DNA of 49,045 nucleotides from Laspinema palackyanum D2a (lineage in GTDB: Bacteria > Cyanobacteriota > Cyanobacteriia > Cyanobacteriales > Laspinemataceae), in contig JAMXFF010000008.1 in assembly GCA_025370845.1 (NCBI GenBank), forward strand, positions 124,913 through 173,957, read 5' to 3'. The notes below the pieces were generated by a model, which ran no database searches, was not told the DNA's origin, and saw nothing but the letters and a program-made list of their open reading frames with translations. Below, one piece after another: positions 1 through 49,045 of this stretch (position 1 is its first letter; each line of letters begins with the position of its first letter). Position numbers and translations under genes: made by a program.

Positions 1-146
1 GGAAATAACGACTGAAGTCGTTACTACGAACGGGGAAATAACGACTGAAGTCGTTACTACGAACGGGGAAATAACGACTGAAGTCGTTACTACGAACGGG
101 GAAATAACGACTGAAGTCGTTACTACGAACAGGGAAATAACGACTT
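1..146. repeat. Tandem array of 33-bp palindromic repeats
   Basis: Four near-identical 33-bp units start at 1, 34, 67 and 100, followed by a degenerate partial unit. Each contains the palindrome AACGACT-GA-AGTCGTT, extended on one side to GTTACTACGAAC. The same palindrome recurs at five other places in the window. The array probably continues to the left of the window. It ends about 35 bases before the pepP start, so it lies in or near that gene's upstream region. Confidence 0.9.
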
Positions 147-181
147 TCCGGGGACTTTAGTCTGAGATCTCTTTACTGCCT

Positions 182-1624
182 ATGATGGATGATCAAACCC
201 AAATTGATCGCAAGGTGAAATTATCCCTCATGCAAATATCCACTCCGGCAACTTCCCTGACAACGGCCCTACAGCAACGCCGCAGCAAGCTGGCAAATGA
301 AGTGGCAACTCCCGTGATTTTGTGGTCGGGAAGTCCCTGTTCCCGCAATTTTCCTGCGAATGTCTATCCCTTTCGCCCGAGTAGTCATTTCTTATATTTT
401 GCCGGAATCTCCCTAGAAAATGCGGCCATTCGTATGGAAGGGGGCAGATTAGAACTGTTTATGGATGATCCCCATCCCGGTAGTACCCTCTGGCATGGAG
501 AAATGCCAACGAGATCGCAGGTTGCCGAGGCGATCGCAGCAGATGAAGCATTTCCCCTCTCGGAGTTAAAATCTCGCAGCCAAAATGCTGCAACTGTTGC
601 GGCACCGGATTTGAAGACGCGCATGGAACAGGTGGATCTGCTCGATCGCCCGGTGGGAGTGTTTGCGGATCAAGGCAATCCCACAGTTGCTCGCGATCGG
701 GAACTGGCCTTGGCGATCGCTCAATTACGGCTGATCCACGATGAATCCGCGATTCGTGAACTGTTACAAGCGGCTGCCTGTACCGTCCAGGCGCATCTCG
801 TGGGAATGATGTCCACTCGACGCGCTCAAACTGAAGCAATGGTCCGCGCTGCAATGGAAGGGGCAATTATGGCCCAAAATTTTACCTGTGCTTATAACAG
901 TATTGTCACGGTTGAGGGGCAGGTCTTGCATAATCAGCATTACCATAACCCCTTGCAACCGGGAGATTTGCTGTTAGTGGATGTGGGTGCAGAAACGGGT
1001 ACAGGTTGGGCGGCAGATGTCACCCGCACCTGGCCGGTTTCCGGGCAGTTTTCCCCCACCCAACGGGCTATCTACGATGTGGTTTTGGCGGCCCATGACT
1101 CCTGCATTGAACAGGTGGGTCCTGGGGTTGAATATGCGGATATTCATCGGGTAGCAGCGGTGGCGATCGCTGAAGGATTGGTGGAGTTAGGAATTCTGCG
1201 GGGCAATCCCGAGGATTTAGTGGAAATGGACGCCCATGCCTTATTTTTTCCGCATGGGGTGGGACATCTCCTGGGATTGGATGTTCATGATATGGAAGAT
1301 TTGGGAGATATTGCGGGATATCAGGAGGGTCGCGATCGCAGCGATCGCTTTGGTTTATGTTACCTGCGTCTGAACCGGACTCTGCAACCGGGAATGTTAG
1401 TCACCATTGAGCCAGGATTTTATCAAGTCCCCGCGATTTTAAACGACCCCCAACGGCGTGAGCAATATGATGGCGTCGTCAACTGGGATAAATTAGCCCA
1501 GTTTCACGATGTCCGAGGCATCCGCATCGAGGATGATGTCATGGTCACCCAAGAGGGTCGGGAAGTCTTTACTGCTGCCTTGCCGGTGCAAGCGCAGAAA
1601 ATCGAGCAGATTGTTCGGGGTTGA
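182..1624 (+). CDS. pepP: Xaa-Pro aminopeptidase (aminopeptidase P, M24 family)
   Basis: Cytosolic metallopeptidase that removes an N-terminal residue preceding proline. The N-terminal creatinase/AMP-N domain spans about residues 25-165 and the pita-bread M24 catalytic domain about 185-470. All five expected metal ligands are visible: Asp267 and Asp279 (in LLLVDVGAETG and ADVTRTWP), His362 (FPHGVGHLLG), Glu410 (TIEPGFY) and Glu450 (IRIEDDV). At 480 residues it fits the bacterial PepP size. The start is uncertain: ATG codons occur at 182, 185 and 230, none with a clear Shine-Dalgarno sequence, and conserved sequence begins only after residue 25. The gene follows directly on a repeat array and seems monocistronic. 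Confidence 0.93.
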   Translation: MMDDQTQIDRKVKLSLMQISTPATSLTTALQQRRSKLANEVATPVILWSGSPCSRNFPANVYPFRPSSHFLYFAGISLENAAIRMEGGRLELFMDDPHPGSTLWHGEMPTRSQVAEAIAADEAFPLSELKSRSQNAATVAAPDLKTRMEQVDLLDRPVGVFADQGNPTVARDRELALAIAQLRLIHDESAIRELLQAAACTVQAHLVGMMSTRRAQTEAMVRAAMEGAIMAQNFTCAYNSIVTVEGQVLHNQHYHNPLQPGDLLLVDVGAETGTGWAADVTRTWPVSGQFSPTQRAIYDVVLAAHDSCIEQVGPGVEYADIHRVAAVAIAEGLVELGILRGNPEDLVEMDAHALFFPHGVGHLLGLDVHDMEDLGDIAGYQEGRDRSDRFGLCYLRLNRTLQPGMLVTIEPGFYQVPAILNDPQRREQYDGVVNWDKLAQFHDVRGIRIEDDVMVTQEGREVFTAALPVQAQKIEQIVRG

Positions 1625-3104
1625 GTCTCACTTGTCTGAGGTGGACGGGCGGGCCACAGTTTGTGACCCGCTGCCTCATGAAGCGATCGCATTCTGTTTC
1701 CCAGAACAGGGTTAGTCGTAAACCTTAAAAAACTAGCGTTCCGAACGCTCCTCCCGACTGCCCCGATGATGATCGCATTCTTTCTGATCGTTCTCCTTAC
1801 AATCGGAATTCGCCTCTGTGGTTGGACGCTCCTCGTATGGTCTGGTCACCGGGACTGACATCGCGTGAATATCCGGCGCAGGTAGTCCAGGCGCAAAATA
1901 TAACTGGATAGGCAACAAAAATGGTGCCACATTCAAGCGGAAATGTGCAAAGTTGAGTGTTAGCATTAGCTGATACGAAAGTCTTCTGATTTCATTAGTC
2001 TATAAAACAGTTGCAATTTTTGCACTTAAAAAATTGCTTCATATCCGGGCTTTAACTTCGCTGAAATCGGGAATAAACCTTGTAACTTGTTATAGTACAG
2101 CCAGTTACCAACTTTTCATAAAAATTTACTAACTTTCATGACTATATGCCAAGTTGGCCATTTTTAGATATGGGGTTTAACCCATCATGGGCAAAAGCAA
2201 TCAGGGATATTAACCTTCCGTTTTGGGAGGAGGATTGCTTGGACTCAAACCGAGAGGTTCTTTGACCACTGGAGTCCCCACCGGACCTCCTCACCCCCTT
2301 TGGGACCTAAATCAGCCGATTTTTCTTCCCGTACCATAAAATAGGAAAAAGCGCATCTTTCCTAAGAATTGTTATCAATTTCGATTAGAGACTGCGGCAT
2401 CGGTACCAACGGCCCTCCATTGTCAAAAAATTTCTGGTTTTAGTTTGCCCTCGATTACTGACATGGATTCGGTGAGACTCATTCCTATCAATCACCCATC
2501 CCGTTTGATCTCCCCTCAAGGGGGACCGGCGATGCTCTATATTTTTAGCTTTTTCATGGGTAATATCCATCCCCGGATAGATATGTAACTTTCCCTATTC
2601 ATTTTTTTAAGTGAATCCTTTGGCAGATGCTTCCCATATTGGCCCTCTTTTTCTCTGTTTTTTTCACCAGCCCTCCGGTGACTCAGTAAAGCGATCATCC
2701 CCTGAACTTTTCTAACCTCACTCTCGACTAGGTGAAATCACCCAACCATTCATTGTCTACCTGGTGCTTTTATTTTCACATCAGCCAAATGGCTTAACAG
2801 AAATCAGTAATTTTACGGATGCCGAGTAAATATACTTAAAGAAATTCCAGAAATTGAAGCGACATCATCCTCAGATTCTCAAGGAGGTATCCTTGCCCAC
2901 TTCAACTCCTGATCCCACCATTCAGAGTTAATCAGGGCCACGGGTTCAAAACCCGGGTCCACACCAAAATCCACCCGGAATGGACCATCCCCGGGTCAGT
3001 TATTGTATTTCTTTATCCTTCTGGAATCTCCACTTTAGACAGAGGAAATCTGGGAAAAGGTCCTCTATAATATCCAGAATCCATTCCCTCAAAGGTTCTT
3101 TTTT
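1625..3104. other. Gene-poor region of 1.48 kb
   Basis: No convincing protein gene lies here. Two short minus-strand ORFs (1733-1966 and 2385-2570) have no ribosome-binding site and no recognisable family. Secondary-structure signals are present: nested helices at 2227-2292 (listed separately) and a small hairpin CAAGGA-GGTA-TCCTTG near 2879-2894. A GGGTTCAAAACCCGG segment near 2941-2957 resembles a tRNA T-arm but has no matching acceptor or D-arm. HIP1 sites are nearly absent, unlike in the coding sequence around it. It could hold an unannotated RNA or decayed genes. Confidence 0.5.
2227..2292 (+). ncRNA. Candidate structured RNA element with nested helices
   Basis: Three helices nest inside one another. 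GAGGAGG (2227-2233) pairs with CCTCCTC (2286-2292). GGACTC (2241-2246) pairs with GAGTCC (2272-2277). AACC (2248-2251) pairs with GGTT (2256-2259) around a GAGA tetraloop. It lies in a 1.48-kb region without a good gene. Strand and transcription are unknown, and I do not recognise it as 6S RNA, tmRNA, RNase P RNA, SRP RNA or Yfr1. The pairing is seen in the sequence; the RNA interpretation is inferred. Confidence 0.25.
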
Positions 3105-3749
3105 ATGATGGTTTTAAAAATTGTTCTGTTAATAATTTGGGCATTCTTTGTCGGCTATATTTTACAACTCCAACCCTTAGAGCAATCCGGCAACTTAACC
3201 CTGATTGAAAAAATGGTAAAACTGCAACTCAATGAGGTGAATGCTTATGCGTTTACCCTGTTTAGTTTTATGGGAGTTTGGCCGTTAGTCTATGCCTGTT
3301 TAATGTTTATTGATGAACGAATGCAACCCATACCCGCTTGGCCCTCTTTTTTGGCATCCAATGGGTCTGGAGTCATTGGAATGATGCCCTATCTCCTGTT
3401 GAGGGAAAGTCGCCCTTACTTTGCCGGTCCGAAAGATTGGATCATCAAACTGTTTGATGCTCGTTTAACCGGGATTTCCCTGCTTCTGAGTACCATAGGC
3501 TTAATTATTTATGCCCTATCTTCAGGCAATTTTGACGAATTTATTAACCAGTGGCAAACCAGTCGATTTTTATATTTAATGAGTTTAGATTTTGCCCTGC
3601 TCTACTTAGTTTTTCCCACCCTACTGGGCGATGATATGGCCCGTCGCGGTTGGCACGATTCTCGGATTTTCTGGGCGGTGGCGATCGTTCCCCTACTGGG
3701 TCCTTTGGTGTATTTGTCTATCCGCCCTCCCTTACCAGAAACTGAGTAA
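3105..3749 (+). CDS. Conserved hypothetical membrane protein
   Basis: A 214-residue protein with about five hydrophobic segments: residues 3-20 (VLKIVLLIIWAFFVGYI), about 48-68, 90-102, 128-142, 152-172 and 187-206. No catalytic motif is evident and I do not recognise the family. Charged loops include LLRESRPYF and LLGDDMARRGWHD. The start at 3105 is the first of two adjacent ATGs. A TATAAT hexamer at 3066-3071 may be its -10 element, but no good -35 is seen. A 40-bp near-perfect palindrome follows 4 bases after the stop codon and may end transcription. Confidence 0.75.
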   Translation: MMVLKIVLLIIWAFFVGYILQLQPLEQSGNLTLIEKMVKLQLNEVNAYAFTLFSFMGVWPLVYACLMFIDERMQPIPAWPSFLASNGSGVIGMMPYLLLRESRPYFAGPKDWIIKLFDARLTGISLLLSTIGLIIYALSSGNFDEFINQWQTSRFLYLMSLDFALLYLVFPTLLGDDMARRGWHDSRIFWAVAIVPLLGPLVYLSIRPPLPETE

Positions 3750-3753
3750 GCTC

Positions 3754-3793
3754 TTAAATGTAGAGGCGATTCGCGAATCGCCGCTACATTTAA
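3754..3793. repeat. 40-bp near-perfect palindrome after the membrane protein gene
   Basis: The arms TTAAATGTAG and CTACATTTAA flank GGCGATTCG-CGAATCGCC. Only one symmetric pair (A against G) fails, so the whole 40 bp can fold back with essentially no loop. It begins four bases after the upstream stop codon and lies between convergent genes. It could act as a bidirectional terminator or be a small palindromic repeat insertion; no T-run follows the hairpin. Confidence 0.75.
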
Positions 3794-3824
3794 GGAAAAT
3801 TCTCAAAATCTGTGTCAGTCCTGG

Positions 3825-3953
3825 TTAATCAGGAGATTGCCTATCAGAATCTTGATACAGAATGCTGTAAGTCACGGCACAAAACCCAATGATAAAAATC
3901 AGCCAGGTTAGGGTAATGCGATCGCCCAATAACCCTCTCAGAAATTCTTCCAT
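3825..3953 (-). CDS. Small single-helix membrane protein (42 residues)
   Basis: ATG at 3953 is preceded by a strong Shine-Dalgarno (GGGAGGAGA, about 5 bases upstream of the start). The 42-residue frame reads MEEFLRGLLGDRITLTWLIF, then a hydrophobic run to about residue 33 (IIGFCAVTYSILYQ), and ends in an acidic, polar tail (DSDRQSPD). It has one predicted membrane helix (about 14-33) with a charged N-terminus. The size and form recall small subunits of photosynthetic or NDH complexes, but I cannot assign it to one. It is convergent with the membrane protein upstream and co-directional with the cytochrome gene downstream (4089-6110). A HIP1 site lies inside the frame. Confidence 0.55.
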   Translation of the reverse strand: MEEFLRGLLGDRITLTWLIFIIGFCAVTYSILYQDSDRQSPD

Positions 3954-4088
3954 CAATCTCTCCTCCCTTAATCACACTCACTCACTGCATTGAACATTTA
4001 TTTATCCTTCCATGTAACCCGATTATCACCAGATTAGGGCAATTCAGACATTACCTTAATCCCCGTTAAAACTGCCCTAGATAATCGA

Positions 4089-6110
4089 TTACAACCCCTG
4101 AGCTAATTTAGGCTCAGGTAAGACTTCTGGGTCATCATCGATGGATAAGAGAAACTGAATCAAATCAGTCTGACTTCCCGGTGTAAATCCAGCCTCTTCA
4201 TCCACCCAGTAATCATGTCCCCTGCCGTCAATATTAGCCCGTTTTAGACTGGGGTTCGCCCGGTTGGCGGCAATCATCGCTTCACGCAAGCGGCGATCGA
4301 CCAGCATTCTTAAACTCGCTTCGGGATCCGGATTTATCCCTTGTAATAGAGTTCCCGGTAAGCCAATGCGATCGGGATTGGCGATCGCAAACTTGCCGTC
4401 TGCATCTTGCCTTAACCCATCCGCTGCTGCTGCTACACCGCCATCATGAAGATAAGGAGCCGTCAGGTATAACCCAATCAAGTGCTGCACTTTGTATCCG
4501 CCCTTCGGTTCGGTAATCCCAAACGTCACATCAATCGACCGTTGCGGTGTAATATCCGTGGGCACCGGAATCACCGGGGGATTCTCCGGAAGCGGGACCT
4601 GGACGCTCGGGGGATAAGTCGTCGGATCTTGGAACAGTTTCTTCAGTCCCAAGGATGCCTTAGCTCGTTCGGGCTGGGTCCCCACTTCCCGTTGCGGAAT
4701 CACCTCATGATTGGTAAAGTAGCGACCACTATGACAATCCACACAACCCGCTTGATTAAAAATTACCGCCCCCCGTTGCACTGCTTCTGAATCGCTCAGG
4801 AATTCATTCGGTGGCGGTGCCAGGGTATTTTGCCAAGCCGACATTGCATTAGCTGCTGTACCCACAGGTAAACCCGGTGTCGCCAACATTAGCCCATTTG
4901 CGGCAAAGAGCGACGCATTGGGATATTCCGGCATTTTAATCGTCTGGTCAAACCCCGGGGAATCAGGGTTGGGATCAACACGGGCGAAGAATTCTGACGG
5001 TTTTGCTCCCTCGGGTAACCGGAATTTGGAATTGGATGAATTTTGGAAAATCGCCCCCAAAAAGGTCTCTTTATCAATGCCGTAGAGTTTTTCGCTGTTT
5101 TCAGCAGTCGTTGTGGGGTCAGCATTGAAGGCAAATACCCGACTATTCAGGGAACTCAACCCGTGGAACCAGCCAATCGAGGAACCTCCACTCCAACTGT
5201 AGGGCCAAGCATCATGGGTATAGGAGGGGGGAATTTGCGAGGGATTGTCAATCTGATCCCCACTGGAGTCAAAATTGCCCGGTGCCCAACTCAGGAATAC
5301 CTGATCTACGGCTTCTTCAAAGCTTTCGGAGTCCGGCAATTTCGCAAGTTCGCCTTGGCTATTGAGATAGGTATGACTGCCTTTGGGCAGTTCCAGGGGA
5401 TTGACCCCCGTCTGCCGATAGAGTGCGGCAGTATTACTTGCCATTGCCAGCAATAAACCAGCATCCAGATCATTATTGGTGGCCCCCTCCAAGATGGCCC
5501 CGGTTTTTCCATCGATCGCCGCATGGCATAAGGCGCAAGTCACTCCGACGCGGACTTTAGCCCCACTCAGATGATTACTCAGTCCCAGGGGGAGAACGGA
5601 CCCTTTCGGCACGTCCAGTCCGGTATTCAGCATTGTCCCGGCTTGAAAGGTTTGGCCCCCGACGGTGATATCTTCTTTCAGGGGAATTTGGAGGTTGGTG
5701 GTGGGTTGTCCTTTCAGGGCCAGAATTGCTTTGGTCATGCTGGCGATGTTAATGGGTCCATCTAAAATTCCCACGACATCGGTAAAGATGACTTCGTTAC
5801 CAAAGGTTTCGGTGTAGAAGTTGTCACGCCCTAAGTCGATGAGTTGTTCGGTAATTTCGATCGCCCCATTTTCCGGGGAGAGATAGTCTCGTCCCGCTTC
5901 GGTTTGCAAGAGGCGATCGGCTTCTTCTTTGCTAACGGGATGTCCCAGGACATCATAGGAACCGATGCCCGGAGGTGCTGGTTGGGTCATGGGGGTGTAG
6001 GTCATAGCTTCACTGGGTGGAGTGGCCGGTAAGACAACCTCGACCCCGGAAACTAAAAAGCCTATCACCGCCACAATCGGCAGAATGAAAATTAGGCTAA
6101 ACCATTTCAT
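4089..6110 (-). CDS. Di-haem c-type cytochrome, cytochrome c peroxidase/MauG-like
   Basis: A 673-residue exported or membrane-anchored protein. Residues 1-21 form a hydrophobic signal/anchor (MKWFSLIFILPIVAVIGFLV), so it acts in the periplasm or thylakoid lumen. Two CXXCH haem sites are visible, CALCH at 192-196 and CVDCH at 456-460. Near the C-terminus TAPYLHDGG (551-558) matches the APY-[FL]-HDG signature of di-haem CcP/MauG-type proteins, which supplies an axial or distal histidine region. The protein is about twice the length of classical bacterial CcpA, with a long insert between the haems and before the first one. The substrate cannot be deduced. No electron-transfer partner is adjacent, and the next gene upstream is divergent (6600). 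Confidence 0.8.
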   Translation of the reverse strand: MKWFSLIFILPIVAVIGFLVSGVEVVLPATPPSEAMTYTPMTQPAPPGIGSYDVLGHPVSKEEADRLLQTEAGRDYLSPENGAIEITEQLIDLGRDNFYTETFGNEVIFTDVVGILDGPINIASMTKAILALKGQPTTNLQIPLKEDITVGGQTFQAGTMLNTGLDVPKGSVLPLGLSNHLSGAKVRVGVTCALCHAAIDGKTGAILEGATNNDLDAGLLLAMASNTAALYRQTGVNPLELPKGSHTYLNSQGELAKLPDSESFEEAVDQVFLSWAPGNFDSSGDQIDNPSQIPPSYTHDAWPYSWSGGSSIGWFHGLSSLNSRVFAFNADPTTTAENSEKLYGIDKETFLGAIFQNSSNSKFRLPEGAKPSEFFARVDPNPDSPGFDQTIKMPEYPNASLFAANGLMLATPGLPVGTAANAMSAWQNTLAPPPNEFLSDSEAVQRGAVIFNQAGCVDCHSGRYFTNHEVIPQREVGTQPERAKASLGLKKLFQDPTTYPPSVQVPLPENPPVIPVPTDITPQRSIDVTFGITEPKGGYKVQHLIGLYLTAPYLHDGGVAAAADGLRQDADGKFAIANPDRIGLPGTLLQGINPDPEASLRMLVDRRLREAMIAANRANPSLKRANIDGRGHDYWVDEEAGFTPGSQTDLIQFLLSIDDDPEVLPEPKLAQGL

Positions 6111-6599
6111 GATGATTTGAATTTTGTATTTAACGGCAAGGGGAAAGCGGGAGGCACTGTAGATTTTTCCCGCTTCCTTGGGGTTAGAACATTAATAAAA
6201 AGCTTGCATTTAACCCTAAAGGGATACTTTAGTTTAAAGAAGGGGTTCCTGTCGTCTCTCTGGAGAGGGAACCCCGGTGGAAATACTGTAGCCTTCGTCT
6301 TCTTTTCCCTGAAAGTTGCATGAAGGTGGAATGTTTCAGATGGGGTTGATGGGAAGGGTTAGTATTGTTAATTTGTGATGAGAAAAAGAATTCTGTTACA
6401 GGAAGGGTTGAGAGTTTCTCGGGGATTTTCTGTAATTTGTTTGAGTGGAGCGGTTTAACCGAGAACTGATGGGATCTATTCTGCTACAAGTGATGTGGGG
6501 TGGATTCCGTAAAACTCTTGTCTATGAATTGTTTTCGGTTTTTTGGTGCAGGATTCAGTAAAATAACCAACGTCGATGGTTTTTATTCTGTGAGGTAGG
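6111..6599. promoter_or_regulatory. Divergent intergenic region with a GGGGTTCC hairpin
   Basis: This 489-base spacer separates two divergently transcribed genes and should hold both promoters; I could not place either with confidence. The main structure is a hairpin at 6242-6275: GGGGTTCC pairs with GGAACCCC, with an inner TCTC/GAGA helix. It could lie in a 5' leader or be a small repeat. Short frames here, such as 6117-6323, show no protein-like features. Confidence 0.4.
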
Positions 6600-7952
6600 G
6601 TGTGCAATATGCACAGAGGTAAAAAACGGATTGCGATCGCACTGACAAGTTCTCTGAGTCTACTGGCGGCGGGGATGTGGTGGATGCCCCAACCCCAGGC
6701 GAAAGCCCCCCCGCTGACTTGTTCTCCTACTGCAATGGAGACGGACTCCGGGACTGGCACCGTTGGCGATCGCCCCACTCCAGAAGACAATCCCTCGCTC
6801 TCTGATCCGCACTGTGCTGACTCAACGCCTGTCTCTACGGATCAATGGTCCTACCCTTCTGAGTTTGCGCCGTTGTTGCAGCGATACGATACCCTGTTGG
6901 CGCGGATGGAAACGGTAGAACGAAATCTGGCGAAACAACTCAATGGCAAACCCTACTGGGAAGAGGCACTCAAATATGGTGTACAAGCATCAGAGTTGGG
7001 TCAGGCCGGGAATTCCTCCGTTGAGACCTTACAAACGCTCAAATCCCTTTGGGAACAAGCGTTGGATAACCTGCATCAAATTCCCGCTGATTCCGACTAT
7101 GGCGATCGCGCCAAGGCAAAAATCCCTGAATATCAAGCCAATTTAGAGGCGGTTTCCTACCGTCTGGAAGTGGCACAGTCGGAATTTTTAATTCCCATTG
7201 CTCAACGCAGTGGCCTCTCCAACCAAGTTAAAATTACCATCTGTCACCTCACGACTCATATCTGCCGTCGGTTGCGCGGAAATGAACCGGCGCGAGATGC
7301 CGCCAGTTTGATGAAAGTCCCGATCGCCGTGGCGTTAATGAACAAAGTCACCTCGGAAAAACTCCGGTTTGATACCCCGATTCATGTCGATCGGGCTAAC
7401 TATACCGAGGATGCCTCAGAACTGCGGGTGGGGGAAAAATATCCCATCCACAAGCTTTTAGATGCCACGATCGGTCACAGTAGTAATATCGGCCCCAATC
7501 AAATTATTGATTATTTGGGGTGGGATTACATTAATCAAGTGTTAGAAGAACGGGGTTTTAAACAAACGCGGGTTTATTCTAAATTTGTGGGCGATCGCAT
7601 TTATCCTCAGAATGTGGCGATCGGCAGCAACACCACCACCAGCGATGATCTGACTGAGATGATGATTCAAATCTATAACCGAGAACATCTCGGAGATGAA
7701 ATTCTGATTCGTTCCCTGGAACGGCAATATGACCATGAACTCGGGTTCGCTGGGTTAGAAGGCGGGTTCGGTCACTGGTTAGGAGAAAAAACCGGGCAAA
7801 CCTCTCGCGTCCTCGGTACCACCGTAGCGATGAACCTCTTCGGCGAGACTTACATTATTACCGTGATTGACGATGGGGCCTATAGCGAACCCAGCATTCG
7901 TCAGTTTATTTCAGAAATCTCAGAATATCTCTTCCGCAGTGGTCAACTCTAA
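6600..7952 (+). CDS. Serine hydrolase of the beta-lactamase/penicillin-binding protein fold
   Basis: A 450-residue exported protein with an N-terminal hydrophobic segment (about 10-27). The catalytic domain occupies about residues 195-445 and shows the three classical motifs: Ser236-x-x-Lys239 (ASLMKVPI), Ser294-x-Asn296 (GHSSNIGPN) and Lys397-Thr-Gly (GEKTGQTS). I see no class A omega-loop glutamate motif, so a peptidoglycan or other amide/ester hydrolase is as likely as a beta-lactamase. Residues 90-190 are helical, probably a coiled-coil spacer. The frame can begin at GTG 6600 or ATG 6609; the latter gives MHRGKKRIAIALTSS, a typical signal peptide start. It lies divergent from the cytochrome gene. 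Confidence 0.8.
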   Translation: MCNMHRGKKRIAIALTSSLSLLAAGMWWMPQPQAKAPPLTCSPTAMETDSGTGTVGDRPTPEDNPSLSDPHCADSTPVSTDQWSYPSEFAPLLQRYDTLLARMETVERNLAKQLNGKPYWEEALKYGVQASELGQAGNSSVETLQTLKSLWEQALDNLHQIPADSDYGDRAKAKIPEYQANLEAVSYRLEVAQSEFLIPIAQRSGLSNQVKITICHLTTHICRRLRGNEPARDAASLMKVPIAVALMNKVTSEKLRFDTPIHVDRANYTEDASELRVGEKYPIHKLLDATIGHSSNIGPNQIIDYLGWDYINQVLEERGFKQTRVYSKFVGDRIYPQNVAIGSNTTTSDDLTEMMIQIYNREHLGDEILIRSLERQYDHELGFAGLEGGFGHWLGEKTGQTSRVLGTTVAMNLFGETYIITVIDDGAYSEPSIRQFISEISEYLFRSGQL

Positions 7953-8056
7953 GGGCAAGGGATTGTAGCGATCAATACCAGAGGAGGGATCAGTAGCCGC
8001 TAGGGAGTTGATCCCGATACTATGAAAAGGAAAACCTCTGATCTTAGCAATTCGAC

Positions 8057-8926
8057 ATGGTGTCCACTCCAACCCTCACTTATGCCCCCCATCACTTAAG
8101 TGCCATTGTTCGGGGATCGGGCTTTCCGATTCTCTGTTTGCATGGCCATCCGGGTCACGGGGCTTCCATGTCTGTGTTTACGGACCATTTGAGCCAAAGA
8201 TTCCAAACCATTGCCCCGGATTTGCGAGGGTACGGGAATAGTCGGACCCGAGGTCGCTTTGAAATGACGGACCATCTTCAGGATATAGAAGCATTGCTCG
8301 ATCGCTTTGAAGTCGATCGCTTTTTACTCTTAGGTTGGTCTCTGGGAGGAATTTTGGCAATGGAACTGGCCTTGCGACACCGCGATCGCGTCACAGGGTT
8401 GATGTTAGTCGCTTCTGCTGCCCGTCCCCGCAGTTCTCATCCTCCAATTAGTTGGCAAGATTTAGCATTTACTGGGGTTTCCGGGATTATTAATCGAGTC
8501 GTTCCCAGTTGGCAATGGAATATCGAAACCCTGGGTAGGCGATCGCTCTTTCGTTACCTCATTCAGCAACATACTCCCGTCGCTTACCAATACCTCGCTT
8601 CTCGCGGGATGTCTGCCTATCTTCAAACCAGCCGTCCGGCCCGTAATGCGCTCAATACCGCCCTCAGAGCGGGTTACAACCGACTCTCTGTTCTGGAGCA
8701 AATCACTTGTCCCTCCTTAGTCCTGGCAGGGGAAGCCGACCGCCACATTACCGCAGATTCGAGTCGGGAAACCGCCGATCACCTACAAAAATCTGAATTC
8801 ATTTGCTACCCCAATACCGCTCACCTGTTTCCTTGGGAAATCCCGGCGCAAGTCGTCGGGGATATCGATCGCTGGATTGATCGCCATCCCCAAGTCGTTG
8901 CATCATCCGAGCTTTCTTCCCAATAA
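8057..8926 (+). CDS. Alpha/beta-fold hydrolase
   Basis: A 289-residue soluble hydrolase with all catalytic elements. The oxyanion motif LHGHPGHG is at residues 28-35, the nucleophile elbow G-W-S95-L-G-G at 93-98, the likely acid Asp228 (AGEADRHI) and the likely histidine His256 (NTAHLFPWE). A helical cap lies at about 125-210. It resembles haloalkane dehalogenase/epoxide hydrolase/esterase-type proteins, but the substrate cannot be read from sequence. The ATG at 8057 begins about 100 bases after the preceding gene on the same strand, so co-transcription is possible but unsupported. Confidence 0.85.
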   Translation: MVSTPTLTYAPHHLSAIVRGSGFPILCLHGHPGHGASMSVFTDHLSQRFQTIAPDLRGYGNSRTRGRFEMTDHLQDIEALLDRFEVDRFLLLGWSLGGILAMELALRHRDRVTGLMLVASAARPRSSHPPISWQDLAFTGVSGIINRVVPSWQWNIETLGRRSLFRYLIQQHTPVAYQYLASRGMSAYLQTSRPARNALNTALRAGYNRLSVLEQITCPSLVLAGEADRHITADSSRETADHLQKSEFICYPNTAHLFPWEIPAQVVGDIDRWIDRHPQVVASSELSSQ

Positions 8927-8948
8927 TGAGGCAGCCTCCCAATTCAAC

Positions 8949-9233
8949 CTAACCGCTATATGCCGGGGATTTTCCCCGACTACTCATCTCCCCCGGCTCC
9001 TCATAAACCGTGAGATCGCTCGGTTTACAGCGTTTGACCGCAAAGGAGATGCCCTGAGCGCTTTCTTGTTCGAGGTCTTCTATATATCCGTTTTTAGCGG
9101 TTTCGGCTTCCGTTTTACTCAGGAATGGTCCAAAGTAGTAAGTACACCGAGGATTGTCTGTGGCAATCTCTACCCACCAAGCCCAGCCTAAAAGGTTCAG
9201 CAAGCTAATCAAGATTTCTTTGAATTCTTTCAT
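8949..9233 (-). CDS. DUF1816 domain protein
   Basis: A 94-residue protein that I recognise as the cyanobacterial DUF1816 family from WWVEI near residue 19, CTYYFGPF (30-37), GYIEDLEQE (49-57) and KRCKPSDLTVY (67-77). In cyanobacteria this domain occurs as a short stand-alone protein and sometimes near phycobilisome linker-type domains; its function is not established. The start is ATG 9233 (MKEFKEILISLLNLLG). It is convergent with the alpha/beta hydrolase and upstream-separate from rlmB. Confidence 0.8.
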   Translation of the reverse strand: MKEFKEILISLLNLLGWAWWVEIATDNPRCTYYFGPFLSKTEAETAKNGYIEDLEQESAQGISFAVKRCKPSDLTVYEEPGEMSSRGKSPAYSG

Positions 9234-9303
9234 ATCATTCCCCTATTTACCGTTGTATGACGACGAGGTGCTATTAAGTCTTGGTTCGAGCAGCCTGGTT
9301 AAT

Positions 9304-10476
9304 TTACATTTCTTTATACTCCCTTGTATTTATTTTTTCAACAGTATTTTTCTTCACATTTCCCATATTCGGACGCTGGGTCCATCGCTGACGAAAAATC
9401 TCGTAAAGCGCCATGCCCGTTGCTACTGAGACATTCAGGCTGGGGATCTTTCCTTGGAGGGGGATAGAAATTAATTCATCACAGTGACGTTGTGTCAACA
9501 AATTCAAACCTTCCCCTTCGGATCCCACCACCAAAACCGTGGGTCGGCTAAATTCGATGCTGCTCACAGCCGAAGGCGCGTTGGCGGCAGTGCCATAGAT
9601 CCAAAACCCGGCTTCTTTTAACTCTTCCAGGGCGCGACTGAGATTGATCACCCGGGCAACGGGAAAAAATTCTAAGGCACCGGCGGCGACTTTCATCACC
9701 GTTGAGGTGATCCCAACCGCTCGTCTTTGGGGGATCACCATGCCCTGAGCGCCGATCGCCTCAGCCGTGCGAATCATGGCCCCTAAATTGTGAGGGTCGT
9801 TAATCCCATCACCCATAAGGAGGACCGGGCGATCGGATACCTTTAAGGCATTGGCAATTAAATCGGGCAGTTCCCAATAGGTATAGGGAGAAACCTGTGC
9901 GGCAACCCCTTGGTGATTTTCCCCGTGGGTGAGCAGATCCAGGCGTCGGTAATCCACTTCATCAATCACCGTTCCCGTAGCTTTGGCGGTGGCGATCGCC
10001 GTATGAAAGCGGGGATCATACCGCAATTGAGCCGTAATCCAGACCCGATGCAGTTGCCGCTCTCCCTCTAAAGCACTCAATACCGTATGGCGACCGTAGA
10101 TCATATCCTTGAGGTCTGTATCTGGGTCAAGGGCGGGTTGGGCAGAACCCGGGGGAAAGGATTTGCGACTTTTCCCGTCCTTTTTCGGGTAGGAGGAACC
10201 CTGTCCATAATCTTTTTTCGGGTAGGACGATCCCTGCCCACTGTCTTTTTTCGGATAAGACGATCCCTGCCCACTGTCTTTTTTCGGGTAGGAGGAACTC
10301 TGTCCATAATCTTTTTTCGGATAGGATGATCCCTGCCCACTGTCTTTTTTTGGATAGGATGATCCCTGTCCACTGTCTTTTTTGGGATAAGATTCTCGCT
10401 TGGATCGGACTGAGGGCTTCAAATTTTCGGGTTTACCAGGCATGACAATTATGATTGGGGGGGTAGATGGCTTCAT
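9304..10476 (-). CDS. rlmB: 23S rRNA (guanosine-2'-O-)-methyltransferase RlmB, with repeat-rich N-terminal extension
   Basis: SpoU/TrmH-family SAM-dependent methyltransferase that methylates the 2'-O of G2251 in the 23S rRNA P-loop. The substrate-binding domain starts at about residue 124 ([14 protein letters not shown]). The knotted SPOUT domain follows, with [28 protein letters not shown] and a C-terminal motif [20 protein letters not shown]. The first ~115 residues are an unusual disordered extension holding seven copies of SYPKKD in an 11-residue (33-nt) near-tandem repeat, rich in Lys, Ser, Gly and Tyr. The start may be 10476 or 10443 ([10 protein letters not shown]). mrnC lies 82 bases upstream on the same strand, a pairing also seen in other bacteria. 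Confidence 0.92.
10154..10395 (-). repeat. 33-nt coding tandem repeat within rlmB
   Basis: Seven near-tandem units encode SYPKKD-(S/Y)-GQ-(G/S)-S. The nucleotide copies differ at a few positions, including Ser/Tyr (DSGQ against DYGQ) alternation, so the array looks homogenised or expanded by slippage or recombination rather than freshly duplicated. It encodes a positively charged, flexible tail ahead of the RlmB fold. Confidence 0.85.
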
Positions 10477-10558
10477 CCCAATGTGGTGTTGAGTCTCTTT
10501 CCCGGTTGGGGAAGCTCAAGGGTGGGAATCAGCGTGAGGGTAATGGGTGGAACTGACT

Positions 10559-11074
10559 TTATAGTTCAGTCGAGCCACCACTTTCGAGGGGTTCGAGATT
10601 TAATTGGGTGAATAGGTAGATCAAGCGGTTGGGATCGGTGAGGTATAAATATCCCATCAGGCTTTCCAAGCTTGTTGCCTGTTGATAAATTGCGGCATCC
10701 ACTCGTTTCGGCCCTCCCGTGGCAGCATTGCGCCCGCGTTTGAGAATCTCAAGTTCGGTCGGGGTTAGGAACGGTTCGAGCGATCGCAGCATTCGTGCTT
10801 GGGTCTCGGCTCGCACTTGCGACACCACACAATTATGATAGATCTTCTGGCGTTTCGGTGGTCGTAAATACCAGGCGCGGATAAACAGTTCGTACACCGC
10901 ATCTCCCAGATAGGCTAGGGCGATGGGTGATAGCTGTTGAATTTCCGGGGCCGATAATTTTTTGACCGGGAGCATCAGGGACAAGTAGTCCTGGCGCTCA
11001 AACGCCATAGCACCGGGGGGGACATCAGCGACTAGATTAGCTTCTGGGCTTGTTGCTTCTGGGGTTGCTGTCAT
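10559..11074 (-). CDS. mrnC: Mini-ribonuclease 3
   Basis: A 171-residue RNase III-like nuclease lacking the dsRNA-binding domain; the family matures 23S rRNA ends. The RNase III signature is visible as [18 protein letters not shown] (about residues 53-70, with the catalytic Asp and Glu in GDAVYE), followed by KRQKIYHN and a second acidic helix. [20 protein letters not shown] and the terminal helix [13 protein letters not shown] are typical. Residues 1-35 are a non-conserved extension. It lies directly upstream of rlmB on the same strand. Both act on 23S rRNA, so a shared operon for ribosome maturation is plausible. Confidence 0.9.
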
Positions 11075-11848
11075 ACTGCCCGCACTAAACCACTTGAGTT
11101 AATGATTCCCGATCCCACGTCCAAACTCCCCTAACTGGATTAACTGGGTGACCATTTTATGTTTTGAATTCTTGATTGGCAAAATTTTACCAGGGTCACT
11201 GCCTCGCCTCACATTCTAGTCCCCGGATTAGGGGGGTAGGTCAGCCGATCGCCTGAAGTTTCCCTCTGCCCTAGGGCATAACTACCCAAGGCGATCGAGT
11301 TTAACCCGGTGAATCCTGCCGAGGGATATGGGGATTATAACATTTCGCGATCGGGTTCTCATGGGATGGGGCAGACGGGGGAGAAAGTTCAACGTCACGA
11401 CTTCAGTCGTTATCTTCAGTTCAACGTCACGACTTCAGTCGTTATTTTCAGTTCGTAGTAACGACTTCAGTCGTTATCTTCAGTTCAACGTCACGACTTC
11501 AGTCGTACTCTTCAGTTCAACGTCACGACTTCAGTCGTTATCTTCAGTTCAACGTCACGACTTCAGTCGTTACCGCGTTACTTGGCTGAAGCCAAGTAAC
11601 GCCCCCTTCCAGGTCAAGCATCCAGTCATTACGCAGGCGCTTCAACCGCCAATCGTGCGTGTCACGGCTGAAGCCGTGACACGAGAGCAACGACTGAAGT
11701 CGTTACTACAAACATGGATCCATCCTTCTCCTGGGCCAAACGACTGAAGTCGGGACGTTGAACTTTCCCCCATCTCCCCCATCCTCCAAATAAACAAGCT
11801 ATCCAGTATCAAAATTGAACTGGATAGCCTATTTAGAGCGTGAAACAC
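11075..11848. other. Non-coding gap carrying a palindrome array
   Basis: The first 300 bases show no gene and contain the likely promoter region of mrnC. The remainder (11383-11767) is a palindromic repeat array, listed separately. ORFs predicted through the array (11328-11747 and 11642-11848) merely translate the repeats. The last bases before 11849 lie just 3' of the STAS gene on the minus strand. Confidence 0.7.
11383..11767. repeat. Palindromic repeat array with terminal inverted repeats
   Basis: At least seven copies of CACGACTTCAGTCG-type palindromes at about 30-base spacing. The block starts with GAAAGTTCAACGTC (11383-11396) and ends with the exact inverse GACGTTGAACTTTC (11754-11767), so it is bounded by 14-bp terminal inverted repeats. 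Two units have fully different arms but the same CTGAAG centre: GCGTTACTTGGCT-GA-AGCC... at 11575-11602 and CGTGTCACGGCT-GA-AGCC... at 11658-11683. These arms are perfectly complementary, 13 and 12 bp. The block sits just 3' of the STAS gene. Confidence 0.88.
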
Positions 11849-12217
11849 TCAAGTGGATTTGATTTTCTCTAGGGCAGCGTCCACCGATGGCTGCAAAGAG
11901 AGAAACTGCTCTAATCGAACCAGTTTGACCGTTTGGGTCACCCGGGGATTGCTGACAATTTGCAAGGTACCTTCAGCAGTTTGAGCTTTTTTTACCAGTT
12001 GCACCAGCGCACCTAAACCAGAACTGTCAACAAAATCTATTTTGGATAAATCCAAAATAATGTTCGTGGGACCCTCGTCAATACACTGACTGATCGCCTT
12101 CCGAAAGGTCGCTTCCGAAAAGGCATCGAGTAAGCCAGTGAGACGGAAGAGTTGGTAATCGTTCCCGACTTCGCGCGTGCCTCTTAGGCTAACGGTCAGG
12201 GTTAATGGCTCAGGAAT
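11849..12217 (-). CDS. STAS-domain anti-sigma-factor antagonist-like protein with apparent ATT start
   Basis: A single STAS domain of about 122 residues, the SpoIIAA/RsbV-type fold that binds a partner kinase or anti-sigma factor and is switched by serine phosphorylation. The phosphoacceptor region is VDSSGLGAL (about residues 63-71, Ser65/Ser66). The reading frame is open to a TAG at 12227-12229, yet contains no ATG, GTG or TTG until a TTG at 12055, in the middle of the domain. Conserved sequence begins much earlier (LTVSLRGTRE, YQLFRLTGLLDAFS). An excellent Shine-Dalgarno (AGGAGGG, 12228-12222) lies four bases before ATT at 12217. I therefore place the start there; the start codon is inferred. 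Confidence 0.75.
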   Translation of the reverse strand: MPEPLTLTVSLRGTREVGNDYQLFRLTGLLDAFSEATFRKAISQCIDEGPTNIILDLSKIDFVDSSGLGALVQLVKKAQTAEGTLQIVSNPRVTQTVKLVRLEQFLSLQPSVDAALEKIKST

Positions 12218-12706
12218 AACGCCCTCCTAGCTGCATACTGATACATTTACGCGACATTTGTCCGGCTATTGCTGGACAATGCAGCGATGGCACTATCACC
12301 CTTGAAGGTGACAGCGGCGGTATCCCGCAAAGCTTTTAGAAAGATTCCAAAAGCGCAAGATGGTTTAAGGTCGATGAGGATGATTAGACTCGTACTCTCT
12401 TAGACTCAAGAATCCACTTGACCTCGGCAACCAAGCAAGGAAGTCTCAAAGGTAGGGCTCAAAAGTCTAAGGGAAGGCGCGAGTGGCTGCTCCATGTTCA
12501 GATCTTGTCGGATATTATACCCGATTATCCGCAGATGCCCAGCAAATCTCCGATTAAATCCTTACTCCTCAAATCGACGATCCATTTTAAAGGCTTTCTT
12601 GCCGTTTGTCAATGAGCAGCACCATTAGATTTTTAGATTGTAATCGGTCCGATTGCCGATTGACAAGGAATTTTGCCAATTACCCGGTTTTAAGTTCCGC
12701 CTCCTG
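12218..12706. promoter_or_regulatory. Intergenic region upstream of the STAS gene, with a 9-bp hairpin
   Basis: This 489-base spacer is downstream of carA and upstream of the STAS gene, both on the minus strand. The clearest element is a hairpin at 12258-12279: TTGTCCGGC-TATT-GCTGGACAA, nine pairs with one G-T. It lies 41 bases upstream of the proposed ATT start and could sit in the 5' leader. No protein-like frame was found, and no T-rich intrinsic terminator for carA was evident. Confidence 0.4.
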
Positions 12707-13867
12707 CTAACTGGCAGTTTTCGCGGCAGTCCGAGATTCCCGCATGGAATCGACAAACCGTTTGAAGATATAGTCCGCGTCATGGGGACCCGGACTCGCT
12801 TCGGGGTGGTATTGGACGGAAAACACTGGCAGAGACTTGTGACGCAAACCGGCAATGGTGCGATCGTTCAAGTTCAGATGGGTAATTTCCACCTCGCTGC
12901 TTAAAGAATCGTCACTTAAGGCAAAGCTGTGATTTTGGCTGGTAATTTCGACTTGACCCGTTAACCCTGCTGGTTGATTTAACCCGCGATGCCCAAATTT
13001 AAGCTTAAAGGTATCTGAACCCAGGGAGAGTCCCAAAATCTGATGTCCTAAGCAAATCCCAAACATGGGTTTTTCAGAACTCAGCAATTGTTTGGTGGTT
13101 TCGACTCCTTGGAGCACTGCCGCTGGGTCTCCGGGTCCATTGGAGAGAAAAATCCCATCGGGATTGTGCTTGAGGATTTCCTCGGCGGAAGTGGTGGCGG
13201 GAACGACTATGACCCGACATCCGTAACTCGCTAGACGGCGCAGGATATTACGCTTAATCCCAAAATCTAGGGCAACGACGGTGAATGTTTCCCCGTTCAT
13301 GCCTTGAGCTTGGGGACTGAATTCCCAATGGGGGTCCGTGGTTTCAGTCCACTCGTACACCGTTGAGGTGGAGACTTCCGGGACGAGGTTTAAGCCCTTC
13401 ATGGAGGGGGCCGCTTGCACTTGGGCTAATAATTCGGCGGGGTCGAGGATTTCGGTGGAAATTCCACCATTCATGGCCCCAACCATGCGAATTTTGCGGG
13501 TGAGTGCGCGGGTATCGATGCCGTAAATCCCAGGAATATTGTTTTGGGTCAGGTAGTCGGGGAGGGACTGGGTTGAGCGCCAGTTGCTGGGGCGTTTGCA
13601 GATATTCCGAGCGATCGCCCCTCGGACTTGGGGACGTTGGGATTCTTCGTCGTCGGGATTCACCCCGGTATTGCCTAATTCGGGATAGGTGAACGTCACG
13701 ATCTGGCCGCAGTAGCTGGGATCTGTCAATACCTCTTGATAGCCTGTCATGCCGGTATTGAAGACCACTTCACCAATGGTCGTGCCAGTGGCTCCAAAGG
13801 ACCAACCTCGATAGGACGTTCCATCTGCTAGTACGAGCAAGGCAGGGCGATCGGCAGAAAGAGACAT
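12707..13867 (-). CDS. carA: Carbamoyl-phosphate synthase small (glutaminase) subunit
   Basis: Hydrolyses glutamine to feed ammonia to CarB for carbamoyl phosphate, used in arginine and pyrimidine synthesis. With the start at ATG 13867, preceded by GTGAGGTTTCT, the protein is 386 residues, the normal length. The frame is open to 14068, but the extra 67 residues look non-conserved. The N-terminal CPSase domain covers about 1-150 ([46 protein letters not shown]). The class I glutaminase domain follows, with Cys272 (MFGICLGHQ) and His354/Glu356 (QYHPEASPG). carB is not in the window, so the two genes are unlinked here. Confidence 0.95.
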
Positions 13868-14295
13868 AGAAACCTCACTAGCTTCAGGGGTCATGTTTCG
13901 GCAGTCACGGGTAAGGGGTCCATTAGTCTGAATGAGGGACCCAGCCGTTTGACTTCCGCAAGATCCTATTATTCCATGAGTTGCTTTCTTGGCGCGTCTC
14001 TGTTGGCCGTAATGTAAAGAAGCGATCGCAACTCCCTCGCCTGGATCCCGTGAGTCCCCTTTCCTCACCTAAGTTCCCTTTCCCGGTGAATTTCCCCTCG
14101 GCGTCAGGGTCTGTGAATGTCTGGCTGCCTGGGTTTTGCTTTCCTCAATCAACCGGGCATAATAGACATAACCCCACTTGACTCATCTGCACCGGAGGTT
14201 GGGCAATGCCCAACGCTACCCTGAATTCCGAGCCGCTGGATTTAGCCCTTGCCCCCTTTCCATTCCTGCTCTAACTGCCAAGAGGAAAAAGTTTC
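13868..14295. promoter_or_regulatory. Divergent promoter region between carA and the retropepsin-like gene
   Basis: A 428-base spacer between divergent genes. It must hold both promoters, but no convincing -35/-10 pair was identified. It contains the small palindrome GTTGGGCAATGCCCAAC (about 14198-14214), whose GGGCAATGCCC core is shared with the 27-bp inverted repeat at 14993-15056. No further gene is supported. Confidence 0.4.
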
Positions 14296-14871
14296 ATGAA
14301 AAAAATTCTCTGTGCTCTGTTTGCTGTAACCAGTCTAGGATTGATGGGGCCTGTCGCCCTCGCTCAGGAATATCCCGGTTGTTTCGCTATTGATTCCAAT
14401 GGCAACCTCCTTGATTTAGGCAACCTCTGCCCCAATGCAACGACAGACGTTCAAACAGGAGCAATGTCCGGCGTCTTTCAAATCCCCATCAAGCGTCGTC
14501 AGGGCGGCATTCCTGTGGTAGATGTGATCTTCAATGGCACAGAGAAATTCGAGATGCTGTTTGATACGGGGGCCAGTGCCACCTTAATCACCCCCTCGAT
14601 GGCAAGCAGTTTAAATGTAGTCCCCTTCGATAAAGCTCGAATTTCCACCGCCAGTGCCTCAGAGGTGGAAATGGAAGTGGGCCGAGTTTCTAAAATCCAA
14701 GTGGGGGATGCGACCCTGGAAGAACTCATCGTCACGATCGCCCCGCCCGGTGTTGAAGAGGGTCTCCAAGGCATGGGTCTCTTAGGACAGAACTTTTTTG
14801 GCAGTTACGATATCACCATCAAGGAAAATATCATTGAATTACGAACTCGCGCCGCTGCGAGTCAGAATTGA
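14296..14871 (+). CDS. Exported retropepsin-like aspartic protease (clan AA)
   Basis: A 191-residue protein with a clear signal peptide (residues 1-23, MKKILCALFAVTSLGLMGPV then ALAQ), so it is probably periplasmic. The single catalytic motif D90-T-G92-A-S (MLFDTGASATLIT) and the downstream MGLLGQNFFG motif match the TIGR02281-type family of bacterial aspartic proteases, which act as dimers like retroviral pepsins. Only one DTG is present, as expected. The ATG at 14296 has an AGAGGAAAAAG Shine-Dalgarno. The substrate is unknown. The gene ends convergently with trpD across a perfect 27-bp inverted repeat. Confidence 0.85.
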   Translation: MKKILCALFAVTSLGLMGPVALAQEYPGCFAIDSNGNLLDLGNLCPNATTDVQTGAMSGVFQIPIKRRQGGIPVVDVIFNGTEKFEMLFDTGASATLITPSMASSLNVVPFDKARISTASASEVEMEVGRVSKIQVGDATLEELIVTIAPPGVEEGLQGMGLLGQNFFGSYDITIKENIIELRTRAAASQN

Positions 14872-14907
14872 GGCTTGACTGAAACTTGACCCCAGACCCC
14901 AAGGACC

Positions 14908-14973
14908 AGAAACCGGGTTTCTCGCCTAGATTTACTGCCAATTGCCACAATTTTTTGAAGAAACCCGGTTTCT
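14908..14973. repeat. Inverted pair of AGAAACCGGGTTTCT repeats
   Basis: AGAAACCGGGTTTCT (14908-14922) and AGAAACCCGGTTTCT (14959-14973) are each self-complementary apart from the central base and are inverted copies of one another. A related pair occurs at 42097-42159. They look like a small dispersed palindromic repeat, here placed just 3' of the retropepsin-like gene. Confidence 0.75.
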
Positions 14974-14992
14974 AACCTCTTGAAGGGGGACC

Positions 14993-15056
14993 AGTAATTG
15001 TAGGGTGGGCATTGCCCACATCAATTACGGTGGGCAATGCCCACCCTACAATTACT
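14993..15056. terminator. Perfect 27-bp inverted repeat between convergent genes
   Basis: The arm at 14993-15019 (AGTAATTGTAGGGTGGGC and on) is exactly complementary to 15030-15056, with a 10-base loop. It sits between the stop of the retropepsin-like gene on the plus strand and the stop of trpD on the minus strand, 15 bases from the latter. It is well placed to end transcription from both sides. The GGGCATTGCCC core also makes each arm partly self-complementary, so it may equally be a palindromic repeat insertion. Confidence 0.6.
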
Positions 15057-15070
15057 AACCTGCTGCTGTC

Positions 15071-16162
15071 TTACTGCTTCAGAAATGCCACCAATTGCTC
15101 TACTTTGGTCCAAGCGGCACCGGAGCCAAGAATTTCTTTGGCTAAGGCAATGCCCTGGATATGGTCCCCCACGGGGATAATGCCGCTAACTTGTAAGGCT
15201 AATGCAGCATTTAAGGCGACTACATCCTGTTGCGCTTGAGTCCCTCCACCTTGGAGGACCGCCTGCAAAATCTGGGCATTTTTTGCAACATCCCCGCCCA
15301 GCAATTCCCCGGTGAGTGCGGGTTTTAGTCCGAGTTCTGCGGGGGCGATCGCACTGAGTTGGACCTCTCCATTGGCAAGGATGGCTAAATCACTGGCTTC
15401 TGCTAATCCCGCTTCATCGAGTTTTTCCCGTCCATGCACCACGATCGCTAATTCGGTGTCCAATTGTCGTAAAGCATGGGCGATCGGCACCACTAAGTGG
15501 GGGTCACAGACGCCGATCACCTGTCCGGTGGGTCGCAAGGGATTGACCAGAGGTCCCAAGAGATTAAACACGGTGCGGATTTTTAAGGTACGGCGCAGGG
15601 GGGCCACCGCTTTGAGGGCGGGATGCCAACCCGGTGCAAATAGAAAGGTGATTCCCACTTCATCTAAAGCGGCGATCGCCTGATTACCCGGTGCATTCAA
15701 ATTCACACCCAAGGCTTCCAAAACATCGGCAGAACCCACCTTACTCGATGCCGATCGATTTCCATGTTTGGCAACTTTTACCCCGGCTGCTGCGGCGACA
15801 AAGGCAACACAGGTGGAAATATTAAAGGTAGAAGCCCCATCGCCTCCGGTGCCACAGGTATCGATCGCCTGTTTGCGGGTTTCTCCATTTGCGCCGGTTT
15901 GCATATAAGCCGACTGGGATTGCAATACTTTTGCCATCCCTGCCAGTTCCTCTGCGGAGACACTTTTGCTTTGTAGGGCGGCTAAAATTGCCCCAGATAA
16001 CACTGGGGGAATTTCTTCCTGAAGCCATCCATTCATGAGTTGACTAGCTTGATCTACCGTCAGAGATTGGCGATCGAGCAATTGTTGCAGTAACTCGGAC
16101 CAGTTGGTGTCGGAGGGGGTGGTTACGGGGGTTTGTGCTGTTGCGGATGGAGAATCAGTCAT
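15071..16162 (-). CDS. trpD: Anthranilate phosphoribosyltransferase
   Basis: Second step of tryptophan synthesis: transfers phosphoribose from PRPP to anthranilate. The PRPP/Mg site [15 protein letters not shown] (about residues 103-117) is intact, as are [21 protein letters not shown] and the [14 protein letters not shown] region. [10 protein letters not shown] follows further on. With ATG 16162 the protein is 363 residues. The frame extends to 16186, but the first conserved helix begins well after either start. The N-terminal ~25 residues are a Ser/Thr/Pro-rich tail. No other trp gene is adjacent, the dispersed arrangement usual in cyanobacteria. Confidence 0.95.
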
Positions 16163-16354
16163 AGTTAAATTTGGATTGCACGGCAAGCAGTTGGGGGTGC
16201 TGCTGATTTAAACCAATCGATTTTACCGCGAGAAGCAGGCGCTGAGGAGAGTTTTGGATTGGGTTTTCACAAGTGGGTCTGGGTTGAAGGTTGAGATGTG
16301 GCTATGTTAGGATTGTCCTGTGGATAACAGTGGTCTCTCAACTGGGAAACAATC

Positions 16355-16579
16355 ATGACAGCAATATATAGATTAAATGCTAATGAGATTGATGCTCAAT
16401 TTTTAGATGACATTAAAGCAAAGTTTTCTGATAAGCAGATAGAAATAGTTGTTTCCGAACTCGATGAAACTGAATATTTATTGAGTTCAAAAACTAACAA
16501 AGAAAAATTAATGACCGCCATTGAAGACGTTAACAAGGGTCAAAACTTAATTGAAGTCAATTTAGACAGCTTTCTATAA
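16355..16579 (+). CDS. YefM-type-tail antitoxin of a YoeB toxin
   Basis: A 74-residue acidic protein. Its second half (ETEYLLSSKTNKEKLMTAIE) closely resembles the YefM tail that wraps YoeB (YLL-S-N--RLM--I). The first half (NANEIDAQFLDDIKAKFSDK) is not the usual Phd/YefM DNA-binding fold and resembles the N-terminal segment of many cyanobacterial antitoxins. It lies 4 bases upstream of the toxin gene, as expected for a co-translated pair. Base composition is clearly more AT-rich than its neighbours, which fits recent acquisition. It probably also represses its own operon. Confidence 0.82.
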   Translation: MTAIYRLNANEIDAQFLDDIKAKFSDKQIEIVVSELDETEYLLSSKTNKEKLMTAIEDVNKGQNLIEVNLDSFL

Positions 16580-16583
16580 CAAC

Positions 16584-16850
16584 ATGAAGAGGAGAATAGT
16601 TTTTCATTATTCTGCTTTTGCCGATTTTAATGAGTGGCTCAATTTAGACAAAAAGCTCCATAAAAAAATAATAGAGCTGATAAAAGACATTGAACGTTCC
16701 CCCTATGAGGGATTGGGGAAACCCGAACCTCTAAAATATGAACTAAGTGGCTTTTGGTCCAGACGCATTGATATGGAAAATCGGTTAATTTATAAAGTAA
16801 CGGATGAAGAAATATTCATTTTTGCTTGTAAATTTCATTATGAAGTGTAG
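16584..16850 (+). CDS. yoeB: YoeB-family mRNA interferase toxin (Txe/YoeB)
   Basis: An 88-residue RelE-superfamily ribosome-dependent RNase. The YoeB signature is nearly complete: PYEGLGKPEPLK (40-51, with Glu43), SGFWSRRI (55-62, with catalytic-type arginines) and the C-terminal FACKFHY (80-86, with His85). These correspond to the Glu/Arg/His set of E. coli YoeB, so the toxin should be active. The C-terminus extends two residues (EV) past the usual final Tyr. It forms a two-gene operon with the antitoxin before it. The region is AT-rich compared with trpD and queE. Confidence 0.9.
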   Translation: MKRRIVFHYSAFADFNEWLNLDKKLHKKIIELIKDIERSPYEGLGKPEPLKYELSGFWSRRIDMENRLIYKVTDEEIFIFACKFHYEV

Positions 16851-16999
16851 TTACAATCAATAGAGGTCTTGTAGCACTCCCAAGTTATCAGGCTGTGCCG
16901 GAAAACTCAAGGGTTTTGGGACGAGAGTCTCCTCTAGGAACGGTAGAGTTTCCAGGTTAAGGCTTAAAATGAGGGATGTTCAGTACCTGGGGTGACTTG

Positions 17000-17563
17000 A
17001 TGGATCGGCGTGACTGGCTGAATATTGCTGAATATGTCTCTCTGGCTGGTGTAGTGGTGGGGTCAGTGCTGGCGGCTATTTCTGGGCAGGTAATTTATGC
17101 GGCAGTGCCGGTGACGGTTTCTTTGGGGTTGAATTTGGTGAATCGGCGACGACTGATGAGACGATCGCCGGTGGGGGTGGAAGAAGTGAAGATGGCACCA
17201 GAAGCGATGAAGGCGACGATCGCCCAGGAAATGGAGCCGGTGGTGGCAGCAGTGCGACAACTGCGATCGCGATCAACAGAGTTGGAGCAATCTCTTGTGG
17301 TGCTGAAAACCCAGTTACAGCGCCTGCGGGGTGAGTTTCAAGCGCGCCCGGAACTGGAACAGGTGGAAAGTTTGGCTGAAGTGATTACAGCGCTACAACA
17401 GTGTTTGGAGGGAATGCCTGCGGGTAAACCGGGACAAACACCGATCGCGGAACTGGAGAGGGAAATTGTCCAGGCGATCGCTCGAATCCCTTCTATAGTG
17501 GAAGTAGAGGTGCAACAACAGTTGCAGAAACTCGGCGAACTTCCACCGAAGCGCAACCCCTAA
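17000..17563 (+). CDS. Hypothetical membrane-anchored coiled-coil protein
   Basis: A 187-residue protein from ATG 17000, preceded by GGGGTGACTTG (an upstream frame start at 16976 is possible). Two hydrophobic stretches at about residues 10-28 and 31-46 form a membrane hairpin (YVSLAGVVVGSVLAAISG, VIYAAVPVTVSLGL). A basic stop-transfer follows (NRRRLMRRS). The remaining ~130 residues are helical and Glu/Gln/Leu-rich with heptad character (RQLRSRSTELEQSLVVLKTQ), so a cytoplasmic coiled coil is likely. Such short hairpin-plus-coil proteins are common in cyanobacteria; no function can be given. It lies 38 bases before queE on the same strand. Confidence 0.65.
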   Translation: MDRRDWLNIAEYVSLAGVVVGSVLAAISGQVIYAAVPVTVSLGLNLVNRRRLMRRSPVGVEEVKMAPEAMKATIAQEMEPVVAAVRQLRSRSTELEQSLVVLKTQLQRLRGEFQARPELEQVESLAEVITALQQCLEGMPAGKPGQTPIAELEREIVQAIARIPSIVEVEVQQQLQKLGELPPKRNP

Positions 17564-17601
17564 TCAGAACGTTAATCCCGTAAAGAATCCATCGATTGAT
17601 C

Positions 17602-18414
17602 ATGACTCATTCCATTGCCGCTCCTCCCACTACAAGAGCGATCGAAGTATTTTCTGGTATTCAAGGCGAAGGATTGAATGTGGGGACTCGTCAAATTTTC
17701 ATTCGCTTTGGCGGATGCGATTTGCGCTGCAACTATTGCGATAGCGCCCATACTTGGACGGCACCGGATACCTGTCGGATTGAAAAAACTCCCGGCGATC
17801 GCGATTTTGAAATTCACCCCAACCCCGTCCCCCTGCCGCTGTTTCTGGACTGGATCGATCGCCAAAATCAACCGCGTTTACATGACAGCATCAGTTTAAC
17901 CGGCGGTGAACCCTTACTCCATACCCCCTTTTTGGAAGAATTTCTGCCTCCACTCAAACAACGAACCGGGTTACCTCTGTATTTGGAAACCGGGGGTCAT
18001 CGTCCCCAACAGTTGCAGAGGATTTTGCCGCATTTGGATCTGGTGGGAATGGATATCAAATTGCCGAGTGTTAGTGGGGAAACCCATTGGCAAGCGCATC
18101 AGGAATTTTTGAGCCTCTGTTGTGCCGCCGGAGTGGAGGTGTTTGTAAAAATTATTGTTTCCGATGACACTTTAGAGACGGAGTTGGAACAGGCGGCGCA
18201 ATTAGTGGCGGGGATTAACCCCAAGGTGACGGTGTTTTTGCAACCTGTGACGCCACTGAGTGCAGGAGAAACGGCGAACTTTGGCGATCGCCCCACCCCT
18301 GCCATAAAATCACCAGCACCCACAAAGGTGCTGGCGTGGCAAGGGATGATGAAACGGTGGCTCCAACCCGTGCGAGTGGTCCCACAAACCCATAAAATGT
18401 TGGGTCAGTTGTAG
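17602..18414 (+). CDS. queE: 7-carboxy-7-deazaguanine synthase
   Basis: Radical SAM enzyme that contracts 6-carboxy-tetrahydropterin to 7-carboxy-7-deazaguanine, the deazapurine step on the way to preQ0 and queuosine. The cluster motif is Cys39-x3-Cys43-x2-Cys46 (GGCDLRCNYCD), preceded by the family's EVFSGIQGEGLNVG (15-28). LTGGEPLL and LYLETGGH are typical SAM/substrate strands, and FLQPVTP lies near the C-terminus. At 270 residues it is slightly long because of a proline-rich insert (about 225-242) before the last helix. ATG 17602 is preferred over the in-frame TTG at 17596. Other que genes are not in the window. Confidence 0.93.
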   Translation: MTHSIAAPPTTRAIEVFSGIQGEGLNVGTRQIFIRFGGCDLRCNYCDSAHTWTAPDTCRIEKTPGDRDFEIHPNPVPLPLFLDWIDRQNQPRLHDSISLTGGEPLLHTPFLEEFLPPLKQRTGLPLYLETGGHRPQQLQRILPHLDLVGMDIKLPSVSGETHWQAHQEFLSLCCAAGVEVFVKIIVSDDTLETELEQAAQLVAGINPKVTVFLQPVTPLSAGETANFGDRPTPAIKSPAPTKVLAWQGMMKRWLQPVRVVPQTHKMLGQL

Positions 18415-18430
18415 AAGGGTGCGCTGGGAG

Positions 18431-19087
18431 TTAGTACACGCTTTCCGTATTCGTGGTTGTTTCCCGCGCCGCCTTAACCTTAGCTTTGGCTTTAGCAGCA
18501 CTACGTTTGAGAGCTTGCAACCGGGCTTCGTATTTGCTACGCTGCCGTTTTTTCGGGGTGAGTTCGACGAGGGTTTTTAGGGCGCTGCCGAGACTTTTGT
18601 AAGCATTGGGGAGAGAATAGCCAAAGCGCGTCGCAAGGGCGATCGCCTTTTCATCTGCCTCCATTGCTTCCTTTAAGGTGCGATCTCCATTGTTTTTCTG
18701 ATAGAGTCGGTATCCCGCCACGCCGCACAGAGAGAGTGCCAACAACAGCAGCAATCCATCCTGTACCCACAGTTCTCCCACTGCACCCCCTAACCCGATC
18801 GCCAGCGCCGCCATTTCCCATCCCTCTTTAGAAATGGTGTCGTTTTGGATGCGTGCTACTTCATGCCAAAACAGCAAGTTGCGCTGATCCAAGGCGAGTT
18901 GTTCCCACTTCACTAGGTCAATTTGGACTTCCACCTGATCGCTGCCAATTTCTTCACTGCGAACCAGGGGTGGATTCACTTCAATCGCTTTTTCCACCAT
19001 GACCCAGCTTTGCAATTCCGGCGGCAGTAAGCCTTTGAGCCGTCGGAGTTCTATCATGTCAGCTTTTGTCGTAGTATATGAGGTCAT
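18431..19087 (-). CDS. DUF3318 domain protein
   Basis: A 218-residue protein that I recognise as cyanobacterial DUF3318. The start is MTSYTTTKADMIELRRLKGL and the conserved core includes LLPPELQSWVMVEKA and DQRNLLFWHEVARIQND, the latter with an HEVAR motif. One membrane segment lies at about residues 105-124 (WVQDGLLLLLALSLCGVAGY). The C-terminal 60 residues are highly basic (KKRQRSKYEARLQALKRSAA). Function is unknown; HEVARIQ recalls a zincin-like helix but lacks a second histidine. It is convergent with queE, only 16 bases apart, with no obvious terminator between. Confidence 0.78.
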   Translation of the reverse strand: MTSYTTTKADMIELRRLKGLLPPELQSWVMVEKAIEVNPPLVRSEEIGSDQVEVQIDLVKWEQLALDQRNLLFWHEVARIQNDTISKEGWEMAALAIGLGGAVGELWVQDGLLLLLALSLCGVAGYRLYQKNNGDRTLKEAMEADEKAIALATRFGYSLPNAYKSLGSALKTLVELTPKKRQRSKYEARLQALKRSAAKAKAKVKAARETTTNTESVY

Positions 19088-19776
19088 TGCTCAAGCCGCT
19101 GAAAATTTGACACAAAAAACAGTTTATCTACTTGGATTGTAGCGATTTTTAGGCCATAAGCACCACCCCACTCCCCGTTGATTCGGTTTCCTGGGGCATC
19201 CATACCCCTCAAAAGGGTCCCCAAATGGCCGAGTTCCCGGTTTCATTCCTCGGGGGGTTGACAAATCCAACAACTTCTGTTAATAAAACGAAAATTTCCA
19301 GAACTAGAGCGTTATGCGTTTAATTTGCAAGAGTTAAAGTGTGGCAATTTTAGCAAAAGAGAGATTGTTAGGCTTCAATTATAAAACGTTCTCTTAGTTC
19401 GTAGTAACGACTTCAGTCGTTTCTTTTGTTCGTAGTAACGACTTCAGTCGTTTCTTTTGTTTGTAGTAACGCCTTCAGGCGTTATCCGAGTTTGTAGTAA
19501 CGACTTCAGTCGTTTCCGGGAGTTCATATTAATGGAAAAGAAGTAAATCATGAATTACTCCTAATTTATGATTTACTACGAACGGAGATAAGAGAACGAC
19601 TGAAGTCGTTACTACGAACGGAGATAAGAGAACGACTGAAGTCGTTACTACGAACGGAGATAAGAGAACGACTGAAGTCGTTACTACGAACGAAGAAAGA
19701 GAACGACTGAAGTCGTTACTACGAACGGAGATAAGAGAACGACTGAAGTCGTTACTACGAACTAAGAAAGATAGAT
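19088..19776. other. Non-coding gap with a large inverted repeat block
   Basis: The first 300 bases are upstream of the DUF3318 gene and hold its presumed promoter; no clear motif was identified. From 19393 the region is the palindrome array described separately, which stops 11 bases short of the end of the WD40 gene. No coding sequence is supported. Confidence 0.7.
19393..19766. repeat. Large inverted repeat of opposed palindrome arrays
   Basis: The left half (19393-19520) holds four units in the order GTTCGTAGTAACGACTTCAG; the right half (19580-19766) holds at least five in reverse order. The outermost 27 bp are exact inverses (19393-19419 and 19740-19766). The centre is a different palindrome, AGTAAATCAT paired with ATGATTTACT. 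One left unit has compensatory arm changes: AACGCCT-TC-AGGCGTT at 19468-19483. The block is immediately 3' of the WD40 gene. Confidence 0.88.
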
Positions 19777-22700
19777 TTATTCTGCTTGACAGAGGGAAGA
19801 TTGTAGGGTGTAGGTGACATAATCATGTAACCGATCGCAGGCGAGGGTTAAGAGTTTATCTAACTTCGACCGATCGCCCTCACCCTCTAAACTCTCTCGG
19901 GAAATATCGGCGATCGTCCATAGTTTCACCGTTTGGTCCCAACTGGCAGAGGCTAAAATCTGACTATCTGGACTAAAACTCCCCCCAGCAATTCGGTTTT
20001 GATGTCCTTCTAGGGTGGTTAACAGGCGACCGTTGCGACTCCAAATTTTAACGGTGCGATCGTCACTGGCGGAGGCTAAAATTTTGCCATCGGATGAAAA
20101 ACTCACCCATAACACTTTATCCCGATGTCCTTCTAGGGTGTTTAATAGTTCTCCAGTCCGACTCCAAATTTTAACCGTATTGTCATCGCTGGCGGTGGCG
20201 ATCGCCGCTTCATCGGGAGAAAAACTCACGCTATTCACTTCATCCAAATGTCCCTCTAAGGTAGCAGCTAAATTAAAGCTATTGCTATCCCACAATTTCA
20301 CGGTTTTGTCTGCACTGGTGGAGGCAATTAGCGTCCCTTTTGGACTGAATTTCACCTCAAATACTCGTCCTTGATGGCCGGTTAAAGTTGCCAGAAGACT
20401 GCCGTTTTGATTCCAGACTTTGACGGTACTATCCCAACTACCAGAAACCAGGCGATCGCCCTCGGGAGAAAAATTCACACTATGCACTAGATCCGAATGT
20501 CCCCGCAGGGTCTGCAAAACCGTCCCCTGCCGGTCCCAAAGTTTGACCGTTTTATCCCGACTGGCCGAGGCGATCGCCTCTCCATCGGGAGAAAATGCCA
20601 CCCCCTGTACCCAATCCCTATGTCCTCGCAGGGTTTGCACAACAGTCCCGTTTCGTTGCCACAATTGCACCGTGTTATCCCGACTCCCCGAGGCCAAAAT
20701 CTCGCCATCGGGGGAAAAACTCACCATATTCACCAAATCCCGATGTCCCTGAAACACCTCAATTAACCGAATTTCAGGATTCCATAACATTGTTGTATTA
20801 TCCCCACTTGCCGAGGCCAAGGTTTTGCCGTCGGGGGACCAGGCAATATCCCAGACGGCAGCACTATGGGCCGTTAAAGTCTTCAGCAGGGTCCTATCAT
20901 AGACACTCCAGAGTTTAACGCTGTGGTCCTCACTCGCGGTCCCCAGCAGATGACCATCGGGGGACCAAATGACCCGAGTTACCACATTATCATGAGCTTT
21001 GAAGGAGGTGAGTAATTCTCCCTCCCGAGTCCAAAGTTTGACCCTCCCATCGCCACTCGCAGTCGCCAAAGTTTGACCATCGGGAGCAAAATTCACCGTA
21101 GAAACACCGCTTTGATGTCCGGTTAATGTTGTTAATAATTCCCCTTGTCCTTGGGAATTAATTTTCCAAAGTTTTACTTGATTGTCATAACTGGCCGTCC
21201 CCAGAATTTCCCCATCGGGAGAGAAACTAACATCGGAGATTTCTTGGGTATGGGCGGTGATAGTTTGCAGGAGGGTGGGTGGGGTTTGGGAGTTCGGTTC
21301 GATGCGCCAAATTTTAGCAGTTTTATCCTTACTCCCCGTGACAAGTAAGTTACCTTGAGGACTGAAAGTCACGGCAAAAATACTCCCTTGATGTCCAGAG
21401 AGAGTATGACGAAGAGTGCCATCCATTCCCCACAATTTGACGCTGTGATTGGCGTTTGCTGTGGCAAGGGTTTGTCCGTCCGGGGAAAATCCCAGTCCAT
21501 AAACGCGATCGCCATGTTCTAAGGTATGCAGTAATTCCCCTTGCGCTGTCCACAAAATTACCGTACCATCAGCGCTGGCGGTAGCAATGGTTTCTCCGTT
21601 GGGAGACCAAGCAACATCCCACACCCATCCGCGATGCCGATTTAAACTGTTCCTTTCTTGAAGATTGGCTAAAATAGTTTCTAAATTAACTACTGCCGGG
21701 GCTATTAATTCCGAAGTTGCCCAATTGGATTGTAATTTTTGACCCGCCCGAATTGCATTAACTAACGCTTCCAGTTTTTCATTGGAAGAATTCTGAATTT
21801 TAGAGGCAGAATTTAGGGCTTTAATTTCCGCAATTTCAGCTTGTCTTTTTTGGGAATTTGCCCAGGCAATAATGGTGATGGAAAGGAGGGAAACCGCGCA
21901 GAGTCCGACTAATCCAAAGGTAATCACCCGTTGGGCTTTTTGGTAGGCTGTATCTAAGATTTGTTTTGCTTTTCGTTCTGCTTCTAAGGTAATTTCGGTT
22001 TCAAGTTTTGCTAATTCTAGGGATTTTTTCTCGCTGTTTTGACTAGCGGAGAGAAACTGGTAGTCGCGATCGCCTAAACTTTTATCAGTAGCCCAGTTTA
22101 GGGCATCCTGTAACGCCTGTCCCCGCAATAAGCGGGAGGAATCTTCCCCGCCACTCTCCCACCAAGCGGCGATCGCCTCGGAATAGGGACGCAAATTTGC
22201 CAACTGGTTCTCAATCCAATCGGCATTAAAAATATGTTGATAAATACGGTTAAATACGGTTAAATTGCCCTGGTGTTTGACGACTAACCCCGAGAGGCGC
22301 AGTTGAGTTTGTTCCGGACTATTATCCGCTGGATAACCTTCGGGGTGGGCTGTTAATATCTTTTGATATAATCCCAATCGTCGCGGGGTGCGTTTTTCAT
22401 CACAAAGGAGGCGATCGCGAATTGTTTTTAAATGGTCAGGTTCATCCTGGGATTCCCAATTGTCCAACAGATAGGTTTTAACTAATGCCCCTACATCCGG
22501 TCGAGAATTATGGGCTTTATCCACCACCATTTTACATAATTTTTGGGTTAAAAACGGTTGCCCTCCGGTCCAATCTAAGATGTCAGATAAAACACTTTCC
22601 GGATCCGTAAACTGCTGAGACAATCCGGGGATTAATGCCGGTTTGGCTTCTGCTAAAGTAAACCCATGTAAGGCAATAGCTTGTCCAATATTAAACGGAG

Positions 22701-23277
22701 TGCGCTGTTTTTCGGCGATTAAATCAGAGGGGGTGGCGACTCCTAATAAACAGAATGTCAGACGATTGTAAGGGGGATGATGCGCCCGTTGATTGTAACA
22801 AGCACGAATAAAGGCAAAAAAATCATCGGTGGGAAAATTTAAACTGAGAATACTGTCAATTTCATCAATAAAAATGACAATTGTTCCCGGAATTTGCACC
22901 AACACCACAGTTTCGATAAATTCCCGAAATCGACCCAGGGGAGATAACCACTCGCGATCGCGCCACCAAAACCCCAGATTCACCTCAAGTTGCAAATCCA
23001 GGGTCAGACTGCGAAGCATATTCGCATACCACTGAGTTGAAGTCCCCTGCTGGATATTGTCCATCGAGATATCAATCACACTACAGGCAACCCCCGCTTG
23101 TTTTAACTGCCGCATCACCTGCACTCGCAAACTGGATTTGCCCGTTTGTCGCGAATTCAATACATAACAAAACTGGCCTGATTTTAATCCGTCATATAGC
23201 TCAAAATCTGCCTTTCTTTTGACATAAGTCGGCGCATTTTCAGGTAAGGTCCCAGAGAAAATATAGGAGTCTGTCAT
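19777..23277 (-). CDS. AAA-like (AAA_35) ATPase with transmembrane segment and 14 WD40 repeats
   Basis: A 1166-residue multidomain protein. Residues 1-350 form an AAA-like NTPase of the AAA_35 family: P-loop NSRQTGKSSL (41-50), with Asn in place of the usual first Gly, and Walker B VIFIDEIDSIL. A helical linker includes one membrane helix (about 468-490, FGLVGLCAVSLLSITIIAWA). From about residue 550 I count 14 WD40 units, each with a GH- or AH-type start and FSPDG---ASAS-D-TVKLW, enough for two seven-blade propellers. This is a typical cyanobacterial signalling or scaffold architecture, perhaps sensing ligand through the propellers. A second AAA_35 gene lies just upstream on the same strand. 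The cellular role is unknown. Confidence 0.9.
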   Translation of the reverse strand: MTDSYIFSGTLPENAPTYVKRKADFELYDGLKSGQFCYVLNSRQTGKSSLRVQVMRQLKQAGVACSVIDISMDNIQQGTSTQWYANMLRSLTLDLQLEVNLGFWWRDREWLSPLGRFREFIETVVLVQIPGTIVIFIDEIDSILSLNFPTDDFFAFIRACYNQRAHHPPYNRLTFCLLGVATPSDLIAEKQRTPFNIGQAIALHGFTLAEAKPALIPGLSQQFTDPESVLSDILDWTGGQPFLTQKLCKMVVDKAHNSRPDVGALVKTYLLDNWESQDEPDHLKTIRDRLLCDEKRTPRRLGLYQKILTAHPEGYPADNSPEQTQLRLSGLVVKHQGNLTVFNRIYQHIFNADWIENQLANLRPYSEAIAAWWESGGEDSSRLLRGQALQDALNWATDKSLGDRDYQFLSASQNSEKKSLELAKLETEITLEAERKAKQILDTAYQKAQRVITFGLVGLCAVSLLSITIIAWANSQKRQAEIAEIKALNSASKIQNSSNEKLEALVNAIRAGQKLQSNWATSELIAPAVVNLETILANLQERNSLNRHRGWVWDVAWSPNGETIATASADGTVILWTAQGELLHTLEHGDRVYGLGFSPDGQTLATANANHSVKLWGMDGTLRHTLSGHQGSIFAVTFSPQGNLLVTGSKDKTAKIWRIEPNSQTPPTLLQTITAHTQEISDVSFSPDGEILGTASYDNQVKLWKINSQGQGELLTTLTGHQSGVSTVNFAPDGQTLATASGDGRVKLWTREGELLTSFKAHDNVVTRVIWSPDGHLLGTASEDHSVKLWSVYDRTLLKTLTAHSAAVWDIAWSPDGKTLASASGDNTTMLWNPEIRLIEVFQGHRDLVNMVSFSPDGEILASGSRDNTVQLWQRNGTVVQTLRGHRDWVQGVAFSPDGEAIASASRDKTVKLWDRQGTVLQTLRGHSDLVHSVNFSPEGDRLVSGSWDSTVKVWNQNGSLLATLTGHQGRVFEVKFSPKGTLIASTSADKTVKLWDSNSFNLAATLEGHLDEVNSVSFSPDEAAIATASDDNTVKIWSRTGELLNTLEGHRDKVLWVSFSSDGKILASASDDRTVKIWSRNGRLLTTLEGHQNRIAGGSFSPDSQILASASWDQTVKLWTIADISRESLEGEGDRSKLDKLLTLACDRLHDYVTYTLQSSLCQAE

Positions 23278-23309
23278 GATTGATTTACCAGTTTAAATTG
23301 GGATTAAAT

Positions 23310-23452
23310 GGGGAGGACCCCCCCTAACCCCCCCTTGCTAAGGGGGGGGACTAGAATTGGGATTAAGATGATTTGCCTTACCTTACTATTTAAGTCCACT
23401 TCCGGTCCCCTCCCCTTAGCAAGGGGAGGGCTAGGGTGGGGTTCCCTCCGAT
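23310..23452. repeat. MITE-like palindromic element between the two AAA genes
   Basis: Two diverged inverted arms of about 45 bp flank a short core. Each arm holds a hairpin of CCTCCCCTT-(G/A)-GCAAGGGGAGG type: CCCCCCCTTGCTAAGGGGGGG near 23324-23348 and its inverse near 23408-23430, followed by GGGCTAGGGTGGGG. A closely related and longer copy lies at 44912-45277. The element separates the WD40 gene from the upstream AAA gene and lies in the spacer that would be transcribed between them. Confidence 0.75.
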
Positions 23453-23502
23453 TGTCGAAGGTGGCGATTTTTGATTTCATGCAAGAAGCATTCAAAATAT
23501 TA

Positions 23503-24900
23503 TTAATTGACCGCCAAACGCACCGAAAAATACTGTCTATATAGCTCAAACCTCGGGGTAACATTATTATCATGTAACTGAACCAATCCCATGCTATATA
23601 ACTTAAAAGCCCGTTCAGAAGGAATTTTAACCGGCTTATTTGCCATCACCACATCACGAAAGGCTGCTGCCAATTCTGGATGGTGTTGGAGATTCCATAA
23701 ATGTTGGCGGAGATGGTCACTAAATGGCCCTGCTTCTGTTGCCGCAACCTGGGAAAATTGCTCTAACGTCATGGGGTGACGACATAAAAAATCGAGGGAT
23801 TTTCGGATTAAATAGGGATGTCCCCCGATCGCACTCATCAAATGCCGAACTTCTCCCTCGCTGTCCCAGTTTAAGCCATACCGTTGGGCTAGATCCTGCA
23901 CCTGTAAGGCTGTAAATTCCGGTAAGGGAAAGACAGCGCCCACGTTGGCAAGGGGAGAATGATTGATGTCTAGGGCGCTATAAACTTCGGTAGAATGCAC
24001 CACAATTAATCGCAATTGTTTCCAGATATCACCCCGGCGATCGCTGCGTCTGGCGATGTCATACCAGGCGCGCAGTAATCGACAAAAATCGTTCGCAATT
24101 TCCGGATGTTCAAATACAACATCAACTTTGTCTAAAGCTAAGACTAAGGGGGTTGCTAATTTAGATAAAATATACTCCTCAAAATAAACGGTGCAATTAT
24201 TATTACAGCCAAAAATATCGTCCCAATAGTTTGATAATTGATTGGGTAATCCCGATAATTGACCCACGCTGGCGCAAAACCACTGCAAGAAGGTCCGCAG
24301 ATCCGCAAATACGGTACTATCAGCTAGGTCAAAACTTAACGTAACGGTGTGATAGTTGGCAGTTCTAGCCACTTCTAAGATGCGATCGAGTAGGGAGGTT
24401 TTGCCCATTTGTTGGGGTGCTTTAATCCGAATTAATGCCCCCGGTTGTGCGATCGCCACTTGACATCGAGTTTCTATCGGTGGACGGTGAACATAAAACC
24501 GTGAGTCTAAGGGAACCGAACCTTCTGAACAGTCTAGTATAGGTCCTTTGAGCGTTTCTGAGGTCACCCAACCCTCGGTTTTCAGCAACAACTCTCCTCC
24601 CGCTTGGGAATTGTTTAAGGTGGCTTTCCAATGTCGTTCTAACGCCGTTTTAAAGTTTTTCTTACTGACTTTTTCCCCTAATGAATCCGACAAGCGTTGC
24701 CAGAAATCTTTGCCAACCATCCGGTGTAAATAATTGGCTGCATATTCCGTATTTTCCGCAATCTCTTCATAAGTTTTATCTTGCCAAGCACCCCGGAAAA
24801 TCATCATTTCGATATCGGTGATATGCTTTCCCGTCTTGGCAAAAATTACTCGATCGGCTATTTTGAATGCTTCTTCAAAATTGATAGGAGTTTCCTGCAT
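23503..24900 (-). CDS. AAA-like (AAA_35) ATPase with vMAP-type N-terminal helical domain
   Basis: A 465-residue protein. Residues 1-90 look like the vWA-MoxR-associated (vMAP) N-terminal helix-turn-helix domain seen at the start of cyanobacterial signalling NTPases (FEEAFKIADRVIFAKTGKHI, then RGAWQDKTYEEIAE and YLHRMVGKDFWQRLSDSLGE). An AAA_35 NTPase follows: entry motif LDSRFYVHRPPIE, P-loop IKAPQQMGKTSLLDRIL (159-175) and Walker B LVLALDKVDVVFE. No C-terminal effector or sensor domain is present. It is co-directional with the WD40-AAA gene, 225 bases away, and the two may interact because they share the ATPase type. Function unknown. Confidence 0.85.
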   Translation of the reverse strand: MQETPINFEEAFKIADRVIFAKTGKHITDIEMMIFRGAWQDKTYEEIAENTEYAANYLHRMVGKDFWQRLSDSLGEKVSKKNFKTALERHWKATLNNSQAGGELLLKTEGWVTSETLKGPILDCSEGSVPLDSRFYVHRPPIETRCQVAIAQPGALIRIKAPQQMGKTSLLDRILEVARTANYHTVTLSFDLADSTVFADLRTFLQWFCASVGQLSGLPNQLSNYWDDIFGCNNNCTVYFEEYILSKLATPLVLALDKVDVVFEHPEIANDFCRLLRAWYDIARRSDRRGDIWKQLRLIVVHSTEVYSALDINHSPLANVGAVFPLPEFTALQVQDLAQRYGLNWDSEGEVRHLMSAIGGHPYLIRKSLDFLCRHPMTLEQFSQVAATEAGPFSDHLRQHLWNLQHHPELAAAFRDVVMANKPVKIPSERAFKLYSMGLVQLHDNNVTPRFELYRQYFSVRLAVN

Positions 24901-25304
24901 AAAGCTTAAAGTTTTAATAAAGAGAACGGGAAAATCCGGGATAATAACTATTAATTGGTATTATATCAGGTTGCTGTGGTAGCCTAGGGCCCATAGCAAG
25001 GAGGAGTCGGGACACAGAAACCCGGAATTTCTCAAAATTTCATGACAGGGGGTAAAAGGTAACGAATGAGTAATGGACAATTGTCAATGGACAACCTGAG
25101 TAATCCTAGAATCTCCCGGAGGAGTTGGAAAAATTTTTTTTCTGTCCGGATTTGCTAGGTCAGGAAAAGTAATAAAAAGTCATCAGCGATCGCCGTCCCA
25201 GGAGCCAATTGTCAAGATTTCCTGACTTTTGGGCATTTCCTAGGTCATAAAAGGTATCGGCGATCGCGGATACTATCATATACAGTACACCTGGGAGGGT
25301 GCTG
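24901..25304. promoter_or_regulatory. Divergent intergenic region
   Basis: About 400 bases between the divergent vMAP-AAA gene and the small hypothetical gene. It contains a short repetition of TGGACAA around 25074-25092 (GGACAATTGTC is itself palindromic). No confident promoter hexamers, protein gene or RNA gene were found. Confidence 0.35.
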
Positions 25305-25685
25305 ATGTATTACGCTTACCTCACTGTCCCAAATCACGAGTTTGAAGAACTGTTCCCCCAGGGAGTGCCTACCTATGGGTTCACCCCGGATGATTTCATA
25401 GAAATTTATGATGGATGCACCGGCGAGTTGATGGATATCGAACCGGCCTTTCGCGTGAACCGCGCCGGGTTGACCTGGGACCAAGAACTCGCTCTCTTCC
25501 AAGAATACACTGCAATGATGAACGATCCTCTCTTTGTCCAAGGAATGTTTAGATTGTTGGACAGTGGTTGGTTTACCATTTCCGAGTCCCAGGTTCAATC
25601 TGTTGTATGGCGCGATCGCGAAGAAATTTTTTGCTTTCAATATAATAAAACCAAAACAATGGATGCCAATCCCTTATTGACTTAG
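25305..25685 (+). CDS. Hypothetical protein, 126 residues
   Basis: ATG 25305 has a good Shine-Dalgarno (GGGAGGG, 6 bases upstream). An in-frame GTG at 25299 overlaps that site and is less likely. The protein is acidic and aromatic-rich (MYYAYLTVPNHEFEELFPQG, DDFIEIYDGCTGELMDIEPA), without signal peptide or membrane segment. I do not recognise a family. A HIP1 site (GCGATCGC) within the frame and normal codon use argue that it is a real gene. It stands alone between non-coding stretches. Confidence 0.6.
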   Translation: MYYAYLTVPNHEFEELFPQGVPTYGFTPDDFIEIYDGCTGELMDIEPAFRVNRAGLTWDQELALFQEYTAMMNDPLFVQGMFRLLDSGWFTISESQVQSVVWRDREEIFCFQYNKTKTMDANPLLT

Positions 25686-26206
25686 CGTTGTGTTCATTCA
25701 ATGCCATATCCATTGTTCCCCTATCTCTCCAGACCAGCGGGTGAGATGAGGAATTTTTTCTTAAGTAAAATGTACCCAGGGAAAGGGATTGGCTTAGGGC
25801 CGTGGGTTCTGGGTAAACTCCCGAACCGTTTAAACGCTTGCTAATCCGAACCATAGAGACCCTCTTGTTGCTCGTTCCTTTTCATTTATGCTTATTCACA
25901 ATAACAGAAGTGAAACCGGTTAGGAGACTGGGTTCTGGGCCAGTTTATGAACTGTCTGAAGCGGCGATCGCCTTTTGGTGCTTGATCGGCTTTAATAAAT
26001 TTATAGACAAATTACTGAGTCAAATTCTCCATATTTTAAGGACATTGAGGGCCAATAATACCTCACTGAACCGCTTAAATTTTATAGAAGGTTGATAAAC
26101 CCGACACTTTCCAATAGCCAGGGGGTTGCCTCATTAAATCTCTTCGGTATAATTAATATCAAAGCTCAACCCCCGTTTAAAATTTCATTCAAAGAAAGGA
26201 AATTCA
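25686..26206. promoter_or_regulatory. Intergenic region upstream of the oxygenase cluster
   Basis: About 520 bases. An 85-codon frame at 25838-26095 lacks a ribosome-binding site and any conserved motif, so I do not call it a gene. The last 90 bases contain the cluster promoter listed separately. No repeats of the CTGAAG family are present. Confidence 0.45.
26126..26153 (+). promoter_or_regulatory. Sigma70-type promoter of the oxygenase cluster
   Basis: A perfect -10 hexamer TATAAT (26148-26153) lies 16 bases after TTGCCT (26126-26131), a 4-of-6 match to the -35 consensus. Transcription would start near 26160, about 47 bases before the first Rieske gene, which has an AAAGGAAA Shine-Dalgarno. 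The motifs are seen; promoter activity is inferred. Confidence 0.55.
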
Positions 26207-27268
26207 ATGCTGCAATTTGAGTCTCAACCCCTTTCCGATTTAGCCCAAAGTCTGCGGACGGTTCGCCAAGCCAAAACGTTTAATAATCCTGAACGATTTA
26301 TCGAAGGGTGGTATTGGGCCATCCGGTCTAAAGACCTGAAAATGGGTCAAGTCAAACCCATCACCCTACAAGGTCGAAACCTGGCAATTTATCGAGGAAC
26401 CGATGGCAAAGTGGTCGCCTTAGATGCTTATTGTCCCCACATGGGTGCTCACCTCGCTGAAGGCAAAGTTGACGGGAATAAATTGGGCTGTTTTTTCCAC
26501 AATTGGAAATATGATAATCGCGGCCACTGTGTGGAAAGTCCCGGCTTAAATAGAACGATTCCCGCCAAAGTTCGGTCTTGGCCGACTTCGGAAACTTATG
26601 GCTTAGTCTGGGTTTGGACCGGCGAGACGCCGCGCCATCCGGTGCCTTTTGTTCCGGAACTGGCAGGAAAAGACTGTGATGCTGGCTTTGGGTTAGGGTT
26701 CCACAAAAACTGTCATCCGAATGTAGTGATGATTAATGCGATCGATGCCCATCATTTTAATACGGTTCATAACCTACCCGTTGAGGTGAAATTCGAGAAA
26801 GAAACTCTCAACGACAACGCCATTATTTTTAGTAACATTACCCGGGGGGGAGACCAATCTTGGTTTATCAATCTGATTCGTCCCCTGTATCAAAATGAAA
26901 TTACCTACAAAATGTGTTATTGGTATGGAAGCACCGGAACTGTGACCGTGGGGCCAGACTTTTTGCACTTTCACATTATGTTTAGTATCCGCCTCAAAGC
27001 CGATGGAAAGGCCGAAGGTCAAACGATCGCCATTACCGAGAAACGTCCCGGTTTGTGGGGATGGCTATTTAATCGAATTGTCTTGTGGATCACCTTGCGG
27101 GTGGGGAATTACTTTGCTAAAGGGGATACCACCTTATTTGAAACGATTAAATTTGATTTAAAAACCCCGACTCTAGCGGATCAATCGATTATTGAGTTTA
27201 TCGAACAAGTAGAAACACAAAAACCGCTCAAATGGGAAACCTGGGAGACAGTTGAGCATCTGTCATAA
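26207..27268 (+). CDS. Rieske non-haem iron oxygenase, KshA/Neverland-like (1)
   Basis: A 353-residue oxygenase. The Rieske [2Fe-2S] ligands are Cys76-x-His78 (AYCPHMGAHL) and Cys95-x2-His98 (CFFHNW). The mononuclear iron site is NAID180-x2-His183-x4-His188 (AIDAHHFNTVH), with Asp307 a candidate third ligand. The opening GWYWAIRSKDLKMGQVKPI and VVALDAYCPHMGAHLAEG resemble the KshA/Neverland group, which acts on sterol or other bulky hydrophobic substrates; the true substrate is unknown. A hydrophobic stretch at 283-298 (LWGWLFNRIVLWITL) suggests membrane association. First gene of a nine-gene plus-strand cluster; it would need an external electron donor such as the ferredoxin at 30809. Confidence 0.88.
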   Translation: MLQFESQPLSDLAQSLRTVRQAKTFNNPERFIEGWYWAIRSKDLKMGQVKPITLQGRNLAIYRGTDGKVVALDAYCPHMGAHLAEGKVDGNKLGCFFHNWKYDNRGHCVESPGLNRTIPAKVRSWPTSETYGLVWVWTGETPRHPVPFVPELAGKDCDAGFGLGFHKNCHPNVVMINAIDAHHFNTVHNLPVEVKFEKETLNDNAIIFSNITRGGDQSWFINLIRPLYQNEITYKMCYWYGSTGTVTVGPDFLHFHIMFSIRLKADGKAEGQTIAITEKRPGLWGWLFNRIVLWITLRVGNYFAKGDTTLFETIKFDLKTPTLADQSIIEFIEQVETQKPLKWETWETVEHLS

Positions 27269-27336
27269 TCCCGACGACTCCGAGAAAAACCCAGGCTAGA
27301 CTACGCCATAATGGAATGGTTGCCACGGAGTCACCG

Positions 27337-28263
27337 ATGAGTCAATCTTTATTTACTACGGCGCAGTTTGACTTACCTCATGTTACAGAAGGCGATAAAT
27401 TGAATCGCCTTCTTTCTGCTGCTTTAAAAAGCAGCATCGGCAATTCGTTGTCAATCCCAGAGGTAGTCACCCCGGCCTATTGGAATTCATCTTACTTTGG
27501 CCTGGATCCGGTGAAAATTTTTCAGGATTCCACTGGGGAAGAACAGCAGCAAATTTTACATTTATGTAGCAATGCACTTCTGGAAGAAGCCTACTTTGTA
27601 GAAAAAGCAGGAGTGGGATACATGGCGAAAATGGTCATGCTGGCAGAAACCACCGAAGAACGGATGCTGTATGGATTATTTGCAGCAGATGAAGCCACCC
27701 ATTTAGCGCAAATTCGGCCATTTTTAGGCGATCGCAACCCAGTAGCAACGGGCGATCGCTTTTTAGAATTACTGGCTGAAATTGTGGAGATGGAGGATAA
27801 AAGCGTCTTAATCTTTGTGATTCAAGTGGTGTTAGAAGGATGGGGACTCAGCCACTATCGCCACCTGGCTAACGACTGTTGCGATCGCGAATTAACCCAA
27901 ATGTTTAGAGGATTTCTTGATGCCGAAGCGCGCCATCACAGTACCGGCGTCACCTTGTGCGATCGCCACGCCATCACCCCGCAATCCCAGAGTGCGATCG
28001 TGGAAATCCTCACCTCATTTTTGCAGATGGTCCAAGTCGGACCCCAACGAGTCCTTCAGGCGATCGCGCAAGTCAAAGGAGATTTATCCCGTCCCCAACA
28101 AATCCAAATCTTCCAAGAATTAGACACCGAAACCCACAGCGCCACACGCCTCCAACTCCTGCGATCGCTCCTCCGCTCCGACCCCACCCATTCTATCATC
28201 AATCACCTAGAAGAAAAAGGCTCATTCACCCCCTACCCCCCAGAAAAATGCGTCCTTCAATAA
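27337..28263 (+). CDS. Ferritin-like di-iron carboxylate protein (1)
   Basis: A 308-residue protein from ATG 27337, which has GGAG 7-8 bases upstream (an in-frame ATG at 27316 adds seven residues). Numbering from 27316, the helix-bundle ligands read Glu91 or Glu96 (LLEEAYFVEKAG), Glu126-x2-His129 (AADEATHL), Glu174 (VVLEGWGLSHY) and Glu204-x2-His207 (LDAEARHHSTG). This is the E...ExxH...E...ExxH pattern of ferritin-like oxygenases and oxidases. It may hydroxylate, desaturate or N-oxygenate a substrate. Within the cluster it follows the first Rieske gene by 68 bases and precedes a spacer with three palindromic repeats. Confidence 0.78.
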   Translation: MSQSLFTTAQFDLPHVTEGDKLNRLLSAALKSSIGNSLSIPEVVTPAYWNSSYFGLDPVKIFQDSTGEEQQQILHLCSNALLEEAYFVEKAGVGYMAKMVMLAETTEERMLYGLFAADEATHLAQIRPFLGDRNPVATGDRFLELLAEIVEMEDKSVLIFVIQVVLEGWGLSHYRHLANDCCDRELTQMFRGFLDAEARHHSTGVTLCDRHAITPQSQSAIVEILTSFLQMVQVGPQRVLQAIAQVKGDLSRPQQIQIFQELDTETHSATRLQLLRSLLRSDPTHSIINHLEEKGSFTPYPPEKCVLQ

Positions 28264-28274
28264 AACCCATCCCC

Positions 28275-28376
28275 CGTTCGTAGTAACGACTTCAGTCGTT
28301 CTCTTATCTTAGTTCGTAGTAACGACTTCAGTCGTTCTCTTATCTTAGTTCGTAGTAACGACTTCAGTCGTTATCC
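28275..28376. repeat. Three palindromic repeats inside the oxygenase cluster
   Basis: Three tandem copies of GTTCGTAGTAACGACTTCAG followed by TCGTTCTC and ttatct-type spacers, at about 36-base spacing. They begin 12 bases after the stop of the first di-iron gene and end 24 bases before the next start. If the cluster is one transcript, three hairpins (AGTAACGACT/AGTCGTTA-type) would form in the mRNA between two genes. Confidence 0.88.
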
Positions 28377-28399
28377 CCCATCCTCCATTCATCCAAATT

Positions 28400-29629
28400 A
28401 TGAACAACATTTTCAACGAACCCAAACCCAACACACTCCTAGAACACGAAAAAATCTACCGAAAACTCCAACTCAACTACCACCGCAATCAACAACAAGA
28501 CCAAACCGCATCAATCGACCAATCTGCCAGCAAATTCTCCTATACCCATTGCCAACAAGAATACTGGAACCCCGAAGAATTTTCCCTCCTCTACGGAACC
28601 CCCCTCTGGGACCAATCCACCCCCAGTCAACGCCTAATCCTAAATCACCTCTATTGGGTCGCTTACTACTCCCAAATCATCTCCGCAGAAATTGCTACAA
28701 TCCTGTTTAATCAAACCAGCGCCGCTGGACTTTATGCTCAGGAAGACTTTCGCTTAGTCTGCGATATGCTTGACCTAGAATCCGCCCAAGAACGGGCACA
28801 TATTAACGCATTTAAAACCATATCAGAACAAGTAGAAGCCGCATTATTTGGCAAACGTATCTTCACCTACCCCATGCGCGGACCCTACACCGAAACAATG
28901 GTACACGCCGATACCAATGCTATAAAAACCTGGTGGAAACAACTACAACTCCGCTACTTTGGAATGCTCTCTTCCGGGAATACCTTTCTAGCTTGTCAGT
29001 ATTTTACCGTGCGGGGAGTGCGAACTTTAAACGGAAAATTGGTCCAACATAAGTTAAGCCAATATTACCAAAATCATCAAGATAAAGAAAATGCTCCAAT
29101 CCCGGCTAAAATCTCTTATTATCATTTTTTAGATGAGAGCTTTCATTTTAACAGTTCCACCCTGTTATCCCATGAAGTAGTAACCTGTTTGAAAAAGCCC
29201 ACCCCATTCGAGACATTTGTCGCCAACCTGGGATTACGCGGATGCCAGAAAGACCACGCTAATTTTTCCGTAGCAATTAATGGCATCTTTTGGTATGACC
29301 CGGCCCTCTATTCGGCCATTTATGAACTGTTGCGATCGCCCATCTTTTCCATGAGTGACCCCGATGCCAAACAGATGATGCAAGATTGCTTTACCCAGGA
29401 AAGTGAAGGACTCCATCGCAGTTATCAAACCCATCAAGAGGCGAGGGCATCCTATCAAGTCTATCTCGAAAAAGTAGACTATGCCTGGAAAAGTAACCGT
29501 GAAATGTCTATTATGGCAGCAACTTCGATTCCTCGCTATCTAGCCACCCAGAAAAAAGCCCTCTCTCGGCGTTTTACTGCTCCTTTTATCCATTCTCAGC
29601 ATCCTTTATTGCAAGTTGCTTTAGATTAA
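28400..29629 (+). CDS. Probable di-iron oxygenase, AurF-like (2)
   Basis: A 409-residue, Gln/Asn-rich protein without signal peptide. Candidate di-iron ligands are Glu97 (SAEIATILFN), Glu131-x2-His134 (SAQERAHINAF), Glu246-x2-His249 (FLDESFHFNSS) and His258-Glu259. The spacing is longer than in ferritins and recalls AurF-type N-oxygenases or other helical di-iron oxygenases, but the match is by motif only. The remaining sequence, with TFLACQYFTVRGVRTL, is not recognised. It lies 136 bases after the first di-iron gene (with three hairpin repeats between) and 31 bases before the second Rieske gene. Having two di-iron proteins side by side suggests successive oxidations. Confidence 0.6.
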   Translation: MNNIFNEPKPNTLLEHEKIYRKLQLNYHRNQQQDQTASIDQSASKFSYTHCQQEYWNPEEFSLLYGTPLWDQSTPSQRLILNHLYWVAYYSQIISAEIATILFNQTSAAGLYAQEDFRLVCDMLDLESAQERAHINAFKTISEQVEAALFGKRIFTYPMRGPYTETMVHADTNAIKTWWKQLQLRYFGMLSSGNTFLACQYFTVRGVRTLNGKLVQHKLSQYYQNHQDKENAPIPAKISYYHFLDESFHFNSSTLLSHEVVTCLKKPTPFETFVANLGLRGCQKDHANFSVAINGIFWYDPALYSAIYELLRSPIFSMSDPDAKQMMQDCFTQESEGLHRSYQTHQEARASYQVYLEKVDYAWKSNREMSIMAATSIPRYLATQKKALSRRFTAPFIHSQHPLLQVALD

Positions 29630-29660
29630 CCTTTATCCATCTCATCCCCCTTAAAATCCC

Positions 29661-30710
29661 ATGAATTCCCGGCAGAATCAAAACACCCAACCTCGAACCG
29701 AGATGCAAATCTTTAATAACTGGGATGTGGTTGCCAAAGGATGGTACATTGCTTGTCCCAGTGAAGAACTGCCTCGAAATAAACCTAAATCCTTGGAAGT
29801 CTGCGGACAGCAAATTGTTCTATTTCGTGGTGAAGATGGCAAAGTCCGCGCCTTAGATGCCTATTGTCCCCATCTTGGAACGGACTTAGGAATTGGGCGA
29901 GTGGATGGGAATTTAATCCGCTGCTATTTTCATCATTGGGCGTTTGATGGAGAGGGAAACTGTCAGGATATTCCCTGTCAATCTAGCATTCCCGAAAAAG
30001 CCCGCTTACAATCTTATGCCACCGATGAAAAATATGGCATGATTTGGGTTTATCCCGATACAAAGGCCCCGGAAGGGGTAGCAGAATTCGATGAACTTAA
30101 GGGGAAAACAGTAATTGCCGTTCGCGATCGCCCCTTTGAACGCACCTGCCATCATCACATTTGCATGATGAATGGGATTGATGCTCAACATCTGCAAACG
30201 GTGCATCAAGTTAATATTAATATGAATCTGACTTTACAGGAAAATAAATCCGGTAGTCTGATGGATTTTACCCTCAGTGGGGAATTTCCAAATACCACCC
30301 CGCGAGAACGACTAGCGCGGAAATTTTTAGGGGAAAATTATGCCTATAGCATGAGATATCAAAATGCTTGTTTGGGGCTGTTAACCACAATGAAAAATGT
30401 TAAATTGCTTCCTCCCTTGCACATGATTTATGCTTATCTTCCCATTGAACCGGGGAAGATTAAGGTGCAAAATATTTATGTAGCCGCCCGTCGTCCGGGA
30501 ATTTTTGGGTGGTTTGTTACCTACTTTTTATTGTTTTGTACGAAGATGCTTTATTTATTTTTGAAGGGGGAAGATGGGAAGATTTATGACAATATTCGGT
30601 ACAATCCCAATGCTTTGCTGAGTATTGATCGCCCGTTGGTGGAGTATATGAAATATGTCGAGCGATTAACGCCTTCGGTTTGGTCAAAAGTTCGGGTTGA
30701 GAGGGAATAA
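29661..30710 (+). CDS. Rieske non-haem iron oxygenase, KshA/Neverland-like (2)
   Basis: A 349-residue paralogue of the oxygenase at 26207. The Rieske ligands are Cys69-x-His71 (AYCPHLGTDL) and Cys88-x2-His91 (CYFHHW). The iron site is NGID174-x2-His177-x4-His182 (GIDAQHLQTVH), with the third acidic ligand in the GEDGKIYD stretch (303-310). A hydrophobic segment at 281-300 (IFGWFVTYFLLFCTKMLYLF) predicts membrane association, as in its paralogue. The second iron-site residue is Gln (AQH) instead of His (AHH). Start MNSRQNQNTQ; conserved sequence begins near residue 17. The ferredoxin gene follows 98 bases downstream. Confidence 0.88.
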   Translation: MNSRQNQNTQPRTEMQIFNNWDVVAKGWYIACPSEELPRNKPKSLEVCGQQIVLFRGEDGKVRALDAYCPHLGTDLGIGRVDGNLIRCYFHHWAFDGEGNCQDIPCQSSIPEKARLQSYATDEKYGMIWVYPDTKAPEGVAEFDELKGKTVIAVRDRPFERTCHHHICMMNGIDAQHLQTVHQVNINMNLTLQENKSGSLMDFTLSGEFPNTTPRERLARKFLGENYAYSMRYQNACLGLLTTMKNVKLLPPLHMIYAYLPIEPGKIKVQNIYVAARRPGIFGWFVTYFLLFCTKMLYLFLKGEDGKIYDNIRYNPNALLSIDRPLVEYMKYVERLTPSVWSKVRVERE

Positions 30711-30732
30711 AAGGTTGTTTGGGGTGGGATTA

Positions 30733-30783
30733 GCAGGAGGCAGAGCCTCCAATTGAGCATTCCCAGGCAGAGCCTGGTAACGA
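30733..30783. repeat. AGGCAGAGCCT hairpin pair upstream of the ferredoxin gene
   Basis: Two adjacent palindromes, GGAGGCAGAGCCTCC and CCAGGCAGAGCCTGG, separated by AATTGAGCATTC, occupy the spacer between the second Rieske gene and the ferredoxin gene. Both centre on the same GGCAGAGCC core with different outer arms. The last hairpin ends about 30 bases before the ferredoxin start, whose Shine-Dalgarno is AAAGGAGG. Confidence 0.75.
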
Positions 30784-30808
30784 GGAATAAATTAAAGGAG
30801 GGGTTTTT

Positions 30809-31096
30809 ATGAAGCGTTGTTTGGTGAGATTTCCAGGGACAAATTATCCAGCGATCGCCTTACCTCAGCATGACAATTTGGCTAATTATTTGACCGTGCA
30901 GAATTCAACGATTTTGTTTGGATGTCGGACGGGAATTTGTGGGACTTGTTTGTGTGTAATTGAGGGAGATATTCCCCCGCCTAATTTGGAGGAAAGAGAG
31001 GTTTTAGAAATTTTAGCACCGGGAAATCCGCAAGCACGGTTAGCTTGTCAGGTGGATGTGACGAATGATATTGCGATCGCCCCTTTTGAGGAATAA
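30809..31096 (+). CDS. Plant-type [2Fe-2S] ferredoxin
   Basis: A 95-residue electron carrier. Cys39-x4-Cys44-x2-Cys47 (GCRTGICGTCLC) and Cys80 (ARLACQ) form the cluster site, with PNLEEREVLE between; the spacing is the standard plant-type one. The N-terminus is shorter than in photosynthetic PetF and the sequence is less acidic, fitting a dedicated donor rather than the photosystem I carrier. It sits five bases ahead of the third Rieske oxygenase and is probably translationally coupled to it, so it is the obvious electron source for the oxygenases here. No ferredoxin reductase gene is in the cluster; the cell's FNR could serve. Confidence 0.92.
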   Translation: MKRCLVRFPGTNYPAIALPQHDNLANYLTVQNSTILFGCRTGICGTCLCVIEGDIPPPNLEEREVLEILAPGNPQARLACQVDVTNDIAIAPFEE

Positions 31097-31101
31097 CTAA
31101 A

Positions 31102-32124
31102 ATGAGATTTGAAGACTTTTGGTATGTGGTGGCGCTTAGTGAGCAACTGAAACCCAAAACAGTGCTTTCGCGGACGATTTTGGGAGAATGGTTAGCTATT
31201 TTTCGGGATGAACAGGGGGACGTGGTGGCATTACGCGATCGCTGTATGCACCGCAATAGTCGCCTCTCTCGTGGCAAAGTCTGCGATGGGATGCTGCATT
31301 GTCCCTATCATGGATGGGTTTATGATAAATCAGGTCAAGTCGTAGCGGTTCCTGCTGAAGGAGAACAGTTTAAAACCCTTGCCTCCCGTCGGACTCATTC
31401 TTATTCAACTCAAGAAAAAGACGGCTATATTTATGTCCGATTAGCAGAGAATCCTAGTCTGAATATCGACCCTTTTCCCATGCCTTATTACGGCGAACCG
31501 GGATGGGAAACCGTTCGCGTGATTAACCGTTTTCGTAACAATGTCACCAATTGTGCAGAAAACTTTATTGATATTCCCCATACTGCCTCAGTGCATCCTG
31601 GGATATTTCGCAAACCCCAGCAAAAACAGTTAGCAATGACTGTGGAACGTCGGGATGGGTCGGTATTTGTTACCTATCGGAATGAAACCACCAATTTGGG
31701 ATGGTATTCCCGGTTTTTAAATCCCCAAGGTGGGGAAATTTACCATAGTGACCGTTTTTCTATGCCAAATGTAACCACTGTGGAATATAAGTTTGGAGAA
31801 AACCGCCGGTTTTTTATTACCAGTCAATCAATTCCCGAGGCAGAAGATTCAACCTTAGTTTATACCGATCTGACCTTTGATTATGGTATTTGGAACAAAA
31901 TTGCTCGTCCTTTTGTGCGCTGGACTGCCCAATATATTATTAAGCAAGATATAGAAATTTTGAGGGTTCAGCAAGAGTTGATTAATAAATATGGCACTCA
32001 ATTTGCCAATACTCCAGCGGATACCATTCATGTCTTTGTCGAATCCATTCGCAAAGCCATTTCAGCCGGGGAAGACCCGAGATTGCTTCCCCCAAAATCT
32101 GTAACGGTTAACTTTTGGGTTTAG
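31102..32124 (+). CDS. Rieske non-haem iron oxygenase (3), VanA/CAO/SxtT-like
   Basis: A 340-residue oxygenase of a different branch from the other two. The Rieske ligands are Cys48-x-His50 (RCMHRNSRLS) and Cys67-x2-His70 (HCPYHGWVYD). The iron site is Asp157-x2-His160-x4-His165 (ENFIDIPHTASVH), with Asp283 (IIKQDIEILRVQQ) the expected third ligand. This is the classical C-M-H...CPYHGW type found in VanA, chlorophyllide a oxygenase-like and SxtT/SxtH-like oxygenases. No hydrophobic tail comparable with the other two is seen. It starts five bases after the ferredoxin stop. The substrate cannot be read from sequence. Confidence 0.88.
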   Translation: MRFEDFWYVVALSEQLKPKTVLSRTILGEWLAIFRDEQGDVVALRDRCMHRNSRLSRGKVCDGMLHCPYHGWVYDKSGQVVAVPAEGEQFKTLASRRTHSYSTQEKDGYIYVRLAENPSLNIDPFPMPYYGEPGWETVRVINRFRNNVTNCAENFIDIPHTASVHPGIFRKPQQKQLAMTVERRDGSVFVTYRNETTNLGWYSRFLNPQGGEIYHSDRFSMPNVTTVEYKFGENRRFFITSQSIPEAEDSTLVYTDLTFDYGIWNKIARPFVRWTAQYIIKQDIEILRVQQELINKYGTQFANTPADTIHVFVESIRKAISAGEDPRLLPPKSVTVNFWV

Positions 32125-32150
32125 GGTTTATCCACAGTATCAGGACATAT

Positions 32151-32876
32151 ATGGCTATTTTTATCGCATTTGTGACCCTGTTAATTTTGACGGTTGCGCG
32201 AACGGAACACTGGGCAAAATTTCAGACAAAATCTTGGCAAGAGTGGCTGTTAGATGGAATTGGCTTATGTTTTCAAGGGATTTTAATTCCGGCGTTGCAA
32301 CTGGTCCTAATTTATCAAGTCTATCAGCATTTTATCCCGGACAGTCGCGCAATTTTTACTTCACCTCCCATCCTCGCATTTGGCCTAAGCTTTGTCGGGG
32401 TAGATTACCTGTATTATTGGAATCATCGCTTGCTCCATAGTCGGGTGTTCTGGGGCTTGCACCTGGTTCATCATACTATGACTGAACGGCAAGTAATCGG
32501 AACTTCTCGCAATACGTTATGGACCAGTTTTTTAATTGTTTATCTCTGGATTCATGCCCTATTTATCTATTTGCTCCAAGACCCGACTGCCTATATTATT
32601 GGGGTAAGTTTGACATCGATTTTAGATTTATGGCGGCATAGTGAAATCGAACCCCTACCCGGAACGATGTTGCATCGCTTGCTCTCCCCTTGGTTGATTT
32701 TACCGATGGATCATGCATGGCATCATGCTCAGGATTCTGCTGGGGTTAATTATGGGGCAAATTTAAAAGTCTGGGACCGATTGCATGGCACAAATTATGA
32801 CAGTAATATCGCCCCAAATGCTTTGGGAATCTCCACCCATTTAACTTTAGCTCAAAAGTTAATTTGGCCGTTTTAA
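32151..32876 (+). CDS. Fatty acid hydroxylase/sterol desaturase superfamily membrane oxygenase
   Basis: A 241-residue integral membrane protein with the superfamily's histidine boxes: His92-x3-His96 (WNHRLLH), His104-x2-His107-His108 (HLVHHT) and His188-x2-His191-His192 (DHAWHHA), with His163 (WRHSEI) as an extra ligand candidate. Membrane segments lie at about 1-17, 34-58, 72-90, 122-142 and 145-160. These di-iron enzymes hydroxylate or desaturate lipids, sterols or carotenoids. The frame opens at TTG 32115, but ATG 32151 (MAIFIAFVTLLILT) is the likelier start. It lies 26 bases after the third Rieske gene. A related sterol-desaturase-like protein (SxtD) occurs in saxitoxin clusters. Confidence 0.87.
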   Translation: MAIFIAFVTLLILTVARTEHWAKFQTKSWQEWLLDGIGLCFQGILIPALQLVLIYQVYQHFIPDSRAIFTSPPILAFGLSFVGVDYLYYWNHRLLHSRVFWGLHLVHHTMTERQVIGTSRNTLWTSFLIVYLWIHALFIYLLQDPTAYIIGVSLTSILDLWRHSEIEPLPGTMLHRLLSPWLILPMDHAWHHAQDSAGVNYGANLKVWDRLHGTNYDSNIAPNALGISTHLTLAQKLIWPF

Positions 32877-32917
32877 CCTGCGGTTTTAGTCGCCTTTAAT
32901 TAATAAAATCAACTCTA

Positions 32918-33547
32918 ATGACCTTACTCAGTCTAATTCTTTCCTTCTTTCCGGCGATCGTCATGGGAATGACGGCAGCATCTTTTCTGTGGATTTGTTT
33001 TTCTCCAGGCATTTTAGGTGTTTTCGCTTTACTTTTTTCTCTGTATGGATTTCCGGTAATGGTTTATCGGATTCACGATTATTTTTATCCCATAAAAGAA
33101 GGAATTTCTTACCTGAAAGGACCCGATTATTCTCCTTGGTGGGGAGGTCATCAAATTCAGGCGATTTATATTACCTTTCCGGCGATTGAATCCGTGTTAA
33201 GGCTGATTCCCGGGGCTTTTTCCCTGTGGTTGAGATTGTGGGGGGCAAAAATTGGCCGAGGGATATATTGGATGCCAATTTTAGAACTGGCCGATCGCGC
33301 ATTATTAGAAGTCGGCGATCGCACCATTGTCGGTCATCGCGTCGGGATTTACAGTCATGTGATTAAACCCAAACATAACAACTTAATGCTGTATGTAAAA
33401 TCCGTCAAAATTGGCAATGATGTGTTTGTCGGGTCCGGGACACATTTCGGTCCGGGAGTCACCATCGCCGATGGTGCTTATCTTCCCATTGCCACCCATC
33501 TTTATCCCAATACTAAAGTCACTCCCCGCCATCATTCCCATAATTAA
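32918..33547 (+). CDS. Membrane protein with left-handed beta-helix (hexapeptide) acyltransferase-like domain
   Basis: A 209-residue protein. Residues 1-50 form two hydrophobic helices (MTLLSLILSFFPAIVMGMT; LGVFALLFSLYGFPVMV). The C-terminal 90 residues show hexapeptide rhythm ([LIV]-G-x-x-x-x): LEVGDRTIVGHRVGIYSH, VKIGNDVFVGSGTHFGPG, VTIADGAYLPIATHLYP. This matches the transferase-type beta-helix used by acyltransferases and by the terminal domain of some NRPS-associated membrane proteins, but the catalytic histidine is not certain. The protein is too short for a complete NRPS-terminal protein, so it may be a split-off domain. It lies 41 bases after the hydroxylase gene. Confidence 0.72.
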   Translation: MTLLSLILSFFPAIVMGMTAASFLWICFSPGILGVFALLFSLYGFPVMVYRIHDYFYPIKEGISYLKGPDYSPWWGGHQIQAIYITFPAIESVLRLIPGAFSLWLRLWGAKIGRGIYWMPILELADRALLEVGDRTIVGHRVGIYSHVIKPKHNNLMLYVKSVKIGNDVFVGSGTHFGPGVTIADGAYLPIATHLYPNTKVTPRHHSHN

Positions 33548-33715
33548 ATTTATATAAAATGCGGATTTTAGGGAATTAATCTGTACAAATAATTAGCGGA
33601 GGATGATGGGGGGTTCTGTTGAAACCATTTCCTTAACTCAGGCCAAATGCCATCGTGCATTTGGCGTTCTCACTTCTTTCGGCTTATTGATTCAGCCCAT
33701 TGTAATCGGACAAAC

Positions 33716-35362
33716 ATGATGCTTTCTCTTATCAAACTCTTTTGTTTTTTGCTGGGGGTATATGCCCATAAATTTTCACAAGCTTTACAAATTCCTCGGA
33801 GGTCTCAGCGGGCCGTTCAACAACAAATTTATCGGAATTTTCTATGCAGTGACTATGGCAAATCTCTGGATTTAACTTCCGATCCCAAAGCTTCCTTAAA
33901 TCAGCAATGGAATCAGATTCCCATTGTAGACTATGAGGACATTAAAGACTGGATGGAACCCGCTCATCCCGCATCAAACTTGGAAACGGAGGACTCTGAT
34001 AACCAGACTTCCTTGCCGGGAAAGTCTCTGACGCCTGAACCAATTTTATTTTATGAAAAAACCTCGGGAAGTCGGGGACCAGCTAAATGGATTCCCTATA
34101 CTCAATCCTTACGTTCTAGTTTTAACTCCATGTTTTGTGTGTGGGTGCATGACCTGATTCGGAATGGACCTAAATTTGAGACGGGGAAATTTTATTTTTG
34201 TATTTCCCCCCAGCTAAAAGACCCCCAAGCTATCACGGAAATATCTGGGGGTTTGGCGGATGATTCTGAATATTTAGATGGGTGGTTGCGGGCCTTGCTC
34301 AGTTTGGTATTAGTCTCACCGCCTCGATTGAAACACCTACAAGACCCTGATGAATTCAAAGAACAGTTAAGTTTGGAACTGTTATGCGAACATCGCTTAG
34401 AAGCGATTTCCATTTGGAGTCCCAGCTTTCTAAAAGTGCTGTTGGATTATATGGAAACCCATCGGGAGTCGCTGATTGAGAAGTTAGGGCATAAAATCTC
34501 TCGCCAACGGGCGCAACAGTTAATGTTATCGCCGATTCCCTGGACTGAAATTTGGCCGAAACTGAAACTGATTTCCTGTTGGGATAGTAGTCACTCCCGA
34601 GAACAGGCGGAATTTCTGCGAAAACTGTTTCCCGGGGTGATGGTCCAGGGGAAAGGATTGCTGGCAACGGAAGCGCCGATGACGATTCCCTTGATTGCCG
34701 CCCAGGGATTTGTTCCCCTGATTAATGAAGTGTTTTTTGAATTTGAGGATGATAGGAGACAGATTTATAAACTCCATGAGATTAAACAGGGGGAAGAATA
34801 TACTCTGATTATTTCTCAGAAAGGGGGGTTGTATCGCTATCGGATTGGCGATCGCATTCGAGTCAGCCATTTTTATCACAAAACCCCCTGTTTAGAATTC
34901 CTAGGACGCGATCGCAGCATCAGCGATTTAGTCGGGGAAAAACTCTCCGAGCCCTTTGTCCAAACCGTCCTCCAAGACTTATCCTTAGAAACCACCTTTT
35001 TCAAAACCCTCGTCCCGGTGACCCAACCCGTTGCCCATTATCTATTGTTACTGGATGAAGCCCAGGAGCCACCGGAGGCGATCGCCCACCGCTTAGATCG
35101 TGAACTCATGCGATCGCCCCATTATCGCCATGCCCGCTTATTAGGACAACTCGCCCCTCCCCGCGTCTTTATCTCCAAAAAAATCCCCCACGCCTTAATC
35201 CGATATCAGACCCAATCCGGCAAAAAATGGGGAGATCTCAAACCTGAAATTCTGGCAACGGCACCCCTTGAAAACCAACTCTTGCAGGAATTAGAAACCC
35301 TCGCCAATTCCCGTTTGATTCCCGAGGTCCCCTCCGACTCCCAACTTTGTTGCTCCTTTTAG
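33716..35362 (+). CDS. GH3-family acyl-adenylating amide ligase
   Basis: A 548-residue enzyme of the GH3 (auxin-responsive promoter) family, which activates a carboxylic acid as acyl-AMP and joins it to an amino acid or other amine. The ATP motif TSGSRGPAKWIPYT is at 116-129. LLATEAP (315-321), YRYRIGD (373-379) and FLGRDRSISDLVGEKL follow in family order. In plants GH3 enzymes conjugate jasmonate, auxin and salicylate; substrates in cyanobacteria are unknown. ATG 33716 (MMLSLIKLFCFLLG) is preferred to the frame opening at 33647. The N-terminal 17 residues are hydrophobic, suggesting a membrane anchor. Last gene of the oxygenase cluster, 168 bases after its neighbour. Confidence 0.87.
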   Translation: MMLSLIKLFCFLLGVYAHKFSQALQIPRRSQRAVQQQIYRNFLCSDYGKSLDLTSDPKASLNQQWNQIPIVDYEDIKDWMEPAHPASNLETEDSDNQTSLPGKSLTPEPILFYEKTSGSRGPAKWIPYTQSLRSSFNSMFCVWVHDLIRNGPKFETGKFYFCISPQLKDPQAITEISGGLADDSEYLDGWLRALLSLVLVSPPRLKHLQDPDEFKEQLSLELLCEHRLEAISIWSPSFLKVLLDYMETHRESLIEKLGHKISRQRAQQLMLSPIPWTEIWPKLKLISCWDSSHSREQAEFLRKLFPGVMVQGKGLLATEAPMTIPLIAAQGFVPLINEVFFEFEDDRRQIYKLHEIKQGEEYTLIISQKGGLYRYRIGDRIRVSHFYHKTPCLEFLGRDRSISDLVGEKLSEPFVQTVLQDLSLETTFFKTLVPVTQPVAHYLLLLDEAQEPPEAIAHRLDRELMRSPHYRHARLLGQLAPPRVFISKKIPHALIRYQTQSGKKWGDLKPEILATAPLENQLLQELETLANSRLIPEVPSDSQLCCSF

Positions 35363-35465
35363 AACCCGACTCACCCCAGCCATTCTCCTTTGGCATTTCT
35401 ATAGAAAACGCGCCATTATGATTTGATGGATTATAAGGCAAGCAAGCCCAAAGGAGAAAAATGAG

Positions 35466-37832
35466 ATGACAACCAACTCTGAATTTATCAATCAGGTTGT
35501 AGCGCTAGTCAATCAACGACGCGCCCTCGCCAATTTGCCGCCCGTGGCCCTTGATTCTCAATTGAATCGAGCCGCCCAAATCCATGCCGAAGATATGGCG
35601 GATAACGACTTTTTCAGTCTCACCGGCTCAGATGGCTCCACAACAGTCAGCCGGTTGGCCGCAGTGGGATACCGCTTTAGTAACTTCCAGGAGAATATCG
35701 CGGCGGCCCTTCCCACCCCAGAGCAAGTCGTCGAAAATTGGTTCAACGATCCCGGACAGCGAGACACCCTCCTCAAACCCGGAGTTGATAATATCGGCGT
35801 TGGTTATTTCTTCCTAGAAAACGATACCGGCAACTTTAACGCGAACCATTACTGGAGTTTAGTCGTTGCCGCCCGTGCCGCAGGTAGTAATATTGTGGGA
35901 TTCAATTTCCCTAACGCCCTCCAAGGCAGCGTCGGTGACGATACCATCTTTGGATCCGTAGCCAACGACACCATTTTTGGTAATGCCGGGAACGACCAAA
36001 TCTTTGGTCGCGTTGGGGAGGATATCCTCTTTGGGAACGCCGGTAACGATCAACTCTTTGGGGAAGAAGGGAACGATACCCTCTTCGGGGGTCAAGGGGA
36101 GGACTTCCTTGATGCTGGACCCGGAAACGATTTTCTCTCGGGAGATGAGGGCAACGATACCCTCACCAGTGAGTCCGGTTTCAATATTTTTGAAGGGGGT
36201 AGCGGCAACGATCTCCTCGGTGGCGGCATCAACAATGACACCATTTCTGGTGGCGACGGAGATGATCTCGTCTATGCTGGAGCCGGTGAAGATAATGTGA
36301 TCGGGGAAGCGGGTAACGACATCATCTTTGGCAATGTCGGGAATGACATCCTCAATGGCGGTAGCGCTAACGATACCCTCTACGGCGGCCAAGATGACGA
36401 TACCCTCTACGGCGAAAGTGGGGACGACCTCATGTACGGCGACAAGGGGAACGACCAACTCTTTGGTGGGGATGGCAACGACCAACTCTTTGGTGGTGAA
36501 GGCAACGATACCGTCTTCGGCAACGACGGGAATGATGCCATCTTTGGTAATCAAGGAGATGATACCCTCGCCGGGGGTGATGGTGCGGATACCATCTATG
36601 GGGGACAAGATAACGATCAACTCTTTGGGGATGATGACAACGATCTGCTCTTTGGGGACCTCGGTAACGATACCGTGATTGGGGGTGCAGGCAACGATAG
36701 CATCTATGGCGGTGAAGGCAACGATCAACTTAGTGGTCAAGAAGGGGATGACAACCTCTTTGGCAACCAGGGCCGCGATACCCTGCGAGGCGGTGTAGGG
36801 AACGATACCCTCTTTGGCGGCAAAGGGGAGGACCTGTTATTTGGGGAAGCCGATGAAGATTTCCTCTCCGGGGATTTAGGAAACGATACCCTGTTTGGTG
36901 GGACCGGAAATGATACCCTCCTCGGCGAAGCTGGGGAGGATTTATTATTTGGCGAAGGAGGCAACGATACCTTAATTGGCAACGAGGGCAGTGATACCCT
37001 CTTAGGCGATGAGGGCAATGACTTCCTAGAAGGCGGTGCCGACAACGATAGTTTACTCGGCGGCATTGGCAACGACACCATTTTGGGAAATGAAGGAGAA
37101 GATCTCCTCTATGGCGGCGATGGCAATGACCAAATGCGCGGGGGTCAGGAAAACGACCTCTTATTCGGAGAAGCAGGCAACGATACCCTCGTTGGCGATG
37201 AAGGCAACGATACGCTAATTGCTGGGGATGGGGAGAATTTACTGGATGGTGGTGCCGACAACGACAGTCTCATTGGGGGTGTCGGTAACGATACCATCAA
37301 CGGCGGGGACGGTGCTGATACCATTGTTGCCACGGGAGGCAGCAACGTGATCAACGGCGATGCCGGAAACGATAGTATTTTAGGCGCTGCGGGTAGCGAT
37401 ACCATCAACGGTGGTGCTGGTGAGGATCTCGTTAACGGTGGCGATGGGGATGATGTCCTCACGGGAGATGCCGGGAACGATTTCCTCATCGGCGGCAATG
37501 GCAATGACACCATACTGGGTGGTGAAGGCAGCGACACTCTCGATGGGGGTGCTGGGGAAGTTGTCGTTTATACGGGAGGCGCAGGCAGGGACTTCTTCGT
37601 ATTGCGTCCCGGAGTCACTGCCACCATTACGGATTTTGAGGATGGACAGGATAAGTTTATTCTCACTGGCGGTCTAAAAGTCAGTGATTTACTCATTTCT
37701 GCACCCATTGGAGAGTCACCCAGCGACACGACTATTGTCCTAGCGAAGGATACCTCGGTGGTGATTGCTCTCCTCGAAGGCATCGATCCCGAGATCCGCA
37801 ACCTGATTATTACAACGGGCGATTTTGTCTAA
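35466..37832 (+). CDS. CAP (SCP/allergen) domain protein with RTX calcium-binding repeats
   Basis: A 788-residue protein. Residues 5-140 are a CAP domain (INQVVALVNQRRALANLPPV; His37 in IHAEDMADNDFF; QENIAAALPTPEQVVENWFN; NHYWSLVVAARA). Residues 155-700 are glycine- and aspartate-rich RTX nonapeptides (GGxGNDxLF; tens of copies) that bind calcium. The end (FEDGQDKFILTGG... to LIITTGDFV) resembles the usual C-terminal type I secretion region, and there is no N-terminal signal peptide. So it is likely exported by a type I ABC system encoded elsewhere and folds outside in calcium. The start at 35466 follows AAGGAG; a tiny frame ATG AGA TGA at 35461 overlaps it. Confidence 0.92.
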   Translation: MTTNSEFINQVVALVNQRRALANLPPVALDSQLNRAAQIHAEDMADNDFFSLTGSDGSTTVSRLAAVGYRFSNFQENIAAALPTPEQVVENWFNDPGQRDTLLKPGVDNIGVGYFFLENDTGNFNANHYWSLVVAARAAGSNIVGFNFPNALQGSVGDDTIFGSVANDTIFGNAGNDQIFGRVGEDILFGNAGNDQLFGEEGNDTLFGGQGEDFLDAGPGNDFLSGDEGNDTLTSESGFNIFEGGSGNDLLGGGINNDTISGGDGDDLVYAGAGEDNVIGEAGNDIIFGNVGNDILNGGSANDTLYGGQDDDTLYGESGDDLMYGDKGNDQLFGGDGNDQLFGGEGNDTVFGNDGNDAIFGNQGDDTLAGGDGADTIYGGQDNDQLFGDDDNDLLFGDLGNDTVIGGAGNDSIYGGEGNDQLSGQEGDDNLFGNQGRDTLRGGVGNDTLFGGKGEDLLFGEADEDFLSGDLGNDTLFGGTGNDTLLGEAGEDLLFGEGGNDTLIGNEGSDTLLGDEGNDFLEGGADNDSLLGGIGNDTILGNEGEDLLYGGDGNDQMRGGQENDLLFGEAGNDTLVGDEGNDTLIAGDGENLLDGGADNDSLIGGVGNDTINGGDGADTIVATGGSNVINGDAGNDSILGAAGSDTINGGAGEDLVNGGDGDDVLTGDAGNDFLIGGNGNDTILGGEGSDTLDGGAGEVVVYTGGAGRDFFVLRPGVTATITDFEDGQDKFILTGGLKVSDLLISAPIGESPSDTTIVLAKDTSVVIALLEGIDPEIRNLIITTGDFV

Positions 37833-38209
37833 GGGCGATCGTTTTTAGGAAGGGATGGGGGGGATGGGGAGGATGGGGAGGATAGAGGAGATGTTCGTAG
37901 TAACGACTTCAGTCGTTGCTCTTGTGTCACAGCGGAAGCGGTGACACCCACAATTGGACACTGAAGCGCCTGTTTGGGGACTGGAGGACATCCAAAGGGG
38001 CGTGAAGAAAGCTGACGCTTTCTTCAGGAGGTAACGACTGAAGTCGTTACTACAAACAATCTCCCCAATCTCCCCCACCCTCCCAATCTCCCCCACCCTC
38101 CCAATCTCCCTCACCCTCCCCAGGGAATGATTAAAAAAAGGGTGAGCTTTTCAGGTAAAATTCCCTAAGCGCAGAGCTACTTGGAACAGCGTTGTAGGAG
38201 GTGTTCTCA
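37833..38209. other. Non-coding gap with repeat island upstream of the nusA-like gene
   Basis: Between the RTX gene and the NusA-like gene. A G-rich run (GGGATGGGGAGG-type) precedes and a C-rich run (CTCCCCAATCTCCCCC-type) follows the palindrome island at 37892-38058. After 38110 comes the short leader of the NusA-like gene. The minus-strand frame at 37845-38114 only translates the repeats. Confidence 0.65.
37892..38058. repeat. Palindrome island with mixed arm sequences
   Basis: It starts with TGTTCGTAGTAACGACTTCA and ends with the near-inverse, so it is bounded by inverted copies of about 26 bp. Inside are two other palindromes: GTGTCAC...GTGACAC at 37924-37947 with a CGGAAG centre, and GAAGAAAGC-TGAC-GCTTTCTTC at 38004-38025. 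The island has the same build as those at 11383 and 19393: family members at the ends, divergent-armed hairpins inside. Confidence 0.82.
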
Positions 38210-39340
38210 ATGTCGATGGTCAGTCTTCCCGGACTCCGATCGCTGCTTGATACGATGAGTCAACAGCGCTCTTTGCCGCCCCTTGCGGTCCAGGCAGCGC
38301 TGAAAGCTGCATTGCTGAAAGGATATGAGCGCTATCGTCGGACCCAAGTCCGCAATGATGAGGATTTTCCTGAAGACTACTTTGAAAATTTTGCGGTCAA
38401 ACTTGACCTGAAAGCTGAAGGGTTTCGGGTGACTGCGACGAAGACGGTGGTGGAGACGGTGGAGGATAGCGATCGCGAAATTCCCCTGGATTTGGCGATT
38501 AAAAAGGGGGCAAAAGTCAAAGTCGGCGATCGCGTAATTGTGGATGTGACTCCCAATCAAGGAGATTTCGGTCGTCTGGCGGCGTTGCAAACCAAAACGG
38601 TCCTCACCCAAAAATTGCAGGAACAGCAGTGCAAATACATTCAAGAGACATTTGCCGATCGCAAGGGGACGGTGCTTCTGGGTAAGGTCCTCAAAAGTGA
38701 TGCCCGGGGGGTCGTTTTGGGGGTCAGCGGAGGTGCGGGTCATCCCCTGGTGGAGGCGGAACTTCCCAAATATGAAAAGCTGCCCAATGATGACTATCAA
38801 GAGGGTGCCGAAATGAAGGTTTATCTGAAAAAAGTCTTCGATCGCCCTAGTTCTAAACCCATGTTACGGGTGTCCCGCGCTACGAGTTATCTAGTTTCCG
38901 GTTTGTTGAGCGATCGCGTTCCGGAAATTCGACAGGCGATCGTTGAAATTAAAGGCGTCGCCCGGGATTCCATCCCTACGAAACCCGATATCGCCCCCCG
39001 TACTAAAATCGCGGTCCATTCTCTGGATCCGGAAGTTGATCCGGTGGCGGCTTGTATCGGTAAACTAGGGGAACATCTCAATGCGATCGCCCAGGAAATT
39101 CCTGGGGAAAAAATCGAAGTGATTCCCTGGTCCGAGGACCCCGCTACCTATATTGCCAATGCCTTAGCGCCCGCACAAATTGAAGGGGCGATCGCTCTGG
39201 ATGTGGAGAATCAAACCGCTGAAGTGTTCGTTCCTCCGGATCAGTTGGCAGTCGCCCTCGGACCCGAGGACCAAAACCTCCAACTCGCCTCCCGTCTCAC
39301 AGAGTGGAAAATCACCCTCAAAACCCTCCCAGAGACCTAG
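38210..39340 (+). CDS. NusA-like transcription factor, divergent paralogue
   Basis: A 376-residue protein with NusA architecture: N-terminal RNA polymerase-binding domain (1-130; MSMVSLPGLRSL, ALLKGYERYRR), S1 domain (about 135-200), then two KH domains (RTKIAVHSLDPEVDPVAACIG..., DPATYIANALAPAQIE). ATG 38210 has an AGGAGG Shine-Dalgarno, favoured over GTG 38201. KH1 keeps GKLG (284-287), but the usual basic Arg-Gly-Ser-Arg context is GKLGEHL. KH2 reads ALGPEDQN (349-356), where canonical NusA has GxxG (as in AIGRNGQN), so one RNA-gripping loop is lost. It has no rimP, ylxR or infB neighbour, unlike normal nusA. I infer a second, specialised or decaying copy; it could be the only NusA of the genome. 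Confidence 0.82.
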   Translation: MSMVSLPGLRSLLDTMSQQRSLPPLAVQAALKAALLKGYERYRRTQVRNDEDFPEDYFENFAVKLDLKAEGFRVTATKTVVETVEDSDREIPLDLAIKKGAKVKVGDRVIVDVTPNQGDFGRLAALQTKTVLTQKLQEQQCKYIQETFADRKGTVLLGKVLKSDARGVVLGVSGGAGHPLVEAELPKYEKLPNDDYQEGAEMKVYLKKVFDRPSSKPMLRVSRATSYLVSGLLSDRVPEIRQAIVEIKGVARDSIPTKPDIAPRTKIAVHSLDPEVDPVAACIGKLGEHLNAIAQEIPGEKIEVIPWSEDPATYIANALAPAQIEGAIALDVENQTAEVFVPPDQLAVALGPEDQNLQLASRLTEWKITLKTLPET

Positions 39341-39505
39341 AGTTGCATCCACTCTAGTCAGTCCCCCCCGAGGCCTCCTTGTGGCGTCAGTTTTTGTTCC
39401 TTCAGATAGATGACTGACCCGAGTCCGGGGGGTATGATTCAGGTGGTATTCAGGTACTTCTATACTCAACTATCTACCTTTCCCCACCCAAGTCTCACAA
39501 CCCTT

Positions 39506-41461
39506 ATGCAGCCGACTTCCAGTTCCAAAGAAGAATCTCTCACATTTGGCTTCGGACCCTCGAATATTGACGCCTCCACCGGGGCTGAAATGACGATTCA
39601 AAAAGACGAAGAAGGAAACGAATTTGAGTTTCTATTCACCCGGGCCATTGAATTTCGCCAAGAAACCATTTATTTCATTGTCGTAGACCGATTTTATGAT
39701 GGCGACCCCACCAATAGCGAAGGACCCAATCCCGAACTCTTCGACCCATCGGGAGAAGATTGGGGCAAATACTGGGGCGGTGATTTACAAGGCATCATTG
39801 ACAAATTAGACTATCTCAAATCCCTCGGCATCACCGCCATTTGGTTAACTCCTCTCTTTGAACAAGTTGAAGCCTTATTTGTCGAACAAGCGGCCATTCA
39901 CGGCTACTGGACCCGAGATTTTAAACGCCTCAATCCCCGATTTATTGCTCCGGATGATAACCCCTCCCTCAACGCCACCCAAGACAGTCGCGATACAGTT
40001 TTTGACAAACTGATTGATGAATTACACAAACGAGATATGAAACTGATTCTCGATATTGTGTGTAACCATAGTAATCCTGATTTTAGCGGGGTTAAGGGTG
40101 AACTGTATGATGATGGGGTAAAAATTGCCGATTTCAATGATGATAAAGAGAGCTGGTATCATCATTATGGGGAAGTGACCAACTGGGAAGATGAATGGCA
40201 GGTGCAAAACTGCGAATTAGCAGGTCTGGCTACCTTTAACGAAAACAATATCACCTATCGAAACTATATCAAATCGGCCATTAAACAATGGCTCGATCGC
40301 GGCGTCGATGCCTTGCGAGTGGATACGGTCAAACATATGCCGATATGGTTTTGGCAGGAGTTCAACGCCGATATTCAGTCTCACAAGCCCGATGTATTTA
40401 TCTTTGGGGAATGGATTTATAACCACCCCAACGACGAGCGATCGGTCAGCTTTGCCAATGAATCGGGAATGACCATTCTGGACTTTGGTTTAGCCACAGC
40501 GATTCGGGAAGTATTGGCAGTCGGTGCAGAACCGGGGTTTCAAATGATCCAGTCTATTTTTGACCAGGATTATAAATATAATACCGCCACGGAACTGATT
40601 ACCTTTATCGATAATCACGATATGCATCGGTTCCAAACCTTGAACCCGGACCCGGATCTCCTGCGCTTGGGGATTAATTTAATTATGACCTGCCGGGGAA
40701 TTCCTTGTATCTATTATGGGACCGAGCAGTATCTGCACAATGATACCAATGGGGATAATAATCCCTACGGCAACAACGACCCCTACAACCGTCCCATGAT
40801 GGAAAATTGGGATACAGAAACCCCAATTTATCGGGATATTCGCTTACTCTCCGGGGTGCGTCGTCTGAATCCTGCGGTTTCCCTGGGCAGTCAATGGAGT
40901 AAATATCTCACCGCTGATGTCTATGCTTATGTGCGCCGGTATCGGGACTCCGTGTGCTTCGTGGCGATGAATCGTGGGGAAGCAACCACCATTGATGTAC
41001 ACACGGATTTACCCGATGGGGAACATACCTGCATTTTAACTCGGCGCAAACTGGAGGTTCAGGATGGAATGTTACATCAATTAGAACTGGGGTCTAAAGA
41101 GGCAGTCGTCATCAGTCATGTCGGGGAACGGATTAAGGGGACAGTCTTAGTGCGAGCGCATTTGAATGGACTTTCCACCAGCGTGGGTCAATATGTGGTG
41201 GTTACCGGAGATTGTCCAGAATTGGGGAATTGGGATATTACCAAAGCCTATGCCCTGGAGTATATCAACTCGAATACCTGGTTTGCGGAAATCCCCTTTG
41301 AGGAAAGTGCCGGTAAGGCGATCGCCTATAAATACGTGATTCTGTATAAAGACGAACATGGCAACGATGCCGCACTCCCCACCCGGGAAAACATCGTCTG
41401 TCGTCGCTGGTTATTATCCGATGAAGGGACAGTCAAATGGGTTGACAAGTGGGCGTATTGA
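39506..41461 (+). CDS. GH13 alpha-amylase/CGTase-like enzyme with C-terminal CBM20
   Basis: A 651-residue glucan-active enzyme. The four GH13 regions are intact: DIVCNH (183-188), DALRVDTVKH with nucleophile Asp273, FIFGEW with acid/base Glu302, and FIDNHD with Asp372. IVVDRFYDGDPTN (59-71) is typical of the CGTase/maltogenic amylase branch. Residues about 555-651 form a starch-binding CBM20 (YVVVTGDCPELGNWD). No signal peptide is evident, suggesting action on internal glycogen. The start is MQPTSSSKEE at 39506, with an upstream frame to 39410 that overlaps only non-conserved sequence. The gene is convergent with the retropepsin-like gene, with a hairpin between them. Confidence 0.9.
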   Translation: MQPTSSSKEESLTFGFGPSNIDASTGAEMTIQKDEEGNEFEFLFTRAIEFRQETIYFIVVDRFYDGDPTNSEGPNPELFDPSGEDWGKYWGGDLQGIIDKLDYLKSLGITAIWLTPLFEQVEALFVEQAAIHGYWTRDFKRLNPRFIAPDDNPSLNATQDSRDTVFDKLIDELHKRDMKLILDIVCNHSNPDFSGVKGELYDDGVKIADFNDDKESWYHHYGEVTNWEDEWQVQNCELAGLATFNENNITYRNYIKSAIKQWLDRGVDALRVDTVKHMPIWFWQEFNADIQSHKPDVFIFGEWIYNHPNDERSVSFANESGMTILDFGLATAIREVLAVGAEPGFQMIQSIFDQDYKYNTATELITFIDNHDMHRFQTLNPDPDLLRLGINLIMTCRGIPCIYYGTEQYLHNDTNGDNNPYGNNDPYNRPMMENWDTETPIYRDIRLLSGVRRLNPAVSLGSQWSKYLTADVYAYVRRYRDSVCFVAMNRGEATTIDVHTDLPDGEHTCILTRRKLEVQDGMLHQLELGSKEAVVISHVGERIKGTVLVRAHLNGLSTSVGQYVVVTGDCPELGNWDITKAYALEYINSNTWFAEIPFEESAGKAIAYKYVILYKDEHGNDAALPTRENIVCRRWLLSDEGTVKWVDKWAY

Positions 41462-41470
41462 TGTAATAGA

Positions 41471-41524
41471 AGGGCCAATTAGCTGGGGATACTGTATGGA
41501 TAAGAAAACCAGTTACTTGGCCCT
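41471..41524. terminator. Hairpin between convergent GH13 and retropepsin-like genes
   Basis: AGGGCCAA (41471-41478) pairs with TTGGCCCT (41517-41524), with an inner AGCTGG/CCAGTT helix. It begins nine bases after the GH13 stop and lies 57 bases from the stop of the convergent gene. No T-run follows, so termination from both sides is plausible but not certain. Confidence 0.5.
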
Positions 41525-41581
41525 TGAATCTCATCCGGTACTAATCTTGTGGTGTTTTTAAATCACCGCTTGTTATTGCTC

Positions 41582-42025
41582 CTACAAAATCGTTAAATAG
41601 GTTTCGGTAGGGCTAATTGGCAAGGGTTTGAGAGTTTGATTTTTTAAGTCTATTTCTAATCCCAAAGATTCTAGGGGGATCACGCCTAAAAGGGCGTCTC
41701 TTCCTGCGGGTAACTCTAAGCAGTCAAAGGTTCCTTCTCTGTCAAACATCGAGAGGGTGGCATCTTGAAAAATTCGGGCTGTGCGAATGTCTGTGGCGGT
41801 AGCTACGTCTACTTCTTTGAGGATTTTTAGTCCGAGTTTAGCAATGACATCGGGCGGTAAACACAAGGTTGTTGCCCGGGTATCTACTAAAACCTTGGGT
41901 AGAGTGATGGACCGAATTTTGTCTGTCGGAATTACTCCATAGTCTGCTCGAATTTGGTCGGCGCGATTAATGATTGTTAGAGTGGTAAAAACTTTTCCCC
42001 TGTTCTTTTGATTCTCGTCAGACAT
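41582..42025 (-). CDS. Retropepsin-like aspartic protease homologue with DTG changed to DTR
   Basis: A 147-residue cytoplasmic clan-AA protein: VLVDTRATTLCLPPDVIAKL (46-65) is the catalytic-loop region and AGRDALLGVIPLESLGLEI the closing hairpin. Family members carry Asp-Thr-Gly; here it is Asp48-Thr49-Arg50. The Arg codon is CGG, one base from GGG, so this is a single transversion, a database-strain difference or a read error. Because the glycine is needed for the psi-loop, the protein is probably inactive as a protease unless the dimer tolerates it. It is otherwise intact and shows no signal peptide. The first catalytic-type gene, at 14296, keeps DTG. Confidence 0.75.
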   Translation of the reverse strand: MSDENQKNRGKVFTTLTIINRADQIRADYGVIPTDKIRSITLPKVLVDTRATTLCLPPDVIAKLGLKILKEVDVATATDIRTARIFQDATLSMFDREGTFDCLELPAGRDALLGVIPLESLGLEIDLKNQTLKPLPISPTETYLTIL

Positions 42026-42330
42026 TTGGGCCTCACCCTAAACAGTTGGAGTAATTTCTTGATTGAGTATAGCTTGGAGTCAGATTGTGGGGGCGAGAAA
42101 CCGGGTTTTTTGCAGAGTCTTTGATAAACTGCGTTAAATTCGGGCAAAAACCCGGTTTCGGTTTTTGGTGATTTTAGTCTGACTCCGTACAAACGCCCCA
42201 CTGTTCCCACATCTGTTCCAATTTCCCTGTGTTCCAGTTGGTAAACTGTCCCCCTGAACCCATACCAGATCAAACGGACTCGGAAATACTAAACTCTTAG
42301 AGACATCTTTATTTTTAGAGGTTAATAGCG
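42026..42330. promoter_or_regulatory. Divergent region between the retropepsin-like and acyl-ACP synthetase genes
   Basis: About 305 bases between divergent genes. It holds an inverted pair of GAAACCGGGTTTTTTGC (42097-42113) and GCAAAAACCCGGTTTC (42144-42159), the same repeat family as 14908-14973. A GAGGTT Shine-Dalgarno-like segment precedes the synthetase ATG at 42331. No other gene is supported. Confidence 0.45.
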
Positions 42331-44337
42331 ATGAGTCAGATTGCTTATTCAACCGATACCACTATCAGCGATCGCGAACGGGGGTATTTACAGCTACCCC
42401 CGGATTATACGGCGATTCAATCCATGCCGGAAGTGTGGCCCCTGGCCCGATCGCAGTTTGGCAATACCCTGGCGTTGTGTGACCCTCATGCTAAACCCGT
42501 GGTTGAGTTGACTTTTGGTCAATTATGCGAGCAAATTCAGCAGTTTGCCGCTGGGGTGCAATCCTTGGGATTACCGGCGATCGCCGACAATCTCCCCCCC
42601 CGAGTCGCCCTCTTTTCTAACGATAGTCCCCGCTGGATGATTGCGGACCAAGGACTGTTGACGGCAGGTGCTGCGGATGTGGTGCGCGGTTCTGATGCCG
42701 ATCGCGAGGAGTTGCTGTTCATTCTCCAAAACAGCGGCAGTATCGGTCTAGTGGTGGAAAATCTCGCCTTACTCAAAAAACTCCGCCCTCAACTCGATGA
42801 CTTACCCATCCAGTGGATTATCTATCTCTCCGATGAACCCCTGCCTACGGATGATACTCTGCCGGTACAAATTTTATCCTATCAACAGGTGATGGCAAAA
42901 GGGGCCGCTTCTACGTTGCAACCTGTCACCCTCACCCGCGAGACTCTGGCAACCTTAATCTACACCTCCGGGACCACGGGTAAACCGAAAGGGGTGATGC
43001 TAAGTCACGGTAACCTATTGCATCAAATCGAAAACCTGCCGACAATTTTGCAACCGGAACCGGGCGATCGCATTATTACCATTCTCCCCACTTGGCACAG
43101 TTTCGGGCGCATGGGTCAATACTTTCTCCTCTCCCGAGGTTGCACTCAGTTCTACACCAATATCCGTTATCTCAAAGCAGATTTAAAAGAATATCACCCC
43201 AAATATACTTTCGGTGTTCCCCGACTCTGGGAATCCATTTATGAGGCGGTTCAGAAGCAATTTCGGGAACAACCCGCCAATCGCCAAAAATTGGTTAAAA
43301 CCTTTTTTGGTTTCTCCCAAAATTATATAGAAGCGGGTCGGGTTTTGCAGGGATTGCAGTTGCAACTCGAACCCGCTTCTGGGAGTGAAAAACTCCTGGC
43401 GGCAATCAAACGGGCGGTATTTTGGCCCCTCCACGCCTTGGGCGATCGCCTCGTTTATAATAAAGTCCGCCAAGCAACTGGGGGCCAACTCAAATATGTG
43501 ATTAGTGGTGGCGGGTCCCTCGCCATGCATATCGAAAATTTCTTTGAAATTATCGGTATTGATGTGCTGGTGGGGTATGGTTTAACCGAAACCACCCCAG
43601 TCTTGACAGCGCGCAGGCATTGGCAGAATCTGCGGGGTTCTGCGGGTCGTCCCATTCCCTACACCGAATTGCGAATCGTCCATCCCGAAACCCGCAAACC
43701 CCTACAAACCGGGGAACGGGGATTAGTCTTGGCGCGGGGTCCGCAAATTATGCAGGGGTATTACCAAAACCCTGAAGCAACCAGCAAGGCGATCGACCCT
43801 GACGGATGGTTTGATACTGGGGATTTGGGGTGGTTGACTCCTGGCAATGATTTAGTCCTCACGGGTCGCGCCAAAGATACCATTGTCTTGACCAACGGGG
43901 AAAATATCGAACCCCAACCGATTGAAGATGCCTGTATCCGCAGTCCTTATATTGACCAAATGATGCTCGTAGGTCAGGACCAAAAGTGCCTCGGGGCCTT
44001 GATTGTACCGAATTTTGAAGCCCTACAACAGTGGGCCTTATCCCAAAACCTCTCCCTGCGTCTGCCGGAGAACGTTTCTCAAGGCAATCCTCCCCCAGCA
44101 TCGGGAACCCGAGAAATCGACCTCTCTAGTCCCGAGGTTGACAACCTGTTCCGCCAGGAGTTGAATCGGGAGGTGAAAAACCGTCCGGGATATCGTCCCG
44201 ATGACCGCATTGGACCCTTCTCCCTGTTGAGTGAGCCCTTTACGATGGAGAATGGAATGCTCACCCAAACCCTGAAAATGAAACGACCCGTAATTACCGA
44301 ACGTTACGGCGATCGCATTGATAAAATGTTCATTTGA
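42331..44337 (+). CDS. aas: Acyl-ACP synthetase/long-chain acyl-CoA ligase family (ANL)
   Basis: A 668-residue adenylating enzyme of the ANL superfamily. In cyanobacteria this single long-chain enzyme (Slr1609-type) re-activates free fatty acids onto acyl carrier protein. The A3 motif YTSGTTGKPKGVMLSHGN is near residues 212-229. YGLTETTPVL, GWFDTGDLGWL and the A8-type LTGRAKDTIVL follow in order. The long mid-region (about 300-400) with FWPLHALGDRLVYNKVR is characteristic of the long-chain acyl-activating group. Start at ATG 42331; the frame is clean and ends before an intrinsic terminator. Function as acyl-ACP rather than acyl-CoA ligase is inferred from the organism. Confidence 0.9.
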   Translation: MSQIAYSTDTTISDRERGYLQLPPDYTAIQSMPEVWPLARSQFGNTLALCDPHAKPVVELTFGQLCEQIQQFAAGVQSLGLPAIADNLPPRVALFSNDSPRWMIADQGLLTAGAADVVRGSDADREELLFILQNSGSIGLVVENLALLKKLRPQLDDLPIQWIIYLSDEPLPTDDTLPVQILSYQQVMAKGAASTLQPVTLTRETLATLIYTSGTTGKPKGVMLSHGNLLHQIENLPTILQPEPGDRIITILPTWHSFGRMGQYFLLSRGCTQFYTNIRYLKADLKEYHPKYTFGVPRLWESIYEAVQKQFREQPANRQKLVKTFFGFSQNYIEAGRVLQGLQLQLEPASGSEKLLAAIKRAVFWPLHALGDRLVYNKVRQATGGQLKYVISGGGSLAMHIENFFEIIGIDVLVGYGLTETTPVLTARRHWQNLRGSAGRPIPYTELRIVHPETRKPLQTGERGLVLARGPQIMQGYYQNPEATSKAIDPDGWFDTGDLGWLTPGNDLVLTGRAKDTIVLTNGENIEPQPIEDACIRSPYIDQMMLVGQDQKCLGALIVPNFEALQQWALSQNLSLRLPENVSQGNPPPASGTREIDLSSPEVDNLFRQELNREVKNRPGYRPDDRIGPFSLLSEPFTMENGMLTQTLKMKRPVITERYGDRIDKMFI

Positions 44338-44343
44338 TCCCGA

Positions 44344-44381
44344 TTAGCCCCGTGGCATGGTAGCATAACGGGGCTAATTTT
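44344..44381 (+). terminator. Intrinsic terminator after aas
   Basis: TTAGCCCCGT (44344-44353) pairs perfectly with ACGGGGCTAA (44368-44377) across a 14-base loop and is followed by TTTT (44378-44381). It starts seven bases after the stop codon. A ten-pair GC-rich stem plus T-run is the standard rho-independent form; the T-run is short. Confidence 0.75.
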
Positions 44382-44422
44382 AGGCCAATTTTCCACTTAA
44401 CCCTTAATCTAGGTCAGCTAAT

Positions 44423-44872
44423 ATGGATGTCTCTAACTCGAAATTACTTCTGAAGCGCAATACCGTTATCAAAGCGATCGTTACCCCGCGCTGGAAAGAA
44501 GAAGTCCAGCAGCAACTCCAAGGACAAATCAATCAAATTGATATGCAACTCCAGCAGCTTGAAATGCAAGCGCAACAGATGATTTCCGAGATCCAAAAGC
44601 AGAGCATTCAACCCCCCGGACCGCAAGTCCAGCAACAAATGGAGTCGGTGAAAATGCAGGCCAATCAACGACAAAGAGAAATGCTGGATCAGAAAAATCA
44701 AATTCTCCAAAATCTGCAACAAGTCCAGACTTTGGAAATGGGACAAGAAGTCGCCAGTGGACAAATGGATAGTTTTTTCTATCTGGAACGGGGCGATGAT
44801 TTAATCAAGAAAATGCAGGTAGAAGTCGTGTTGCGCGATGGCGTCGTTGAGGAAATTCGCGGCGATTTGTAG
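44423..44872 (+). CDS. YlqD family coiled-coil protein
   Basis: A 149-residue protein that I recognise as YlqD from LLLKRNTVIKAIVTPRWKEE (9-28), the long Gln-rich coiled coil (about 29-105) and the small C-terminal beta region (GDDLIKKMQVEVVLRDGVVE). No signal peptide or membrane segment is seen. Function in any bacterium is not established; the gene often lies near the ribosome-maturation genes in Firmicutes. Here it is separated by a terminator from aas, so it is probably independent. Start at ATG 44423. Confidence 0.85.
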   Translation: MDVSNSKLLLKRNTVIKAIVTPRWKEEVQQQLQGQINQIDMQLQQLEMQAQQMISEIQKQSIQPPGPQVQQQMESVKMQANQRQREMLDQKNQILQNLQQVQTLEMGQEVASGQMDSFFYLERGDDLIKKMQVEVVLRDGVVEEIRGDL

Positions 44873-45432
44873 TCGCGAGGGGGGAGGAGATGGGGAGGAC
44901 TTGCAAGAGTAGATTTTTTACCCTCCGGGGGATTTGTCTCACATTTAACTGCACTTCCGGTCCCCTCCCCTTGGCAAGGGGAGGGTTAGGGTGGGGTCCT
45001 CGTGACGCGCTCAAGCACGTCACGATGAATGGGTGGTTGAAGGACCCTCGTGAAGCGCTCAAGCACGTCACGATGAAAGATGAAAGAGGTTGGACCAGTC
45101 TCCATACAGGCGCGGTAAGCGGAGCTATCCCGTAGGGAATCGCCTCCTTATGAGTGCGTGACGCGCTTGAGCGCATCAAGAGGACCCCACCCTAACCCTC
45201 CCCTTGCCAAGGGGAGGGGACCGGAGGTGCGGTTAATAGAAAGGTGAATCACCATGAGCGTAAAAAACCTACTTTTGTAAGATAGGGAGGGTAGGGGAGA
45301 TGGGGAGGATGGGGATATAGTTGATGCTGTATCCTGTTGGGTGCAAATCAGGGTGGATTTTCTCGGGGGACGGATCAAGGTAGAATAAAAACTTGCTTTA
45401 TTTTAGTTTTGAGCGTCGAAAAGAAGCTACCT
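44873..45432. other. Repeat-filled gap upstream of pdhC
   Basis: Most of this stretch is the inverted repeat element at 44912-45277, bounded by G-rich runs of GGGGAGATGGGGAGGA type at 44880-44900 and 45290-45315. The last 100 bases are the pdhC upstream region, with a possible -10 TAGAAT at 45381-45386 and a weak TTTTCT -35. Short frames here (44890-45135, 44805-45179, 45148-45378) translate the repeats. Confidence 0.6.
44912..45277. repeat. Palindromic composite element with long diverged inverted arms
   Basis: The left arm (44912-45017) and right arm (45165-45277) are largely complementary: GTAGATTTTTTACC against the terminal TAAAAAACCTAC, the GGTCCCCTCCCCTTGGCAAG block, GGGTGGGGTCCTC and a GTGACGCGCTCAAGC segment. 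In the middle the GTGA-GCGCTCAAGCACGTCACGATGAA segment is repeated in direct orientation. A smaller member of the family is at 23310-23452. It has no ORF, so it is a non-autonomous element. Confidence 0.75.
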
Positions 45433-46707
45433 ATGATTAACGAAGTGTTCATGCCTGCTCTGAGTTCCACGATGACCGAGGGCAAAATTGTCTCTTGGGA
45501 AAAAGCGCCGGGGGACAAAGTGGAGAAGGGCGAAACGGTGGTGGTGGTGGAGTCTGACAAAGCAGACATGGATGTAGAGTCCTTCTATGAAGGATATCTC
45601 GCTACGATCCTCGTCCCAGCGGGGGAAGCGGCCCCTGTGGGTGCGCCGATCGCTTTGTTAGCTGAAACGGAAGCCGAAATCGAACAGGCGAAGCAGCAAG
45701 GGGCCAACCTCAGCAATAAATCGGCTCAACCGGCAGCCCCTGCTCAGTCTACCCCCTCCCCTGCACCGGAACCCGCAATGGCTACGACTGGAGCCACCGC
45801 TAGTCGTCAAAATGGCCGCATGGTTGCCTCTCCTCGGGCCAAAAAATTGGCGAAGGAATTCAAAGTGGACTTGGCAACTCTCTCCGGTAGTGGTCCTTTT
45901 GGGCGGATTGTGGCGGAAGATGTAGAAGCGGCAGCAGGTAAGGCCCCAGCAGCGACTGCCACCCCACCGCAACCCACGGTAGCAGCACCCCCGAGAATTC
46001 CCACCCAAGCTGTCCCTGCTGCCAGCGTGGCATCAGGAGATGTGGTCCCCTTCAATACCCTGCAAAATGCGGTAGTTCGGAATATGGTGGCGTCATTGCA
46101 GGTGCCAATTTTCCATGTGGGTTATACGATTACAACAGATAAGTTAGACAAACTCTACAAACAGATTAAGTCTAAAGGGGTGACCATGACTGCCCTGCTG
46201 GCGAAAGCAGTGGCCCTCACGTTACAGAAACATCCCTTAGTCAATGCCAGTTGTGTTGATGGCGGTATCCAACATCATGCCAATATCAATATTGCCGTTG
46301 CAGTAGCAATGGGAGATGGCGGTTTAATTACGCCAGTTCTGCAAAATGCCGACCAGATGGATATTTACTCCCTGTCTCGCACTTGGAAGGATTTGGTGGA
46401 ACGCGCCCGAGTCAAACAGTTGCAACCGGCGGAGTATAATAGCGGAACTTTTACCCTGTCCAATTTGGGAATGTATGGGGTCGATAGTTTTGATGCGATT
46501 CTGCCTCCGGGTCAGGGTTCGATTCTCGCCATTGGTGGGGCAAAAAATCAAGTGGTTGCCACGGATGATGGCATGATGGGGGTCCGGCGACAAATGCGGG
46601 TGAATATCACCTGTGACCACCGGATTATCTATGGTGCCGATGCTGCGGCGTTCCTGCAAGATTTAGCTAAACTGATTGAAACCGATACTCAGTCTCTCAC
46701 GATGTAG
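45433..46707 (+). CDS. pdhC: Pyruvate dehydrogenase E2, dihydrolipoamide acetyltransferase
   Basis: A 424-residue acyltransferase core of the pyruvate dehydrogenase complex, forming acetyl-CoA. One lipoyl domain lies at 1-78 (VVVVESDKADMDVES; lipoyl Lys43). An Ala/Pro linker and a peripheral-subunit-binding domain follow (SPRAKKLAKEFKVD, GSGPFGRIV, about 136-175), then the catalytic domain. The active-site motif is DHRIIYGADAAAFL, with Tyr where mitochondrial and proteobacterial E2 have Asp. Plastid-type and cyanobacterial E2 share this, so it is normal here. Start ATG 45433 (MINEVFMPALSSTMTEGK); the frame opens earlier, through repeat-derived sequence. E1 and E3 genes are not in the window. 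Confidence 0.93.
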   Translation: MINEVFMPALSSTMTEGKIVSWEKAPGDKVEKGETVVVVESDKADMDVESFYEGYLATILVPAGEAAPVGAPIALLAETEAEIEQAKQQGANLSNKSAQPAAPAQSTPSPAPEPAMATTGATASRQNGRMVASPRAKKLAKEFKVDLATLSGSGPFGRIVAEDVEAAAGKAPAATATPPQPTVAAPPRIPTQAVPAASVASGDVVPFNTLQNAVVRNMVASLQVPIFHVGYTITTDKLDKLYKQIKSKGVTMTALLAKAVALTLQKHPLVNASCVDGGIQHHANINIAVAVAMGDGGLITPVLQNADQMDIYSLSRTWKDLVERARVKQLQPAEYNSGTFTLSNLGMYGVDSFDAILPPGQGSILAIGGAKNQVVATDDGMMGVRRQMRVNITCDHRIIYGADAAAFLQDLAKLIETDTQSLTM

Positions 46708-46732
46708 GGATTGGGTGGGGGAAGAGTTGCAA

Positions 46733-46947
46733 CAACCGGCGGGGGTTCAAACCCCCGCCTAACAGTTAAAGTCGTCTAAAGACGACTAAAAGTCTTCTTC
46801 AGTGGGGTTTTTAGTCGGTTTTAACCGACTTTAGCTATGAGGCGGGGCTTTGAACCCCCGCTAAAGACTAAAAGTCTTCTTCAGTGGTGTTTTTAGTCGG
46901 TTTTAACCGACTTTAGCTATCAGGCGGGGGTTTGAACCCCCGCCGGA
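46733..46947. repeat. Two 82-bp direct units of nested hairpins after pdhC
   Basis: GACTAAAAGTCTTCTTCAGT begins at 46784 and again at 46866, an 82-base period. Each unit contains AGTCGGTTTTAACCGACT and a GCGGGG...CCCCGC palindrome. The block starts and ends with GGCGGGGGTT-type palindromes. A further arm pair AGTCGTCT-AAAGACGACT occurs near 46770-46787. It sits in the 257-base spacer before the ROK kinase gene. Confidence 0.8.
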
Positions 46948-47003
46948 GTTGAGAAGGGTGCAAGATGTCAGTGAGACTTCTTCAGTCCTCATCCTATAGT
47001 GTC

Positions 47004-47759
47004 ATGGTGAATCAAGTGGAATCCATAAAAACTCTAGCGGTTGATATTGGCGGTAGTGGCACAAAGACCATTGTTTTAGATGCAGCAGGGGAAGCGGTGA
47101 CAAAACGCAACCGAGTTCCCACTCCGAGTCCCGCTAAACCGGAACCTGTGATTGAGGCGATCGCCACTTTAGCGAAAGAACAAGGTGAGTTTCATCGGGT
47201 TTCGGTGGGATTTCCGGGGGTGGTTCGTAACGGAATCATCTACACTGCCGTGAACCTGGACCCGGATTGGGTCGCGTTTAATCTTGCCGAAGCGCTGACG
47301 AATGTCTTGGAAAAACCTGTGCGGGTTTGCAATGATGCGGATATCCAGGGTTTAGGTGCAATTTCTGGAATAGGAGTCGAACTCACGATTACCCTGGGGA
47401 CCGGGTTTGGTAGTGCCTTATTTGTGAATGGAGCACTGGTGCCGAATTTGGAACTCGGACATCATCCCTTCCGCAAAGGTGATACCTACGAGGAACAATT
47501 GGGACGTGCGGCATTGGATAAAATTGGGGACAAACGGTGGAATCGCCGATTGGAAAAAGCGATCGCCAATTTAGAACATTTGTTTAATTACGATCGCCTC
47601 TACATTGGCGGTGGTGAAGCGAAAAAAATCACCTTTGATTTACCCACCAATGTCACCATTGTTCCTAACATCACCGGGTTGTTAGGGGGGATTGCCTTAT
47701 GGCGGGAACTACCCAGTGAGGTAATCAGGCGATCGCCTTCTCCCTCTCCCTCGATTTAG
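47004..47759 (+). CDS. ppgK: ROK-family kinase, polyphosphate glucokinase-like
   Basis: A 251-residue sugar kinase; related enzymes phosphorylate glucose from polyphosphate or ATP. Phosphate-1 loop DIGGSGTKTIVLD (14-26), PSPAKPEPV, SVGFPGVV, the catalytic Asp in VCNDADIQGLG (about 110), LGTGFGSALFVNGALVPNLE and LYIGGGEAKKI are all present in family order. The lower-affinity zinc-cysteine motif of bacterial ROK repressors is absent, as expected for PPGK. Starts at ATG 47004 or 46965; the first is favoured because conserved sequence follows closely. The choice of polyphosphate over ATP is inferred. A hairpin follows the gene. Confidence 0.8.
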   Translation: MVNQVESIKTLAVDIGGSGTKTIVLDAAGEAVTKRNRVPTPSPAKPEPVIEAIATLAKEQGEFHRVSVGFPGVVRNGIIYTAVNLDPDWVAFNLAEALTNVLEKPVRVCNDADIQGLGAISGIGVELTITLGTGFGSALFVNGALVPNLELGHHPFRKGDTYEEQLGRAALDKIGDKRWNRRLEKAIANLEHLFNYDRLYIGGGEAKKITFDLPTNVTIVPNITGLLGGIALWRELPSEVIRRSPSPSPSI

Positions 47760-47810
47760 GTCAAAATTTTGAAATTAGACCGAATGTAGCTTAAGAGAAG
47801 AAGCGGTCAG

Positions 47811-47838
47811 TAGGGTAAGTTATCTTCATCTTACCCTA
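47811..47838 (+). terminator. Hairpin downstream of the ROK kinase gene
   Basis: TAGGGTAAG (47811-47819) pairs exactly with CTTACCCTA (47830-47838), with a ten-base loop. It lies 51 bases after the stop and 60 bases before the next start. There is no strong T-run, so termination is only probable. Confidence 0.5.
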
Positions 47839-47897
47839 TCATTCTCACCCCAATCAAATCTCAGTCATTCAATCAAACAAACCCTTGAGGAAAGACT

Positions 47898-48905
47898 ATG
47901 AAAGCAGTTGTTATGACAGGATTAGGCGCAGCAGCGGATGTCTTGAAAGTGCATGATATTCCGGGTCCGCAATTAGAAGGCGATCGGGATATTTTAGTCC
48001 GCCTTCATGCTGCCGGTGTCAACCCTATCGATACTAAAATTCGCAAACGCGGAACCTTTCATCCGGACCTCACCCCGGATATCCTCGGATGTGATGGCGC
48101 GGGAGTCGTCGAGGCGATCGCCTCCGGTGTTCAAACCCTCAACGTGGGAGATGAAGTATATTTTTGTAATGGCGGATTGGGTGGACCTCACGGTAACTAT
48201 GCCGAATATATTGCGATCGATGAACGATTTGTCGCCAAAAAACCCACCTCTCTCAGCTTTGTAGAAGCGGCAGCAGCACCCCTCGTCCTAATTACTGCCT
48301 GGGAAGCACTCTACGACCGCGCCGGTCTACAACCGGGCCAAAAAGTGCTAATTCAGGCCGGTGCAGGGGGTGTCGGCCATGTCGCCATCCAATTGGCAAA
48401 ACTCAAAGGTGCCGAAGTCGCCACCACCGTCAGTACCCCAGAAAAAGCCGAATTTGTCCGCCAATTGGGTGCTGATTTAGTGATTTTATATAAAGAACAA
48501 AATGTCATTGAGACTGTGATGAACTGGACCAATGGGGAAGGTGCAGACATCGGATTTGATACCGTCGGTGACAAAACCTTCTTTGAAACTGCTGAAGCGG
48601 TGCGCTTGTATGGGGATGTAGTCACCATTTTAGAACCCAATCCGGAATATGGTAACTTAAAAACCTCGCGCCTCCGCAATCAGCGCATCAGTTTTGAATT
48701 GATGCTGACTCCGATGTTACAAAATCGGATACCGGAACAAGAAGACCAAGGCAAGATCTTACAGCAATGTGCGCGGTTCTTTGATGAAGGCAAGTTAAAG
48801 ATTCATGTGGGTAAAACCTTCCCCCTAGACCAAGCGGTTGCTGCACATGAGTTGTTAGAAACCGGGTCAATGCAAGGTAAAATTGTCCTAACAATGAACA
48901 ACTAA
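47898..48905 (+). CDS. MDR-superfamily NADPH:quinone oxidoreductase-like dehydrogenase
   Basis: A 335-residue medium-chain dehydrogenase. Conserved signs are the N-terminal GroES-like fold (ILVRLHAAGVNPIDTKIRKRG, GCDGAGVVEAI, VGDEVYFCNGG) and the NADPH-binding GAGGVGHVAIQLAK (residues 154-167). The structural-zinc cysteine cluster is absent, so it is a zinc-free quinone oxidoreductase-type enzyme. Substrates may be quinones, enones or alkenals. ATG 47898 has a GAGGAAAG Shine-Dalgarno. Seven bases after the stop codon the palindrome array begins. Confidence 0.88.
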   Translation: MKAVVMTGLGAAADVLKVHDIPGPQLEGDRDILVRLHAAGVNPIDTKIRKRGTFHPDLTPDILGCDGAGVVEAIASGVQTLNVGDEVYFCNGGLGGPHGNYAEYIAIDERFVAKKPTSLSFVEAAAAPLVLITAWEALYDRAGLQPGQKVLIQAGAGGVGHVAIQLAKLKGAEVATTVSTPEKAEFVRQLGADLVILYKEQNVIETVMNWTNGEGADIGFDTVGDKTFFETAEAVRLYGDVVTILEPNPEYGNLKTSRLRNQRISFELMLTPMLQNRIPEQEDQGKILQQCARFFDEGKLKIHVGKTFPLDQAVAAHELLETGSMQGKIVLTMNN

Positions 48906-48906
48906 T

Positions 48907-49045
48907 CCGTTCGTAGTAACGACTTCAGTCGTTCTCTTATCTTTGTTCGTAGTAACGACTTCAGTCGTTCTTATCTTTGTTCGTAGTAACGACTTCAGTC
49001 GTTCTTATCTTTGTTCGTAGTAACGACTTCAGTCGTTCTTATCTT
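48907..49045. repeat. Palindromic repeat array running off the window end
   Basis: Four copies of GTTCGTAGTAACGACTTCAG plus TCGTTCT(CT)TATCTT at 34-36-base spacing, same orientation as the copies at 28275-28376 and opposite to those at 1-146. The first copy starts within a few bases of the MDR gene stop. The array continues past the end of the window, so its full length is unknown. Confidence 0.9.

Follow-up and report, generated by a model that had tools for sequence, protein, structure and literature searches.

The window analyzed here, a 49,045-nucleotide stretch of the Laspinema palackyanum D2a genome, carries nine same-strand genes, whose arrangement and reported families were borne out by Pfam searches and alignments. 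The features are as follows (+, forward strand):

26126..26153, +, candidate promoter TTGCCT-16-TATAAT before R1, 10/12 consensus matches
26207..27268, +, R1, Rieske oxygenase, 353 aa (Pfam PF00355, 1.9e-23), retains CxH..CxxH and the N/D/H/H/D residues of the iron site
27316..28263, +, F1, ferritin-like di-iron protein, 315 aa (sub-threshold MiaE/Ferritin_2 matches, ligand conservation, predicted model)
28400..29629, +, A2, CylC homolog of the Rieske-type clade, 409 aa (AurF 4.6e-6, under cut-off; alignment and tree with CylC-type proteins)
28778..28801, +, A2 ExxQExxH motif, E127-H134 (alignment)
29045..29047, +, A2 Q216, Gln where CylC-type proteins have Glu, taken as the NocO E252/AurF E196 position
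29123..29146, +, A2 HxxDExxH motif, H242-H249, in 34/34 Rieske-type proteins
29661..30710, +, R2, Rieske oxygenase, 349 aa (PF00355, 2.5e-26)
30809..31096, +, Fd, [2Fe-2S] ferredoxin, 95 aa (PF00111, 2.1e-8)
31102..32124, +, R3, Rieske oxygenase with VanA-type C-terminal domain, 340 aa (PF00355, PF19112)
32115..32876, +, FAH, histidine-box protein of the FA_hydroxylase/sterol-desaturase superfamily, 253 aa, or 241 aa from the ATG at 32151 (PF04116, 2.9e-23)
32918..33547, +, HEX, hexapeptide acyltransferase-like protein, 209 aa (PF00132, 3.4e-8)
33647..35362, +, GH3, acyl-AMP/amide ligase, 571 aa, or 548 aa from the ATG at 33716 (PF03321, PF23571, PF23572)
34058..34087, +, GH3 nucleotide motif I, KTSGSRGPAK, residues 138-147 (motif definition, PMC12493201)
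34826..34852, +, GH3 nucleotide motif III, GLYRYRIGD, residues 394-402 (residue conservation)

Consistent with a first-pass annotation of this DNA, no PKS, NRPS, or terpene cyclase was detected by Pfam among the nine genes, and neither was a carrier protein or a fatty-acyl-AMP loader. Promoter-type sites of the quality seen upstream of R1 numbered 13, against 17.4 expected; the candidate promoter is by itself no better than chance, and its -10 box aligned across the window and four close relatives. Megablast with positions 26207-31100 as query returned no plasmid copies of the cluster.

Catalytic residues were conserved, the metal ligands being invariant or almost so. The Rieske ligands of R1 were kept in 18/19 aligned sequences and its iron-site residues in 19/19, and all listed ligands of R2 and R3 were kept in 19/19 and 27/27 sequences, respectively. 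Fd C39, C44, C47, and C80 were among the residues with at least 95% conservation across 23 sequences, and FAH H104, H108, H116, H119, H120, H200, H203, and H204 reached the same level across 30. The di-iron ligands of F1 were kept in 20/20 sequences, and its predicted model, a helical di-iron fold with ExxH pairs, aligned with di-iron proteins; the nearest fold was dropped as a clue to function because several di-iron families tied. The GH3 domain scored 78.0 bits against a Pfam cut-off of 23.6. Its nucleotide motifs, as read from the alignment, are intact: T139, G141, and K147 of motif I occurred in 42/42 sequences, S140 in 41/42, and K138 in 32/42, while Y396, R397, Y398, G401, and D402 of motif III each occurred in 40 to 42 of 42.

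The best solved relatives of GH3 by sequence, around motif III, were plant GH3 acyl-amido synthetases (JAR1 and others), a remote match (E about 2e-10) that does not imply plant hormones. A bacterial GH3 enzyme that N-acylates ornithine is also known, namely OlsH, the lyso-ornithine lipid synthetase of planctomycetes (PMC12493201). OlsH acts on fatty acids and shares both family and nucleotide motifs with the window protein; however, the latter fell far below the cut-off of the OlsH NCBIfam equivalog (23.3 versus 620 bits), and the alpha/beta hydrolase OlsI of the OlsH operon has no family counterpart among the nine genes. This score and the missing OlsI rule out ornithine-lipid synthesis through an OlsH ortholog. 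Separately, HEX and GH3 were found together on one 3.7-kb contig labeled Planctomycetota, which may be misbinned.

Across 388 cyanobacterial genomes, Rieske-type A2 was found in 28 and an orthologous GH3 in 29, with all 28 encoding both (p about 8e-42 for the overlap, under an assumption of independent genomes that does not hold). These 28 cluster genomes span 14 families; F1 and HEX were present in all of them, R3 and FAH in 27 each, and R2 in 24. Among 36 genomes selected for the absence of both Rieske-type A2 and the orthologous GH3, the sole clear ortholog, weak matches aside, was a solitary F1 (G252). This lone F1 counts against a single pathway, as does the occurrence in G164 of F1, HEX, and a tenth gene, X7, together without the rest. 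The first-pass annotation had proposed searching other cyanobacteria for the same gene order, which proved to be conserved in distant families. It had also held that scattering in relatives would count against a shared pathway. Some relatives do have split genes: G218 carries them in 5 places on one contig, G334 in two groups 2.9 Mb apart, and G006 in two groups 43 kb apart with R2 on another contig, while in G018 GH3 lies 22 kb from the rest. Yet the genes were retained there; usually, they lie side by side. The joint retention of A2, GH3, F1, and HEX in 14 families upholds the proposal of one co-inherited oxidative pathway; the locus represents a conserved pathway and did not come together by accident.

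The nine-gene set is nonetheless not complete, which could not be seen from the window alone. X7, for which a GNAT fold was found, is an acyltransferase that usually belongs to the cluster and heads it, occurring in 27/28 cluster genomes; it is missing from the window cluster, whose own genome has only an X7 paralog. This copy was 64% identical to the X7-like protein (X7') of G171 and only 33 to 40% identical to cluster X7 proteins, and mere relocation of X7 is disfavored on these identities. Besides X7, no family recurred around the cluster in distant relatives, the next being found in 6 loci, all from close relatives. A fatty-acid desaturase adjoins X7 in G218 and G259, and G171 has a GH3-desaturase-X7' trio. 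BLAST with the G218 and G171 kinds of desaturase matched only these three genomes among the fetched loci, and a desaturase was rejected as a constant member for those two query kinds.

The cluster class itself is not new. The earlier statement that no described pathway has this gene set did not survive, as the class was published in 2021 as an orphan (PMC8406957). According to the main text of that paper, by Eusebio et al., the "Rieske-containing" class of CylC homologs was the most numerous (36/95 clusters) and had no product; it comprises a CylC homolog, 2 to 4 Rieske proteins, in most cases a sterol-desaturase-family protein, and an acyltransferase, with no neighboring carrier protein, chiefly in Nostocales and Oscillatoriales. 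The window cluster matches this description in A2, three PF00355 Rieske proteins, a PF04116 protein, an acyltransferase, and the absence by Pfam of a carrier protein among the nine genes, whereas the desaturase reported there for most clusters is not among them. A PriA variant with the remaining functions dispersed is described in the same text, its survey having seen that type only in Synechocystis; G218 fits this variant, with PriA and a GGDEF/EAL protein adjoining X7-R1-F1-A2. GH3 has 0 occurrences in the main text, and the supplement (Fig. S4 and Table S4) may show it. In the openly accessible literature, supplements aside, we found no paper assigning a product to the class.

Gene content, conserved order, catalytic residues, and co-inheritance are direct observations. 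Building on them, we give roughly even odds (about 0.5) that the nine genes form the bulk of a single conserved biosynthetic pathway, belonging to the published product-less class, in which a lipid-like acid is oxidized several times, halogenated or hydroxylated by A2, and conjugated to an amine by GH3. The skeleton would be a fatty-acyl or similar membrane-borne chain drawn from primary lipid metabolism without a dedicated synthase. F1, A2, FAH, and the three Rieske oxygenases would use O2 to functionalize this chain at several positions, with electrons from the dedicated Fd and, because no reductase is encoded, presumably from photosynthetic ferredoxin/NADP reductase. A2 would add chlorine or a hydroxyl group to an unactivated carbon, acyl groups would be transferred by HEX and usually also by X7, and GH3, placed last in this putative order of steps, would convert the carboxylate to an acyl-AMP and join it to a presumed amine partner. 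The predicted product is probably an undiscovered oxidized, possibly chlorinated, fat-like compound. A hydrophobic acyl substrate is plausible; the GNAT fold of X7, the desaturases near X7, and the known ornithine-acylating bacterial GH3 support the acyl theme. The lack of a carrier or loader gene among the nine and the confinement of those desaturases to three genomes among the fetched loci count against this reading, and the sterol-like resemblance of FAH and the Rieske proteins would suit a terpenoid.

Of the two ferritin-like di-iron proteins originally reported, F1 stood, whereas the second, A2, is a homolog of CylC, of the dimetal-carboxylate halogenase family, which had been overlooked; hence, halogenation has to be weighed beside oxygenation. 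A2 could be aligned to CylC-type proteins (about 30%) and contains both published motifs, and its assignment as a plain AurF was rejected, the AurF match being sub-threshold and the CylC signature fitting better. Like the CylC/NocO halogenases in the available text of PMC12101540 and PMC12871659, A2 has ExxQExxH, HxxDExxH, and AurF-like di-iron ligands, with ExxQExxH present in 34/34 Rieske-type, 24/24 CylC-type, and 4/4 intermediate proteins. Unlike in those systems, its cluster is without FAAL, ACP, or PKS partners, and A2 itself differs in three respects. At position 216, Gln occurs in 34/34 Rieske-type proteins and Glu in 24/24 CylC-type and 4/4 intermediate proteins (28/28 others); the equivalence of Q216 to the essential NocO E252 was mapped through the alignment and through its distance of 30 residues from the HxxDExxH Asp, NocO itself lying outside the alignment. 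The H134-F196 spacing is 62 residues in 34/34 Rieske-type proteins and 106 to 140 in the 24 CylC-type proteins, making the former about 60 residues shorter at that insertion. Lastly, the 34 Rieske-type proteins, G218 and G259 included, formed one well-separated clade with 100/100 support in a tree built without the sequences of the Rieske/PriA clade in PMC8406957.

These differences bear on whether A2 halogenates at all, which may not occur because the NocO-essential Glu is Gln in every Rieske-type protein. A serious contender, somewhat short of an even chance, is that the pathway is the same and A2 acts as an oxygenase or hydroxylase (or desaturase), its clade having lost both the Glu that chlorination requires and an insertion with a possible role on carrier-bound substrates. 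The uniform Gln, short spacing, and separate clade argue for this, as does the inactivity of NocO E252A, E252 being the ninth active-site residue and essential for chlorination in the available text of PMC12101540. However, both motifs are kept in 34/34 proteins, including the ExxQExxH Gln that the available text of a preprint calls specific to halogenases (PMC12871659), E252 is not regarded as an iron ligand, and a Gln can still hydrogen-bond. Moreover, intermediate proteins have the Glu and lack the insertion, so the two changes are separable, and a carrier role for the insertion is a guess.

Rather improbable is an isoprenoid precursor (a triterpenoid or a carotenoid) with methyl groups that would be oxidized by the Rieske enzymes to a carboxylate for conjugation by GH3. 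FAH belongs to the sterol-desaturase superfamily, and it and the Rieske proteins resemble sterol enzymes (KshA, SdmA): the closest solved chains to R1 were KshA, the oxygenase of 3-ketosteroid 9alpha-hydroxylase, and the best NCBIfam match of R1, R2, and R3 was 4beta-methylsterol monooxygenase, though at only 72 to 85 bits against a cut-off of 600. These Rieske matches are, however, generic, R3 being nearest to SxtDIOX/SxtT and dicamba demethylase. Squalene-hopene cyclase (PF13243) was matched in 15/28 cluster genomes (one weakly) and 19/36 others; the lack of a match in 13/28, the genome of the window included, rules out hopanoids as the general precursor. The synechoxanthin pathway (CruE/CruH) may be a further lead.

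Rieske oxygenases, FAH-type enzymes, and ferredoxins are also found in degradation pathways, yet a catabolic or detoxifying operon oxidizing an external hydrophobic compound is very unlikely, given that the Pfam annotation of the nine genes includes no reductase, no ring-cleavage or beta-oxidation family, and no transporter, that an ATP-spending GH3 ligase is an invariant partner, and that A2 has homologs in biosynthetic clusters. Accidental adjacency of unrelated genes, to which the separate location of R2, X7, or GH3 in some genomes might point, has a negligible chance, being ruled out by the conserved order and by the retention of GH3, F1, and HEX in all 28 A2 genomes.

Returning to the proposed oxidized lipid-amide pathway, the gene set, retained even when scattered, offers a precise target for a product search. 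The invariant GH3 partner predicts an amide as the last bond, which would narrow a search by mass spectrometry, and the PriA-type genomes G218 and G259 hold all eight traced genes plus R1, so a laboratory-friendly host may exist. Beyond the published class, the obligate GH3, the usual X7, and the A2 clade with uniform Gln and a loss of about 60 residues were not found in the available text of PMC8406957. We tentatively suggest that this Rieske-type clade of CylC homologs constitutes a di-iron subclass of its own, acting on a free or lipid-bound chain, and that, with three Rieske enzymes and the obligate GH3, it builds undiscovered, highly oxidized, possibly halogenated lipid amides in about 7% of sampled cyanobacterial species (28/388). 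The uniform change from Glu to Gln poses the question of whether di-iron enzymes of this kind can still halogenate or have turned into oxygenases.

The nine ORFs that the first-pass annotation had described at 26207-35362 were present as reported, in a cyanobacterial genome of 7.4 Mb, and the nearest named relatives of the cluster genes were in Oscillatoria and Laspinema strains. Under short names coined in this analysis, the gene order is:

26207-35362, plus strand, nine genes in the following order
R1, Rieske oxygenase
F1, ferritin-like di-iron protein
A2, 409-aa CylC homologue
R2, Rieske oxygenase
Fd, [2Fe-2S] ferredoxin
R3, Rieske oxygenase with a VanA C-terminal domain
FAH, FA_hydroxylase/sterol-desaturase superfamily protein
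HEX, hexapeptide acyltransferase-like protein
GH3, acyl-AMP/amide ligase

Between F1 and A2 (28285-28336) lies a 16-base inverted repeat, AACGACTTCAGTCGTT then CTCTTATCTT, its two copies 36 bases apart. Directly 3' of the cluster, 35466-37832 encodes a 788-aa protein of repetitive sequence. On visual inspection its numerous GGxGxDxL/F units look RTX-like, and its family was also found in five close-relative loci and in no distant one. In one relative (G223, locus L058), R1 at 6393-7367 has lost all four Rieske ligands and retains the mononuclear-iron residues.

GH3 and A2 were each searched over 388 genomes of the class, GH3 orthologues being matches with E below 1e-60 and more distant matches being left out of the count. 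GH3 orthologues occurred in 29 genomes (72 had any match at 1e-10) and Rieske-type A2 (at least 59% identity) in 28, spread over 14 families; any A2 match was found in 54, those beyond the 28 being CylC-type or intermediate. All 28 Rieske-type A2 genomes carried a GH3 orthologue, and the only genome with a GH3 orthologue but no Rieske-type A2, G368, has a completeness of 70%. The probability of this overlap, 8e-42, presumes independent genomes and hence overstates the case. F1, HEX, R3, FAH, R2, and X7, a tenth gene, were traced in 65 genomes, namely the 28, G368, and 36 comparison genomes chosen for the absence of Rieske-type A2 and orthologous GH3, several of which carry CylC-type A2 or distant GH3. 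F1 and HEX were found in all 28 cluster genomes and each in one comparison genome (G252, 50%, and G180, a 31% match, respectively). R3 and FAH were each present in 27, with a 26% R3 match in one comparison genome (G283) and FAH in none of the 36, while R2 at 59% or more was present in 24 and Rieske matches of 25-34% in 13 of the 36. Absent genes were mostly, not solely, from fragmented or incomplete assemblies; R2 was also absent from G323 (2 contigs, 99%). Detected genes lay at a single place in 16 of the 28 genomes and at two to seven places in 12, a range inflated partly by fragmented assemblies, with genuine separation within one contig in G334, G218, G018, and G006. That the genes are retained despite scattering speaks for a function.

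X7 (about 245 aa, predicted GNAT fold) directly precedes R1 in most relatives and, at 48% identity or more, was found in 27 of the 28 cluster genomes. Across the 388 genomes there were 30 with matches: these 27, G164 (50%), and paralogues in G171 and the window's genome, the latter having only this paralogue, on another contig. In G164, an X7-F1-HEX trio (L150, C1:1398000-1416000; 6654-13970; 49-50% identity) adjoins a divergent HlyD/FtsX/FtsX/ATPase exporter, and neither A2 nor GH3 had a match in that genome. The arrangement points to X7-F1-HEX as a core module to which the Rieske enzymes, A2, FAH, and GH3 were added. In G171 (L066, contig C5; 4255-7735), the X7 paralogue forms a contiguous trio with a fatty-acid desaturase and a distant GH3 (31%), possibly a related small lipid pathway; a desaturase also adjoins X7 in G218 and G259. 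The paralogue in the window's genome (L076, C44:192000-211900; 8201-8980) is 64% identical to that of G171 and adjoins a helix-turn-helix ORF (HTH_32, HTH_23) that may be part of an insertion element.

A plasmid search with A2 returned four distant relatives (26-30%). Fatty-acyl-AMP ligases, carrier proteins, and polyketide synthases are encoded beside two of them, and a third has a sulfotransferase and a P450 for neighbors; the fourth comes from an unannotated record. Such neighborhoods are known for CylC-type enzymes. In a tree of 62 A2-like proteins (34 Rieske-type, 24 CylC-type, 4 intermediate), the Rieske-type proteins formed one clade with 100/100 support. The CylC-type set comprised the 4 plasmid proteins together with 20 found in the stretches fetched from 19 genomes, the latter being part of the CylC-type matches of the 388-genome search; a few members of the set are near-identical. 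ExxQExxH and HxxDExxH were kept in all 34 Rieske-type proteins, and a separate position, Q216 of A2, was Gln in all 34 but Glu in 24/24 CylC-type and 4/4 intermediate proteins. By alignment and spacing this position matches E252 of the halogenase NocO, reported to be essential for chlorination, dispensable for iron binding, and among nine residues conserved in 241 homologues (PMC12101540). The H134-F196 spacing is exactly 62 residues in the Rieske type versus 106-140 in the 24 CylC-type proteins. Rieske-type A2 may work like a halogenase but, given the Gln in place of a Glu essential in NocO and the shorter H134-F196 stretch, should not be classed as one on sequence. A second A2-like protein in G218 (L124, 9484-10692) and G259 (L129, 8964-10220), 33% identical, has the CylC Glu and lacks the CylC-type insertion; its neighbors are ABC-exporter genes (domains seen in L124 only) and a UDP-glycosyltransferase-like gene, with a 2453-aa ORF also alongside in L124.

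The first-pass annotation knew of no described pathway with this gene set, but the cluster class is not new, since the main text of a 2021 survey of CylC-homologue clusters describes a "Rieske-containing" class of 36 clusters with two to four Rieske proteins, a sterol-desaturase-family protein, and a product not known (PMC8406957). The survey text also describes a PriA variant in Synechocystis, with other functions dispersed, to which G218 corresponds, PriA and a GGDEF/EAL protein adjoining X7-R1-F1-A2. GH3 does not occur in the survey's main text. Elsewhere, a Citrobacter portucalensis plasmid (L081, 11887-23273) encodes, according to its annotation, a GH3-family protein in the vicinity of an N-acetyltransferase, a fatty acid desaturase, and several radical SAM proteins; this region looks like another uncharacterised lipid-type cluster.

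We infer the order of steps and the substrate as follows. The O2-dependent enzymes would introduce functional groups into a hydrophobic chain, drawing electrons from the dedicated ferredoxin, as the established chemistry of these families indicates; acyltransferases would shuttle acyl groups; and GH3 would make an acyl-AMP, then an amide, by analogy with plant GH3 and the lyso-ornithine lipid synthetase OlsH (PMC12493201). Hopanoids were ruled out as a general precursor, squalene-hopene cyclase having no match in 13 of the 28 cluster genomes, the window's own among them. An acyl substrate is favored mainly on the evidence of X7, namely its GNAT fold, the G171 trio, and the desaturase beside it in G218 and G259. 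In three f40 genomes (G054, G025, G040), the cluster also includes genes for an SDR and a UDP-glycosyltransferase, and upstream of it lie genes for a thioesterase, a phosphopantetheinyl transferase, and an NAD kinase. These were assigned by gene family, with domains identified in a single member per family, and they suggest that these genomes have a glycosylated variant.

The initial observation was sound, and its reading as repeated oxidation of a hydrophobic precursor followed by conjugation holds in outline, though not as a new class, given the clusters described in the survey's main text. The findings of value here are the invariant pairing with GH3, the tenth gene, co-inheritance even when the genes are scattered, and the Glu-to-Gln signature.
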